Assembly: GCA_024681775.1 (NCBI GenBank)
Contig: JAILAF010000032.1
Coordinates: 1 to 51,450, forward strand
Length of the DNA: 51,450 nt
Direction of reading: 5' to 3'
DNA from: Lachnospiraceae bacterium
GTDB lineage: Bacteria; Bacillota; Clostridia; Lachnospirales; Lachnospiraceae
Of the stretch, positions 1 through 51,450 are shown piece by piece. Under the pieces are notes generated by a model. That model was given only the letters and a program-made list of their open reading frames with translations, was not told where the DNA came from and searched no databases. Made by a program: the position numbers and the translations under genes. Position 1 is the stretch's first letter, and every line of letters begins with the position of its first letter.

Positions 1-125
1 CTTTTGGCTTTTTGCTTCGCTGTAGTAGTTTTACCGCAACCCTTTGGACCGGTGATTAATACCGCTCCAAAGGCGTCAAGCTTTAACGCTAGTAATTCGT
101 CTGCAATTCTACTAAGATAATTCAT
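1..125 (-). CDS. AAA-type ATPase, 5' end only
   Basis: Only the first 41 codons are in the window; the gene runs off the left edge. The start ATG at 125 is preceded by an AGGAGA ribosome site near 135-140. The peptide has a short N-terminal helix and then a P-loop, GPKGCGKTT, at about residues 26-34. This resembles the start of the AAA ATPases that carry a C-terminal DUF4143 domain, but that domain would lie outside the window, so the family is an inference. The DNA is clearly more AT-rich than every other gene here, which suggests recent acquisition or a neighbouring mobile region. It has its own promoter (202-231) and is separated from the upstream operon by a terminator. Other P-loop ATPases remain possible. 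Confidence 0.7.
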   Translation of the reverse strand, partial: MNYLSRIADELLALKLDAFGAVLITGPKGCGKTTTAKQKAK

Positions 126-201
126 TGTATTGATTCTCCTTTATTTACCTATCACAAAATGTTAGTTATTTATAATTTAACTATATCTATCTACAAATAG
201 T

Positions 202-231
202 ATTATAAGCTGGAGGTAGACAGATTTGCAA
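202..231 (-). promoter_or_regulatory. Promoter of the AAA ATPase gene
   Basis: On the minus strand TTGCAA (226-231) is followed after 18 bases by a perfect TATAAT (202-207). This is a good sigma-A-type promoter about 80 bases upstream of the AAA gene start. The -35 box lies inside the first of three 23-bp direct repeats. Confidence 0.6.
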
Positions 232-286
232 TATTCTAATGGACACATTTGCTGTATTGTAATAGACAGATTTGAAAGAAATCAAA
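218..286. repeat. Three 23-bp direct repeats
   Basis: AGACAGATTTG (218), GGACACATTTG (241) and AGACAGATTTG (264) begin at exact 23-base intervals. The first two full units match at about 18 of 23 positions, while the third keeps only its first half. Multiple short repeats of this kind occur at the ends of IS21-family elements, and iterated operators also look like this. No transposase is in view, so the origin is open. Confidence 0.5.
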
Positions 287-314
287 AAGACCTGTGCAAA
301 AGCACAGGTCTTTT
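284..314 (-). terminator. Intrinsic terminator of the metK-radical SAM operon
   Basis: A perfect 9-bp stem, GACCTGTGC (289-297) with GCACAGGTC (302-310), has a 4-base loop and is followed on the minus strand by five T residues. It lies just downstream of the ABC ATPase gene and could work in both directions because T's flank both sides. Confidence 0.85.
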
Positions 315-330
315 CTTTTCGACACATGCG

Positions 331-1128
331 TCAGATATAGTACTCCAGATCAATGTCACTGGAGCCCAGGAAGCATTTCAGGATGTGCTTCCGGATCTTC
401 AGAAACTCCTCGCTTCCCCGGTCTCTGGGACGGGCGCTCTCCACCCTGATCACCTCCTGAATGGTTCCGGGGCGTTCCGACATGATCACGATCCTGTCAC
501 TGAGGAAAATCGCCTCGTCGATATCATGGGTGATGAGGAGCATGGTCTTGTTTTCCTTCCGCCAAATGTCCAGGATCTCATTTTGCATATTGATCCTGGT
601 AAAGGCATCCAGGGCGCCGAAGGGCTCATCCAGGAGCAGGATGTCCGGATTGCCGATGAGGGCTCTGGCAATGCCGGCGCGCTGCTGCATTCCGCCGGAA
701 AGCTGCGCGGGGAATGCATCCTCAAACCCATTCAGCTTCACCAGCTCCAGATACTTCCGGGTCATCTCCTTTTTCTCCTGCTTGCTGAGGGACTTATCGG
801 AGATGCCGAATTCCACGTTTTTCGCGATACTGCTCCAGGGGAAAAGCCTGGCCTCCTGAAAGACCATGCCCACCTCACGGCTGGGCTTTTTCACCTCATT
901 TTCACCGATGGAGATCTGGCCTTCCGTCACCGGATCCAGGCCCATGATGAGCCGGAGGAGGGTGCTTTTTCCGCAGCCGGAAAAACCCACAATGCTGACA
1001 AATTCCCCTTCCCCGATCTCCAGGTTCACATCCCGCAGCACCTCCAGGTTTTCGGCATCCACCCGGAAGCTCTTATACACATGCCGGATCTGTAATTCTT
1101 TGTTCCTCTTTGCATTTCCCGCTTCCAT
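331..1128 (-). CDS. ABC transporter ATPase, SsuB/TauB/NrtD type
   Basis: ATP-hydrolysing subunit of an importer of the nitrate/sulfonate/taurine family; it should sit on the cytoplasmic face of the permease at 1133-1915. From the chosen start (265 aa) it shows Walker A GFSGCGKST (48-56), signature LSGGMQQR (143-150), Walker B ILLLDE (163-168) and the switch His at 201. The start at 1128 is preferred to an upstream ATG at 1200 because it has GGAAG a few bases upstream and lies 4 bases after the permease stop; the longer form would overlap the permease by 68 bases. It is the last gene of the metK-led operon and is followed by a strong terminator. The substrate cannot be read from the ATPase; sulfonate is only one option in a family that also moves nitrate, pyrimidines and aromatics. 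Confidence 0.9.
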   Translation of the reverse strand: MEAGNAKRNKELQIRHVYKSFRVDAENLEVLRDVNLEIGEGEFVSIVGFSGCGKSTLLRLIMGLDPVTEGQISIGENEVKKPSREVGMVFQEARLFPWSSIAKNVEFGISDKSLSKQEKKEMTRKYLELVKLNGFEDAFPAQLSGGMQQRAGIARALIGNPDILLLDEPFGALDAFTRINMQNEILDIWRKENKTMLLITHDIDEAIFLSDRIVIMSERPGTIQEVIRVESARPRDRGSEEFLKIRKHILKCFLGSSDIDLEYYI

Positions 1129-1132
1129 AGGG

Positions 1133-1915
1133 CTACTTCCTTTCGTCCCTGAGATAATTCCACCGTAGCAGCTTCTTTTGCAGCCGCAGCAGTCCCGCAT
1201 CGATCAGCAGTCCCACGATGCCGATGGTAAACACGCCTGCCAGCACCACGTCCGGCTGGGACAGCTCCCGAGCGTAGGTGATCATGTAACCGATGCCGGA
1301 GGAGGCGGCGATCATCTCTGCCGCCACCACGCAGGTCCAGGCAGTGCCGAAGCCCAGCCGCACCCCGGTGATGATGGAGGGAGTGGCAGAAGGCATGACC
1401 ACCTTCCCCAGGACCTCCAGCCGGCTTTTTTCCAGTACGGTGGCGACTTCCAAGAGCTTTCCGTCCACGGACAGGATCCCCGTGATGGTATTGAGCAGCA
1501 CGGGCCAGAAGGTTCCGATAAAGATCACCGCCACCTTGGATTTCTCACCGATGCCCAGCCACAGGATCAGCATGGGAATCCAGGCAATCATGGGGATCGG
1601 TCTGAGGATCCCTACCAGCGAGGACAGGATCTTGTTCATGCTTCCGGACAGACCCATGGCCGTTCCGATGAAGATCCCGGATACGGCGCCCAGGGCAAAG
1701 CCCTTCAGCACTCTAAAAAAGCTGGTGGACAGATTCTTCCATAGCTTGCCGCTTTCGATCAGAGCGCCAAAGGTCTTCACCACCTTTACGGGGGAGGGCA
1801 GGATGTTGGTATTGACCACTCCCGCTTCGGTGACCGCCAGCCACAAAAGCAGCACAAAAACCGGCGCTATGATGATCTGAAAAAAGGATAGATACTTATT
1901 TTTCGCCTTGTTCAT
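1133..1915 (-). CDS. ABC transporter permease, SsuC/TauC type
   Basis: Integral membrane subunit (260 aa) of the same importer. The sequence shows an N-terminal hydrophobic helix, several further membrane spans and the BPD_transp_1 coupling-loop (EAA) region, around EVATVLEKSRLEVLGKV followed by a conserved Pro. Length fits SsuC/TauC. It starts 12 bases after the PPOX-like gene and ends 4 bases before the ATPase start, so the three genes are translationally close. The importer parts are therefore spread over the operon: the binding protein is separated from the permease by a radical SAM gene and a PPOX-like gene. Confidence 0.9.
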   Translation of the reverse strand: MNKAKNKYLSFFQIIIAPVFVLLLWLAVTEAGVVNTNILPSPVKVVKTFGALIESGKLWKNLSTSFFRVLKGFALGAVSGIFIGTAMGLSGSMNKILSSLVGILRPIPMIAWIPMLILWLGIGEKSKVAVIFIGTFWPVLLNTITGILSVDGKLLEVATVLEKSRLEVLGKVVMPSATPSIITGVRLGFGTAWTCVVAAEMIAASSGIGYMITYARELSQPDVVLAGVFTIGIVGLLIDAGLLRLQKKLLRWNYLRDERK

Positions 1916-1927
1916 CTCTGTCTTTCC

Positions 1928-2401
1928 TCACGCCTGCCCGGCGAGCTTGTCCAAATGGATATACAGCGGGTTGTCCCGGGCTTCCTCCGCAAAGCGGACA
2001 GGGTAGCTCTCCTCCCGAACATCCGTGAGCTCGATCTCGTAGACCGCTGCCAGGTCGCTGTCCGGGATCAGCTCCATTGCACGCTCGTAATGCTTCTGAT
2101 ACTCCTTGCCCGCCACCAGGCTTTTTACCGGGATCCCCTTGATCTGATAGCTCCGGCGATCCGGGGTGATGATGTTGATGGCGATCTTGCGACCGAACCA
2201 CAAGGCAAAGGTCACGTTCTTATTGGTCTGGGATCCCTCCAGCAGCTCATAGTACCGGATGTTTCCCTCCTCGTTTACGGTGATGGTGCCTTTGGGCACC
2301 ACATGGAGTTCTCCGGTCCTGGAGATGGATGCCAGCACCTTGATGCTGCCCGGATCATTGATGGCATCAATGATCTCCTGACTGATCTTCACATTTCCCA
2401 T
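1928..2401 (-). CDS. PPOX-fold flavin-binding protein, copy 1
   Basis: A 157-aa protein of the pyridoxamine 5'-phosphate oxidase-like split-barrel fold, which normally binds FMN, F420 or heme as a dimer. It contains a beta-rich core, a VVPKGT strand after LHV, the NKN motif and an FGRKIAINI strand. It is clearly paralogous to the protein at 4789-5259: both open with an ISxExxDxINDxxSxKVxA pattern and share NKN and WFGRKxAINI. It follows a radical SAM gene by 12 bases, exactly as the other copy does. The true reaction is unknown; nothing shows it to be a PNP oxidase. It may reduce or oxidise the radical SAM product, but that is inference from the pairing. Confidence 0.75.
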   Translation of the reverse strand: MGNVKISQEIIDAINDPGSIKVLASISRTGELHVVPKGTITVNEEGNIRYYELLEGSQTNKNVTFALWFGRKIAINIITPDRRSYQIKGIPVKSLVAGKEYQKHYERAMELIPDSDLAAVYEIELTDVREESYPVRFAEEARDNPLYIHLDKLAGQA

Positions 2402-2413
2402 AGTTTCTCACCC

Positions 2414-3688
2414 CTAATCGATCCTGGCCAGATCCGTGTTGGGATGGTTACCGCATCTGCGATAATCGTCCGTATAGATCTTCAGGCCGTTCTTCCGTCT
2501 GACCTCCGCCAGACCCAATGCCAGCTTCACATAGTATTCCAGAGAAGGTGTCTTCTGATTGACGAACATGGAGCCGGGCAGCGCGTTCCAGACACAGTCC
2601 GCAAAGCTGACGCCATGGCGGCCCATCTCCTCTGCTTCCGCCAGCACCGCTGCCAGAGCCTCATCCTCATCGGCAAAACCGTTGGGCTGCGCCGTTTCCA
2701 CGCCGCCCACGATGCCGCAGTCCACATTGCCTCTTCCGAAGATCTCCACCGCATCGTAGAGTCTGTGCTTCCACTCTTCGTAGCCCACCAGTCTGGATTT
2801 TCCGGGACAGATCCATTTGAAGAGTTCCGGGTTTAAGACCTCCAGGTCCGTGGTATAGGTGGTAATGGCAGTCTCGTCATACATCCGCTGCAGCTGCTTT
2901 TTGGAAAAAGCGCTGGCCACCAGCTTGACGGGGAATTTCTCCGTCTTGAAGGCCTTCTCCGCCGCATGGAGGGTCTTGATGTACAGGTCCACCTCGTCGT
3001 CAAAGATCTCCGCGCCGCTAAGGGTGGAGCCTGCGGTCATATGGAAGGAGCAATAGCGGCCCTTTTCCTTCAGGGCTTCCCGGGTGGTCTCCTCCACATC
3101 CTGAAACCACTTCTCATCCCGGATCTCACCCTCATCATCCTTGGATCTGTGGGCGGAAAAGAGGGCGCAATACTTGCACCCTTCCCCGGGGGTATCCCAG
3201 AAATGGCATTTGGTCTGGGGCGCGATGGTGATCCGCTGGGGCCTGGCGGAAGCCACCAGACACATGGGGGTCCCGTTGGAGGTCTTTTTGTCATAGAAAT
3301 CCGGGCGGTCCCAGAAGGTGACCTCCTCGTAGACCTTGCCGATCTCCTCATCTGTCAGCACCAGCCTGCCGTCCACCACGTCCAGGGTGTAGGGATCACG
3401 ATACGCCTTGGAGTAGTCCGGGGTATCTCCCTGGCAGATCACGGAGCCGTCCCGCAGAAAGAGACCGATGGGGGCTGCGTTTTTGCCATGACCGATCATG
3501 TAATTGTAGGGCTCCACATGGTGCTTATCCGGATCTACCCGGTCCAAAGCCGCCTGCGTGTAATGGATTCCCCGCCTGCTCACGTCGATCTTCAGCGCTA
3601 CGATGGGCGGGATCTCCGGATATTTTTCGATCACCTGATCGTAGGGCAGCTCTTTGGAACGCCACCCGTTCTCACTGTTTCGGCTCAT
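2414..3688 (-). CDS. Radical SAM enzyme, CX9CX2C type, copy 1
   Basis: A 424-aa putative radical SAM enzyme. The only plausible [4Fe-4S] motif is C161-X9-C171-X2-C174 in CHFWDTPGEGCKYC, not the usual CX3CX2C. After it come an aromatic-rich segment, MTAGSTLSG (a possible SAM-binding GGE-like strand), TYTTDLEVLN, ICPGK and GIVGGVE, which resemble the barrel strands of biotin synthase-like enzymes. The C-terminus has a conserved DDYRRCGNH with another Cys. It is about 40-50% identical by eye to the enzyme at 5268-6536 over the core. CX9CX2C spacing is known from Elp3, and MSMEG_0568-type radical SAM proteins are a possible distant match; I cannot confirm either. It is followed at 12 bases by a PPOX-like gene and preceded by the binding protein. 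Confidence 0.8.
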   Translation of the reverse strand: MSRNSENGWRSKELPYDQVIEKYPEIPPIVALKIDVSRRGIHYTQAALDRVDPDKHHVEPYNYMIGHGKNAAPIGLFLRDGSVICQGDTPDYSKAYRDPYTLDVVDGRLVLTDEEIGKVYEEVTFWDRPDFYDKKTSNGTPMCLVASARPQRITIAPQTKCHFWDTPGEGCKYCALFSAHRSKDDEGEIRDEKWFQDVEETTREALKEKGRYCSFHMTAGSTLSGAEIFDDEVDLYIKTLHAAEKAFKTEKFPVKLVASAFSKKQLQRMYDETAITTYTTDLEVLNPELFKWICPGKSRLVGYEEWKHRLYDAVEIFGRGNVDCGIVGGVETAQPNGFADEDEALAAVLAEAEEMGRHGVSFADCVWNALPGSMFVNQKTPSLEYYVKLALGLAEVRRKNGLKIYTDDYRRCGNHPNTDLARID

Positions 3689-3700
3689 CTTACGCCCTCC

Positions 3701-4792
3701 TTACTTTGCCACCGCATCGATGAAGGTTCTGTCGATATGGGCATCGATCTCCTCGGACGTGAGCTCCGTGCTGATCATCTCAAAATCGTGCATGAAGTCG
3801 TAGGTCGCATGGAGGTTCTGCACGCTGTCCTCGGAGAGATCGAACTCGATTCCGGCCTGATCCAGGGTACCCTTCACGAAATCGGGCTCAAACTCGGAGT
3901 ACTGAACGATGAGCTCGTATGCCTTTTCTCTGTCGGCGTCGATGAGCTCCTGTCCCTTTTGCAGCGCATTCAGGAACTTCTGAGTCACTTCCGGGTACCT
4001 GGTCACAAAGTCATTGGAAGCCACGATATAGCTGTAGGCGGGATGTCCCGTCAGATCGGTCACCTCCACAAACTCGCCGCTTGCCACATTTTTGTTGACA
4101 TACTCAGCGTTCATGGAAAGGTAGGCATCGATATCACCGGTGGCAAATGCCGCATCCGCGTCACTGATGGTGGCGATGTTGACGATCTCCGCATCATCCG
4201 CAGAGATCCCGTAATCTCCCAGGATGCCGATGAGGGACTTGTGCACATAGGTGCCGATGTAGACGCCGATGCGCTTGCCCCGCAGATCCTCCGGCTTTAC
4301 GATGCCGGAATCCGCCTTGGCCACGATGCCGATGTTCTTCTCCTGCTTGGCCACCAGTGCCAGGACTCTGGTGCCCACACCGTTTGCGGCGCCTGCGATG
4401 ATGGGCTGGTCGCCGATGCCGTTGACGATATCCACCTCACCTGCGATGAAAGCCTCGTTTACCGCAGGCCCGTTGGCGAAGGTCGCCACATCCAGGGTGA
4501 CATTGTCTCCCGCAAAAACTTCATCGAAAATGCCGCTCTGATAAGCCACGATGAACTGGGCATTCCAGATGGCATTGTGGAAATCCGCCACACGGATGGT
4601 CACTGCCTCAGCGGGTGCTTCTGCCTTGTCCGCCTCGGGTGCGGCCGCAGCCCCGGAGGTATCTGCGCTTTCCGCCTCTTTCCCGGCGGAAGCCGCAGAG
4701 GCGGTGGAAGCATCACTTCCGCAACCCGTAAGCAGTCCTGCGCCCAATGCCGCTACCAATATGCCTGCTGCCAGTCTGTTCCATTTTTTCAT
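3701..4792 (-). CDS. ABC substrate-binding lipoprotein, NMT1/SsuA type
   Basis: Extracytoplasmic binding protein (363 aa) for the SsuBC-like transporter. It has a typical lipoprotein signal, a hydrophobic stretch to LTGC with lipid-modified Cys24, then an Ala/Glu-rich linker to about residue 65. The mature domain has the NMT1/SsuA/TauA pattern: RVADFHNA at its start, a FANGPAVNEAF segment, GEVDIVNGIGDQP, the GKRIGVYIGT hinge and late helices rich in Asp/Glu. Its ATG overlaps the stop of the PPOX-like gene upstream in an ATGA arrangement, implying translational coupling. The family binds sulfonates, nitrate, thiamine pyrimidine, riboflavin and other small compounds, so the ligand is open. It sits between the two radical SAM-PPOX pairs. 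Confidence 0.88.
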   Translation of the reverse strand: MKKWNRLAAGILVAALGAGLLTGCGSDASTASAASAGKEAESADTSGAAAAPEADKAEAPAEAVTIRVADFHNAIWNAQFIVAYQSGIFDEVFAGDNVTLDVATFANGPAVNEAFIAGEVDIVNGIGDQPIIAGAANGVGTRVLALVAKQEKNIGIVAKADSGIVKPEDLRGKRIGVYIGTYVHKSLIGILGDYGISADDAEIVNIATISDADAAFATGDIDAYLSMNAEYVNKNVASGEFVEVTDLTGHPAYSYIVASNDFVTRYPEVTQKFLNALQKGQELIDADREKAYELIVQYSEFEPDFVKGTLDQAGIEFDLSEDSVQNLHATYDFMHDFEMISTELTSEEIDAHIDRTFIDAVAK

Positions 4793-5259
4793 GATCTCTC
4801 CTCCTTAACCAGCCGGTCCAAATGCTTTAAGATGGGGAAAGCCGCTTCCTCCTCCGCTCTCCGGACCGCAAATGTTTTTTCTTCAATGTGCTCCGGCTCC
4901 AGATACCAGATGGCATTCAGATCACCGTCGGGATTCCTGTCTTTTAACGAGGCATAGACCTCTTCAAAGACGCGGCCCGCGGTAACGCTCCTGCGGGGCT
5001 TTGCCGTGATCAGAAAGCTCCTTTTATCCTTCGCCAGAATGTTGATCGCTACCTTTCTCCCAAACCAAATGGAAGAAACCAGATTTTTGTTGACCTGAGA
5101 GCTCTGCAGCAGGTCGTAAAACACCAGATCCTGCCCTTCCGTGTGCAGCGTTCCCTTGAACACCACATGAGGATTTCCCTGGGCATCCGTCGTTGCGATG
5201 ACCTTCAGGCTCTCTTTGTCATTGATGATATCCGCTAATTCTCTGCTTATCTCTGCCAT
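4789..5259 (-). CDS. PPOX-fold flavin-binding protein, copy 2
   Basis: A 156-aa split-barrel protein paralogous to the one at 1928-2401. It shares the opening ISRELADIIND pattern, the NKN motif, WFGRKVAINI, and a similar C-terminal helix ending HLDRLVKE. The start at 5259 (GTGAGG just upstream, 8 bases after the radical SAM stop) is preferred to a longer reading from 5307, which would add residues absent from the other copy and overlap the radical SAM gene. Its stop overlaps the ATG of the binding lipoprotein. The fold usually binds FMN; the actual cofactor and reaction are unknown. The two copies differ at many positions, which suggests distinct partners or substrates rather than a recent duplication. 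Confidence 0.75.
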   Translation of the reverse strand: MAEISRELADIINDKESLKVIATTDAQGNPHVVFKGTLHTEGQDLVFYDLLQSSQVNKNLVSSIWFGRKVAINILAKDKRSFLITAKPRRSVTAGRVFEEVYASLKDRNPDGDLNAIWYLEPEHIEEKTFAVRRAEEEAAFPILKHLDRLVKEERS

Positions 5260-5267
5260 ATCCTCAC

Positions 5268-6536
5268 CTACACTCTCATCAGATCCAGTCCCACATGTGC
5301 CCCGCATCTGCGGAAATCATCCGTGTAGGGGTTGGGACAGTATTTGTGCTGCAGTCTGTCAAACTCCCGGTAGGTCCGGACAAAATAGTCCAGGGATGCG
5401 GCTTTGCCGTTTTGCAGGATGGACTTGGGCGCGGGTCTCCAGATGTTGGCCGCCAGCGCGATGCCGTGGGAGATGATGCTCTCTGCCTCCTCCGTCACCG
5501 CCCGAAAGGCTTCGTCCTCATCGGTAAATCCTTTTCCCTCGGCCAGCTCGACTCCCAGCACCACGCCGGAGGAGACATTTCCTTTTCCGAAGATGTCCAC
5601 TGCGGCAAAGAGCCTCCGCTTCCACTCGTCGTATCCGATGTGTCTGGCCTTGCCGGGACAGATCCACTCGAATTTCTCTTTGTTCAGGACCTCGATGTCC
5701 GTGGTGTAAGTCAGCAACTTTGTCTCATTTTTCAGGCGCTCCAGCTGGCGCTCGTTAAAGGCGGAGGAGATCAGCTGGGTGGGGACTCTGTCTCCGTCAA
5801 AGATCTCTCCGATGATCTTCAGCAGCGCCAGGTATCCTTCCAGCTCATCGTCCAGGAGCTCCGACCCGGAAAGCTGGGATCCGCCGGTGAGCATGATGGC
5901 GGAAAAACGGCCCTTTTGCTTTACCGCTTCCGTGAGTGCCTCTTTCACATACCGGAAATCGTAGCGCTCCTCTTTCTTCCCCGCCGCCAGATAGGAGGGA
6001 CTTAAGGGGCAGTATTTGCAGCCCTCCCCGGGCTCATCCCAGAAGTGACAGTAATGGTTCATGGAGATGTCCAGCCGCTGGGGTCTGGCCTGGACATACT
6101 TGCGTAAGGGCTCTCCGTTGGAGGCTTTTTTATCATAGAAGTCCGGCTTCTCCCAGAAGCCCTCGATCTCCTCCAGTACCTCGTCCTCGTCCACCACCAC
6201 GATCCGGTCGTTCACCACATCGATGGTATAGGGATCTCTGGCGGGCTGTTTCTGGTCAAAATCAAAATTGGCGATCAGGTAGGAGCCGTCCTTCCAGATC
6301 AGGCCCTCCGGTACATAGTCTCTGTTTTCCCGGAAGCCCGTGGCCACATCGCTGTTGGTGGCATGAATGGCGGGATCGATCTTCCGGGTGGCAGCCTCCG
6401 TATAGTAAAGGCCGCGCCGCTGCAGGTCCGCCTTCAGGATCCAGGTGGCGGGCAGATCAGGGTATCTGGCCACCACTTCCTTGTAGGATGGCTCTTTTTC
6501 TCTCCACTGCGGATCTCTTGCCTTTGGTTTTTCCAT
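5268..6536 (-). CDS. Radical SAM enzyme, CX9CX2C type, copy 2
   Basis: A 422-aa putative radical SAM enzyme paralogous to the one at 2414-3688. The cluster motif is C163-X9-C173-X2-C176 in CHFWDEPGEGCKYC. Other shared blocks are RPYT/DPYTxDVV, ARPQR, LTGGSQLSG, TYTTDIEVLN, ICPGK, GIxLGVE-like and the C-terminal DDFRRCGAH. Conservation of every Cys in both copies supports function. It is the second gene of the operon, 17 bases after metK, whose product supplies the SAM co-substrate. The N-terminal 100 residues carry no motif I recognise; they may form a substrate domain. A B12 domain is not evident. Product and substrate are unknown. Confidence 0.8.
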   Translation of the reverse strand: MEKPKARDPQWREKEPSYKEVVARYPDLPATWILKADLQRRGLYYTEAATRKIDPAIHATNSDVATGFRENRDYVPEGLIWKDGSYLIANFDFDQKQPARDPYTIDVVNDRIVVVDEDEVLEEIEGFWEKPDFYDKKASNGEPLRKYVQARPQRLDISMNHYCHFWDEPGEGCKYCPLSPSYLAAGKKEERYDFRYVKEALTEAVKQKGRFSAIMLTGGSQLSGSELLDDELEGYLALLKIIGEIFDGDRVPTQLISSAFNERQLERLKNETKLLTYTTDIEVLNKEKFEWICPGKARHIGYDEWKRRLFAAVDIFGKGNVSSGVVLGVELAEGKGFTDEDEAFRAVTEEAESIISHGIALAANIWRPAPKSILQNGKAASLDYFVRTYREFDRLQHKYCPNPYTDDFRRCGAHVGLDLMRV

Positions 6537-6553
6537 GTTTCGTTCCTCCGCAT

Positions 6554-7735
6554 TTACAGGTACTTTTTAATCTCATCCACTTTGTTCAGTGCTTCCCAGG
6601 GCAGATCCAGGTCGGTCCTGCCGAAGTGTCCGTAGGCCGCGGTCTGCTTGTAGATGGGTCTGCGCAGATCCAGGGCGCTGATAATGGCTGCGGGACGCAG
6701 GTCAAAGACCTGATCGATGATCTCGGTGATCCGCTCATCGGATACAGTGCCGGTGCCGAAGGTATCCACGGAGATCGAAACGGGCTTTGCCACGCCGATG
6801 GCGTAGGCCAGCTCCACCTCCACTCTCTTTGCCGCCCCTGCTGCCACCAGGTTCTTGGCCACCCATCTGGCCGCATAGGCTGCGGAACGGTCCACCTTTG
6901 TGGGATCCTTGCCGGAGAAAGCACCGCCGCCGTGTCTGCCGGTTCCGCCGTAGGTGTCCACGATGATCTTTCTGCCGGTGAGTCCCGCATCCCCCTGGGG
7001 GCCGCCGATGACGAAACGCCCGGTGGGATTCACATAGATGATGGTGTCATCGTCCAGGAGCTCTGCCGGGATCACAGGGCGGATCACCTGCTCGATCACA
7101 TCCTTCCGGATCTGCTCCAGGGATGCCTCCTCCGCATGCTGGGTGGAGATCACGATGGTGTGGATCCGCTTGACGGTCTGCCCGTCCTCGGCAAATTCCA
7201 CCGTCACCTGGGATTTTCCGTCGGGTCTTAAGTAGGGCAGGGTGCCGTCCTTTCTGACCTTCGTCAGCTGTCTCGTGAGTCTGTGGGCGAAGGAAATGGC
7301 GGGAGGCAGGAATTCGGGGGTCTCGTCGGTGGCATATCCGAAGATGATGCCCTGGTCGCCTGCGCCGGTGCCGAAGTCCTCGGTTGCGCCTTCCTGCTTG
7401 GACTCAAAGGCCTTGTCCACACCCAGCGCGATGTCAGCGGACTGTTCGTCGATGGAGGTCAGGACGGCGATGGAATCCGCATTGTATCCGTCCACATTGT
7501 TGACATAGCCGATGTCCCGGATGGTCTGCCGCGCCACCTTGGCGATGTCCACATAAGCCTTGGTGGTGATCTCTCCCACCACCAGTGCCAGGCCGGTGGC
7601 TACCGTGGTCTCCGCTGCGACTCTCGCGTAGGGGTCCCGGGCCAGCAGTGCGTCCAGGATCGCATCCGAGATCTGATCCGCGATCTTGTCAGGATGTCCC
7701 TCAGTTACCGATTCCGATGTAAAAAGTTTTCCCAT
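6554..7735 (-). CDS. metK: S-adenosylmethionine synthetase
   Basis: Makes SAM from methionine and ATP in the cytoplasm, releasing phosphate and pyrophosphate. The 393-aa length and motifs are canonical: GHPDK at 13-17, FGTGAGDQG in the middle, and the phosphate-binding [16 protein letters not shown]. All three SAM-synthetase domains appear complete. An AGGAG ribosome site precedes the ATG. It heads an operon with two radical SAM enzymes, an unusual place for a housekeeping gene; whether the genome has another metK cannot be seen. I looked upstream for the conserved core of SAM-I (S-box) and SMK riboswitches and found none, so control by SAM is not evident. Confidence 0.97.
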
Positions 7736-7794
7736 AATGTGCTCCTCTCTTTCGTTAAAATGAAGGGATCATTTGATTCTCAATTAAAATTTTG

Positions 7795-7824
7795 ATTATC
7801 ATATCAGCTAACCCGAAGTCTGAA
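7795..7824 (-). promoter_or_regulatory. Possible promoter of the metK operon
   Basis: On the minus strand TTCAGA (7819-7824) and GATAAT (7795-7800) are 18 bases apart, about 60 bases before the metK start. The stretch 7780-7806 is strongly AT-rich with an imperfect dyad around AAAATTTT. The match is modest. Confidence 0.35.
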
Positions 7825-7936
7825 AAATCCCAAAAAACTATCGCCCGTGATAACCCTTTCCTTATCGCACGCCTTTCGAACACCCTGCAAACACCGGGCG
7901 TTCCTTTCCCAAATGCTTTCCGACAGTTTTTTTGCA

Positions 7937-7966
7937 CAAAAAAACAGCGGGCCCATCAGCCCGCTG
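7937..7966 (-). terminator. Terminator of the mannooligosaccharide ABC operon
   Basis: CAGCGGGC (7945-7952) pairs with GCCCGCTG (7959-7966) around a 6-base loop, followed on the minus strand by seven T's. It lies 40 bases downstream of the MalG-type permease. The remaining spacer up to metK shows only the weak promoter. Confidence 0.85.
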
Positions 7967-8005
7967 CCTGCTTTCGCTATTCCTTTGGACAAAAGATCCC
8001 CCCGG

Positions 8006-8854
8006 TCATCCCTTCACCGCACCTGCCGTCAGCCCGGAATAGATCTGCTTCTGGCAGAGGATAAAGACGATCAGCGCGGGGAGGAGGGAAATGATCACCC
8101 CCGCGCAGATCAGATTGTACTTGCTTCCCAGAGGACCCACGAAGGTGTAGAGAGAGGTAGCTACCGTGGCGTATTTCTTTTTGTCCTGCAGGTACAGGGA
8201 AGCGCAATAGTACTCGTTATAGGTGCCCACGCCCTTCAGAATGCAGCTGGTGACGATGGCCGGCTTAAGGAGCGGGAAGAGCACCCTGTAAAAGATCGTA
8301 AAATAGCTGGCGCCGTCGATGATGGCGGATTCGTCCAGAGAGTAGTCGATGTTCTCAAAAAACTGGATATAGATATAGATGGAAATGATATCCGTTCCGC
8401 ACATCATGATAATGTAACCCAGGAGGGAATTGATGAATCCCAGCCCGTACATAATCTCGTACACCGCGATCTGCATGGCGACGCCGGGAAGCTGGGACGC
8501 AAAAAGGAACAGAGCCCGGATGATCTTGTTTCCGAAAAAATGGAACCGGTTCAGCACATATGCCAGCTGTGTCCCGATGATGACCGAGAAAAACAGAACG
8601 CAGACCAGGATGATGAAGGAGTTCACAAACGCCCTCCCCATGCCTGCCTTTTGAAACGCTTCCGTAAAATTCGTAAAGTTCAGCCAGCTCTTCGGCAGCG
8701 TCATCACATTGGTGGTCTGGTATTCCTCATCCGTTTTGAAGGCGGTGATCACGCAGGATACCACAGGCAACACCGCCGCAAAGGAGAAAAATACCAAAGA
8801 GAAATATTTTAAGACCGTAAGACACGATCTTCCCGCCTTTTTCATTCCTTCCAT
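8006..8854 (-). CDS. Carbohydrate ABC permease, MalG type
   Basis: Second membrane subunit (282 aa) of the sugar importer in the mannan locus. It has six predicted spans and the MalG-type coupling motif ESAIIDGASYFTIFYRV followed by LPLLKP-like residues. The start at 8854 is chosen because GGAGG lies 7 bases upstream, inside the end of the MalF-type gene, whose stop is only 3 bases away. In the Roseburia intestinalis mannan locus the equivalent subunit (MPP2) imports beta-mannooligosaccharides; transfer of that substrate here rests on the neighbouring GH130, epimerase and GH36 genes. No ATPase is encoded nearby, so a shared MsmK-type ATPase elsewhere is expected. Confidence 0.9.
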   Translation of the reverse strand: MEGMKKAGRSCLTVLKYFSLVFFSFAAVLPVVSCVITAFKTDEEYQTTNVMTLPKSWLNFTNFTEAFQKAGMGRAFVNSFIILVCVLFFSVIIGTQLAYVLNRFHFFGNKIIRALFLFASQLPGVAMQIAVYEIMYGLGFINSLLGYIIMMCGTDIISIYIYIQFFENIDYSLDESAIIDGASYFTIFYRVLFPLLKPAIVTSCILKGVGTYNEYYCASLYLQDKKKYATVATSLYTFVGPLGSKYNLICAGVIISLLPALIVFILCQKQIYSGLTAGAVKG

Positions 8855-8857
8855 CTG

Positions 8858-9853
8858 TCAACCTCCGGCCTGCGCTGATCCCGCGCGCTTCTTTGCAATC
8901 CTTGCGATGGCTCTCTCCCGCTTTTTTGCCGCTCTCGGATCCTCATCCTCCGCACTGCGGAACACATATTTAAAGAACAGCTTCTGCAGGAGCGTCGCCA
9001 GGAAGATGATCAGCAGCAGAATGATGGCCATGGCAGAGGCCAGGCCCACTTTTTGCTGCGTGTGCGCGATCTGATGCATGACGATAAAGTAAGTCCCCGT
9101 CCCGTTGGCACCGTCGGTGATGACAAAGGGAGGCTCGAAGGCGCTTAAGGAGCCCGTGATGGACAGGATCACATTTAAGGTCACGATGGTCTTGATCCCG
9201 GGCAGGATGATGTATTTGAACTGCTGGAACCGGTTCGCACCGTCCAGCATCGCCGCCTCGTAGAGCTCCTGGTCCACGGACATGATGGCGCCGATGAACA
9301 GGACCATGTTCTGCCCGAAATACCGCCAGACGGAGGTTCCCACCAGGGAGAAATTGTTGATCCGCTGATCCTTCAGCCAGTAGGGAAGATTGTCCAGCTG
9401 AAAACCGCACCACTGGAGGACCGTGTCAAACACGAATCCCCTGGTATAGAAGAACTTGAAGATAAATCCGATGGCGATACCGTTGATCAGAAAAGGGAAA
9501 AACATAAAGCCCTTAAAAATCGCGGATCCCTTCACTTTAAAGCTGAGGATCGTCGCCAGGTACAGCGCGATGGCCAGCTGCACCACCGATCCCAGCATAT
9601 AGTACAGGCTCAGCTTCAGCGCACCGAAGCAGTCATCCCTTTCGAATACCTTGAGATAGTTTTTGAAGCCGACGAACTTTCGCTCCCCCACGTATTTCAT
9701 GTTGTAAAAACTAAAGCCGAACATCTGTCCGAAGGGCAGATAGGTAAAGACAAAAAGCAGTAAGAGGGGGACGATCATAAAGGCGATCATCACAAGCGTT
9801 TTCTGTCCGTCCCGGCTCCTCAGCCATTGTCCCGGGGTCCTTTTCTTTTTCAT
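8858..9853 (-). CDS. Carbohydrate ABC permease, MalF type
   Basis: First membrane subunit (331 aa) of the same importer. Typical features are an N-terminal charged region, a first span ending near FTYLPFGQMFGFSF, and the coupling motif EAAMLDGANRFQQFKYI then LP. An ATG at 9868 is also in frame, but only the ATG at 9853 has a ribosome-binding sequence (GGGAG, 8 bases upstream), so the shorter form is preferred. It partners the MalG-type gene 3 bases downstream and the binding protein upstream. A strong hairpin (9887-9915) between it and the binding protein gene probably lowers permease expression relative to the binding protein. Confidence 0.9.
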   Translation of the reverse strand: MKKKRTPGQWLRSRDGQKTLVMIAFMIVPLLLLFVFTYLPFGQMFGFSFYNMKYVGERKFVGFKNYLKVFERDDCFGALKLSLYYMLGSVVQLAIALYLATILSFKVKGSAIFKGFMFFPFLINGIAIGFIFKFFYTRGFVFDTVLQWCGFQLDNLPYWLKDQRINNFSLVGTSVWRYFGQNMVLFIGAIMSVDQELYEAAMLDGANRFQQFKYIILPGIKTIVTLNVILSITGSLSAFEPPFVITDGANGTGTYFIVMHQIAHTQQKVGLASAMAIILLLIIFLATLLQKLFFKYVFRSAEDEDPRAAKKRERAIARIAKKRAGSAQAGG

Positions 9854-9886
9854 ATCCGTTGCTCCCATCCGTAGCGGGTGATAAAA

Positions 9887-9915
9887 GGCCGGGAAGAATT
9901 CCCTTCTTCCCGGCC
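9887..9915 (-). terminator. Hairpin between binding protein and permease genes
   Basis: A perfect 12-bp stem GGCCGGGAAGAA/TTCTTCCCGGCC with a 5-base loop, followed on the minus strand by TTTT. It probably acts as a partial terminator or as a 3'-end stabiliser of the binding-protein message, as seen in mal-type operons. Confidence 0.6.
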
Positions 9916-9930
9916 CTGAAGAAAGTCAGA

Positions 9931-11385
9931 TCAGTAAAGTACTTCGATACCCAGTTCCTTCTGTGCGTCCTGCCACTTCCGGTTCCAGTCGGCCATGATA
10001 TCGTCAAAGGTCTCGGACCCGGTAGCCGCAGCCTCCACGATCCGCTGCACCTTGTCGTTGCCGCCGGCGTTGATGGACAGCTCGGACTCGGCATTCATGT
10101 CGTTCAGGAAAGTCTCTTCTCCTGCCAGTGCAGGCTGGTCGGACAGAACCTCGCAGCCGTTGAACGCCGCATACATGTCAGGATTCTCGCCGCCCTTGAC
10201 GACGGTGTAGCCACCCTCGTTGAAGCACCAGCCGGACTTCTCTACCATCCACTTTACAAAGATCAGGGAAGCCAGCTTGTTCTCATCGGATGCGTTTACA
10301 TTGATGCAGTAGTTGTAGTCGCCGCCGGCGCTGACATACTGAGTTCCGCCCACGGTGATGGGGAAGGGCATGTAGCCCACATCCTCAGGCTTGTCACCAG
10401 CTTCCTGCATCTGTGCATATGCCCAGGAGCCCAGGACCATGACACCGATCTCGCCTCTGTTGAGCATGCCCTTGCAGCCCTCCCAGTCGGTGGTGGTGTA
10501 GTCGTCCTCGATCAGGCCCTGTGCCACTGCGTCAAAGAGGATCTTGTAGACACTGTAGGCGCCGGTTCCGTCGCCGGGATCCTTGAAGGGCTCAGCGGTG
10601 TGGACCAGTTTCTGGTTCATGTACGTGTTGTCGCCGTTGGATACGCTTCCCACATAGGCATCCCATGCGCCCATGGTCCAGCCTGCAGCATAGTTGGTAT
10701 AGAGAGGGATGGCGTCGGTGTTGTCCTTGATCAGCTGCAGATCCGCGATGAGCTCATCGGGGGTGGTGGGCAGTGCAGTGATCCCTGCCTGTGCGAAAAC
10801 AGCCTTGTTATACAGCACGCCCTGTGCGTTTGCCATGTAGGGGATACCGTAGCAGTTGCCGTCGTACTCCCAGGAGTCAACAAAGTTCAGGTACTGGGAC
10901 AGATTGTCCAGCGTGTCCAGAGGCATGAAGTAGGTGGAAAGATCCGTCTTGTCCACAGCAGGGATGAACATGATGTCGCCCCAGTCGCCGGTAGAGAGGC
11001 GGAGCAGGGAATCCTCGGCGTAATCGGTCACTGCCTCAGTGGTCACGGTGATGCCGGGATAGGTCTTGTTAAACTCGGCGATCATGGCAGCCATGGTGCC
11101 GTCAGCCTCACGGTCGGTCTTGTGGTGCAGGAACTTGATGGATGCGGTCAGGTCCGTATGGTCCTCCAGGTTCAGCGTCGTGTAAGACAGGGGGCCTTCC
11201 GCTGCAGCAGTGCTGTCTGCAGAAGCGGTGCTGTCTGCGGAAGCGGCAGATCCCGTGCTCTCGGTCTGAGCACCGGCGTCACTTCCGGTCCCGGCTGCGC
11301 TGTCGTCTGCTCCGGAACCACATCCGGGCAGTGCGACTGCCATGACGATGGCTGTGAACAAAGCAAGCAATTTTTTCTTTTTCAT
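9931..11385 (-). CDS. Mannooligosaccharide-binding lipoprotein, SBP family 1
   Basis: Extracellular solute-binding protein (484 aa) for the MalFG-type permeases. The signal peptide ends ALPGC with lipidated Cys22, then a Ser/Ala/Asp-rich linker to about residue 70. The mature part has family-1 SBP features: IKFLHHKTD near its start, NKTYPGITVT, LSTGDWGDIMFIP, SWEYDGNCYGIPY and NKAVFAQAGI. Aromatic and acidic residues are frequent, as in sugar binders. It is preceded by a good promoter with an inverted-repeat operator (11410-11479), and LacI regulator 1 lies just upstream. By position it corresponds to the mannooligosaccharide-binding protein MnBP of Roseburia; affinity for mannan fragments is inferred from context. 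Confidence 0.85.
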   Translation of the reverse strand: MKKKKLLALFTAIVMAVALPGCGSGADDSAAGTGSDAGAQTESTGSAASADSTASADSTAAAEGPLSYTTLNLEDHTDLTASIKFLHHKTDREADGTMAAMIAEFNKTYPGITVTTEAVTDYAEDSLLRLSTGDWGDIMFIPAVDKTDLSTYFMPLDTLDNLSQYLNFVDSWEYDGNCYGIPYMANAQGVLYNKAVFAQAGITALPTTPDELIADLQLIKDNTDAIPLYTNYAAGWTMGAWDAYVGSVSNGDNTYMNQKLVHTAEPFKDPGDGTGAYSVYKILFDAVAQGLIEDDYTTTDWEGCKGMLNRGEIGVMVLGSWAYAQMQEAGDKPEDVGYMPFPITVGGTQYVSAGGDYNYCINVNASDENKLASLIFVKWMVEKSGWCFNEGGYTVVKGGENPDMYAAFNGCEVLSDQPALAGEETFLNDMNAESELSINAGGNDKVQRIVEAAATGSETFDDIMADWNRKWQDAQKELGIEVLY

Positions 11386-11409
11386 GTTTTCCTCCTTCTC
11401 TTGTAAGGC

Positions 11410-11479
11410 TTTGTTTAGGTAATTATTATTTTATAACTACTTAATATTTTTTCAATAGGTTAACTAATAATTTACCTAA
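11410..11479 (-). promoter_or_regulatory. Promoter and candidate LacI operators of the sugar ABC operon
   Basis: TTGAAA (11450-11455) and TAAAAT (11428-11433) are 16 bases apart on the minus strand. TTTGTTTAGGTAA (11410-11422), just downstream of the -10, is inverted relative to TTACCTAA (11472-11479) upstream of the -35; a third related site, GGTTAACTAA (11458-11467), adjoins the -35. The first motif recurs at the GH130_2 promoter as TTTGTTTAGGTTA. Confidence 0.6.
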
Positions 11480-11501
11480 CTTCTACTTAATCAACAAAAA
11501 T

Positions 11502-11543
11502 GGCAACTTGTTTTTGGGAGGAATTTCCCTTTGACAAGTTGCC
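11502..11543 (-). terminator. Second of two tandem hairpins after lacI regulator 1
   Basis: GGCAACTTGT (11502-11511) and ACAAGTTGCC (11534-11543) form a perfect 10-bp stem with an inner GGGA/TCCC pairing, followed on the minus strand by ATTTTTG. It probably backs up the terminator at 11555-11580. Confidence 0.5.
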
Positions 11544-11554
11544 TAAAATAATGA

Positions 11555-11580
11555 AAAGCGCCCACTTTCGCGGGCGCTTT
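11555..11580 (-). terminator. Terminator of LacI regulator 1 gene
   Basis: AAAGCGCCC (11555-11563) pairs with GGGCGCTTT (11572-11580), 8-base loop, with a T-rich run on either side. It separates the regulator gene from the ABC operon promoter. Confidence 0.8.
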
Positions 11581-11613
11581 GGTTTTTAGCTAAAAATGAA
11601 TTTGTTAGCCTTT

Positions 11614-12660
11614 TTACTTTACTTTGTTACCCTGTCTCTTCGTCAGATCCTTTACACTGTCCCGCTTGATCAGATAGCCTTCCACAATGCTGAGGCCGCC
11701 GCGGTATTTTTCTCCTCTGAGAACGTGGGTGATCCGCCGCAAAGTCCTGGATACCATCTCATCCATATCCACCTTGTAGGTGGTGATTCCCACGGAGGCG
11801 CCTTCTGCGAAGACGAAATCATCGTATCCCACCAGGGAGATGTCCTCCGGCACCCGGTAGCCTCTGTTTTTCAGGTATTGCATGAACCGGTTGGCTGCCA
11901 GGTCACAATTGCATACAAAGGCGGTGGGAAGCTTGCCCTTGGGCAGCACCAGATTTTTCTCGATATCCACCCTGTCATTGTCGATGCTGCGATCGTTCAG
12001 AACCCAGTCCCGGTTGACCTCAATCCCGTGCTCCATCAGGGCCCTGACATATCCCAGATACCGGTCGGTGATGGAGGGATTGGACAGGACCGTCCCCACA
12101 TAGCCGATGTCGGTATGGCCCATATCGAAGAGATAATTGGTCAGGATGTATGCGCCATAGTAATTCTCGGAGATGACGGAATCCTTGTTCCGCTTTCTGT
12201 CCGCAAAATCCAGATAAAAGGAGGGGGTCCGCATCTGCTCGTCCAGCATATCCAGGTACTCTTCGCTTAAGGCGCCGATGATGACTACCGCATCCACGGT
12301 ACCGTCGCCGATGAGCCTGGGATAGACCAGGTCCTTCTCATCCTCGTCGCTCAGCACCTCCAGCATGGTAAAGGATCCGGCGGTGGCGGCCTTCGCGGAA
12401 AAAAGCTGGTACATATGTCCGTAAAAAGAGTCCACCCTGCTGATGTAGCGCGAGCCGATCAGCACACCGATCTTGTAGTTTTCCCCATCCTGGGGCGCAG
12501 GATTTTTCTGATATCCCCACTCATTGGCAAGGTCGATAATCCTGCGGCGCATCTCCTCGCCCACGCCCTTTTGTCCCGACAGCGCCTTGGACACCGTTAC
12601 CGTGCTGATCCCCAGTTCTGCCGCAATATCTGCCATTGTGATTTTCTTTGACATTCCCAT
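11614..12660 (-). CDS. LacI-family transcription regulator 1, mannan locus
   Basis: DNA-binding sugar-responsive regulator (about 348 aa). The N-terminal helix-turn-helix reads ADIAAELGISTVTVSKALSGQKGV, then a hinge and a periplasmic-binding-protein-like ligand domain. The start is ambiguous: the ATG at 12660 has AGGA 4 bases upstream; the ATG at 12654 gives the usual MSKKITMADIA opening. An ATG at 12675 has no ribosome site. The recognition segment TVSKALSGQKGV is identical to that of LacI regulator 2 (21196-22224), so both probably read the same operators. It lies between an unrelated gene block and the ABC operon. A CG-centred dyad just upstream (12682-12695) may be its own operator. Confidence 0.88.
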   Translation of the reverse strand: MGMSKKITMADIAAELGISTVTVSKALSGQKGVGEEMRRRIIDLANEWGYQKNPAPQDGENYKIGVLIGSRYISRVDSFYGHMYQLFSAKAATAGSFTMLEVLSDEDEKDLVYPRLIGDGTVDAVVIIGALSEEYLDMLDEQMRTPSFYLDFADRKRNKDSVISENYYGAYILTNYLFDMGHTDIGYVGTVLSNPSITDRYLGYVRALMEHGIEVNRDWVLNDRSIDNDRVDIEKNLVLPKGKLPTAFVCNCDLAANRFMQYLKNRGYRVPEDISLVGYDDFVFAEGASVGITTYKVDMDEMVSRTLRRITHVLRGEKYRGGLSIVEGYLIKRDSVKDLTKRQGNKVK

Positions 12661-12681
12661 CCGATCCTTTTGCATCTTTTT

Positions 12682-12695
12682 GAAAAGCGTTTTTC
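12682..12695. promoter_or_regulatory. CG-centred dyad upstream of LacI regulator 1
   Basis: GAAAAGC-GTTTTTC is a near-perfect 14-bp palindrome centred on CG, the usual form of a LacI/CcpA-type operator. It lies about 22 bases before the regulator start, so autorepression is plausible. Confidence 0.35.
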
Positions 12696-12711
12696 TCCTG
12701 TCGGGCGGCGA

Positions 12712-13347
12712 TCATCCCTCCAGGCCGAAGGCAATCTCTGCCAGCTGCAGGGTCTGCTCGGGAGAGCGCTCCTCATCCCGCATTACCACGGTAAATCCGG
12801 AATGAAGGAAATTATAAAACGTATCGTCGGAGTTGATCCGCTCCAGGCAGTGGCGGAAGTTCTCCAGCGCCTTTTCCGGTTCCGGCTCCTCCAGCATCAG
12901 CTGATAGAGAAACTGCTTCTCACTGTCCGGCCTGTCAAAAAAGCGGCTCACGGACAGTTCCGGATTTGCGATCATCACCAGCACATGGTGCACATCCGTG
13001 ATCTTCCGCAGCGTCTCCAGGGAAATATTGGTATCCACGAAAACGGGCTTCCCCTGCTCACTGATCTGATCCAGGAGCTGCAGTTCCAGCTTCTCACACT
13101 CCAGAGAGACGCCCTTCACCCAGGCTTCGTACTCATCGGGCGTACGACGGACAAAATCGTGCCAGTCCTCCAGATCCCTGGTATAGGCCAGGTTCGGGAA
13201 CTCGTTTTTGTCCAGCCCCTCCATCAGTACTTCGTGGTAATTCTCCCGACAGGCTATCCCATCATATTTTTCAGCCAAAGCCTTTACCACGGTGGACTTG
13301 CCTGCATAGGCCGTCCCCGTGACAAAGTACACATTGCTTAAATCCAT
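12712..13347 (-). CDS. P-loop kinase-like protein of unknown function
   Basis: A 211-aa protein with an N-terminal P-loop, GTAYAGKST at about residues 11-19, as in small nucleoside or metabolite kinases and AAA_33-type ATPases. A later VFVDTN strand could be the Walker B equivalent. No lid or substrate motif is clear, so the phosphate acceptor is unknown. A GGGGGGAAG ribosome site precedes the ATG. It follows the metallo-hydrolase gene by 20 bases and precedes LacI regulator 1 by about 50, within a block that seems unrelated to mannan use. Confidence 0.65.
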   Translation of the reverse strand: MDLSNVYFVTGTAYAGKSTVVKALAEKYDGIACRENYHEVLMEGLDKNEFPNLAYTRDLEDWHDFVRRTPDEYEAWVKGVSLECEKLELQLLDQISEQGKPVFVDTNISLETLRKITDVHHVLVMIANPELSVSRFFDRPDSEKQFLYQLMLEEPEPEKALENFRHCLERINSDDTFYNFLHSGFTVVMRDEERSPEQTLQLAEIAFGLEG

Positions 13348-13367
13348 GTCTTCCCCCCGATGTCGAT

Positions 13368-14006
13368 CTATCCGATCCGGATCTCTACCTGCACCGGTGC
13401 CTTCACATTCGCTGCAAAGATCTCCCCGTCGCTCGCCTTCCCCACCACGCTGCCGTAGTGCACGGGAATGGCTGTCTTTGGCTGCATCTGATTGATCAGA
13501 TCCGCCGCCTGCTTTGCATCCATGGTATAGGTCCCGCCGGCGGGCACCAGGGCGATATCACAACGGACCGCTTTTGCCTCCTTTGTGACATCCGTGTCAC
13601 CTGCGATATAGATCCGCTCCTCCGGCAGCACCAGGATATATCCGACCCAGCCTGCGCTCCTGGGATGAAAAGGTTTCAGAAGGTTGTAGGCAGGCACCGT
13701 CTCCAGCTCCAGGCCGTCGATCTCGCAGCAGATCCCGGGGCGCACGGTAGTGATGCAGCCGACCAGGTCGCTGACCTGCTCCGCCTTCCCCGCCATCGCT
13801 TCCGGGACCACCATGACCGTATCTTTCGTAGCCACCTTCGCAATGTCCTCGGGCGAAAAATGATCGTAATGGTCATGGGTGATCAGGACAAAGGTTGCAT
13901 CGTGAGGCTCCTCCGTCATCCGGAAAGGGTCGATGTAGATCACCCTGCCACTGTCCTCGATGCGGATGCTGTTTTGTGTAAATACGTGAATCTTTTCGGT
14001 TCCCAT
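13368..14006 (-). CDS. Metallo-beta-lactamase-fold hydrolase, UPF0173/YtkL type
   Basis: A 212-aa metal-dependent hydrolase-like protein. The metal-binding signature HDHYDHFS is present near residue 48, with a later GDTD motif (GDTDVT) and a C-terminal PVHYGS; all are typical of the family. The start at 14006 has GGGGAGAGATA directly upstream and lies 11 bases after the exonuclease stop; a longer reading from 14072 would overlap that gene. The substrate is unknown for most family members. It is probably co-transcribed with the genes at 14018-15005. Confidence 0.85.
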   Translation of the reverse strand: MGTEKIHVFTQNSIRIEDSGRVIYIDPFRMTEEPHDATFVLITHDHYDHFSPEDIAKVATKDTVMVVPEAMAGKAEQVSDLVGCITTVRPGICCEIDGLELETVPAYNLLKPFHPRSAGWVGYILVLPEERIYIAGDTDVTKEAKAVRCDIALVPAGGTYTMDAKQAADLINQMQPKTAIPVHYGSVVGKASDGEIFAANVKAPVQVEIRIG

Positions 14007-14017
14007 TATCTCTCCCC

Positions 14018-14710
14018 TCAAAAGCCGGATGAAATGTTCTCTGTATATCTGCATTCCGGGTATCCGGTGCATCCCCAGAACTCACCGTATCTCCCGTTCC
14101 TGCGCTTTAGGAGGCTCCCGCATTTCGGGCATTTTTTCACGGCCCGGGCCGCTTCGGAAGGATGTGCCATCTCCTCTTTCAGGTGTTCAAACACCTGCTG
14201 GTTCATGCGGCAGTCCGCCAGGGCTCTGTGGGCCCCGTCGGTGCAGATGCCGTAGCGCTGTGCCAGATCCGACAGGGTGTGGTGCTTCATCTCCGGCAGA
14301 TACGCTTTTGCGATGTCCAGGGTATCGATGAAGTCATTCCCCACCGTCTGCCCCCAGAAAACTTCCGCATCCCGGTAGAGGAACTTCAGATCAAAGCGCC
14401 GGATGTTGTGTCCCACCAGCACCGCATCCCCCGCAAAGGCCAGAAAGTCGGTAAAAGCCTGCCGAAAATCGGGACTGTCCGATACCATGTCGTCCGTGAT
14501 GCCGTTGACCATGGTTGCCGGGTAGGGAATGTGAAAGCCGGGATTTACCAGGGTGGAGAACTCCTCCACCACTAAGCCTCCCGCCACCTTCACGGCCGAG
14601 ATCTCGATGACCTGATCCGTACCACAGTTCACACCGGTGGTCTCCAGGTCAAAGATCACGTAATCCGGCACGTAGGTGTTCAGATTTTTTCCTGCCTTGT
14701 CTGAAAGCAT
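14018..14710 (-). CDS. DnaQ-type 3'-5' exonuclease fused to a topoisomerase zinc finger
   Basis: A 230-aa protein with two parts. Residues about 15-180 form a DEDDh exonuclease: ExoI IFDLETTG (Asp21, Glu23), ExoII VGHNIRRFD, and ExoIII HRALADC. The C-terminal 40 residues are a C4 zinc finger of topoisomerase-I type, CPKCGS with GRYGEFWGC and YPEC, which usually binds single-stranded DNA. Such exonucleases act in DNA repair or proofreading. The start at 14710 has CGGAG 6 bases upstream; a GTG at 14746 lacks one. It sits between a small hypothetical gene and the metallo-hydrolase. Confidence 0.88.
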   Translation of the reverse strand: MLSDKAGKNLNTYVPDYVIFDLETTGVNCGTDQVIEISAVKVAGGLVVEEFSTLVNPGFHIPYPATMVNGITDDMVSDSPDFRQAFTDFLAFAGDAVLVGHNIRRFDLKFLYRDAEVFWGQTVGNDFIDTLDIAKAYLPEMKHHTLSDLAQRYGICTDGAHRALADCRMNQQVFEHLKEEMAHPSEAARAVKKCPKCGSLLKRRNGRYGEFWGCTGYPECRYTENISSGF

Positions 14711-14762
14711 TCTTATCTCCGTAGCATGATTCTCGTGGTCTCCCACTGACTTTCGCTTGTTC

Positions 14763-15005
14763 CTATACGTCCCAGTCCGAAAACTTCTGCTGTGGTTCCG
14801 CGTTCAGATCCAGGACCATATCAATGGCATCGCAATTGCGCACGGTGCCTTTCGCCCAGGGACTGCCCACGTCGCATCTGCCCAGATGATAGGCCCGCTC
14901 GCTTTTGCCGGACGCCAGTTCATCGGAGGCCTGTACCTTCAGGCGGCTCACGCCGCTGTTCATCTGCTGCTCGATCAGCTCCAATACTTCATCCACATCG
15001 CTCAT
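14763..15005 (-). CDS. Small hypothetical protein
   Basis: An 80-aa protein I do not recognise. The N-terminal half is helical with heptad-like Leu/Ile spacing (DEVLELIEQQM), followed by a short segment with a Cys in LGRCDVGSPWAKG and another in VRNCDAIDMVLDL. The start is well supported by GGAGGTGTTCC directly upstream. It has its own promoter (15076-15103) and a leader hairpin (15034-15057), and precedes the exonuclease gene by 52 bases, probably as the first gene of that block. No transmembrane segment or signal peptide is seen. Confidence 0.7.
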   Translation of the reverse strand: MSDVDEVLELIEQQMNSGVSRLKVQASDELASGKSERAYHLGRCDVGSPWAKGTVRNCDAIDMVLDLNAEPQQKFSDWDV

Positions 15006-15033
15006 TGGAACACCTCCGTATTGCTTTTTCTCC

Positions 15034-15057
15034 CGGATCAGCGGTGCTGCTGATCCG
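15034..15057 (-). other. Leader hairpin before the small hypothetical gene
   Basis: A perfect 9-bp stem CGGATCAGC/GCTGATCCG with a 6-base loop lies between the promoter and the ribosome site. There is no T-run, so it is not a classic terminator; it may stabilise or regulate the message. Confidence 0.5.
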
Positions 15058-15075
15058 ATCTGTTCTTACTCCACC

Positions 15076-15103
15076 ATTATACACTCGAACCTGCAAATGG
15101 AAA
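15076..15103 (-). promoter_or_regulatory. Promoter of the exonuclease gene block
   Basis: A perfect TATAAT (15076-15081, minus strand) lies 16 bases after TTTCCA (15098-15103). It is placed just after the manA terminator, consistent with a new transcription unit. Confidence 0.5.
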
Positions 15104-15124
15104 ATCGAAAAAAAGGGCAAGCAA

Positions 15125-15151
15125 AAACTCCCGCATCACCTGCGGGAGTTT
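15125..15151 (-). terminator. Terminator of manA
   Basis: AAACTCCCGCA (15125-15135) and TGCGGGAGTTT (15141-15151) form an 11-bp stem with a 5-base loop and a TTTTT run on the minus strand, 12 bases after the manA stop. Confidence 0.9.
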
Positions 15152-15163
15152 GGTTTACATAGA

Positions 15164-16105
15164 TCAGATATGGGAAATGATGGCTTCAAACGCTCCATCC
15201 ATGGTGATCTCCTTCGCCGCTGCGGTGAGGATCAGATGGTCGCCTTTTTTCACGTTGGTCCCCAGAACAGAACCCTCGCCCTCATAGATGCTCATATTCA
15301 GGAAATGCGGGTCTCCGGCCATAGTCAGAGGTCCCTTTACGATCACCTTTGATACGGTATAAAAAGGACATGCGATGAGCTCGGTCACAGTGCCTGCCGC
15401 TCCGCCCGCTGCGTGGAGCACGGAATCCTCAGGGGATGCCGCAGGGACCCGGATTACGTCCAGGCTCTGCTCGATATGGAGCTGACGGGGCTTACCGTTC
15501 TGCAGTCTGTCATAGTCGTACACGCGATAAGTGATATCACTGCTCTGCTGGGTCTCCAGCACCATGACGCCGCCTTTGATGGCATGGACGGTGCCGGGAT
15601 CGATCTGTATAAAGTCCCCTTTCTTCACAGGAATCTCGCGGATGAAATCGTTCCATCTGCCGCCCCGGATCATGGACTCCAGTTCCTCTTTGGTCTGCGC
15701 ATTGTGCCCCACCACCAGGGTACCGTCCTCGGGGCAGTCCAGCACGTACCAGCACTCGGTTTTGCCCAGGGATCCGTTCTCGTGAACGCCTGCGTAGGCA
15801 TCATCGGGATGCACCTGAATGCTCAGATCCGCCTTGGCGTCAATGATCTTCACCAGCAGAGGGAACCGGTCTCCTTCCGCATTTCCGAAGAGCTCCCGGT
15901 GCTCTGCCCAGAGGGCGCTGAGCTTTTTGCCGTCATAGGGACCGCCCGAAACGGTGTCGTCTCCGCTGGGATGGGCGGAGATGCCCCAGCATTCTCCGAT
16001 GTCGTCGCCGGGTTCCTGATAGCCGTAATCCTCTCTAAGTCTGGTGCCGCCCCAAATGGTATGAGAAAACGTGGGTTGCAAGCGAATGATCTGTTCTGTT
16101 TCCAT
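15164..16105 (-). CDS. manA: Mannose-6-phosphate isomerase, class I
   Basis: Zinc enzyme converting mannose 6-phosphate to fructose 6-phosphate, feeding mannan-derived mannose into glycolysis. The 313-aa protein matches the short Firmicute form. Metal ligands are visible in SIQVHPDD (Gln97, His99) and KTECWY (Glu117), and the later GTVHAIKGG carries the fourth ligand. The N-terminal FSHTIWGGTRL and GECWGISAHP blocks are typical. It ends the enzyme operon, 35 bases after the CE17-like esterase, and is followed by a strong terminator. To use Man-1-P from the GH130 enzymes a phosphomannomutase is also needed; none is in the window. Confidence 0.95.
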   Translation of the reverse strand: METEQIIRLQPTFSHTIWGGTRLREDYGYQEPGDDIGECWGISAHPSGDDTVSGGPYDGKKLSALWAEHRELFGNAEGDRFPLLVKIIDAKADLSIQVHPDDAYAGVHENGSLGKTECWYVLDCPEDGTLVVGHNAQTKEELESMIRGGRWNDFIREIPVKKGDFIQIDPGTVHAIKGGVMVLETQQSSDITYRVYDYDRLQNGKPRQLHIEQSLDVIRVPAASPEDSVLHAAGGAAGTVTELIACPFYTVSKVIVKGPLTMAGDPHFLNMSIYEGEGSVLGTNVKKGDHLILTAAAKEITMDGAFEAIISHI

Positions 16106-16140
16106 AGGTCTTTGTCTTTCCTTTACTGCATTTCTTTAGA

Positions 16141-17346
16141 TTAACTCTCCGCTCCCGATGCGATGATGCTCACCAGGTAGAAAGGGAGTTTGTCCTCGGG
16201 ATGGGTTTCTGTCAGGGTGATCTCCACGGTATGCTCTCCCGCAGAGCCGCCCTCCATGAGGGTATCCAGCACCAGCTTGTCTCCCCAGGTCTCATCGAAA
16301 TTCGCATCCAATGTGATGGGCTTTGTGACATCACCGTCAATAATTACGGTAGCAATCGGTGCAGGAAGTTGCATGGTTTTGCGGTATTGCACCGCCAGGT
16401 TGGAACCGGAGACTTCAAACACGATTTTGCTTCCCTGCTCTGTAGCGGTCCAGCCCTTGCGGAAGATCTCCGTGATGTGCTCCTGGGGCGTGACATCCGC
16501 CGTAAAGCCTGCGCATTCCTTTACCACATCACTGTCGTTCCGGAATCGACGACTGTTCTGATAGGTGTTGGCAGTCAGCGGCGTGGGGAGTTCGGGGCCA
16601 TTGGGTGCGGCCTTTTGGGAAGCCGTGGATCCTCCAGCTGCGGAGCCCTCGCCGTCTACGCACTTATAGCCGTCTCCGGCGCACTTCTCCTCTACCAGCT
16701 CTTTCCGGATCTCCTCCAGCATGTAGATGATGACGCTCGCCACCAGCTCATGTCCGGGATCGTTGGGGTGGAGGTCGTCGGGCGTGATCTCCCGATTCTC
16801 GATCCGTCCCGCCAGAAGCTCCGGATAAATGGTGGTCCGCATGCTCACCGCAGGCAGGTCGTAGTGTCTCACCACCTTGCTGTGCTGAAGCTCTGCACTG
16901 GACCCGTTATCATAACACACATTGTACATCACCGTCAAAGCGGGGGCATTTTCCGCCTCCAGGATCTGCCGGATTACGCCTTCGAAAGTCTCGCAAAAAT
17001 GGGGCGTTGCGCTGTCGTTCACCGCGTATTCCACGGACACGTAATCAGGATGGTATACCAGCACGTCCTCCTGCACTCTGGCACAGCCAAACTGGGAATC
17101 GGTGGCGCCGATGCCTGCGTTAACGAAGGTAAAATGTGCCTTGGGGAAAGTCTTCACCCACCAGTCAAAGACCCGGTATGCATAGCAAAGCTCCGGCTTG
17201 CTTGCAAGACTTCCCTGGGTGATGGAACCTCCCAGAAAGGCCAGTGTCAGGTCTTCTCCTGCCATGGCACGCCGCATCACTGCAGCCACTGCCCTTCTGT
17301 CGCCTTTATTTACGACGCCTCTGTCATATTCAATCTGCGGATGCAT
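16141..17346 (-). CDS. SGNH acetyl-mannan esterase, CE17-like
   Basis: Probably removes O-acetyl groups from mannooligosaccharides in the cytoplasm. No signal peptide is present. The N-terminal SGNH hydrolase domain (about 1-220) has block I GGSIT with Ser41, Gly80 in NAGIG, Asn110 in EYAVND, and Asp190-x-x-His193 in DDLHPND. A Gly/Ser linker leads to a C-terminal beta-rich domain (about 255-401) resembling a CBM35-like module. This order, SGNH then CBM, matches the CE17 esterase of Roseburia intestinalis and differs from CE2, where the jelly roll is N-terminal. The ATG at 17346 is preferred: GGAGG lies 8 bases upstream, but only 2 bases before the alternative ATG at 17352. Family assignment is by architecture and context. 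Confidence 0.8.
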   Translation of the reverse strand: MHPQIEYDRGVVNKGDRRAVAAVMRRAMAGEDLTLAFLGGSITQGSLASKPELCYAYRVFDWWVKTFPKAHFTFVNAGIGATDSQFGCARVQEDVLVYHPDYVSVEYAVNDSATPHFCETFEGVIRQILEAENAPALTVMYNVCYDNGSSAELQHSKVVRHYDLPAVSMRTTIYPELLAGRIENREITPDDLHPNDPGHELVASVIIYMLEEIRKELVEEKCAGDGYKCVDGEGSAAGGSTASQKAAPNGPELPTPLTANTYQNSRRFRNDSDVVKECAGFTADVTPQEHITEIFRKGWTATEQGSKIVFEVSGSNLAVQYRKTMQLPAPIATVIIDGDVTKPITLDANFDETWGDKLVLDTLMEGGSAGEHTVEITLTETHPEDKLPFYLVSIIASGAES

Positions 17347-17433
17347 CTGCATTTCCTCCGTTCCTTCTGCCGTTTTTTCTGTCGCTTTTTCTTCCGTTTT
17401 CTGTCACTTGTCTGCCGGAGACCTGTCCTGTCG

Positions 17434-17485
17434 GGCATCCGTGATCCGGGCCCGCCCGGTCAGATCCGTCTCATGCCGGATGGCC
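17434..17485. other. Nested hairpin in the GH130_1-esterase spacer
   Basis: Outer arms GGCATCCG (17434-17441) and CGGATGGCC (17477-17485) enclose CCGGGC-CC-GCCCGG (17446-17459), a 6-bp stem with a 2-base loop. The 173-base spacer (17353-17525) also holds near-repeats of CTGCCGTTTT/CTGTCGCTTT just before the esterase ribosome site. The nested shape recalls module C of the repeat at 29089 and 43050. Confidence 0.45.
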
Positions 17486-17525
17486 ACTGCGCTCCTTCCG
17501 GCTCTCCGGGGATCCGCTCAATTCC

Positions 17526-18698
17526 TTACTTCCCCAGAAGCTCCAGGTTTTTCCGGATCAGATCGCAGCGCTGCTGTACGCACAGGACGCTTCTGCCGGG
17601 ATCTGCGGGGGTGTTAAACACATAGTCGGTAAGGCGGCCCAAATCCGTCACTGCCACGTGGAGTCTGGTATCGGAGGAAGCGTAGTAGATATAGACCTCC
17701 CCCTTCTCGTTGACCACGGCGCCGTTGGTGAAGACCACGTTGCTCACGTCGCCCACGCGCTCCTGTCCTCTGGGTCCGATGAGGAGTCCGGAGGGCTCTG
17801 CGATGACCCTGGCGGGATCCTTCAGATCCGTTGCGAAGGCATAGATGACATAGCGGAGTCCTGCCGCGGTATTGCGGACACCGTGTGCGATATGGATCCA
17901 GCCCTTCTCCGTCTTGATGGGAGGGGCGCCGGCACCGTTTTTCGCCTCAGTGATGGTATGGTACTTTCGCAGGGAGGTCATGCGCTCCTCGTCGATCACC
18001 GCGTGGGTGATGTCCTCACACAGGCCGAAGCCCACACCGCCGCCGCTGCCGGTCTCGATAAAGTCATCCATGGGGCGGGTGTAGAAGGCGTATTTTCCGT
18101 CCACAAACTCGGGATGCAGCACCACATTGCGCTGCTGGGGAGAACGGAGGGTCTTCAGATTGTCCAGCCGCTCCCAGGTCTTCAGGTCCTTCGTCCGGAC
18201 GATGCCTGCGGCTGCCACTGCTGCGGAGAGGTCGGAGGTGGAGGTATCCTTGCTCTCGGAACAGAAGACGCCGTAGATCCAGCCATCCTCATGCTGCGTC
18301 AGGCGCATGTCATAGACATTGGTCTCCTCGGGGCAGACATCCTCCAGGAGGATGGGATAGTCCCAGAAGCGGAAACCGTCCACGCCGTTGTCGCTCTCCG
18401 CCACGCCGAAGAAGGACTTCCGGTCGTTGCCCTCAATGCGGGCCACCAGATAGTACTTCCCGTTCAGATAGATAGCGCCGGAGTTCATGACGGCGTTGAT
18501 GCCCAGGCGCTCCTGGAAGTAAGGGTTGGTTTCCTTGTTGATATCATACTGCCAGAGGATGGGGAGGTGATCTCTGGTCAGAACAGGATTGACATATCTG
18601 TCATAAATCCCGTTGTAAAAATCGCTCTTTTCATTCTTTCTGCGCAGAAGCTCGTCCTGCTTTTTCTGCAGTTCATAATATTTTTCGTGGATCATCAT
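17526..18698 (-). CDS. GH130_1 4-O-beta-mannosyl-glucose phosphorylase
   Basis: Phosphorolyses beta-1,4-mannosyl-glucose to mannose 1-phosphate and glucose in the cytoplasm. The 390-aa sequence is strikingly like Bacteroides mannosylglucose phosphorylase, which I recognise from shared blocks: [36 protein letters not shown], [18 protein letters not shown], [29 protein letters not shown] and [12 protein letters not shown]. The catalytic acid is expected to be Asp130 in YDMRLT. Length about 390 fits GH130_1 rather than GH130_2. The start has GAGGAG 5 bases upstream. It lies 24 bases after the epimerase gene, which makes its substrate from mannobiose. Confidence 0.95.
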
Positions 18699-18722
18699 GT
18701 ATTCTCCTCTCGCTGATTATCT

Positions 18723-19955
18723 TTATGCCTGTGCCGCTCTGCGGATCATCTCGATGCACATGCGCCCGTTGTGGTAAGGACATTTCCAGGGTTCCACGAT
18801 GGGGCGGTCCGGGAAGGGCTTTCCTTCCGCATCCACCTCCCAGAACCACTCGGATCCCGCACGGTCATCCACCACACAGGTCTTGATGAAATCCCACTGG
18901 GCCAGGGCTGCATCCAGATACTCCAGGTGCTTCGGATCGCGCTGAAATCCGTTGGCAAATCCCAGCACGCTCTCCGCCTGCACCCACCAGATGCGGTGTT
19001 CATTTACGACGCCTCTGTCACATTCATCCGCAAGGGATCTGCCGTCAAAGGCCACTTTGAAGATCTGTGATGTCAGGTCCCGGGTGATGGGACGCATTTT
19101 TTCCGTGAGTTCCTCCTGCCCCAGGATGTCCAGTCCCCTGTCCATGAGCCATGCGGTCTCGATGTCGTGACCGTAGGAGTGCAGGTCCAGGATGGTATTG
19201 TACTCCCGGTCGAAGAAAACCTCCTGACGGTGCAGCGCCGGGTTGTACACCTTGTCCCCGAAGATCCCCAGGATCCGCTGCAAATGGGAGACTACCGTAT
19301 CGTCCCGGTCCACTCTGCACAGCTCGCTGTAGGCCTCAAAGACATGGAGCAGGGTGTTCATGGTCTTGTCCGCCATGACTCCGTTCTCGGAAAGCTTCTC
19401 ATTGGATTCCGGCGCAAAGTCGATGGTGAGGGCCTCCAGATACCCGATCTCATCCGTGCATCTGGTCTCGACGATCTCCATGAGTTCCCTTGCCAGTTTC
19501 AGTGCCTCCCGGTCTCCGGTGGCATCATAGTAGGAGGACAGTGCATAGATGCAAAAAGCCTGGTTGTAGGTGTGCTTGGTGGTGTCCAGCGGTGTCCCGT
19601 CGGCATTCAGTGACCAGTAGATACCGCCGCGCTCCCGGTCGATGCAATGCTCCGTCAGGAAACGATATCCGTGGTGTGCCATCTCCAGCACGGTGTCCGC
19701 GGAGTAACCATGGGCGGCAAAATCCTCCGCCTTCAGCAGTCCGTCCCGATAAAGCAGGTACACATTTGCATAGAACCAGGTGATGCGGCTGTTCAGGATA
19801 CAGCCCTTTTCCGCCGTGAAATCTCTGGAAAGGTCATAGGAAACAGAGCCGCAAAATCCCCCGTTTTTCTCATCCTTCAGTCCGTTCCAGAAGGGGATCA
19901 GTCGCCCCAGGAGATGCTCTTTCATCTCCGCTGCCATTTGCTCGAATTCTTTCAT
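18723..19955 (-). CDS. Cellobiose/mannobiose 2-epimerase, AGE family
   Basis: Epimerises the reducing-end sugar at C2, here most likely beta-1,4-mannobiose to mannosyl-glucose, the substrate of the adjacent GH130_1 enzyme. The 410-aa protein has the (alpha/alpha)6 barrel motifs of the family: RITWFYANVY, NQAFCIYALS, the catalytic His regions NTLLHVFEAY and DLHSYGHDIETAWL, then WWVQAE and PYHNGRMCIE. All active-site blocks look intact. GGGGT precedes the ATG. It is separated from the upstream GH130_2 gene by a terminator, so it may have its own weak promoter or depend on read-through. Confidence 0.94.
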   Translation of the reverse strand: MKEFEQMAAEMKEHLLGRLIPFWNGLKDEKNGGFCGSVSYDLSRDFTAEKGCILNSRITWFYANVYLLYRDGLLKAEDFAAHGYSADTVLEMAHHGYRFLTEHCIDRERGGIYWSLNADGTPLDTTKHTYNQAFCIYALSSYYDATGDREALKLARELMEIVETRCTDEIGYLEALTIDFAPESNEKLSENGVMADKTMNTLLHVFEAYSELCRVDRDDTVVSHLQRILGIFGDKVYNPALHRQEVFFDREYNTILDLHSYGHDIETAWLMDRGLDILGQEELTEKMRPITRDLTSQIFKVAFDGRSLADECDRGVVNEHRIWWVQAESVLGFANGFQRDPKHLEYLDAALAQWDFIKTCVVDDRAGSEWFWEVDAEGKPFPDRPIVEPWKCPYHNGRMCIEMIRRAAQA

Positions 19956-19995
19956 GTTGATTACCCCAAAATGTATAAAATGCCGTTAATGCAGG

Positions 19996-20034
19996 AAAAA
20001 TCCATACCCCCTCGGAAAGGGGGCAGGATTTTTC
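19996..20034 (-). terminator. Terminator after GH130_2
   Basis: AAAAATCC...GGATTTTT arms enclose a CCCCCT/AGGGGG stem; on the minus strand TTTTT follows. It splits the GH130_2 gene from the epimerase-GH130_1-esterase-manA run and may only partly terminate. Confidence 0.75.
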
Positions 20035-20042
20035 GTTATCAC

Positions 20043-21065
20043 TTAGCGGATGCCAAGCTCCGTATCGGTTCCGTTCGTCACGCTGTGCTCCTTGATGTAG
20101 GAAACCACCTCGTCAATGGTGGTGAAGGCCATGGAAACATAGCTGTCCGCACAGCCATAGTAGATCGCGATCTTGCCGCTCTCGGGATCGTGGAGGGTTG
20201 CGCAGGGGAAGGTGACATTGGGCACAAAGCCTCTCTCCTCGTAGTCCTCCTCGGGAGTCAGCAGGAAATTGGTGCAGCGGTACAGGACTTTGCTGGGCTC
20301 GTCGATGTCCAGGATCGCGCCGCCGATGGAGTAGACGTAGCCGTTGCAGGTGCCGCTGACGCCGTGGTAGAACAGCAGCCAGCCCTCGCTGGTCTCAATG
20401 GGCGCAGCCCCGCCGCCGATCTTCAGGGACTCCCACCACTCGTTGCCGCGGCTCATGACATGGCGGTGCTTACCCCAGTAGGTCAGGTCAGGGCTCTCGG
20501 AGAGGAAGATATCACCGAAGGGCGTGTGGCCGGAATCGGAAGGACGGCTCATGAGGACATAATTGCCATGGATCTTCCGGGGGAAGAGCACTGCGTTGCG
20601 GTTGAAGGGCAGGAACGGATTCTCCAGACGGGTAAAGGTCTTGAAGTCCGTGGTGCGGGCCATACCGATGGCTGCGCCGAAAAAGTCCTGGCACCAGATC
20701 ACATAGTAGGTATCCTCCACCTTCACCAGGCGGGGGTCGTAAGCGTAAACCGGCATGAAGTCCTCACCCTTCTCGTTCTTGAAGGGGATGGGCTTGGGAT
20801 CGAACTCCCAGTTGATACCGTCCTTGCTGCGTCCCAGGTAGATGTAGGGGATCCCGTTGGTCTGCTCACCGCGGAACACACCGATGAATGCGCCTTCATA
20901 GGGAACAACGGCGCTGTTAAAGATACGGGCCACACCCTCCACGGGATTGCGGCGGATGATGGGATTCTCCGTATATCTCCATACGGGTGCCCCTTTGAGT
21001 CCTGCAGGCTTCTCCTGCCAGGGGATGTTGGGCAATGCGGGTGCGATCATCTTAACGTTGGGCAT
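20043..21065 (-). CDS. GH130_2 beta-1,4-mannooligosaccharide phosphorylase
   Basis: Phosphorolyses beta-1,4-mannooligosaccharides from the non-reducing end, releasing mannose 1-phosphate and shortening the chain to mannobiose. The 340-aa length and blocks RIFNSAVVPYEGAFIGVFRGE, YAYDPRLVKVEDTYYV, FLPFNRNAVLFPRKI, WWESLKIGGGAAPIET and FYHGVSGTC fit GH130_2. Asp110 in YDPRL is the expected proton donor. AAGGAG precedes the ATG. It is driven by a strong promoter overlapping the end of LacI regulator 2 (21172-21199), so it is probably the most tightly regulated enzyme here. Distinguishing mannooligosaccharide from mannosyl-GlcNAc specificity rests on the neighbouring epimerase and GH130_1. Confidence 0.93.
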   Translation of the reverse strand: MPNVKMIAPALPNIPWQEKPAGLKGAPVWRYTENPIIRRNPVEGVARIFNSAVVPYEGAFIGVFRGEQTNGIPYIYLGRSKDGINWEFDPKPIPFKNEKGEDFMPVYAYDPRLVKVEDTYYVIWCQDFFGAAIGMARTTDFKTFTRLENPFLPFNRNAVLFPRKIHGNYVLMSRPSDSGHTPFGDIFLSESPDLTYWGKHRHVMSRGNEWWESLKIGGGAAPIETSEGWLLFYHGVSGTCNGYVYSIGGAILDIDEPSKVLYRCTNFLLTPEEDYEERGFVPNVTFPCATLHDPESGKIAIYYGCADSYVSMAFTTIDEVVSYIKEHSVTNGTDTELGIR

Positions 21066-21134
21066 CTTGATTTCTCCTTTTTTGTTTTGTGCTTGTTGAA
21101 TGCCAATTGTCGGCTGTCCGCCGTTTTGTTTTGA

Positions 21135-21199
21135 CTAAATTTAGCCTCTCGATTAACTTAACTTTAATCTCAATATAACCTAAACAAAAATCCTGTCAA
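21135..21199 (-). promoter_or_regulatory. Promoter and candidate operators of GH130_2
   Basis: TTGACA (21194-21199) and TATATT (21172-21177) are 16 bases apart; the -35 overlaps the LacI 2 stop codon. TTTGTTTAGGTTA (21176-21188, minus strand) covers the spacer and -10. GATTAA-7-TTAATC (21151-21169) follows at the start site, then the palindrome CTAAATTTAG (21135-21144). The first motif is shared with the sugar ABC promoter. Confidence 0.65.
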
Positions 21200-22224
21200 C
21201 CCTTTTTCGAGATTTTTTTGACACTTTTTTTCTCGATCAACGCGCCCTCAATGATATGGATCCCTCGGGAGTACGGCTGGTCGTCCAGACGGTCCAGGAG
21301 ACGGTTCACGGCGCGGCCGGACATCTCGGTCAGATTCACATCGATGGTGGTGATCTCCACATCGCAGAGGCCGGGGTAAGCGAAATTGTCAAAGCCTGCC
21401 ACGGACACATCTTCCGGCACGCGGATCCCCGCATTTTCCAGCTTTCGGATCAACATGCCTGCTGCCACATCGCAATTGCACAGAAAAGCGGTGGGGAGCC
21501 GGTCCGGAAGCTTCAGGTAATTTTCCGCATCGATCCTGTCTCCCGCGGGATTCCGGTCCTCGATGACCCAGTCCGGATTGGCGGATAAGCCGTTCTCCAT
21601 CAAGGCCTTCACATACCCCAGATAGCGGTCGGTGATGGAGGGGGTGGAAAGGACAGTGCCCACGAACCCGATCTCCCGGTGTCCCATGGAGATCAGATAA
21701 TCCGTCATCCGTGCGGCGCCGTAATAGCTGTCGGAGATCACGGCATCGCAGTCCATGCCCCGGTCCGCGTAATCCAGATACATAATGGGGATCCCCTGGG
21801 CGGCCAGGACGGTGCGATAGGTGTCCTCCAGATCGCCGATGAGGAGCAGGCCGTCCACCTTCGCTTCCAGGATGAGCCTGGGAAGAATGGTCTCCTTCTC
21901 CATGCGGGGCGAAATTTCCTCCAGCAGGGTAAAGCTCCCCCGTTCTCCGGCGATGCGCGTCGCCTGCTGGTACATCTGCCAGTAGAAGGAGGCGTACTGA
22001 TCCATGTATTTTTCCCGGATCAGAACCCCGATGTTGTGGCTCCTGCGCTGGGCCAGTTTTCGGGCGGTGGAGGGCTGGACATATCCCATCTCATCCGCCA
22101 GTGCCACGATCTCTTCCCGGAGCTTTTCGCTGACGCCTTTCTGTCCGGAGAGGGCCTTGGAGACGGTGACCACGCTGATATCCAGTTTGGCAGCGATATC
22201 CGCCAGTTTTACTGCTTTTGCCAT
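21196..22224 (-). CDS. LacI-family transcription regulator 2, mannan locus
   Basis: Sugar-responsive repressor (342 aa). The helix-turn-helix reads ADIAAKLDISVVTVSKALSGQKGV; the second half is identical to LacI regulator 1, implying common operators. The effector domain has the family pattern: NIGVLI, GLLLIGDLE, VISDSYYGA, GHREIGFVGT, SITDRYLGY and AFLCNCDVAA. The two regulators share much of this domain too (for example TVLSTPSITDRYLGYVKALME against TVLSNPSITDRYLGYVRALME), so they are paralogues and may bind related ligands. It lies between GH36 and GH130_2, and its stop codon overlaps the promoter of the latter. Ligand is probably a manno- or galactomanno-oligosaccharide. Confidence 0.92.
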   Translation of the reverse strand: MAKAVKLADIAAKLDISVVTVSKALSGQKGVSEKLREEIVALADEMGYVQPSTARKLAQRRSHNIGVLIREKYMDQYASFYWQMYQQATRIAGERGSFTLLEEISPRMEKETILPRLILEAKVDGLLLIGDLEDTYRTVLAAQGIPIMYLDYADRGMDCDAVISDSYYGAARMTDYLISMGHREIGFVGTVLSTPSITDRYLGYVKALMENGLSANPDWVIEDRNPAGDRIDAENYLKLPDRLPTAFLCNCDVAAGMLIRKLENAGIRVPEDVSVAGFDNFAYPGLCDVEITTIDVNLTEMSGRAVNRLLDRLDDQPYSRGIHIIEGALIEKKSVKKISKKG

Positions 22225-22265
22225 ATTGACTCCTTATTTATCCTTTGTTCCCCCGCTGATACAAC

Positions 22266-22296
22266 GGATTGCTCCGGGGCCGGGCCTCCCGCATCC
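22266..22296. repeat. Divergent copy of intergenic repeat, module A
   Basis: GGATTGCTCCG followed by a GGCC-type inner stem and CCCGCATCC resembles module A at 29089, 37353 and 43050. It lies in the spacer between GH36 and LacI regulator 2. This is the weakest of the four copies. Confidence 0.4.
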
Positions 22297-22334
22297 TGCA
22301 AGGTCACAAACTGCTTTGCGCTCTGCGGTCACCG

Positions 22335-24542
22335 TTACTCTGCCGTGATATGGATGAGGACAGAGCGGTAATCGCCCCACTGCTCTTCCATCCAGATGCC
22401 GGCATTTGCCAGGGCACCGCCGGTCAGGTGCAGGTCCTTTTTCTCCATGTCATCAAAGGTGACCAGATACTTCCGCTCCGGATCCAGCCCGGGGATGCGA
22501 AGGACCCGTCCGTGCTGGTTGGGGCGGCGCAGCACCTGCACATAAGTGACCAGGGCTTCGGTTTTATCCTTCGCCACCACTTCGTAGCAGTCATAATAGT
22601 GATTCTCCCGGAAGGAAGCAATGCGGTAGTAGTCGCCGCAGCGCATCAGGTCGTTGTATTTGTGGTACATCTCCACCTGGGCGGGGATCATTGCGCGATC
22701 CTCCTCGGGGATTTTCGTGATATCCAGCTCGTAGCCGAAGGTCCCCGCCAGCGCCACATGTCCTCTGGTGCGGAAGGGCGTGATCCTGCCCACGGTATGG
22801 TTCGGGCAGTCCGACACATGGGCGCCCATGGAGGACAGGGGATACACGAGAGCCGTTCCTTCCTGGATCCCCAGGCGCTCAATGGCATCGGTATCGTCAG
22901 AAGTCCAGATCTGGGGACCGAAATACAGCATGCCGGGATCAAAACGGGCACCGCCGCCGGAGCAGTTCTCCAGCAGGAGGTTCGGAAACTCCTTCACCAG
23001 CCTTCCCTGCAGCTGATATACTCCCATCACATAGCGGTAGCACAGCTCTCCCTGGTGCTCGGAAGACAGCCCGATGCTGCCCAGATCCGTGAGCTGACGG
23101 TTCATATCCCATTTCAGGTATTCGATGTTGGCACTGCGCAGGACATTCGCCACCATCTCAAACACGTGGTCCACCACTTCCTGCCTGCTCAGATCCAGCA
23201 CCAGCTGATTTCTGGATCTGGTGGGGATCCGGTCCGGAACCTGGATCGCCCAGTCGGGATGTGCCCTGTAGAGGTCGGAGTCCGGGGAGATCATCTCAGG
23301 CTCCATCCAGATGCCGAATTTCAGGCCGATCTTGTTGACTTCATCCACCAGGTATTTCAGACCGCCGGGGAGTTTCTCCTCGTTGACGGTCCAGTCGCCC
23401 AGGCTGCTGTTGTCGTCATTCCTGTGGCCGAACCAGCCGTCGTCCATCACCAGCATCTCGATGCCCACCTTCTTCGCCTCCCGGGCGATGGAGAGGAGCT
23501 TCTCGGTATGAAAGTCGAAATAGGTCGCTTCCCAGTTGTTGATGAGGATGGGGCGCTTTTTGTTCTTATAAGGACTGCGGATCAGATGGTTCCGGTACAG
23601 GTCGTGGAAAGAACGGGTCATGTGGCCCAGACCCTCTGCAGAAAAGACGGAAACGGCCTCCGGTGCCTGGAACTCCTCGCCGGGAGCCAGCACATAGGAA
23701 AACTGATCCGGATGGATCCCCATCTGCACCCGCAGGAGGTCAAACTGGGTCTTCTCCACCTGTGCCAGGAAATTCCCGGACCAGATGAAATTGACGCCCA
23801 GCACGTTGCCGGTCTCCTGCGTGGCCTTCCCGCTGACCAGCGCCAGAAAAGGATGCTCCTGGTGGGAAGATTCGCCGCGGAAGGAGCCTACGGAGGTCTT
23901 GCCATAGCCGATGGGGCGCCGGTCGATGCTGCGCTCTCTCGCCCAGGAGCCGTGGAGGGTCAGGAGCTCGTAGTCCTCCTGCCACAGGTCGATGCTGAGG
24001 CTGTCCGCCTTTTTGATGATCAGCTTGCGATCGCTCTCATTTTTGAAATATCTGCTGAAGGTGATGGCATCCGTATCCGCAAAGACGGTGTAAAAGGCAT
24101 GGCAGGTAAGCCCCAGGACGGAATCCTCCAGGATCAGCTCCAGGGTCAGAGCCTCCTCCTCTCCCGCAAAGGTTGCGGGAAATCCGTTTTTCAGGGCGGG
24201 TTTGCCTTTCAGGATGCGGTGTCCTCTGTAGAGGAGCTGCACTGCTTCGTGGCCGTCCTCATCCCGCACGTTCAGGCAGCTCTCCCGGTAATCTCCCAGG
24301 CCGTGGCCGGGGAATTCCGAGAGGAACTTATCCATGTAGGAAGCACGCTCTCTGTCGGTATGGGAGGGGGCGAAGGGCTCCGGCCCCACGCAGAGAAGGT
24401 AACTCAAGTCCGTGTCCTCGATCCGGGCACCGTAATAGACATGCCCCACAAATCCTTCCTCCCCCAGGATCTGAAAGAGGTAGGAGGTCTTCGGCGTGTC
24501 CAGTTTAAAGGTCCGGGTGCTTTCATCGTACGTGATGTTCAT
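22335..24542 (-). CDS. GH36 alpha-galactosidase
   Basis: Removes alpha-1,6-galactose side chains from imported galactomannan oligosaccharides or raffinose-type sugars. The 735-aa protein has the full GH36 layout: N-terminal beta-supersandwich (1-320), (beta/alpha)8 barrel with NNWEATYFDF, MLVMDDGWFGHR and GIWMEPEMISPDSDLY, and a C-terminal beta domain. The nucleophile is Asp479 in YLKWDMNR and the acid/base Asp549 in WTSDDTDAIERL, the same positions as in 730-residue bacterial enzymes. The CSGGGARFDPGMLYFGPQ block is intact. No signal peptide, so cytoplasmic. It has its own promoter (24598-24625) and AAGGAG before the ATG, and starts the mannan locus in transcription order. Confidence 0.96.
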   Translation of the reverse strand: MNITYDESTRTFKLDTPKTSYLFQILGEEGFVGHVYYGARIEDTDLSYLLCVGPEPFAPSHTDRERASYMDKFLSEFPGHGLGDYRESCLNVRDEDGHEAVQLLYRGHRILKGKPALKNGFPATFAGEEEALTLELILEDSVLGLTCHAFYTVFADTDAITFSRYFKNESDRKLIIKKADSLSIDLWQEDYELLTLHGSWARERSIDRRPIGYGKTSVGSFRGESSHQEHPFLALVSGKATQETGNVLGVNFIWSGNFLAQVEKTQFDLLRVQMGIHPDQFSYVLAPGEEFQAPEAVSVFSAEGLGHMTRSFHDLYRNHLIRSPYKNKKRPILINNWEATYFDFHTEKLLSIAREAKKVGIEMLVMDDGWFGHRNDDNSSLGDWTVNEEKLPGGLKYLVDEVNKIGLKFGIWMEPEMISPDSDLYRAHPDWAIQVPDRIPTRSRNQLVLDLSRQEVVDHVFEMVANVLRSANIEYLKWDMNRQLTDLGSIGLSSEHQGELCYRYVMGVYQLQGRLVKEFPNLLLENCSGGGARFDPGMLYFGPQIWTSDDTDAIERLGIQEGTALVYPLSSMGAHVSDCPNHTVGRITPFRTRGHVALAGTFGYELDITKIPEEDRAMIPAQVEMYHKYNDLMRCGDYYRIASFRENHYYDCYEVVAKDKTEALVTYVQVLRRPNQHGRVLRIPGLDPERKYLVTFDDMEKKDLHLTGGALANAGIWMEEQWGDYRSVLIHITAE

Positions 24543-24597
24543 GATGGAATCTCCTTAACCGGTGATTTTTGGCGAGCCTTTTCAGGCGATCATTTCC

Positions 24598-24637
24598 ATC
24601 ATATCGGATCGTTTAAGCATGTGAAAGGGTAAATTTA
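24598..24637 (-). promoter_or_regulatory. Promoter of GH36
   Basis: TTCACA (24620-24625) and TATGAT (24598-24603) are 16 bases apart on the minus strand, 55 bases before the ATG. GCTAAATTTACCC, just upstream of the -35, shares AATTTACC with the sugar ABC promoter and TAAATTTA with that of GH130_2, so it may be a regulon operator. Confidence 0.55.
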
Positions 24638-24737
24638 GCGAAAATATGAGTAAAGTTTTGTAGATTTTTCCTTAACTGAACATGATTTTTATATGACGAA
24701 AAAGTTTCAAAATCCGCAGAAAAGCTGCGCATGAAAA

Positions 24738-24758
24738 AAGAGGAGCCGCGCTCCTCTT
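24738..24758 (-). terminator. Distal terminator after the DUF4214 gene
   Basis: AAGAGGAGC/GCTCCTCTT with a CGC loop, followed by T's on the minus strand. It backs up the terminator at 24802-24829. The 310-base spacer 24543-24852 otherwise holds only the GH36 promoter and an 8-C/8-A run. Confidence 0.8.
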
Positions 24759-24801
24759 GAAAAGCCTCCCTCCTGAAGGGAAGTGCCTGCATTCCCCCCC
24801 C

Positions 24802-24829
24802 AAAAAAAAGAGGGGAGGTCGCCCTCCCC
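24802..24829 (-). terminator. Terminator of the DUF4214 gene
   Basis: GGGGAGG (24812-24818) and CCTCCCC (24823-24829) form a stem with a TCGC loop, followed on the minus strand by TC and eight T's (24802-24809), then eight G's. Confidence 0.88.
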
Positions 24830-24852
24830 CCTGTTGGTGCTTATGTGGTTGG

Positions 24853-26301
24853 TTATTTGAACCACTCCTCGCGGGGAAGGTAGTTCCCCACGCCGTTCTG
24901 GTAGTTGGCGATGGCTGCGTCGGCTATTCTGGATGAGCCATCCTTATCATCGTACATTCCCCAGCTACTCATGTAAAGCGGAGTGGGGAATGTATCGCCG
25001 TCTGTAATGTCCTTGTAGTAGGACATCTTGTATGCGCCTGCTCCGCCGTACTCGTTCATGTATACAATCGCGGGCGTTCCCCAGACGGTCAGCTCTTCTG
25101 TGCAGCTCTCGTATTCGTGCCAAATAATGCGACCATCCGGCGTCCGATCGAGGTCTCTCGTTTTTTCGCGTAACCACGCATAGTACGCGTCGTTTACTTC
25201 TTCCGAACAAGGGATGTCGGTAATCACGTCTCCCAGCTTGTAGGCGGTGGTTCCGTAAACGCCGACCACGCGGTAATCGTAGGTTACGAAGCCGTTGTTG
25301 TTGTCGCGGAGCGTGCCGGGAAGGACTGCCAGAAAAACATATCCGGCTTCGTACAGGGTCTTGTCGAGGAACTCGTAGCCCGTGCTTGCAAGCAGGCTGG
25401 GGTCGACGCTCCCGTCAAAGAAGCTGTTCACCATGTTGATGTACTCCTGCGAGCCAACGAACCCGTCGATGATGTCCTGCCTTGCAGCGCTTCCGTTGTT
25501 CAGGGAAGCCACCCAGCCGTTGAAGCCTTCCTCGTCTGCTTCTCTTCCAAAGAAGGTGTGGTACATGCAGGTCACGTACTCCTCGTTGCTCATCTGGGCG
25601 CTCTTCTCTGCGAACTCCACGGAGCCGAGGAACCCGTACACGAGGTCTGCAGGCTGGATCTTGCCGCTTGCGATGTTGGTCGCCCAGGAGCGCTTGCCCA
25701 TCGCGTCGGAGCTGCGGCCGAGGGCTTCGGTGTAGAAGCGCTCGACGAACGCCCCAAGGCGCTCGCCGTTGAGGGTCTCGTTGTAGGGATCGCCCTCGTA
25801 CACGCCCTGGGTGATGCCGAATCTCGCGCAGAGGTTCGCCCACTCGACGGAGTTTACAAACCCTGCGAGGATGTAATCGAGGGACGCCCAGTTGTCGTAC
25901 TTGGAAGTCCAGTTTGCCTTGCCGGCCTCGTCGGATGCGCGGTCGAAGAAGGTGTTGTAGAAGCTCTCGATCAGCTCGTCCGTGGAAAGGTAGGGGAGGA
26001 TGTTATTCTGGAACTCGTCGGAGTACGCGAAGCCCCTCACGAACCCGACCGAGTCGATCTGCCCGTTCGCGAGCTGCGTCGCCCAGTTCTCCTTGCCGGC
26101 GGGGTCGGAGCCGCGCCCCAGGAAGTTCACGTACATGCGCTCGACGAAGGCGTAGATCTCCTGGCTGGGAGCCACTTCCTGCACGACTGCTTCGGGGGGG
26201 CCATCATACGCCTGGGCAGATACGGGCATTGCAGTGCCTGCGATGAGAGTGGTGATCGTAAGAACCGTGGTGAGCATTCTCTTCATCAGTTTATCTTTCA
26301 T
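24853..26301 (-). CDS. Secreted protein with DUF4214 repeats
   Basis: A 482-aa exported protein. A Sec signal peptide (1-31, ending VSAQA) has AGGAGG 7 bases before its ATG. Four DUF4214 units follow (about 46-330), each with a helix like YAFVERMYVNFLGRGSDPAG, then W or N residues, and a GFxxSxEF ending: SDPAGKENW, SDEAGKANW, SDAMGKRSW and ADEEGFNGW. DUF4214 occurs in S-layer-like and surface proteins of unknown role. The C-terminal 150 residues form a separate domain with conserved-looking aromatic residues and YEFLDKTLYEAGYVF; I do not recognise it. The gene stands alone, with two terminators behind it and a strong promoter containing a G8 tract in front. The protein may be surface-associated, but no anchor motif is visible. 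Confidence 0.8.
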   Translation of the reverse strand: MKDKLMKRMLTTVLTITTLIAGTAMPVSAQAYDGPPEAVVQEVAPSQEIYAFVERMYVNFLGRGSDPAGKENWATQLANGQIDSVGFVRGFAYSDEFQNNILPYLSTDELIESFYNTFFDRASDEAGKANWTSKYDNWASLDYILAGFVNSVEWANLCARFGITQGVYEGDPYNETLNGERLGAFVERFYTEALGRSSDAMGKRSWATNIASGKIQPADLVYGFLGSVEFAEKSAQMSNEEYVTCMYHTFFGREADEEGFNGWVASLNNGSAARQDIIDGFVGSQEYINMVNSFFDGSVDPSLLASTGYEFLDKTLYEAGYVFLAVLPGTLRDNNNGFVTYDYRVVGVYGTTAYKLGDVITDIPCSEEVNDAYYAWLREKTRDLDRTPDGRIIWHEYESCTEELTVWGTPAIVYMNEYGGAGAYKMSYYKDITDGDTFPTPLYMSSWGMYDDKDGSSRIADAAIANYQNGVGNYLPREEWFK

Positions 26302-26401
26302 TTGATTTCCTCCTGAATCAATAACAATTTAAATCTATTCTTTATCTTTCACTCATCGAAGATCAAAGTATCCTTTTAATAATCTCCATTTACAAAAAAA
26401 C

Positions 26402-26420
26402 GAAAATGCTTGACATTTTC
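26402..26420. promoter_or_regulatory. Dyad downstream of the DUF4214 promoter
   Basis: GAAAATG-CTTGA-CATTTTC is a perfect 7-bp inverted repeat about 14 bases past the -10. On the minus strand seven T's follow shortly after, so it could be an operator or a weak attenuator. Confidence 0.4.
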
Positions 26421-26433
26421 TTCATCAACCTGC

Positions 26434-26461
26434 ATAATATCACCCCCCCCGATTTCGTCAA
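26434..26461 (-). promoter_or_regulatory. Promoter with a G8 tract, DUF4214 gene
   Basis: TTGACG (26456-26461) and TATTAT (26434-26439) are 16 bases apart; TGA before the -10 makes it an extended -10. Eight G's (26443-26450) fill the middle of the spacer, so slippage would change promoter spacing. Confidence 0.7.
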
Positions 26462-26536
26462 GAATCCAGTATTTTCAACGGTTTGCGACAATTTTGCACA
26501 TCAATCTACGTTCTCATTTTTCATGTTTTTGCAATC

Positions 26537-26575
26537 AAAAAAAACAGGGAGACGGTCGTAAGGGCCGTCCCCCTG
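26537..26575 (-). terminator. Terminator of the alpha-glucan phosphorylase gene
   Basis: CAGGGAGACGG (26545-26555) pairs with CCGTCCCCCTG (26565-26575) with one mismatch, followed on the minus strand by eight T's. Confidence 0.88.
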
Positions 26576-26598
26576 GCTTTGTCATATCTTTCGGTTTT

Positions 26599-28902
26599 TT
26601 AGCACAGCTTCCAGATATCCCTGTTGTACTCCGCGATGGTTCTGTCGGAGGAGAAGAAGCCTGCCTTAGCGATGTTCACCAGCATCATCTTCTTCCAGCG
26701 GGCTCTGTCCTCATAGGTGGCGATCATGCGATCCTTCACCTCGGTGTACTCGTCGAAATCGATGAGGGTCATAAACCAGTCCTTGTTCATGAGCTCATTC
26801 CGGAGTCTGGTGAGGCGCACCCTGTCACCGACCTTCAGGAGCTGTGCGCTGATGATGAAGTCCACCGCCTCACGGATGGCGGGACTCTTGCGGTAGTAGT
26901 CGCGGGAGACATAGTCTGCCTTCGCATAGTGCTCGATGACCTCGTCGGAGGAGACACCGAACTCAAAGATGTTTTCGGGGCCTACCAGCTGGGCGATCTC
27001 TACGTTTGCTCCGTCAGCGGTTCCCAAGGTAACGGCACCGTTTAACATGAACTTCATATTGCCGGTTCCGGAAGCCTCCTTGGAAGCCAGGGAGATCTGC
27101 TCGGAGATATCGCAGGCGGGGATCATCTTCTCGGCGTACGCCACGTTGTAGTTCTCCACGAAGACCAGCTTCATGTAGGGGCTGACCTCGGGATCGTTGT
27201 TGATGATCTCCTGCATGCACAGCAGCAGGTGAATGATGTCCTGCGCGATGATGTAGGCGGGAGCAGCCTTGGCGCCGAAGAGGAAGGTCAGCGGGCGGAC
27301 AGGCGTCTTGCCGCGCTTGATCTCCAGATACTTGTGGATGATGTAAAGGGCATTCATCTGCTGGCGCTTGTACTCATGGAGTCTCTTGGACTGGATGATG
27401 AAGATGGAGGAAGGATCCAGGCGGACGCCCTCCTTTGCCTCGATGTAAGCACAGAGCTGTCTCTTCTTGGCCATCTTGATGCGATCCAGCTCGTCCAGGA
27501 CCTCTGCGTCGTTCTCAAATCCCAGGAGCTTCTCCAGGGCGTCCGCATCCTTCAGGAAGTCGTCGCCGATCTTGTTGCGCAGGAATGCGGTGAGCTCATG
27601 GTTGCAGGACACCAGCCAGCGGCGGAAGGTGATGCCGTTGGTCTTGTTGTTGAATTTCTCCGGATAAATCTTGTAAAAAGCATTCAGCTCGGAGTTCTTC
27701 AGGATCTCGGTGTGGATGGCTGCCACGCCGTTGATGGAATAGCCGTAGTGGATATCGATGTGTGCCATATGCACCCGGTCCTGATCGTCGATGATCTGTA
27801 CCTTGGGATCGGTGTATTTCGCGGCAACGCGCTTATGCAGCTCCTTGATGTAAGGGATGAGTTGGGGCACCACCTTCTCCAGATAGGACAGGGGCCACTT
27901 CTCCAGGGCTTCCGCCAGGATGGTGTGGTTGGTGTATGCGCAGGTCTTGCTGACCACTGCGATGGCCTCATCCATGGAGAAATTCTTCTCCTCCTTCAGG
28001 ATGCGGATCAGCTCGGGGATCACCATAGTGGGATGAGTGTCGTTGATCTGGATGGCTGCGTGAGCGGGCAGGTCGTGCAGGTCGTACTTCTTCTCCTTCA
28101 TCTCCTGGAGGATCAGGCGAGCCGCATTGGCGCACATGAAGTACTCCTGGTAAATGCGGAGCAGGTTGCCGGCTTCGTCGGAGTCATCGGGATAGAGGAA
28201 CAGGGTCAGGTTCTTCGCAATGTCGGTCTTGTCAAAAGTGATGCCGCTCTTTACCAGGCTCTCATCCACGGTCTCTACGTCGAAGAGATGGAGCTTATTG
28301 CTACCGTTCTCGTAACCCACCACGTCGATGTCGTACATTCTGGAGATCACCTTGCAATCTCCGAAGGGGATCTCATAGGTCACATCCGTCTTCGTCAGCC
28401 AGGAAGTATCCTGGATCCAGTCGTTCTTCTCCTCGGTCTGGGCATGGCGCTTGAACACCTGCTTGAAGAGACCGAAGTGATAGTTCAGGCCGATGCCGTC
28501 GCCGGGCAGACCCAAAGTTGCGATGGAGTCCAGGAAGCAGGCAGCCAGTCTGCCGAGACCGCCGTTGCCCAGAGAGGGCTCGGGCTCGATCTCCTCCAGT
28601 GCGGAGAGCTCCTTGCCGTTGTCCTTCAGGATCTGCGCAACCTTGTCATAGATGCCCAGGTTGATCAGGTTGTTGCTCAGGAGCTTACCGATCAGGAACT
28701 CCATGGAAATGTAGTAGACCTTCTTCTCGCCGGCGTTCACGGTGGAAGCACCGATCATTTCCTTGGTCAGCTTCAGAAGGGACAGATACAGCTCAGCGTC
28801 GGTACAGTCGGCAATGGCCTTGCCGTGGTCTTCCTGCACCTGCTTCTTCAGCTGCTCTTCCACGTTCTGCGTTAACATCGTCTTTTCCAGATTTTCGCTC
28901 AT
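26599..28902 (-). CDS. glgP: Glycogen/maltodextrin phosphorylase, GT35
   Basis: Phosphorolyses alpha-1,4-glucans to glucose 1-phosphate using pyridoxal phosphate. From the chosen start the protein is 767 aa. It has the GT35 hallmarks: [46 protein letters not shown], the C-terminal half with KRLHEYKRQ and [10 protein letters not shown], and the PLP-binding region [19 protein letters not shown] with its Lys. The start at 28902 has AGGAGG 9 bases upstream; an in-frame ATG at 29055 is inside the hairpin-rich leader and lacks a ribosome site. A LacI regulator lies immediately upstream. Three tandem hairpins (28922-29036) and a repeat element (29089-29238) fill the gap. Confidence 0.95.
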
Positions 28903-28921
28903 TTTTTGTATCCTCCTGTGA

Positions 28922-29036
28922 AGAGAAATCACGCAGGTGATTTCTCTGAAACAGGGAATTGGTGCGCACGCGAAGCGTCTTATATTCGCACCAATTCCAG
29001 TTTGAAAGAAAAGCGCATCAGCGTTTTCTTTCAAAC
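28922..29036 (-). other. Three tandem leader hairpins before glgP
   Basis: Stem 1 AGAGAAATCAC/GTGATTTCTCT (28922-28947) ends about 10 bases before the ribosome site. Stem 2 GGAATTGGTGCG/CGCACCAATTCC spans 28955-28998 and stem 3 GTTTGAAAGAAAA/TTTTCTTTCAAAC spans 29000-29036. All three have perfect or near-perfect arms. No T-run follows, so termination is unlikely. Confidence 0.65.
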
Positions 29037-29088
29037 AAGCCTCCCATAAAATCAAATGTCATCGGGTTGCGTTTTTACGATTTCATAC

Positions 29089-29238
29089 GAATTGCTCCGT
29101 TTCTTCGAAACTCTCGCAATTCTCCGTCCATTCGGAATCCGCGGATTTACTTCGTAAATCGCTGCTTCCTCATGTCCGGCAGGTCTCCAAGTCCGAAACC
29201 TCGGCATGCAAGCATGCCCGGTTTCGGATTTTGAGACC
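29089..29238. repeat. Structured intergenic repeat, copy 1 (modules A, B, C)
   Basis: Module A (29089-29122) has outer arms GAATTGC/GCAATTC and inner GTTTC-TTC-GAAAC. Module B (29144-29160) is GATTTAC-TTC-GTAAATC. Module C (29182-29238) nests GGTCTC/GAGACC, TCCGAAACC/GGTTTCGGA and GCATGC-AA-GCATGC. The same order and shape occur at 43050-43213 with compensating base changes. The 342-base gap 28903-29244 therefore holds only hairpins and no gene. Confidence 0.7.
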
Positions 29239-29244
29239 TTGAAA

Positions 29245-30240
29245 TCACACGATTATATCCATATACTCCAGCCGCACCAGCTCATGTGGCATAATCACGG
29301 CTCTGCCCTGCTCTCCGCCGATGAGCCTCGCCACCTCATCCACCGCCTCTGCGGCAATATCGTGGAAGTTCTGACGCACCGTGTTCATCTGCTTTCCGGC
29401 ATATCCCATGAGGGTGATGCCGTCAAACCCGCAGACCGGATGGAAAATATCCAGATCCATCAGGGCTCTCATGGCGCCGATGGCCATCAGGTCGGAGGCG
29501 CAGACGATGATGTCGTTCACCTCGCCGTATTTTAACGTGATCTCCCGGGCCTTCTTCTCGGAGAACTCTCCGCTGTGCACGCTCAGGTTAAACTCCAGCT
29601 CTCTGGCCAGATCCAGCATGCCCTGGAGGCGATCCTCGGAGACATAGCCGTTCTGCTTACCGGAGATGTAGAGCACGTCCTTGCTGGGGCCCTGGTTCTC
29701 CAGGATGGTCTTCCGGGCCACATCCGCCTGGGCTGCCCGCTGGTCGACACTCACGTAAGAGGTGCTGGCGTTGGAGATGGGCACATCCACCAGGACCACC
29801 TTGAAATGCTCTCTCGCCACCAGACGCTGCAGCACATAATCATCCTTGGACATACCGCAGATGATGAGCCCGCCCACGCCCTGGGAATGCAGGAAGGTCT
29901 CCACCTCCTCCACCGACTTCTCCTCCAGCATGGAGAAAAATACGGGGAGCAGTTCCATCCGCAGCTCCCTGGCTCTGGTCACCGCACCGGTCATATACCG
30001 CATGGTGATCTCATCGATGGCCTGGGTCTGGGTGTTGGGATTCAGGATCAGTGCGATCCGCCCCGACTGCTTGGAGGAAAGCGAGGATGCAATGGCGTTG
30101 GGCACAAACTGCAGCTCGTCGATGGCCTCTGTCACCCTTCGGATGGTGTCCTCCGAAATATTGGGATAATGATTGATCACCTTTGAGACCGTCGATACTG
30201 CAACGCCGGCTCTTTTGGCTACATCCCTGATCGTCGTCAT
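29245..30240 (-). CDS. LacI-family regulator 3, MalR/CcpA-like
   Basis: A 331-aa repressor with helix-turn-helix TIRDVAKRAGVAVSTVSKVINHYPNIS and an effector domain (SGRIALILNPNT, GGLIICGMSKDD, VVLVDVPISNAS, DIIVCASDLMAIGAMRAL, VCGFDGITLM). The recognition helix VAVSTVSKVIN is of the common CcpA/MalR type and differs from the two mannan regulators. Its promoter is overlapped by two copies of ACCGTTTTCC, implying autoregulation. The next gene downstream encodes alpha-glucan phosphorylase, so a role in maltodextrin or glycogen control is likely but not shown. GAAAGGAG precedes the ATG. Confidence 0.9.
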   Translation of the reverse strand: MTTIRDVAKRAGVAVSTVSKVINHYPNISEDTIRRVTEAIDELQFVPNAIASSLSSKQSGRIALILNPNTQTQAIDEITMRYMTGAVTRARELRMELLPVFFSMLEEKSVEEVETFLHSQGVGGLIICGMSKDDYVLQRLVAREHFKVVLVDVPISNASTSYVSVDQRAAQADVARKTILENQGPSKDVLYISGKQNGYVSEDRLQGMLDLARELEFNLSVHSGEFSEKKAREITLKYGEVNDIIVCASDLMAIGAMRALMDLDIFHPVCGFDGITLMGYAGKQMNTVRQNFHDIAAEAVDEVARLIGGEQGRAVIMPHELVRLEYMDIIV

Positions 30241-30280
30241 GCCTTCTCCTTTCGTATTCCGCGTGGCTCTTGTTTTCCTT

Positions 30281-30364
30281 ACCGTTTTCCCAAAGACAAC
30301 AAGAGATCGGAACAGGTTTGGAAACCGTTTTCCTTATCCTAACCCATTCCGATCTTTTTGTAAA
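30281..30364 (-). promoter_or_regulatory. Promoter and two operators of LacI regulator 3
   Basis: TTTACA (30359-30364) and TAGGAT (30336-30341) are 17 bases apart on the minus strand. The CG-centred dyad GGAAACC-GTTTTCC (30320-30333) abuts the -10, and ACCGTTTTCC recurs at 30281-30290, exactly 43 bases (about four helical turns) away. Confidence 0.6.
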
Positions 30365-30408
30365 GTACTTTTCTGAAATTTGCTAAAAAGTCGCCAAAAC
30401 TGCGGCCT

Positions 30409-32484
30409 TTATAATTCCGCTCCTACCTCGATCCCGGCGTGATTGCACTGATTCAGGAACTCCTGTGAAACGGTAAATCCATTCAGGACCTGCTCTCTGG
30501 TGAATCCATCTTCATTCAGATGCTTCACCCATCCGTTATAACCGTCCACGTCAGGCTCACGGTTGAAAATTGCATGATACAGATCTCTCACATACTCTTC
30601 ATTGGAACGGCCGATATTCTGATACTCCTGGCCGTTTACAAAGCTGTTGACCAAAACGCGACCCGTAACGTCATGTATCCCCAGGTGCTCCACCCAGAAA
30701 TCCACCTCATCCTCTCTGGGCGCACGCCCCAGCGTGGTCAGATAGAGGCTGACAACCATGTTCACTGCAGGCGATTCTTCAGGGCATCCTGCGATGGTAC
30801 AATGCCGCTTTTGAATGGTTCCATATGCAGGAATATCCGTCAGTCCGGTACCGCAATCAACGCCATAGGAATTGCAGAGATTCTGGAACTCGGGGCTCGT
30901 CAAAAAGCCCTGGGCTACCCTTTCCCTGGAATACCCAGAATCCATCAGTTCGGTCCATCCGGCTTTTCCCTCCTCGTCTGCGGGTCTGTCAAAAAGACCG
31001 CTGTAGAGGTAATCAAGATAATGAGAATTGCACAGGTTGCGGTTCTGGAACTCGGGGCTGAAGATAAATCCCGCAGCTACCTCTCCGGCAGTCAATCTTT
31101 CAGTCAATCCGTCATCCACCATCTGTTCCGTCCAGGAATCGAGTTCCCACTGCTCTGCCGTCCGATTCAGGAAAACACGATACAAACGTGCGATAAATTT
31201 TCTCGTCATTTCCCCGCCGGACAGTGCTCTCGTCAGGTGCACGGAAGCATTACTGTTCTTGGGAAGAGCAGTATATTCATTTCCCGCGGGATCGGTGTAG
31301 CAATAGGTTCCGCCAAAGCGGGACTGCGTGGTAAGCGCGATCTCCCGCCCGACATTTTTCGGCGTATCCAGCGTGGTCAGGGAAATCGTATTGGTAAACA
31401 TGTCTCTGCCACCGTTCTCCGCCAGGCTACTCAGATCCCAGTCACTCAGATCCAGACTCTCCAGATTCATGCAGTCTTCAACCAGTCCCTCGGTATACAG
31501 GACATTGCTCGTATCCCAACCGCTGACATTCACTTTTACCAGGTTGGTACAGTTTCCGAACAATCCGCTCAGATTCGTAGCGGAAGCGCTGACATTCCAT
31601 TTGCTCAGGTCCAGCTCCGTCAGACCATAGCAGCAGTTAAACATCCAGCTCAGATTCACGGCATGGCTCATGTCCCAATTGCTGACATCCAGGCTCGTAA
31701 GGCCATCGCAATAATAGAACAAATGGAAGGGCTGCTCAAAGGAAGAAGTATCCCACCTGCTCACATCCAGGCTCGTAAGCGAATGGCACTCGCTGAACAT
31801 CTCCCACATGTTTATGCATTTGGAAGTATCAAAAAAGCTGACGTCCAGGTTTTCCAGCTTATGGCATTTATAGAACATTTTTACCATTCCGGTGGCAGAG
31901 GAGGTGTCCCAGCCGGTCATATCGATGCTCGTAAGGTTGGTGCAGTTACCGAACATGTTTCCGAAATTCTCGTTAGCGCTCACGTCCAGACTGCTCAGAT
32001 CCAGACTCGTCAGTCCGACGCACCCCATAAACATGCTGTTCATATTGGTACATGCACTCGTGTCCAGGTTCGAAAGGTCCACCCTCGTCAGCATCGTTCT
32101 GTCATCCTCAGCAGATTCGTGATAAAAACTCTTCGCAAACAGTTGCGTAAGACTGGTGGCCGAAACGCCCGGTTCCACGGAAAAGGATGTGATGTTATCC
32201 TCGGTAAAATACAGATGCCCCACAGCATAATCGCTATTAATCACTGTATGATAGGTCACTCCGCCGATCACTGCCTCCGCAGGCACGACGATGTCGCCGC
32301 CGCTTCCCTGATACTGGGACAAAATGATATCCGTCCCCCGCGTCTCATAGCGGTAATCGTTCTGCCAGGTGGTGTCCGCGGTTGCAAACGCTCTGATCGT
32401 GCACATGGGAAGCGTCGAAAAAAGCGCCACTGCCAGTGCCGTCAAAACAAGTTTCCCCAGTCTCTTCGTTTTCCTTCGAGCCAT
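30409..32484 (-). CDS. Secreted BspA-type LRR protein with C-terminal DUF4214 repeats
   Basis: A 691-aa exported protein. A signal peptide (about 1-35) follows a Lys/Arg-rich start with GAGG upstream. Residues about 40-130 are a beta-rich lead-in; about 130-390 are DUF285/BspA-type leucine-rich repeats of the form MFxxCxxLTSLDLSxWDTSS, roughly ten units. Then come three or four DUF4214 units (about 430-690) with RVFLNRTAEQWELDSW, GLFDRPADEEGKAGW, LGRAPREDEVDFW and FNREPDVDGYNGW. BspA-LRR proteins in gut and oral anaerobes bind host or bacterial surfaces. No sortase motif is seen; the DUF4214 part may attach the protein to the cell. It is transcribed after a terminator of the efflux operon and has no clear terminator of its own. 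Confidence 0.85.
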   Translation of the reverse strand: MARRKTKRLGKLVLTALAVALFSTLPMCTIRAFATADTTWQNDYRYETRGTDIILSQYQGSGGDIVVPAEAVIGGVTYHTVINSDYAVGHLYFTEDNITSFSVEPGVSATSLTQLFAKSFYHESAEDDRTMLTRVDLSNLDTSACTNMNSMFMGCVGLTSLDLSSLDVSANENFGNMFGNCTNLTSIDMTGWDTSSATGMVKMFYKCHKLENLDVSFFDTSKCINMWEMFSECHSLTSLDVSRWDTSSFEQPFHLFYYCDGLTSLDVSNWDMSHAVNLSWMFNCCYGLTELDLSKWNVSASATNLSGLFGNCTNLVKVNVSGWDTSNVLYTEGLVEDCMNLESLDLSDWDLSSLAENGGRDMFTNTISLTTLDTPKNVGREIALTTQSRFGGTYCYTDPAGNEYTALPKNSNASVHLTRALSGGEMTRKFIARLYRVFLNRTAEQWELDSWTEQMVDDGLTERLTAGEVAAGFIFSPEFQNRNLCNSHYLDYLYSGLFDRPADEEGKAGWTELMDSGYSRERVAQGFLTSPEFQNLCNSYGVDCGTGLTDIPAYGTIQKRHCTIAGCPEESPAVNMVVSLYLTTLGRAPREDEVDFWVEHLGIHDVTGRVLVNSFVNGQEYQNIGRSNEEYVRDLYHAIFNREPDVDGYNGWVKHLNEDGFTREQVLNGFTVSQEFLNQCNHAGIEVGAEL

Positions 32485-32563
32485 CTTTTTTCCTCGCTTT
32501 TCAAGATTAGTATCGGTGACTGCGCTCCCGTCGCCACCTCTATCAGTTTCTCACAAGGCCCCA

Positions 32564-32588
32564 TAAAAAGCAAGCGCGGGAAGCTTGC
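32564..32588 (-). terminator. Terminator of the efflux operon
   Basis: On the minus strand GCAAGC-TTCCCGC-GCTTGC is followed by TTTTT (32565-32569). An overlapping alternative stem CGCGGG/CCCGCG (32575-32599) would be exclusive with it. Confidence 0.7.
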
Positions 32589-32605
32589 CGCCCCCCGCGT
32601 TTTCT

Positions 32606-32730
32606 GTACTTGAGTGAAACGAGAGTACTGCACAAAACAGTCCTTTCGTTTTGTGTACCCACCCGTACGCACTCACCTGTACGCACTTACGCTACGCGTG
32701 AGTGCCAGTACCCACCCTTCGGGTGTGTAC
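32606..32730. repeat. Hairpin- and repeat-rich spacer after the ABC exporter genes
   Basis: GTACT/AGTAC (32606-32628), ACAAAAC/GTTTTGT (32632-32654), direct repeats GTACGCACTCAC (32665) and GTACGCACTTAC (32679), then GTACCCACCC at 32655 and 32708, the latter pairing with GGGTGTGTAC (32721-32730). Almost every base can pair. No gene is seen between 32485 and 32730. Confidence 0.55.
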
Positions 32731-34554
32731 TTACATAGCTTCCATCTGCGCCGTATACAGATGATAGTAATACCCGCGCTTCGCCATCAGCTCCTCGTGG
32801 GTGCCGGTCTCCATGATACCGCCCTCATCCACATACATGATCTTGTCGCAGTTCTTGATGGTGGAGAGTCTGTGGGCGATGATGAAGGAGGTGCGGCCTT
32901 TCAGCATGGCATTCAGACCCTTCTGGAGGTTCCGCTCCGTCTGCACATCGATGCTGGAGGTTGCTTCGTCCAGCACCAGGATGGCGGGATCGGAGATCAG
33001 CGTCCGGGCAAAGCTGATGAGCTGTCGCTGTCCCTGGCTCAGCAGATCGCCGCGCTCATGGACCTCCGTGCCGTACCCTTCGGGCATGAGCATGATGAAC
33101 TCGTCCGCGCATACCGTGATGCTGGCCTTCCGGATCTCCTCAAAGGTAGCATCCAGCTTGCCGTAGCGGATATTGCTCTCGATGGTACCGCTGAAGAGGA
33201 AGGAATCCTGCAGCATGATCCCCATCTGGGAGCGCAGGGATTTTAAGGTCACCTGCGAAATGTCCTGACCGTCGATGAGGACCTGACCGCTGTCCAGATT
33301 GTAGAAGCGGGAGATCAGGTTCACGATGGTACTCTTTCCGGCGCCGGTGGGTCCCACCAGTGCCACGCTCTCTCCTGCCTTTACCTTGAAGGAGACATTC
33401 TTCAGGACGGGCTTGCCCTCCTCGTAGGAGAAGCATACATCCCGAAACTCCACATCCCCTTTGATGGGAGCCATCTGCGTGGCATCCGGTGCATCCGCCA
33501 CGCCCACGGGCTCATCCAGGGTCTCGAAGATACGCTCCAGGTAAGCGATGTTGTTGATGAAATTGTTGAAGATATTGCCCAGGTTCATGATGGGCTGCCA
33601 GAATCTCGACGCGTAGGAGGTCATGGCGACGATGACACCGGCGGTGGTATAGCCGACACCGAAGAGCATCAGACCGCAGAGATAGATCATGGCGCGGATC
33701 ACCACGGAGATGTCGTCGATGCCGGGCCAGACCATATTACTGTAGGTGATGGCACGGTGCCATGCTTTTCTGCACTGCCCGGAGAGACCGTCAAAGATCT
33801 CCGCATTCTCATCCTCTCTGGCAAAGATCTGAGTGATGCGGGCGCCTACGATATTCTCCTGCAGATAAGCGTTCAGGTTGGAGTTTTTGTTGGAGACCTG
33901 CTGCCATGCCTTCCGCTGCTTGTTCTTGATCCAGAGCATAAAGACCGCCAGCACCGGCACACCGGCCAGCACCACCAGGCTCAGCTTCACATCCACGGAG
34001 AACATAAAGATCACGATGAGGATCAGGTTGATGATCTCCAGCACCACATTGATGAGGCCGTTGGTCAGCATGTCCGCCACGGAGTTTACATAATTCACCA
34101 CACGGATCAGGATCTTGCCGTGAGGCCTGTCATCATAGTACTGGAAGGGCAGGGCCTGCAGATGCTCAAAAAGGTCCTTCCGGATATCGTAGATGATATG
34201 GTTCGCCACCTTCACCATGATGCGGGACCGCAGGGTGGCAAAGGTCACTGCGATGATATAGATGCCGATGGTCAGCACCACCAGCTTGTACAGCCCCGTC
34301 ACATCCTTCGCCGGAATGGTGACGTCCAGCGCGTATTGCACCACCTTGGGGCCGAAGAGTCCGGCCACACCGCCCAGCATGCTTAAGACGAGGGCCAGCA
34401 CCATCCTGCCTGCGTAGGTTTTGACATAGACCCCTGCCCGCAGCAGATGCATGAAATTAAAAGGCTCCTCCAGGGTCTCGTCCTTGCGGTAAGTATTCCG
34501 CTCAGAGGCTCTCGCGGCAAATGCTTTTTTTCTGCTTTCTTTCTTCTCAGCCAT
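32731..34554 (-). CDS. ABC exporter half-transporter, catalytic-site subunit
   Basis: Membrane exporter half (607 aa) with six spans (about 45-330) and an ATPase domain (365-600). Walker A GPTGAGKST (401-409), Walker B ILVLDE with catalytic Glu530, but an altered signature LSQGQ (505-509). Its partner (34547-36358) has the reverse: normal LSGGQ and Asp in place of the Glu. This is the pattern of heterodimeric exporters such as TM287/288 and BmrCD, with one active and one degenerate ATP site. The ATG has AGGAGG 9 bases upstream, inside the end of the partner gene, with an 8-base overlap. Substrates of such pairs include drugs and peptides; here unknown. Confidence 0.9.
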   Translation of the reverse strand: MAEKKESRKKAFAARASERNTYRKDETLEEPFNFMHLLRAGVYVKTYAGRMVLALVLSMLGGVAGLFGPKVVQYALDVTIPAKDVTGLYKLVVLTIGIYIIAVTFATLRSRIMVKVANHIIYDIRKDLFEHLQALPFQYYDDRPHGKILIRVVNYVNSVADMLTNGLINVVLEIINLILIVIFMFSVDVKLSLVVLAGVPVLAVFMLWIKNKQRKAWQQVSNKNSNLNAYLQENIVGARITQIFAREDENAEIFDGLSGQCRKAWHRAITYSNMVWPGIDDISVVIRAMIYLCGLMLFGVGYTTAGVIVAMTSYASRFWQPIMNLGNIFNNFINNIAYLERIFETLDEPVGVADAPDATQMAPIKGDVEFRDVCFSYEEGKPVLKNVSFKVKAGESVALVGPTGAGKSTIVNLISRFYNLDSGQVLIDGQDISQVTLKSLRSQMGIMLQDSFLFSGTIESNIRYGKLDATFEEIRKASITVCADEFIMLMPEGYGTEVHERGDLLSQGQRQLISFARTLISDPAILVLDEATSSIDVQTERNLQKGLNAMLKGRTSFIIAHRLSTIKNCDKIMYVDEGGIMETGTHEELMAKRGYYYHLYTAQMEAM

Positions 34555-36358
34555 TTGCGATCGCCTCCTCTCCCATCTGAAGCATGGCGGCCTGATAATA
34601 GTATCCCTTCCGGGCCAGGAGTTCCTCGTGGGTCCCGGCTTCCTCGATCATACCGTGCCGCAGGATCAGGATCTTATCCGCATTTTTCGTGGTGGAGATC
34701 CGCTGTGCGATGATGATTTTCGTGCAGGGGAAATCCAGATTCCGGAGGCTCTCCTGGATCTGGCGCTCCGTCTCCATGTCCACGGCGGAGGTGGTATCGT
34801 CCAGGATCAGGATGGAAGGACGAATGGCCAGCGCTCTCGCCAGGGAGATACGCTGCTTCTGTCCACCGGAAAGACCGATGCCCCGCTCGCCCACCACAGT
34901 GTCATATCCCTCGGGCATCTTGGAGATGAAGCTGGCAGCTGCGGAGTATTTTGCATATTTGATGATCTCCTGGTGGGACAGGGTATTGTTGCCGTAGGAG
35001 ATATTTCCGTCGATGGTGTCGGAGTACAGCAATACGTCCTGGGTGGCCATGCCGATGTTTTTCCGCAGATCCTGCAAAGCATAGCGGTTGGTGGGGATCC
35101 CGTCGATGAGGATCTCACCGCTCTCGGGATCGTAGAATCTGGGGATCAGCTGCACCAGCGTGGTCTTGCCGCAGCCCGTCTCGCCCATGATGGCGATGGT
35201 CTCGCCGGGAGCCACATGGAAGGAGATGTCCGTCAGCACGCGGCCTCTTGCATTTTCATCCGTATAGGCAAAGGACACATGCTTAAACTCGATCTCACCC
35301 CGGAGACGGTCCGGCACGGTAACCGCATTCTCGGGATCCACAATGGTAGGCTCGGAATAGTAGATCTCCATGATCTTCGCGGAAGCCGCGGAGAAACGCT
35401 GGAACTCGTTCATGATGGAGCCCAGCTGGCGCATGGGATTGGCCAGGGCCCAGATCAGACCGGAAAAAGCCACATACTCACCCATGGTCAGCTCTCCCTG
35501 CATCAGGAAGAGGCCGCCCACCAGCAAGAGGACCACGGGCATCAGATTGGCAAAGGTCTCGATGATGGGGAAATAGTGGATCCAGGTCATGGCCGTGTCC
35601 TTGTTGGTCTCGGAATAATCACGGTTCCGCCGGTCGAACTTCTCAATCTCATAGTCCTCTCTGGAGAAGGCCTTCACCACCCGGTTACCGGAGATATTCT
35701 CCTGGGCCGCGGTGTTCATCTCGCTCATCTTCTCCCGGAGGAGTCTGTGCTTGGGTGCCACCCGGTTCTTAAAGAGCACGATCACCAGGAAGATAAAGGG
35801 CGCCACAATGGTCAGGGACACTGCCAGCTTCCAGTTCATGGTCCAGAAGTAGATGATGGTGGCGCCCATAAGAGCCACCGCCTCCACGATCATACGGACC
35901 ACCCATGCCAGCATATGGCGCACTGCATCCAGGTCACCGGTGACGCGGGTCATGAGATCGCCGGTGCGGTAGGTGGCATAGAACTGCATATCCTGGCGCT
36001 CGATCTTGGAAAAGAGGAAGTTCCGCAGGCGGTACAGTACCCCCTGGGACACATGCTCGAAATCCATGCAGGTCAGATACACAATCAGGGTCCGCAGTAC
36101 GGTCAGACCTACCATGGCACCCAGAAGCATGTAAAACCGCTCGGTGTGCTCTGACAGATTCTGTGCCGCATCGGGCCCCGTCAGAAACTCATCCACCAGC
36201 TTCGCTCCGAAGAACGGAACGGTGAGCTGCATGATGTTATAGGTGATCGTCCCCAGGATGCCCAGGGAATAAAGGGCCCGCAGACCCTTCATGTTTTCCC
36301 ACAGCCACTGTATCCTGGTCAGGGGAAACTGCTTCTCCTTCTTTTTTTCTATCAGCAT
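34547..36358 (-). CDS. ABC exporter half-transporter, degenerate-site subunit
   Basis: Partner of the preceding subunit (603 aa). Membrane domain about 25-330 and ATPase domain 355-590. Walker A GETGCGKTT (392-400), intact signature LSGGQ (496-500), and Walker B ILILDD with Asp521 in the catalytic Glu position. The H-loop residue is Gln in IIAQRIS rather than His, again typical of a degenerate site. It begins 31 bases after the MacB-type ATPase gene and overlaps the second subunit by 8 bases. Inclusion in the efflux island suggests a common inducer or substrate with the FtsX/MacB system. Confidence 0.9.
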   Translation of the reverse strand: MLIEKKKEKQFPLTRIQWLWENMKGLRALYSLGILGTITYNIMQLTVPFFGAKLVDEFLTGPDAAQNLSEHTERFYMLLGAMVGLTVLRTLIVYLTCMDFEHVSQGVLYRLRNFLFSKIERQDMQFYATYRTGDLMTRVTGDLDAVRHMLAWVVRMIVEAVALMGATIIYFWTMNWKLAVSLTIVAPFIFLVIVLFKNRVAPKHRLLREKMSEMNTAAQENISGNRVVKAFSREDYEIEKFDRRNRDYSETNKDTAMTWIHYFPIIETFANLMPVVLLLVGGLFLMQGELTMGEYVAFSGLIWALANPMRQLGSIMNEFQRFSAASAKIMEIYYSEPTIVDPENAVTVPDRLRGEIEFKHVSFAYTDENARGRVLTDISFHVAPGETIAIMGETGCGKTTLVQLIPRFYDPESGEILIDGIPTNRYALQDLRKNIGMATQDVLLYSDTIDGNISYGNNTLSHQEIIKYAKYSAAASFISKMPEGYDTVVGERGIGLSGGQKQRISLARALAIRPSILILDDTTSAVDMETERQIQESLRNLDFPCTKIIIAQRISTTKNADKILILRHGMIEEAGTHEELLARKGYYYQAAMLQMGEEAIANG

Positions 36359-36389
36359 AAATAATCCTCAAATCATTCAGCACGGGTCG

Positions 36390-37316
36390 TCAGGTGTCAC
36401 CCTCAGGTATTCTCTCCTCAGGTGCCTTGAGTATAACATGACCGTCCGCATATTCAACCACCAATTTATTATCTTTCAGATTCATGCGGTCCAGCATGTC
36501 CCCGGGAATCTGTACGCGGCCCGCCTTGTCCATGACCACATACTCCTCCTGGGTATCCTCGTTGCGCCAGTCCACGCTGGACTCCTTCAGACGGTCCGCA
36601 TAGCTCTCCCGGAGGATGCGCTCGGAGCTGATCTTGCCGTCGCGGATGGCTACCACGCGCTTTACCTTCTTGGAAAGGGCGATGTCATGGGTGACCACCA
36701 GAATGGTCTGTCCGTTTTTGTTCAGCTCGGTGAAAATATCAAAGATCAGGTCCGCGGTGGCAAAGTCCACGCTTCCGGTGGGCTCGTCCGCCAGCAGGAG
36801 CTTGGGCTTGTTGGCCAGAGCGATGGCGATGGCGATCCTCTGCTGCTCACCACCGGACATGGTGGTAAGCTTGTCGTTCTTGTGTGCACTCATTCCCACC
36901 ATCTCCAGAAGTTCTAAGGCGCGCTCCCGCTTCTGCTTCGCACCGATGAGATCCATGGGAAGCATGATGTTCTCCAGGGAGGTCAGGTAGGGGAAGAGGT
37001 TCCGGGCATTGTTCTGCCATACAAATCCCACCACGTCGCGCTTATAGTCCACCAGTTCCTTTTCGTTCATGGTAAAGAGGTTGCGTCCTCCCACCACCAG
37101 CTTGCCTGCACTGGGTCTGTCCAAACCGCCGATCATGTTGAGGAAAGTACTCTTACCGCTGCCGCTGTTACCGATGAGAGCGGTAAACTCTCCCTCCTGT
37201 ACCTCCAGATCCAGCCCCTGCAGGGCCAGGACCTCCAGCTCTTTGGTCTTATAGATCTTTACCAGGCCTTCCGCTTCGATCATGGGGGCCTTGGTTTCCG
37301 TTATCGTTTCGGGCAT
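36390..37316 (-). CDS. MacB/LolD-type ATPase with C-terminal AbrB/SpoVT-like domain
   Basis: ATPase (308 aa) for an FtsX-type permease. Walker A GNSGSGKST (49-57), signature MSGGEQQR (153-160), Walker B KLLLADEPTGSVD (172-184) and His210. The ATPase core ends near residue 235. After a linker, residues 258-298 read VVMDKAGRVQIP, DMLDRMNL and KLVVEYADGHVIL, the pattern of the swapped-hairpin AbrB/MazE/SpoVT fold. I know no standard efflux ATPase with this tail. The start at 37316 has AAGGAG upstream; an ATG at 37334 does not. A second ATPase (37384-38094) lies just upstream, so one permease gene has two ATPase partners. Confidence 0.88.
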   Translation of the reverse strand: MPETITETKAPMIEAEGLVKIYKTKELEVLALQGLDLEVQEGEFTALIGNSGSGKSTFLNMIGGLDRPSAGKLVVGGRNLFTMNEKELVDYKRDVVGFVWQNNARNLFPYLTSLENIMLPMDLIGAKQKRERALELLEMVGMSAHKNDKLTTMSGGEQQRIAIAIALANKPKLLLADEPTGSVDFATADLIFDIFTELNKNGQTILVVTHDIALSKKVKRVVAIRDGKISSERILRESYADRLKESSVDWRNEDTQEEYVVMDKAGRVQIPGDMLDRMNLKDNKLVVEYADGHVILKAPEERIPEGDT

Positions 37317-37337
37317 GACATTTCTCCTTCCCATTCA

Positions 37338-37385
37338 GACCCTTGATGCCACGGATTGCTTCGTTGCTTTGCAACTCCCGGGGTC
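37338..37385. repeat. Intergenic repeat, copy 3 (module A)
   Basis: GGATTGCTTCG (37353) then inner stem GTTGC-TTT-GCAAC and CTCCCG matches module A of the copies at 29089 and 43050, with the inner stem changed on both sides. The outer arms are GACCC (37338) and GGGTC (37381). It fills the spacer between the two ATPase genes. Confidence 0.6.
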
Positions 37386-38094
37386 AACTTAACACATCCA
37401 GCTTATTTGACTCGTTCTCCTTCACATCCACGATCCGGCCGCCCTGCAACTCGATCACCACATCACCGGCATCCATGAGGCCCACATCATGGGTGGTCAT
37501 GAGGACGGTGACATGCTCCTTCCGGGTCATCTCCTTCAGGATGCGGGTGACCTCCGCCGCCATGCCGCTGTCCAGCTCTGCGGTGGGCTCATCCGCCAGC
37601 AAAATGCTGGGGTGATGGGCGATGCCTCTGGCAATGGCAACACGCTGCTGCTCACCGCCGGACATCTCCGCGGGCATATGGTTCATACGACCCGCCAGAC
37701 CCACCATACGTAAGGTTTCCTCCACACGATGCCTGTAATCCCCGCGGACCCCTGCCATACGCAGGGAAAATTCCACGTTCTGATATGCCGTCATGGTAGG
37801 GATCAGGGAAACGGCCTGGAAGACAAATCCGAACTTCTTCCGCCGCAGATCCTCCTTCTGTCTGTCGGACAGCTTTACCAGATCCTGTCCGTCCAGCAGG
37901 ATGGATCCGCTGGAGGGGGTATCCAGTGCGCCGATCTGGTTCATCAGCGTGGTCTTACCGGATCCCGACCGCCCCCGCAGGATGGTAAAGCGGCTGTCGG
38001 GGATCACGGCGTTGATATCCGTCAGGACCTGGATCTGCTGGTTGCCCACAGGAAAGATCCTGTTTAAATGTTCTATCTTGATTGTTGCACCCAT
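37384..38094 (-). CDS. MacB/LolD-type ABC ATPase
   Basis: A 236-aa ATPase for the adjacent FtsX-type permease. Walker A GRSGSGKTT, the Q-loop FVFQAVSLIPTMTAYQNV, signature MSGGEQQR, Walker B ILLADEPTAELD and TTHD are all intact. Its ATG shares one base with the permease stop (TAATG), indicating tight coupling, so this is the likely cognate ATPase. It is of usual length and lacks the tail seen in the other ATPase. The first residues have a basic, substrate-neutral start MGATIKIEHLNRIF. Confidence 0.93.
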   Translation of the reverse strand: MGATIKIEHLNRIFPVGNQQIQVLTDINAVIPDSRFTILRGRSGSGKTTLMNQIGALDTPSSGSILLDGQDLVKLSDRQKEDLRRKKFGFVFQAVSLIPTMTAYQNVEFSLRMAGVRGDYRHRVEETLRMVGLAGRMNHMPAEMSGGEQQRVAIARGIAHHPSILLADEPTAELDSGMAAEVTRILKEMTRKEHVTVLMTTHDVGLMDAGDVVIELQGGRIVDVKENESNKLDVLS

Positions 38095-40889
38095 TATTCT
38101 TCTCCCAGCTTCAAAGCCTTGGTGATATTGAGTCTGAAGATCAGCATTGCCAGAACGCCCAGGCAGACCACCATGGTAAGGGTCACCACGGAGTAGAGTC
38201 TGACCATGTCACCGGTGCTGGTGATGAGCTCCATGGGCAGCACCTGGCTGGTGGTGGAGTATGCCATCTGCAGCATCGGCACATAGAGGCGGTATGCCAG
38301 GTTGCCGACGATCACTCCGGCCAGAATGGAATAGAGGCCGGAGAAGAGCTGCTCGTTGACCAGCATGTGCAGCAGTTCTCCCTTATGCATACCAAAGGCC
38401 CGCAGGACGCCCAGCATCATCTCTCTGGACCGGATGGACAGGATCCAGTAGATCAGGTAGCCTACGGCACAGAGGATCAGCATGACGATAAAGCTCATGG
38501 TGAGGACACCGTTCATACCCTGCAGCAGGGGATCCTCCGTCACATCCTCCAGATCCTCGGTGCGGTCCACGTAAGAGTTCAGGCGGATGCCTTCGCTCGC
38601 CACCCAGCGGTAGAAAAATCCCGTGTCTGCGCCATCCTTCAGTTTCATCCACACCTGGTAAGGCTTCAGGCCGAACATCTCATAACAGTAGGCGTAGTTC
38701 ATGACCACCATATAGTTCTGGTAGGTATAGGTCTCATTGTTCTCGTCCACCGCTCTGCCCTCGGGCACGTAGGTGGGCCAGTAATCGAAAAATCCGATGA
38801 TCACGGAAGGCTTGGGGCCGTAGTTGACGGTGTCCCCCACCTTGTAGCCGAAGCGGTCCTTGAAGGCGGAGCTCATGAGGACGCCGTTGGGTGTGGCTGC
38901 CAGCTCATTCAGGAGCTGGTAGTAGGGTTCCTCCAGCAGATCGTCATCCAGCTCGGTGATCTGACCGAACTCTCTGGTGTGGATCCCCATGATGGTGACA
39001 TAGATGCGCTCACGACGGTCCACCTGAATGTATCCGGTATCGTCGTAGTAGACCTTGGTGAAGGTCTCCACCTCGTCAAAGTCCGCATACCGGGAATAGT
39101 CCGGCTCATAGTAGGTGAATTCCACGGAAGGATCGATGGCCACGGCGTTGGAGTTGTTCTCCCAGAGCTCTGCCACCCGAAGATCCGTCGCATCCAGGTA
39201 AGCCGTGTTGGCTCTGGTATTCTGCAGGATGGTCCGGGCGGACACTGCGTCAAACATACCTAAAGAGACAGTGAGGATCATGAAGAGCATGATGTACTGC
39301 TGCTTCCGGCCGTTGCGCATGGCCTCCAGGAAGGAGGCGTAGCTGGCAGGACCGCACCAGCCCTTCCGCACCAGATAGATGATGCGGACCATCAGGGGCT
39401 GGAGCCGCAAAAGCAGCATGCCCGCACCCAGGATAAAGAGGGTGGAGCTGATGTACAGCAGCGGATCCAGTGCCTCGTTCTTCAGCGCGCTCTCGATGAG
39501 GGCGTCGGTGTTGTGGGAATAGTTGTAATATCCGTAGATGCTGATCCCCAGGAAGATGAGATCCAGGAAGCAGATCTCCCACCAGGAATGGCGCTTCTGC
39601 ACCTTCTGGCTCTTCAGGTTGACGATGGTCACCTTACTGTGCTTCAGCGCGGGGATACTCATGATGGCGATGGCGATGATGGCAGCGCCCAGGGCAAAGC
39701 CCAGGACCTCGCCGGTCATTTCCACCTTCAGGGATCTCCGGACCTTGAATTCCAGGAAGTTGCTGGCGGAGCCCAGGATCCGGCAGAATACATTGCCCAG
39801 GGGGATGCCGAGGACAAAGCCCCCCAGACTCATGACACTGCTCTGCAGGAGATAGAGCAGGAAGATCTGGGTCCTGGACGCGCCACGGCTCTTCAGCACG
39901 GATATGTCATTTTTCTCCAGCTCATAGACCTGGTTGGAGATCATCAGAAGGAATGCGCAGAGCAGGAGCAGGATCGGCACCTGCAGGATGAACAGGGTGG
40001 TGTTGATCCTGGACTCTCTGCTTAAGTAGGACTGCAGGGTAGCGGTATACTCCGGCTCCTTCATGAGGGCGCGGATGGAGGAACGCTTCTGATACTCCTC
40101 CGTCCTGCTCAGCAGATCCTTCGCATAACCCGCATCCAGAGCCGAGAAATCCACCAGATCATAGATCCTGCACACCATGGTGAAGCCGGGCAGGGAGGTG
40201 GTGGCGAATTTCTGACGGAAGGTGGATTCCCGGATCATGAGATTGTTGGTGTACATGCTCATGCCACGCTGCCAGAAGGTCTCGGTGATATCCGTCTTCT
40301 TATAGACACCCACGATCTTTACCCGGACGGTCTCACCGTTCTCATCGTGGAGATCTCCGAAGATAAAGGTGTCGCCGATGATGATGTTGTTGGTCAGCAT
40401 ACACTGCTCATCGATGATGGCTTCCAGGTATCCGTCTGCGTCCACGCCGGCTTCGGAATACATTTCACCGTCGATGAGCTCCACATGATCCTCCAGGGAT
40501 CCGATAAAGGACACCCGAAGGGAAATATCATCGATCCTTTTGCGCTCCAGCTCCGGAACGGCGTCCGAACTGGAGATGGCATAATAGTACAGGGTCTCAC
40601 TCTCGGTGAGTCCCAGCTCCGTGTAGGCGTTCTTCGCAAGCTTTTCTCCGGAAGCCACTGCTCCCACGCCTTCCTTGTCGCCCACGCTGATGGTGTACTC
40701 CAGGATCATGGGCCATTTGCCCGATTCCTCCCAGGCCGCTTCCATCTCATCCTGCAGCATGCGGTTAAATACGGCATTCCGGTACATGGGGAAGCTGCAG
40801 GCCGTGGCCACGAGCAGAATGCTTCCCAGAAGCATGCAGAAAAACAACCACTTCTGGTTCCAGATTTTCTGAAATCCTATTCCAAACAT
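38094..40889 (-). CDS. FtsX/MacB-type ABC permease, large
   Basis: Membrane protein of 931 aa. A first span at about 12-35 is followed by a large extracytoplasmic domain (about 45-280), three or four spans (about 290-460), a second external domain (about 560-800) and three C-terminal spans (about 805-925) with an FtsX-type region. This is the double-FtsX arrangement of Gram-positive MacB/BceB-like transporters. The start at 40889 has GAAGGA upstream and overlaps the adaptor gene by 13 bases; an ATG at 40925 lies deeper in that gene. With its ATPase and adaptors it probably expels or senses peptides or other amphiphiles at the membrane. Confidence 0.88.
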   Translation of the reverse strand: MFGIGFQKIWNQKWLFFCMLLGSILLVATACSFPMYRNAVFNRMLQDEMEAAWEESGKWPMILEYTISVGDKEGVGAVASGEKLAKNAYTELGLTESETLYYYAISSSDAVPELERKRIDDISLRVSFIGSLEDHVELIDGEMYSEAGVDADGYLEAIIDEQCMLTNNIIIGDTFIFGDLHDENGETVRVKIVGVYKKTDITETFWQRGMSMYTNNLMIRESTFRQKFATTSLPGFTMVCRIYDLVDFSALDAGYAKDLLSRTEEYQKRSSIRALMKEPEYTATLQSYLSRESRINTTLFILQVPILLLLCAFLLMISNQVYELEKNDISVLKSRGASRTQIFLLYLLQSSVMSLGGFVLGIPLGNVFCRILGSASNFLEFKVRRSLKVEMTGEVLGFALGAAIIAIAIMSIPALKHSKVTIVNLKSQKVQKRHSWWEICFLDLIFLGISIYGYYNYSHNTDALIESALKNEALDPLLYISSTLFILGAGMLLLRLQPLMVRIIYLVRKGWCGPASYASFLEAMRNGRKQQYIMLFMILTVSLGMFDAVSARTILQNTRANTAYLDATDLRVAELWENNSNAVAIDPSVEFTYYEPDYSRYADFDEVETFTKVYYDDTGYIQVDRRERIYVTIMGIHTREFGQITELDDDLLEEPYYQLLNELAATPNGVLMSSAFKDRFGYKVGDTVNYGPKPSVIIGFFDYWPTYVPEGRAVDENNETYTYQNYMVVMNYAYCYEMFGLKPYQVWMKLKDGADTGFFYRWVASEGIRLNSYVDRTEDLEDVTEDPLLQGMNGVLTMSFIVMLILCAVGYLIYWILSIRSREMMLGVLRAFGMHKGELLHMLVNEQLFSGLYSILAGVIVGNLAYRLYVPMLQMAYSTTSQVLPMELITSTGDMVRLYSVVTLTMVVCLGVLAMLIFRLNITKALKLGEE

Positions 40890-43027
40890 ACGCTCTGTCC
40901 TTCCTCCAGCCCTTCGATCACCCAATAATAGTCATTGTCTTTCCAGCCCGCGATAAAGGAGGTCACGGTATGGATGCCGTTCTCATCCACCACTGTGACA
41001 TAGGTCTGGGTTCCGCCCTGGACCGTGGTCACGGTGGATACTGCCTTGACGGGCACCAGCACGACATCTCTCTCTCTGTCCAGATGCGCCTCGATGTTCA
41101 CGCCCGTCTCCATGTAGCCTCTGGGCTTGACACTCCGCAGCGTCTCGATGATCTCCTGCATGGCATCGTCGGGAAGCGTGGCATAGGCGCTCTCCTGCGC
41201 CATGGAGGAGGTCATGCCGGTAGATCCCAAAGTCACCACGGTGCCGACCGCCTCCCGCTCATTGCCGTTTGCATCCTTCCAGCGGACCGTGATCTCATTG
41301 CCGTATTGCAGAGATCCGTTGGGATTGGGGAGCCGCAGGTAGGCAATGCTCTCATCCAGGATGGTCAGCAGGGACTCTCCCGGCTGCAGTACGGCGCCGT
41401 CGGAGAGGGTGGTGAGCTCGGTCACCAGACCGTCGCAGGGCGCCAGGAGCTCCGTCTTGGCAAAGCAGGTCTTCATTTCACCAATGGTCTCGGTCAGCCG
41501 GGAGATCTGGGTCTCATAGCTTTCCTTCGTATTGATGAGGCGCTGATAGGCCTCGGTGTTCTGTCCGGAGATGGCGATCTGGTAATCGATGTCCTTCTGC
41601 ACATCCTCCAGCGCTTCCCGGAGACGCCGCAGCTTCAGCTGCTTCTCCTCCAGGTCGATGGTATCGCCGGAGACGCTGATCCTCGCCAGCAGATCACCCT
41701 TTTTGACACTGCTCATTTCCTTGGCGACCATCTCCACCAGCGTGACGGTGCCGTAGTCCAGGTCTGCGGTAACGGAGGTGGCCTTCGGATAACTCACATA
41801 GCCCAGGCTGGTGTAGGGGACATCGAAATCGCCCCGCTCCAGCGTGACCACTTTGGAGCCATAGCTGAAATAATTGCTCAGCTGGACCTCCTGGCCGTAC
41901 TCCAGTCCTTCCGTGATTTCGGTGTAGGTGCCGTCGGAGACCCCCTTGGTAACATAAGCCTTGGAGGTGCGTCCGTTTTCCAGGACATTGACAAAATACC
42001 CCAGCTCGTCTCTGTGGATGGAGTCGGAGGAGACGGAAAGCGCGTTCCTGGCCTCGGACTTTACCATGATGAGATAGCCTGCAGCACCCATGGGGATGTC
42101 GCTGCTGTCGCCCAGGATCTTGAAGGTACTGTGGACAGTCTCGCCTGCGGAGACGATCTTGTTGTATTCATCCAGGGTGTAGGGGGTGTATTCCACATCG
42201 TAGAACTTTCCGCCCACGCAGAGGTAGAGCCGCACCACCTTGGACATTTCCTGCGAGTTCTTGTAGACACAGATGAAATTCTTGCTGTTGTCGTTCACCA
42301 CAGCCAGAACGGATTTCTCCTTGCGGACGCCGCTGCCGTTCGTGATCTGGGCGATGGCCCCCAGGGTGCCCTCCGCCTCCGCCTTGATGTAATTGGTCAC
42401 ATCCTTTTCCTTCAGGCGGGAAAGCTGGGATACGGCATGCCTGCGGTCCAGGTCATAGAGGGCATTGCGGGAGGCGATGTCCATATTCACCCGGTCCAGC
42501 TGGAACAGGAGCCGCTGGCAGGCAATGGCAAAATTAGAATCCTCCAGCATCTCGTCGGAGTACTGATCTATGTTCTCCTGCAGATTTGCCGCTTTGACGG
42601 TGTAGACCTCCATGTCGTCCCGATAGGCGCGATCCATGTCCGCCAGCCCCTCCTGGGCGGATTTGATCTGTTCTTTCAGATTCTCATCGTCGGCCTGTGC
42701 CAGGAGCTCTCCTGCGGTAATATGCTCACCGGGATAGCAGAGAAACTCGTCAAAAACCACTTCCTCGGGAAAGCTGTACTCGGTGATGTCGGGATAGATG
42801 ACACCGGGCACCTTGTCGTAATTGATGATGTTCCGGTAGGTCACGATCTCGGATCCCACCGCCGCACTGACAGGATCGATGAGCTCGATATCGGCACTGG
42901 TAAGGTCGCTCTTTTTTGTACTTTCCTCGCCGGTACTCCGGCCGCAGCCGGTCAGGAGCAGGCAGCCGAGCAGAAGGGCTGTGGCCCGCTTTGTTTTTCT
43001 ATTTAATGAAAGATCTTTCAAAACCAT
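40877..43027 (-). CDS. Tandem (double) efflux adaptor lipoprotein
   Basis: A 716-aa lipoprotein with two periplasmic-adaptor modules in series. The signal ends LLTGC with Cys28. Module 1 (about 50-390) has a lipoyl-like half near FLCYPGEHITAGELLAQ, a coiled coil (about 130-190) and a barrel. Module 2 (about 395-716) repeats the pattern: MSSVKKGDLLARIS, a coil from EEKQLKLRRLREALED, LLAPCDGLVTELTTLSDG and a barrel ending GLEEGQSVCLE. HlyD/MacA adaptors are usually 350-450 aa with one module. The start at 43027 has GGAGG 5 bases upstream; a longer reading from 43093 would run through the repeat element. It overlaps the permease gene. Confidence 0.82.
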   Translation of the reverse strand: MVLKDLSLNRKTKRATALLLGCLLLTGCGRSTGEESTKKSDLTSADIELIDPVSAAVGSEIVTYRNIINYDKVPGVIYPDITEYSFPEEVVFDEFLCYPGEHITAGELLAQADDENLKEQIKSAQEGLADMDRAYRDDMEVYTVKAANLQENIDQYSDEMLEDSNFAIACQRLLFQLDRVNMDIASRNALYDLDRRHAVSQLSRLKEKDVTNYIKAEAEGTLGAIAQITNGSGVRKEKSVLAVVNDNSKNFICVYKNSQEMSKVVRLYLCVGGKFYDVEYTPYTLDEYNKIVSAGETVHSTFKILGDSSDIPMGAAGYLIMVKSEARNALSVSSDSIHRDELGYFVNVLENGRTSKAYVTKGVSDGTYTEITEGLEYGQEVQLSNYFSYGSKVVTLERGDFDVPYTSLGYVSYPKATSVTADLDYGTVTLVEMVAKEMSSVKKGDLLARISVSGDTIDLEEKQLKLRRLREALEDVQKDIDYQIAISGQNTEAYQRLINTKESYETQISRLTETIGEMKTCFAKTELLAPCDGLVTELTTLSDGAVLQPGESLLTILDESIAYLRLPNPNGSLQYGNEITVRWKDANGNEREAVGTVVTLGSTGMTSSMAQESAYATLPDDAMQEIIETLRSVKPRGYMETGVNIEAHLDRERDVVLVPVKAVSTVTTVQGGTQTYVTVVDENGIHTVTSFIAGWKDNDYYWVIEGLEEGQSVCLE

Positions 43028-43049
43028 GTAATCCTCCGATTTCATCCAA

Positions 43050-43213
43050 GGGATTGCTCCGTTTCTTCGAAACTCTCGCAATCCCACAACCATTCACAAT
43101 CCGCTGATTTCCCCGCTCCGCAGGGAAATCGCTTCTTGTTCATGTTTGTTCGGGTCCCAAAGACAAGCATTCTCACGGAAGCAAGCTTCCTTCGAATGTT
43201 TGTCCTTGGTCCC
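43050..43213. repeat. Structured intergenic repeat, copy 2 (modules A, B, C)
   Basis: Module A (43050-43085): GGGATTGC/GCAATCCC around GTTTC-TTC-GAAAC. Module B (43106-43130): GATTTCCC/GGGAAATC. Module C (43152-43213): long arms with GACAAGCATTC/GAATGTTTGTC and an inner GGAAGC-AA-GCTTCC. It has the same order, spacing and linkers (CCATTC, AATCCGC, CATGT) as copy 1, with base pairs changed on both sides. Confidence 0.75.
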
Positions 43214-43222
43214 CTTGGATTA

Positions 43223-44323
43223 TCACTTGATGCTCGCTGCGATCCTCTCGCCCTCTTCCAGGCCGGAGATGATCTCCGTGTAGGTATCTCCCTCGAGACC
43301 CACCTCCACATGGCGTACGATGTGCTCGCCCAGCTCATTGATGACATAGACATAGGTCACGTCGCCGGCTCTGTGAAGCGCCCGGGTGGGAACTGCCAGT
43401 ACATGATCCCGCTCTCCCAGCACCTTGGTAATGGAGGCTTTGGTGCCCAGGGCGATGGACAGATCCTCTCCGCCGGAGACGAGACGGAAGCGCAGAGCGT
43501 CCTCCTCGTTTATATCCACCAGCTCCACGGGATAGTCACCGTTGCTTAAGCCACCGTTGATGTTCAGGCTGACGATATCCCCCTGCTGAAACAAGGGTCT
43601 TGCATCCTCGGGCTTGTCCGCAAAGAAATAGCACTCCTCGGGATCCATGATGGTGATCACAACGGAGCCGATGGTGGTGGTACTCTCTTCCAGACCCTGC
43701 CGCACATAGGTCAGAACGCCGTCAAAGGGCGCATAGATCTGATGATCTCCACCGCCGTCTTTAAGCTCCTCCAGGCGGAGCCTTGCGATATAGAGAGAAT
43801 CCTGATAGTTCTCGATGGAGTTCCTGTAGGAATCCTCAATCCGCTCCAGATTGTCCTCATGGACTTCCTGGGTGTAGCCCTTCCCGTCATCCTTCACGGC
43901 AAACTCGAAATTCTCCTCCAGGATGTCCTGGGCCTTCTTCTGCTCCAGGGCCTCCAGCTGCAGTTCCATACGACGGATCTCGTACTCCTTGTCCGCGATC
44001 TGGTCGGCGGTGTCCTTGGTCCCCAGGGAGATCAGGAGCTGCCCCGCTTTCACGAAGTCGCCCTTCTCCACCAGCACCTCTTCCACCTTCTCCCGCTCCA
44101 CGTCAAAGGAAAGGTCCTCGGAAATGACGGAGCGATACTCCAGCGTGATCTTCTTGGTCAGGGTCACATCCTGATAGGTGACACCCACCACGCCGGCGAT
44201 TTCTTCCTCCTCTTCCTCGATAATGATCATTTTCGGCTCTTCCGCTTCCTGGGCACAGCCGGAAAAGAGCAGGCCGGATGCCAGAAGCAGCGTCAATGTT
44301 TTTGTAAGCGTTTTCTTTTGCAT
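43223..44323 (-). CDS. Efflux adaptor lipoprotein, MacA/HlyD type
   Basis: A 366-aa lipoprotein (lipobox FSGC, Cys23) and first gene of the efflux operon. After an acidic run of glutamates (about 36-41) it has a lipoyl half-motif VEKGDFVKAGQLLISL, a helical hairpin (about 105-190), the second lipoyl half IYAPFDGVLTYV and a beta-barrel, ending EEGERIAASIK. This is the single-module adaptor of MacAB-type systems in Gram-positives, linking permease and cell wall side. It has its own promoter with an operator-like dyad (44368-44401), and a cre-like sequence lies inside codons 3-7. GGGATGG precedes the ATG. Confidence 0.9.
   Translation of the reverse strand: MQKKTLTKTLTLLLASGLLFSGCAQEAEEPKMIIIEEEEEEIAGVVGVTYQDVTLTKKITLEYRSVISEDLSFDVEREKVEEVLVEKGDFVKAGQLLISLGTKDTADQIADKEYEIRRMELQLEALEQKKAQDILEENFEFAVKDDGKGYTQEVHEDNLERIEDSYRNSIENYQDSLYIARLRLEELKDGGGDHQIYAPFDGVLTYVRQGLEESTTTIGSVVITIMDPEECYFFADKPEDARPLFQQGDIVSLNINGGLSNGDYPVELVDINEEDALRFRLVSGGEDLSIALGTKASITKVLGERDHVLAVPTRALHRAGDVTYVYVINELGEHIVRHVEVGLEGDTYTEIISGLEEGERIAASIK
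44303..44316. promoter_or_regulatory. cre-like sequence in the adaptor coding start
   Basis: TGTAAGCGTTTTCT fits the Bacillus catabolite-repression consensus TGWAARCGYTWNCW at every position. It lies just inside the first gene of the efflux operon, where CcpA could block elongation. A chance match is possible. Confidence 0.35.
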
Positions 44324-44367
44324 AAATCCATCCCACCGTATTGTTGCGACATATAGCCACTTTGCCT

Positions 44368-44401
44368 ATTATAGTTGGGTTTACTGATTTTGAATACCCA
44401 A
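44368..44401 (-). promoter_or_regulatory. Promoter and dyad of the efflux operon
   Basis: A perfect TATAAT (44368-44373, minus strand) has a weak TATTCA -35 at 17 bases. TTGGGT (44375-44380) and ACCCAA (44396-44401) form an inverted repeat over the spacer, a common place for a repressor or MerR-type activator site. Confidence 0.55.
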
Positions 44402-44445
44402 TTTTTGCAAAAAAATGCCCAGATATTCGCATGATGGCAACAAAA

Positions 44446-44470
44446 AAAGACCCGGAAAAACCGGGTCTTT
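44446..44470 (-). terminator. Terminator of the GGDEF/EAL-MCP-DegV run
   Basis: AAAGACCCGG (44446-44455) and CCGGGTCTTT (44461-44470), 5-base loop, with seven T's on the minus strand, 30 bases after the GGDEF/EAL stop. Confidence 0.9.
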
Positions 44471-44500
44471 GGAAACGCTTACTTTTTTTCAATCCTTACA

Positions 44501-46792
44501 TCACACCGCAGCATCCTTTTTCATGAAACGCTCCTCGAACTCTGCGGGCGAGATCGGCTTTGCAAAATAATATCCCTGGAACATGTCGCAGCCCATCTCC
44601 GTCAGGAATGCCACCTGCTCCGCTTCCTCCACGCCCTCGGAGATCACCGGGATCTCCAGACGCTTTGCCAGGCCGATGATGAGCTCCAGGATGGCGCGGG
44701 TCCGGCCTTCGTTCTCGGTCTTGGACAGGAAAAGCATGTCCACCTTCAGTACGTCCACGGGCATGTCCTTCAGCATGTTCAGCGAGGAGTAGCCGCTGCC
44801 GAAATCGTCCATCTCCAGCAGGAAGCCTTTTTCGCGGAGCTGGTTGATGACCTCGATCTTGCGGTCCATATCCTTGATGAACGTGGACTCGGTGATCTCC
44901 AGGCGCAGGAGTGCGGGATCCACATCGTATTTCTGCACGAGACCGTAGATCACTTCATAGACATCCACAAAGTAGAAATCCTTCTGGGAGATGTTGACGG
45001 AGATATACATATCCTTCCGCCCCTCTTCCTTCCAGCGCTTCAGGATCCGGCAGGCGTACTCCCAGATGTACATGTCGATCTTGACCACCATGCCGTTCTT
45101 TTCCAGGATGGGCATGAATCTGCCGGGGGTGAGGAACCCTTCGGTGGCGTGGTTCCAGCGGACCAGAGCCTCGCATCCTTCGGTCTTGCCCGCGGTGTTG
45201 ACCTGGGCCTGCAGGTAGGGAACAATGTCGCCGTTTTTCAGGGCATCGTCCAGGGTCGCCACGATCTTCTGCTCCCAGAGAATGCCCTCTCTGAGGCTGT
45301 CATCGTAGAAGGCGATCCGCTGCTGCAGCTCATTCTTCACGGTGGACAGGGCGATAAATGCTCTGTCATACATACCTGCGGCGGAAAGCTTGGAATTGCG
45401 GACCTCGTAGACGCCCAGGTGCACCACCAGGGGATAGGAATCCTGGTCCTTGACGTAGGCCACGGTGCGGGTGCCCTCGGTGAACTGTTCAGGGTTAAAG
45501 TCCTTGCTCTTCAGGATGAGACCGTATTTATCGGCACCGATGCGGCCGAAGATATCGCCTTCCTTCAGACCGGCCTTGACCTTGTCCGCCAGTTTGATAA
45601 GGATCTCATCTCCCACCTCGGAACCGAAGATGTCGTTGATCATCTTGAATTCCTTGATATCGGAGACCACTACGGTATAGCGCTCTTCGGGATGTTCCCG
45701 GATCAGCTTCTCCGTCAGACGATAGAGCTCCTCCCGGTTGTAGATACCGGTCAGGGAGTCATGGGTGGCTTTATAGGTCTCCTCCGCCAGCCGCTGGTTC
45801 TCTTCCGTCACATCCTCCACGAGGATGTAATAACCGGTGTAAGTCATGCGCTCATCGTAGACAGAGCTGAACTCCACGGACACCACCCGGTCATCGCTGA
45901 ACAGGTGGGCGGTGTTTTTCCCGCGGTCCTTGGAGTAGAGGATGTCGGGATCGAACATCTCCCCCATAATGGCCTCAGCCTTCTCCATGGATCGCTTGTT
46001 GGGGAGACGGAACATCTCCCGGGCACTGTCATTGTAAAAGATACATTTTCCGTCGGAATCGAAGCAGAACAGGGCATCCCCCATGCTGCCCACCACATTG
46101 GTGAGCATCCGGTCCGTCAGGAGGTACATCTGATATTGCAGGGAAATGAAATAGATCAGCACGGAACCGACGCCGTATCCCAGGATGGACAGATCCACAT
46201 GGAAATTCCCGAAGATGGTATAGAACTCCCATGCGCCGGTCACCAGCATCACCACCAGGATGAAAAAGTATTTTTCCAGATAGACCCGGGAGGTCTCGGT
46301 GATCTTGCGGATCAGATACAGCAGCGCAATGACCATGACCAATGCGTTGATGGCGAGGTGCACCTTATGGTACCAGAGGGATACCAGCTTGTAGATCATG
46401 CGGCCGTCGGCCATATAGTCGGGGGTCACGTCAAAGACATGGTGAAGCAGCGGATTGAGGAACACGGAAAGTGTATCGATCCCCATGATAACGATCCAGA
46501 TGGTCCGGTTCCTGGAGCCCTCGTAAGGGTAATTGCAATAGTCCATGATGAACCGGTAAATGGCGAGCAGCATCCAGTCGGTGCCGATGAAGAAGAGGAC
46601 AAAGCCCAGCCTCGTCACCATCTCTCTTCTCGTCAGCACCAACACAATATTGGCAGCCATGGGCAGGATCGTTACAAACAGCAGTTTCGAAACGGATAAG
46701 GCCACTTTCCGGCCGTCCCGGTGCGCAGCTGTCCCGGCTATGATGTTGAAACATATGAAGAAAGACAGAGAAACAACATATGCGCCGATCAT
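44501..46792 (-). CDS. Membrane PAS-GGDEF-EAL protein, likely c-di-GMP phosphodiesterase
   Basis: A 763-aa inner-membrane signalling protein. Six or seven spans occupy residues 1-225, a PAS-like domain about 230-330, a GGDEF domain 340-500 and an EAL domain 510-760. The GGDEF signature reads GADKY (419-423), so cyclase activity is unlikely. The EAL domain keeps E541 in EALVRW, N600, E632, the DDFGSGYSS loop (662-670), K683, E719 and Q739, so it should hydrolyse c-di-GMP to pGpG. The degenerate GGDEF may bind GTP as a regulator. Three bases separate it from the chemotaxis receptor gene, suggesting a motility link. Confidence 0.92.
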   Translation of the reverse strand: MIGAYVVSLSFFICFNIIAGTAAHRDGRKVALSVSKLLFVTILPMAANIVLVLTRREMVTRLGFVLFFIGTDWMLLAIYRFIMDYCNYPYEGSRNRTIWIVIMGIDTLSVFLNPLLHHVFDVTPDYMADGRMIYKLVSLWYHKVHLAINALVMVIALLYLIRKITETSRVYLEKYFFILVVMLVTGAWEFYTIFGNFHVDLSILGYGVGSVLIYFISLQYQMYLLTDRMLTNVVGSMGDALFCFDSDGKCIFYNDSAREMFRLPNKRSMEKAEAIMGEMFDPDILYSKDRGKNTAHLFSDDRVVSVEFSSVYDERMTYTGYYILVEDVTEENQRLAEETYKATHDSLTGIYNREELYRLTEKLIREHPEERYTVVVSDIKEFKMINDIFGSEVGDEILIKLADKVKAGLKEGDIFGRIGADKYGLILKSKDFNPEQFTEGTRTVAYVKDQDSYPLVVHLGVYEVRNSKLSAAGMYDRAFIALSTVKNELQQRIAFYDDSLREGILWEQKIVATLDDALKNGDIVPYLQAQVNTAGKTEGCEALVRWNHATEGFLTPGRFMPILEKNGMVVKIDMYIWEYACRILKRWKEEGRKDMYISVNISQKDFYFVDVYEVIYGLVQKYDVDPALLRLEITESTFIKDMDRKIEVINQLREKGFLLEMDDFGSGYSSLNMLKDMPVDVLKVDMLFLSKTENEGRTRAILELIIGLAKRLEIPVISEGVEEAEQVAFLTEMGCDMFQGYYFAKPISPAEFEERFMKKDAAV

Positions 46793-46795
46793 ACT

Positions 46796-48604
46796 CTACT
46801 CCATGATAAACTTCTCAATGATTCCATTCAGATTTTCCACGCACTTGCGGCACTCGTCCACCTTCAGCTGGGTATCGCTCATGCCGCATACGATATCCGT
46901 GGTCTTGCCTGCGATGTCGGAGACACCGTTTGCAGAGCTTCCCACAGACTCGCTGATGGAGGATACGGCCTCCACGATCCTGCCGATGGTACCTATCAGA
47001 TCGTCCACGCCGGCCTTGATGCTGATCATGCTGTCCTTGAACATGTCCGCATCTTCCTCGTACCGGACGCCCACCTGCTTGAAGCCGTCGTAATCCTTCA
47101 GCACGGTCTCCTCCAGGAAGGTATTCATCTCCTCCAGGCAGGAAGCCATCCGGTTCACGGCGGTATTGACCTCGCTGACGATGGCATTGATGTCACCCAC
47201 AGCCTTGGAGGTCTGGCCTGCCAGATTGCCGATCTCGGTGGCCACCACTGCAAAGCCTCTTCCGGCCTCTCCCGCTCTGGCCGCCTCGATGGAAGCGTTC
47301 AGGGCCAGCAGACTGGTCTGGGAGGAGATGGCCATGATGGTATCGGTGAGTTCGTTGATCTTGTCCACCACCTTGGAATCCTCGATGGCGCGGTCGGATC
47401 TGGATTTCACGCCATCGTAGATCTGGCGGGTACGCTCGGAGGAAGCGTCGGTATCGGAGCGGAGCTCCTTTGCCCTGTCCTTGACCTCGTCGGACATGAG
47501 GGTTCCGTCGTTTGCCATCATCTCGATCTGGTGCGTGGAATTCTGGATATTGGCGATGCCCTGGTTGATGGTCTCGGTATCCGCTGCACACTCTTCCATT
47601 GCAGCAGCCAGCTCCTGGGTGGTCGCCGAGTTGTCGGTACACATCTCGTTTACGGCATCCGTGGTCTCCCGGAGTTCATCCACATTGGTGTCCACGATAC
47701 GGGAGGTCTCCCCCAGGATTCCCAATACATTGCGCAGCTCCTGGCGCATGTTTCTGACCACATTGCCCATGAGACCGATCTCGTCGGTGCGCTTGCAGAT
47801 CTTGTTGGACTTGGGGTTGTGCCGGAAGTCAAACTCAGCAGTACCGCGGATGATCTCCACGATATCGTTGATGGGTGCCATAAAGAGGCGGATGATCACG
47901 AAGAACGCGACCAGCGCCAGGATCAGCACGATGACCGCCATCAGGATCAGCTTGGTCCGAAGGGCATAAATGGGAGCCATGACCTTATCATAATCCCCTG
48001 TCACGATGATCATGCTGCCGCCGGCGGTAAAGGCATATCCCGCGTACTTCAGGGCTCCCTTGTACTCATAGATCACGGAGCCGGAGCCGATGGATGCGGG
48101 GCTCTCCCCGGACTGCAGTCTGCCCACCAGTCCCTTCACGGCTGCATTCTCGACGCTGCCGCCGATCTTGTCAACGGTGGGATGATACATCATGATACCC
48201 TCGGCGCTGACCATATAGGCGTAGGACCCCTGGACGCCGGTGATCTCCACATTGCCAAGCACATCTTTCAGGCTTCTCTGGACCACGTCCCGGGTTCCAT
48301 CCGGGTTGTCCTTCAGGAGGGAGACAAAATACGCTTCCACTTCCTTGCCGTTGGACGCCGTCTCATAGGTCCTGGACAGGCTCTCCAGCTCGCCGGAAAC
48401 GGCAGATGCGGTCACCTCCGCCACGTTCTGGGTGTAATTCTTGTAGACCCCCTCCACGGTGGCCTGGGAATCGGTGATCGCCACGATGGTCAGGACCGCC
48501 ACCAGGATGGTCCCTCCCAGGGCGAAGAGCCCGATGATCTTGGTGGACAGGGATTTGAAAAACGGTACCTTTGTCCCATCACTGTTCTTTTTCTGACTCG
48601 CCAT
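46796..48604 (-). CDS. Methyl-accepting chemotaxis protein
   Basis: A 602-aa chemoreceptor. A first span (about 22-45), an extracellular sensor of about 165 residues with a dCache-like [15 protein letters not shown] segment, a second span (about 220-245) and a HAMP-like region. The long cytoplasmic coiled coil has the signalling tip [20 protein letters not shown] then [15 protein letters not shown], which contacts CheW/CheA. The sensor has ATGVQG-like and [10 protein letters not shown] segments as in small-molecule Cache sensors, but the ligand is unknown. It precedes the GGDEF/EAL gene by 3 bases and follows the DegV gene by 55. Confidence 0.94.
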
Positions 48605-48630
48605 AATACCTACCTCTCAAAGTTTATTCT

Positions 48631-48648
48631 CGGAGGTACCCCCCTCCG
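48631..48648. other. Short hairpin between DegV and chemoreceptor genes
   Basis: CGGAGG (48631-48636) and CCTCCG (48643-48648) form a 6-bp stem with no T-run. It may be a processing site or a weak attenuator in the 55-base spacer. Confidence 0.35.
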
Positions 48649-48659
48649 GATGGTTTGGA

Positions 48660-49550
48660 TCAGTCTATTCTCTCATCCCCCCAGAAAAAGAGAGCGACGG
48701 TGCCGGGACCGGTATGGGCCCCGATGGTGGTGCCGATGCTGACGATGACGGGCTTGCCGTCCATCTTAGGAAATCTGGCGGTGATCATCTCCGCCACAGC
48801 CTGGGCATCTTCCTCACAGGCGGAATTGCTGATGTAAACCTTCCCGGAGTAATCCAGGCCGCCCTCGGCGTGCTCTTCCATCAGATCCACCACGCGGGAA
48901 ATGACCTTTTTCTTGGTGCGGATCTTCTCCCGGGGAATCAGATGACCGGTGTTGCTCACATTGAGCAGCGGGCAGATGTTCAGGGCATTCCCCACAAAGC
49001 CTGCGGTCTTGGAGACTCTTCCGCCCTTCACGTAGAAGGTCAGATCCATGGAGAAGAACCAGTGATGGAGTCTCAGGCGGTTTTCCTCCGCCCATTTTTT
49101 CAGCTCATCGATGCTGCAGCCTGCTTTTTTCTTCTCGCCCAGGGCGGTCATCAGAAGGCCGTAGCCGGAGGAGGCTGCCAGGGAGTCGACGATGTAGATC
49201 TTGCGGTCGGGATATTTCTCTCCCAGAAGGTCTCTGGCCACCAGGGCGGAATTCATGACGCCGGTAATGCCGGAGGAAAGGCACAGATGCAGGATATCCT
49301 TTCCCTCCTTCAGGAAGGCTTCAAAGTATTCGACGAACTCCTCCACATTGATCTGGGAAGTGCTGGTGTCGGCACCGTTCGCCATGGCGTTGTAAAAATC
49401 GGGAAAGCTCATGGACTTGCCGAGGTCGTCGGGATATTCCTTACCGTCCAGGGTGTAGTGGAAGCAGATGTAGTGAATATCTAGGTCGCGGAACATTTCC
49501 TCGGTGAGATCTGCTGTGGAGCAGCAGCTCAAAATGTAGGAATCGGACAT
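48660..49550 (-). CDS. DegV family fatty-acid-binding protein
   Basis: A 296-aa DegV protein; family members bind a fatty acid, and some act as FakB partners of the FakA fatty acid kinase. Blocks are typical: SCCSTADLTEEMF near the start, DTSTSQIN, ILHLCLSSGITGVMNSA, VDSLAASSGYGLL, FYVKGGRVSKT and the C-terminal IGTTIGAHTGPGTVALFF. Ser and Thr in the SGxTG and GTTIGAHTGPG motifs normally hold the carboxylate. The start at 49550 has GGAG upstream; a longer reading from 49622 would begin before the promoter's ribosome region. It has its own promoter. Confidence 0.93.
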   Translation of the reverse strand: MSDSYILSCCSTADLTEEMFRDLDIHYICFHYTLDGKEYPDDLGKSMSFPDFYNAMANGADTSTSQINVEEFVEYFEAFLKEGKDILHLCLSSGITGVMNSALVARDLLGEKYPDRKIYIVDSLAASSGYGLLMTALGEKKKAGCSIDELKKWAEENRLRLHHWFFSMDLTFYVKGGRVSKTAGFVGNALNICPLLNVSNTGHLIPREKIRTKKKVISRVVDLMEEHAEGGLDYSGKVYISNSACEEDAQAVAEMITARFPKMDGKPVIVSIGTTIGAHTGPGTVALFFWGDERID

Positions 49551-49589
49551 GGGCTTATGGTCTCCTTTTTGTGAAAATATACTGTTTTT

Positions 49590-49619
49590 ATTGTAGCACA
49601 TGGGCAGGAAAAATGTGCA
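49590..49619 (-). promoter_or_regulatory. Promoter of the DegV gene
   Basis: TACAAT (49590-49595) with TGC just before it forms an extended -10; TGCACA (49614-49619) is 18 bases upstream. It lies about 40 bases before the ATG. Confidence 0.45.
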
Positions 49620-49655
49620 CACTTTATAAAATGTTCAGACACATCACATACAAAA

Positions 49656-49688
49656 AAGCAGGCAGAGGCTTATAGCCTCTGCCTGCTT
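49656..49688 (-). terminator. Terminator of the xxxLxxG-repeat protein gene
   Basis: A perfect 14-bp stem AAGCAGGCAGAGGC/GCCTCTGCCTGCTT with a 5-base loop, followed by six T's on the minus strand. Confidence 0.93.
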
Positions 49689-49701
49689 AATTAACTATGA
49701 T

Positions 49702-51450
49702 TTACTTCGTCTCGATTCCCTCGAATCTGATCACGAACTTCACGGAAGAAGTCATATCGTCGCGTGCGCCGGAGAAGGTCCTGTAAGCCTCGCCCGCCTC
49801 GCGGACCGCTTCCACACGCTCCTTCAGGGACTCGATGTCACCGGAGAAAGCGCCGGAAAGCTTTTGGATGCCCTCCTCGTCGAAGGTGATGAGCCCGTCG
49901 CGGAGCTGGGAAACACCGTCATCCAGACGGCCCGCGCCGCTGCTTAAGTCCACCGCGCCGTCACGGAGCTGGGTCATTCCGCTTAAGAGCTGGCCTGCCC
50001 CTTCGCTCAGGGAACCGATGCCGCTGCTGAGCTTGCTTGCGCCGCCCGCCAGCGTGCCCGCACCGCTTGCCAGGGTGCCTGCACCATTTGCCAGACTCTG
50101 GGTTCCGTTTGCCAGCTCTCCTGCGCCGCCTGCCAGCGTGTCGGCGCCTTCCAGAAGAGATCCGGTACCATTTGCCAGATCACCTGTACCCTTGCTGAGG
50201 GCTTCCGCACCTGCGCGGAGCTGCTCGGAATTCTCCTTCAGGGTATTCGCACCGTTGCTGAGCTCGCCTGCGCCTGCCGCCAGCTGTCCCGCACCGGCCT
50301 TCAGAGATGCAAGGCCCGCATCCAGGCTGCTGACACCGTCATAGACACTTGCAACACCTGCGGAGAGGGCGGCTGCGCCGTCTGCCACGGCTGCGGCTCC
50401 CTGGGTCAGGGCGGTGAGGGAAGCGGCATCTCCGCTTGCGGGCAGGGATGCTGCCACACCCGCGTAGGTCTGCAGCGCACCTGCTGCCGCGCCGATGGTG
50501 GAGGAAGCGGTATTCAGACCGCTCAAAGTATCACTGTACATATGGCCGCCTGCTGCCAGATCTGCCATCATTGCATTGACAGTCGCTGGATCGGACAGCG
50601 CGCTCATGGCGCTCAGGTATCCGTCCTCTGCTGCCGCCAGGGAAGCGGCAGGGATGGCGCCGCCGGTAACGGCCTCGGTCAGGGCGTTGATCTCCGTCAT
50701 GGCACTGCTTCCGGAAGGAGCGGAAAGGTATGCCTGCAGCGCTGCTGCGCCGTTTGCTGCTGCGTCCTTATATGCGTTCATGGAAGCTGCTGCGCCTGCC
50801 ACGGTATTCAAAGCGGACACTGCTGCGTTCACGCCTTCCTTCAGCTGACCTGCGCCTGCAGCCAGCGCTGCAGCACCTGCCACCATATCGGCATCCTCCA
50901 TGCCTGCCTTCAAAGCATCCGCACCGCCTGCTGCCTGCGCGGCACCGTCGGAGACCTGAGAGGCACCGGCACTTAAGGAAGCCGCACCCTCTGCCAGGGA
51001 ATCCACACCGCCGGTGTAGGCTGCGATGCCTTCCTTCAGAGTCCCTGCGCCGTCGTTCAGAGCCAAGGCGCCGTCGTTGATCTGACCGGCACCTGCCTTC
51101 AGGGAATCGGCACCGGCGCTGAGGGAGTGGGCGCCCTCATTTACCTTGGAAGCACCCGTGCTGAGCTCCCCCGCGCCGTCGCTTAACTTGGAAGCGCCTG
51201 CGGAAAGCTCACCGGCACCGGAAGCCGCTTCCTTTGCTCCCTCATAGAGTCTGGAGGAGCCGTCCGTCAGTTCGCCGGCACCGTCCGCCAGTTTTTTCGT
51301 TCCGTTCAGAAGCTCTCCCGCTCCGTCCAGAAGGTCACCGGCACCGCCCAGAAGGGCATCCGAGCCGTCCTGGAGCTTGTTCATGTCCTCCTCCAGAGAA
51401 TCGAGGCCTTCGGTATCCGAGACATCGCCCATTCCCAGGACATCCGTCAC
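49702..51450 (-). CDS. C-terminal part of large membrane protein with xxxLxxG heptads (MMPL/RND or YhgE type)
   Basis: The gene enters from the right edge; only its last 582 codons are visible. Nearly all of the visible part is heptads such as GAGELSAGASKLSDG, the TIGR03057 xxxLxxG repeat, forming a long extracellular coiled structure. It is interrupted by a non-repeat Ala/Ser-rich insert (about 205-350) and ends in a short conserved-looking tail, SVKFVIRFEGIETK. Such heptads occur in YhgE/Pip proteins and in the external part of HAE3/MMPL transporters; the SVKFVIR-type tail favours MMPL/RND. No transmembrane segment is visible. The first in-window residues read VTDVLGMGDVSD with no ribosome site, confirming this is internal. 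Confidence 0.75.
   Translation of the reverse strand: MTDVLGMGDVSDTEGLDSLEEDMNKLQDGSDALLGGAGDLLDGAGELLNGTKKLADGAGELTDGSSRLYEGAKEAASGAGELSAGASKLSDGAGELSTGASKVNEGAHSLSAGADSLKAGAGQINDGALALNDGAGTLKEGIAAYTGGVDSLAEGAASLSAGASQVSDGAAQAAGGADALKAGMEDADMVAGAAALAAGAGQLKEGVNAAVSALNTVAGAAASMNAYKDAAANGAAALQAYLSAPSGSSAMTEINALTEAVTGGAIPAASLAAAEDGYLSAMSALSDPATVNAMMADLAAGGHMYSDTLSGLNTASSTIGAAAGALQTYAGVAASLPASGDAASLTALTQGAAAVADGAAALSAGVASVYDGVSSLDAGLASLKAGAGQLAAGAGELSNGANTLKENSEQLRAGAEALSKGTGDLANGTGSLLEGADTLAGGAGELANGTQSLANGAGTLASGAGTLAGGASKLSSGIGSLSEGAGQLLSGMTQLRDGAVDLSSGAGRLDDGVSQLRDGLITFDEEGIQKLSGAFSGDIESLKERVEAVREAGEAYRTFSGARDDMTSSVKFVIRFEGIETK

Follow-up and report, generated by a model that had tools for sequence, protein, structure and literature searches.

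It has long been an open question how sulfonates serve fermenting anaerobes as a sulfur source in the absence of oxygen, and lyases are also known for sulfonates beyond taurine and isethionate. For these two compounds, three oxygen-independent desulfurizing enzymes have been counted, Xsc, IslAB, and the new IsrBHDK (PMC11423573). IsrBHDK, which occurs with SsuCAB in R. capsulatus, is described as an anaerobic isethionate reductase that assimilates sulfonate sulfur with release of sulfite (PMC11423573).

In this study, we analysed an eight-gene operon in the window, the whole 51,450-nucleotide stretch of Lachnospiraceae DNA, and compared it with the closest described systems. It resembles IsrBHDK in having an SsuCAB-type importer and a radical SAM protein, but IsrBHDK is described as needing the nitrogenase-like IsrHDK (PMC11423573), and the window's draft genome has no such protein. 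IsrB is stated to be nearest to BciD, and the words PPOX and metK are absent from the main text of that paper (PMC11423573). The methylthio-alkane reductase MarBHDK is alike in cleaving C-S bonds anaerobically for sulfur; it differs in its nitrogenase-type clusters, its thioether substrates, and the NifB motifs of MarB, according to its description (PMC12552129). The isethionate sulfite-lyase IslAB shares radical C-S cleavage and sulfite release without oxygen (PMC6453916, PMC8473560), but it is described as a glycyl radical enzyme (PMC6453916), whereas SAM is apparently consumed in our system. The aerobic SsuABC-SsuD/SsuE system has in common an SsuABC-type importer, a sulfur-assimilation setting, and a flavin-type partner. 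In place of its oxygen-dependent monooxygenase, absent among the eight genes, the operon holds radical SAM proteins and a dedicated MetK. As far as our searches of openly licensed PMC papers show, none treats radical SAM, PPOX, metK, and SsuABC genes together, and a radical-based oxygen-free route of this make-up is apparently undescribed in them.

Organization of the operon

The initial annotation described a metK-led operon of eight genes with gaps of 17 bases or less, and our analysis confirmed it. The ORF translations of the window gave eight ORFs in the same direction on the minus strand (331-7735), followed by an intrinsic terminator-like hairpin with a T-run past the ATPase gene (approximately 284..310, minus strand). 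The ORF of the first PPOX-like protein (PPOX1) is open from 5307 and that of the ATPase from 1200, but starts at 5259 and 1128 are likelier. With these starts all eight genes begin with ATG, and the spacings are 17, 8, -4, 12, 12, 12, and 4 bases. The same eight-gene order was found in four more loci (L029-L032), which is beyond chance. The host is an anaerobe, probably of a gut or rumen habitat.

The first gene, metK (6554..7735), scored 578.4 bits against TIGR01034 (cut-off 309.4) and thus belongs to the SAM synthetases. It is a second copy, as the initial annotation had proposed to check: the other metK of this genome (G000:C77) is 64% identical. In the tree, the operon metK grouped with other cluster-type metKs in a clade of 14 rows (support 100), and the cluster metKs derive from at least three metK lineages. 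The operon copy therefore goes with the cluster. An adjoining metK was absent in 5 of 21 PPOX-type loci, those of G003, G615, G373, and G391 and L033, which lies on a short contig. Nucleosidase genes were found in or beside four clusters of relatives. The presence of MetK and a nucleosidase in some loci suggests that this system uses SAM up one-for-one.

The importer genes encode a substrate-binding lipoprotein of the SsuA/NMT1 type (SBP; 3701..4792), an SsuC-type permease (1133..1915), and an SsuB-type ATPase (331..1128), recognized by Pfam as NMT1 (68.9 bits), BPD_transp_1, and ABC_tran. Each scored below the cut-off of its closer model: SBP had 143.8 bits against SsuA_fam (cut-off 163.5), the permease 177 against SsuC (347), and the ATPase 214.8 against SsuB (395). 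The best NCBIfam matches of the ATPase, SaoA, TauB, and NtrCD, were also below their cut-offs, and the solved chain nearest to SBP was the taurine-binding 6ssy. By its sequence, the importer would work like SsuABC, at scores short of proven SsuABC membership. None of the three proteins reaches a curated cut-off for sulfonates, and these scores therefore do not settle the ligand. The SAO organometallic system was rejected, as SaoA and SaoP scored 258 of 360 and 174 of 295 bits and no Sao selenoprotein model was among the SBP matches listed.

Radical SAM and PPOX-like proteins

The two radical SAM proteins, rSAM1 (5268..6536) and rSAM2 (2414..3688), both carry a CX9CX2C motif. They scored 160.2 and 188.5 bits against NF045502 (variant_rSAM), above the curated cut-off of 125. 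This family is described only as "radical SAM protein", at domain level. The PPOX-linked members form a clade of their own, which had 23 rows and a support of 100 in our tree. The window's rSAMs were entered by hand into the trees because they had been lost under antisense ORFs in the automatic gene calls. The three cluster cysteines were invariant across the 13 rows of alignment A1, which includes both window proteins, and in 44 of 44 relatives in a separate alignment outside which the window rows stand.

The predicted fold of rSAM2 had a pLDDT of 79.9 and a pTM of 0.86. Among its 13 PDB matches at E <=0.001, 10 were radical SAM enzymes, at modest TM-scores of 0.35-0.42; lipoyl synthase was the best, and the lyases NosL and ThiH stood lower in the list. 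The three cysteines and the barrel-type fold of the model place both proteins in the radical SAM superfamily, with predicted binding of an Fe-S cluster and SAM. Pfam gave no match for them, no HemN-type model was among their NCBIfam matches, and PDB sequence searches with rSAM2 and alignment A1 returned nothing confident. A plasmid search with rSAM2 gave 403 records, all below 60% identity, of which 15 were listed at 25-28%; MSMEG_0568-type proteins were among the matches listed. The neighborhoods of two Streptomyces plasmid matches had no PPOX, metK, or SsuABC annotation.

The PPOX-like proteins, PPOX1 (4789..5259) and PPOX2 (1928..2401), each encoded next after an rSAM gene, were less readily classified by sequence: PPOX1 had 18.6 bits against Pfam PNPOx_N, below the cut-off, PPOX2 had no Pfam match, and alignment A2 gave weak HupZ-type matches among PDB sequences (E 0.02-0.03). 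The predicted fold of PPOX2 (pLDDT 78.3, pTM 0.71) had 33 PDB matches at E <=0.001, nearly all split-barrel proteins with a TM-score of about 0.45-0.6. HupZ was nearest, and HutZ, the F420 reductase MSMEG_3380, and the D. vulgaris FMN-binding protein also matched. Matches to designed Pizza proteins look like chance matches to repeats and were set aside. In this model PPOX2 folds as a split barrel like those of flavin-binding proteins, and flavin binding is predicted. The initially annotated identities of all eight genes thus held, through NCBIfam cut-offs for metK and the rSAMs, Pfam for the importer, and the PPOX2 fold for the PPOX-like proteins.

rSAM1 and rSAM2 are 45% identical and PPOX1 and PPOX2 42%, and the two rSAM/PPOX pairs are therefore a duplication. 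A single pair was found in 13 of the 21 PPOX-type loci viewed, by hand tally. The second pair therefore appears to be a duplicated copy that serves a different substrate, and the initial idea that the two pairs act in series was not supported.

Neighboring genes and the operator-like element in relatives

The genes stay linked in relatives; the initial annotation had named their being unlinked as evidence against it. The rSAM-PPOX-metK core extends to Paenibacillus (L034), where an SsuD-like monooxygenase gene precedes it (344 bits to TIGR03565, below the cut-off of 518). Relatives variously carry sulfite-reductase-like (NIR_SIR) genes, TauE/SafE, YeiH, OAH sulfhydrylase, CysK, or the SsuD-like gene alongside. 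In L029 the neighbors are YeiH, OAH sulfhydrylase, NIR_SIR, and TusA, and TauE/SafE stands immediately after the cluster in L031 and L033. In G421, one strand holds NIR_SIR, TusA, OAHS, ThiF, Trx, metK, SBP, rSAM, PPOX, permease, ATPase, and nucleosidase genes with two small ORFs between. These neighbor tallies were read by hand off the viewed loci. Gene calling in relatives took the longest ORFs greedily and can overlook a gene covered by an antisense ORF. Four further loci were picked by rSAM alone, with the expectation written down before viewing. All four had a PPOX gene adjoining the rSAM gene and SsuABC-type genes, three had metK, and two had clear sulfur genes. The G800 locus had metK and LysR with no other clear sulfur gene, and the G615 locus only a split UxaA-type pair. 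A LysR gene also adjoins the cluster in L036, L038, and L039.

Among genomes of the genus, NIR_SIR was found in 8 of 8 with the rSAM and in 6 of 23 without it (Fisher p 0.0004, for related and incomplete genomes). Many of the genomes compared are incomplete drafts. The NIR_SIR genes come closest to the model of sulfite reductase subunit C without reaching its cut-off, so nitrite could also be their substrate. The window's draft genome had no match to PF01507 or PF01747, and no ATP sulfurylase or PAPS reductase was detected in it; G013 and G026 have the operon plus a PF01507 gene. No other ORF of the window resembled the reference sulfur genes.

An operator-like element, ATAAG-N7-TTATC-N6-GATA followed by GGATTTTTCAG, precedes the operon (7820..7865, minus strand). 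In the window's genome the pattern, drawn up after these promoters had been seen, had exactly two matches, before this operon and before the NIR_SIR gene, and its reversed control had none. Across 59 genomes there were 47 matches against 18 for the reversed control, and in the genus 27 against 3. Surroundings were viewed at 16 of the 47 loci. Four relatives that lack the cluster have the pattern 5' of their OAH sulfhydrylase gene, and a peptidase-like gene is preceded by one strong site (55.5). The window element, whose spacer is 1 bp longer, had a matrix score of 20.3 bits, barely above the best background of 19.6. An Rfam search of the window and L029-L035 gave no SAM riboswitch and no T-box before metK. 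Its matches were a tRNA in L030 and, in other parts of the window, two Clostridiales-1 RNAs.

In a sister branch of the rSAM family, the partners are SsuABC, metK, and a nitrogenase-like (NFL) enzyme, whose D subunit has MarD (9FMG) as its nearest solved homologue. One sister-branch genome, G051, had no NIR_SIR. At the G349 locus, a single NFL set is accompanied by four copies of the rSAM gene and by several importer sets. A third arrangement of NF045502-family rSAMs adds a double-cubane-type reductase. For the PPOX type, a PF00148 search gave no match in the window's genome and eight relatives, or 9 of the 12 genomes tested; G373, G391, and G421 have such genes. The absence of nitrogenase-like genes in these nine genomes suggests that rSAM and PPOX may do C-S chemistry themselves, and an Isr/Mar-type NFL route was rejected for the window. 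The initial annotation also considered that each gene might belong to a known pathway such as standard sulfonate use. Among the eight genes there is no SsuD/SsuE, for which the standard SsuD route was rejected, no nitrogenase-like gene, and, by Pfam, no glycyl radical enzyme or activase as IslAB would have. These sequence comparisons support the linkage, the shared operator, the co-occurrence with sulfur assimilation genes, and the presence of the operon without nitrogenase-like enzymes.

Alternative explanations

The initial annotation left the product open as a cofactor, a salvaged sulfur or nitrogen compound, or a detoxified metabolite. The neighbors, the operator shared with NIR_SIR, and the co-occurrence favor sulfur salvage. 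The substrate could still be a thioether, sulfone, or sulfoxide, whose methanethiol or sulfide would become methionine by OAH sulfhydrylase and then SAM by MetK. The recurrence of both genes as neighbors would fit, with metK encoding the last step, and MarD, from a thioether-cleaving enzyme, is the nearest relative of the NFL protein that accompanies the sister branch. We consider this unlikely, because the sulfite-reductase-like, TauE/SafE, and YeiH links and the common operator point to sulfite, the importer is SsuA/TauA-like, and Paenibacillus has the SsuD-like gene. It is quite improbable that rSAM and PPOX never touch the sulfur compound and that rSAM matures or activates an unlinked cleaving enzyme. 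Sister-branch rSAMs do adjoin nitrogenase-like genes, MarB is presumed to mature the cofactor of MarHDK (PMC12552129), and IsrB is described as a protein of unclear role (PMC11423573). However, the nine PPOX-type genomes named above have no PF00148 protein, and the eight genes contain no other candidate enzyme. The four rSAMs and several importers per NFL set in G349 fit substrate-specific enzymes rather than a single maturase.

Salvage of a non-sulfur compound such as a vitamin, a pyrimidine (THI5-like), or a nitrile is very improbable. SBP is NMT1/THI5-like in Pfam, and the rSAM of the MSMEG_0568 nitrilase cluster is the nearest named relative family; a nitrilase-type cluster with a TIGR04043-type rSAM is annotated around one Klebsiella plasmid match to rSAM2. 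However, the window rSAMs scored only 35.2 and 45.9 bits against TIGR04043 (cut-off 303.7), and the eight genes include no nitrilase, AIR-synthase-like, or MSMEG_0569/0570/0572-type gene, so the nitrilase cluster was rejected. The sulfur neighbors and the operator also speak otherwise. The HutW/HutX/HutZ system for anaerobic haem degradation likewise combines a radical SAM and a split-barrel protein, and HupZ and HutZ are among the fold matches of PPOX2. It is hardly credible here and was rejected, since the rSAMs belong to NF045502 and match neither Pfam nor HemN-type NCBIfam models, the importer is SsuABC-type, and relatives have sulfur genes as neighbors.

Proposed function and meaning

We therefore favor, with a probability of roughly 0.6, the reading that cells starved of sulfur use the operon to assimilate an organosulfur compound independently of oxygen, with an organosulfonate as the likeliest substrate. 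The SsuABC-type genes would import the compound, and the variant rSAM would cleave SAM reductively and abstract a hydrogen atom from it. The substrate radical would then lose its C-S bond, and the FMN-type split-barrel partner would donate the electron by which the sulfur fragment, once released, becomes sulfite. A siroheme-type sulfite reductase encoded elsewhere would reduce sulfite to sulfide, for O-acetylhomoserine sulfhydrylase or cysteine synthase to make methionine or cysteine. The dedicated MetK would regenerate the SAM spent one-for-one, and the two rSAM/PPOX pairs would serve two substrates. We infer the substrate class, the C-S cleavage by rSAM itself, the role of PPOX, and the sulfite product. 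Apart from serial pairs, the comparisons are consistent with the initial outline, in which a small molecule is imported and then acted on by SAM radical chemistry and a flavoprotein, with SAM made on site. Somewhat short of even odds, NF045502 rSAMs may form a new class of oxygen-independent C-S lyases that act directly on imported organosulfonates, aided by a split-barrel FMN protein and a dedicated MetK, at one SAM per sulfur and with no glycyl radical or nitrogenase-like enzyme.

If true, C-S cleavage by rSAM itself could be tested directly in this operon, where no nitrogenase-like partner interferes, and fermenting Bacillota of gut, rumen, and soil would have an added sulfur route from SAM radicals and a flavoprotein. 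The puzzling second metK would be explained, and an unnamed radical SAM family would gain a function. One rSAM family would then be paired with three different electron-delivery partners, PPOX, nitrogenase-like, and double-cubane-type.

Results

The eight-gene operon described in the initial annotation was confirmed, with all open reading frames (ORFs) on the minus strand at 331-7735 in the order metK, radical SAM protein 1 (rSAM1), the split-barrel flavin-type protein PPOX1, binding lipoprotein, rSAM2, PPOX2, permease, and ATPase. The intergenic spacings at the likely starts are 17, 8, -4, 12, 12, 12, and 4 bases, and a terminator-like hairpin lies 3' of the operon. Family searches confirmed metK. 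They also confirmed the binding protein as SsuA/NMT1-type, the permease as SsuC-type, and the ATPase as SsuB-type, all three scoring under the curated sulfonate cut-offs. Neither rSAM had a Pfam match, and both exceeded the NF045502 'variant_rSAM' cut-off. The two rSAMs share 45% identity and the two PPOX proteins 42%. Among the remaining window ORFs of at least 80 aa, reference sulfur genes matched only four generic ABC ATPases. A separate, apparently unrelated ABC importer (two permeases and a solute-binding protein) with a LacI-type regulator lies upstream (8006-12675, minus strand), and two Clostridiales-1 RNAs (RF01699) occur about 14 kb apart on the minus strand (29079-29246 and 43042-43222).

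An AlphaFold2 model of rSAM2 was built with 13 sequences (pLDDT 79.9, pTM 0.86). It had 13 PDB matches at E ≤0.001, comprising ten rSAM enzymes (lipoyl synthase, NosL, PylB, ThiH) at modest query-normalised TM-scores of 0.35-0.42, two aldolases, and one model named MTAB-YVFG. All 44 aligned relatives share the three cluster cysteines without exception; their spacing, CX8-9CX2C in most cases, is unusual. The PPOX2 model (pLDDT 78.3, pTM 0.71) matched HupZ, an F420 reductase, and the D. vulgaris FMN-binding protein. From these matches, a predicted rSAM barrel is partnered with a predicted split-barrel protein of the flavin-binding kind.

Scanning genome contigs with rSAM2 gave seven loci (L numbers denote loci fetched from relatives, G numbers genomes, and G000 the window's own genome). 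The eight-gene set was found in identical order at four of them (L029-L032; three Pseudobutyrivibrio and one Lachnospiraceae sheep-rumen genome), rSAM-PPOX-metK at two Paenibacillus loci, and ATPase-rSAM at L033 on a short contig. One-pair variants occur in the window's genus in several orders: metK-permease-ATPase-rSAM-PPOX-SBP (substrate-binding protein) in G013, metK-rSAM-PPOX-SBP-permease-ATPase in G006 and G014, and metK-SBP-permease-ATPase-rSAM-PPOX in G028. Since content is kept while order is reshuffled, the comparison argues for a functional link among these genes, beyond shared descent alone.

We tallied by hand 21 PPOX-type loci (those with an rSAM of the PPOX-linked kind), counting the window and L033 and leaving out the short G005 contig. 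PPOX adjoins rSAM in 20 of 21 (exception L033), metK lies within the array in 16, and SsuABC-type genes are present in 17. No SsuABC-type genes were in view at L034, L035, or the G373 locus; G003 has an NMT1-type binding protein and, farther off, an ATPase. Because 13 of the 21 hold a single rSAM/PPOX pair, one pair should suffice, judging from gene content. In a tree of 45 rSAMs, 23 formed one clade (support 100), and PPOX was adjacent in all of these except L033 (22/23). The distribution is rare and patchy: own genome included, 13 of the 391 genomes scanned in the class had the rSAM family, and 5 of the 398 scanned in the phylum matched a PPOX-type profile. In G422, a 778-residue protein (L092 6622-8958) has a variant_rSAM-like part; reference transporter and sulfur genes were unmatched nearby.

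Sulfur genes lie beside the cluster in several relatives. L029 carries YeiH, O-acetylhomoserine (OAH) sulfhydrylase, the sulfite-reductase-like NIR_SIR (PF01077), TusA, thioredoxin, and ThiF. TauE/SafE lies immediately 3' of the cluster in L031 and L033; an aminotransferase-V (NifS-type) gene is present in L033 and, with NifU/IscU, 5' of the cluster in L030. In Paenibacillus, an SsuD-like monooxygenase precedes rSAM-PPOX-metK in L034 and is interrupted by the contig end in L035. G421 carries on one strand NIR_SIR, TusA, OAH sulfhydrylase, ThiF, thioredoxin, metK, SBP, rSAM, PPOX, permease, ATPase, and nucleosidase, with two intervening small ORFs. OAH sulfhydrylase, ThiF, TusA, NIR_SIR, and, by eye, siroheme-pathway genes lie ahead of the cluster in G032, and OAH sulfhydrylase adjoins an rSAM/PPOX pair in G373. 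The NIR_SIR proteins were closest to sulfite reductase subunit C, though at 161 and 166 bits they fell short of its 324-bit cut-off. NIR_SIR was visible in five of the 21 PPOX-type loci (L029, L079, L041, L089, L183), against about 0.16 expected by a rough Poisson estimate (20-kb views, 2.7-Mb genomes).

Four further loci were fetched by rSAM alone, with the expectation recorded ahead of viewing. PPOX adjoining an rSAM and SsuABC-type genes were found in all four, and metK in three. PPOX adjoins two of three rSAMs in G633; it precedes rSAM in G615 and in one G633 pair, whereas the prediction had it after. The G589 locus contains NIR_SIR, CysK, OAH sulfhydrylase, and a YeiH-type gene, and that of G633 contains MetA, serine acetyltransferase, CysK, OAH sulfhydrylase, and Rrf2. 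At the G800 locus metK was the sole sulfur gene in view. At that of G615 none was in view except a split UxaA-type pair (SAF plus altronate dehydratase-type; L184 10606-12082) between rSAM and an SsuA-like gene, which we take to resemble sulfolactate sulfo-lyase SuyAB. The sulfur-gene prediction held in 3/4 as worded (metK counted) and 2/4 without metK. A B12-binding radical SAM protein lies between the SsuA-like gene and metK of the G800 PPOX-type cluster (L181 12635-13999).

Co-occurrence was scored with G005 as rSAM-positive (its copy is truncated and scores under the family cut-off) and the weak G008 matches as absent. By Fisher's test, a guide only because the genomes are related and incomplete, PF01077 was associated with rSAM in the window's genus (31 genomes including its own; 8/8 with rSAM versus 6/23 without; p 0.0004), in the 26 genus genomes at least 80% complete (p 0.005), and in all 59 genomes (10/11 versus 17/48; p 0.0015). 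No PF01507 (PAPS reductase/CysD) or PF01747 ATP sulfurylase was found in the own genome, which is 92% complete, so that gene absence is no proof. PF01507 was present in 3 of 19 tested genomes, including operon-bearing G013 and G026, and PF01747 in 0 of 11. The own genome's sulfite-reductase-like gene is most likely not serving sulfate.

Cluster-type metK plus one other was found in G000, G006, G013, G014, G026, G028, G032, G349, G368, and G421, and three metKs in G373. The sole metK of G042 is cluster-type and adjoins nitrogenase-like genes. Cluster-less G007, G010, G011, G017, G023, G027, G033, and G034 have one metK each, and cluster-less G008 one plus a fragment. G003 (rSAM without adjoining metK) and G051 have one each; none was found in G005 (72% complete). 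G391 has two plus a broken piece with two stops inside its nitrogenase-type rSAM cluster (G391:C13:79955-80257), an intact metK lying about 79 kb away on the same contig. One 14-row clade (support 100) united the cluster-type metKs from PPOX-type loci with those from the nitrogenase-type loci in G349 and G368; the metKs of the G373 cluster and of Paenibacillus fell in other lineages, and therefore metK seems to have been recruited more than once. PNP_UDP_1 nucleosidases lie in or beside the clusters of G373, G368, G349 (opposite strand), and G421, that of G368 exceeding the MTA/SAH nucleosidase cut-off. 5'-Deoxyadenosine inhibits rSAM enzymes. With metK and nucleosidases at the clusters, on-site SAM synthesis and adenosyl product removal fit SAM as a consumed cosubstrate.

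A shared element, ATAAG-N6/7-TTATC-N6-RATA, was drawn from upstream regions. The own genome has exactly two matches, 5' of the operon (7839-7865) and of NIR_SIR (C64:47364-47389), and none to the reversed-pattern control; matches numbered 47 versus 18 reversed in 59 genomes and 27 versus 3 within the genus. Surroundings were examined at 16 matches: four are 5' of metK or rSAM (G003, G006, G013, G014), four 5' of OAH sulfhydrylase (G004, G010, G020, G023), one 5' of the own NIR_SIR, one 5' of a peptidase-like gene (G022), and six within ORFs or ahead of no clear gene. TAATTTT trails all ten gene-preceding matches. A matrix built from the eight metK/rSAM and OAH sulfhydrylase promoter sites, own genome excluded, gave 46.3 bits for the own NIR_SIR promoter, 18.9 for the G025 OAHS-NIR_SIR promoter, and 20.3 for the window operon promoter, lower because its spacer is 1 bp longer; the top background match was 19.6 bits in 2.16 million positions of fetched loci. 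The peptidase-like gene's site (L165) scored 55.5 bits, an odd member of a supposed sulfur regulon. LysR genes adjoin the cluster in L036, L038, and, by resemblance, L039. This candidate operator links the operon to sulfur control, although the pattern is post hoc and the window copy weak by matrix.

Directly 5' of cluster metK in L029, L030, L032, L040, and L084 lies a small ORF, presumably YezD/DUF2292-like, and after it a strong, conserved hairpin with a T-run (z -4.1 in L030, the only locus folded); L136 (G026) is similar by eye. This hairpin may act in termination or in attenuation of metK.

In G373, G391, G349, and G368, a sister rSAM branch lies with SsuABC and with genes for nitrogenase-like H/D/K proteins; all of these clusters but that of G391 have an intact metK. 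The closest solved structure to the G373 nitrogenase-like D subunit was MarD (9FMG; 9D9U equal score). Among 12 tested PPOX-type-rSAM genomes, four phylum-level genomes being left out, nitrogenase-like PF00148 was absent from nine (G000, G003, G005, G006, G013, G014, G026, G028, G032) and present in G373, G391, and G421. BcrAD-type ATPase and HgdB/double-cubane-type genes are integral to the PPOX-type cluster in two distant genomes (L037 10196-14341 in G026; L183 4260-7485 in G589), the double-cubane-type genes scoring under the curated cut-off. All three kinds of partner (PPOX, nitrogenase-like, and double-cubane) are devices for delivering electrons, and the rSAM reaction may therefore require more electrons than SAM cleavage itself consumes. 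Arylsulfotransferase genes (ASST, PF05935) lie within nitrogenase-like/variant rSAM/SsuABC clusters (L080 15284-16741 in G373; L082 15671-17128 in G349).

Discussion

In the mechanism we propose, SAM and an electron would yield the 5'-deoxyadenosyl radical, which would abstract hydrogen from a carbon close to the C-S bond. Fragmentation would leave an alkene or enol and release a sulfur-centred radical, for instance the SO3 radical anion, which the flavin-type partner would reduce to sulfite. The net cost per sulfur atom would be one SAM and two electrons, a price bearable for assimilation and too high for respiration.

The operon would function like SsuABC with SsuD/E but without oxygen, and like IsrBHDK with SsuCAB but without a nitrogenase-like enzyme, and is a member of neither. 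No description of an rSAM, PPOX, metK, and SsuABC gene set came up in searches of openly licensed PMC papers. Importer-linked organosulfur scavenging is a known kind of system, and the enzyme class inside this one is possibly new. Being free of the nitrogenase-like (NFL) genes, the window system offers a cleaner setting for the question of the rSAM's role.
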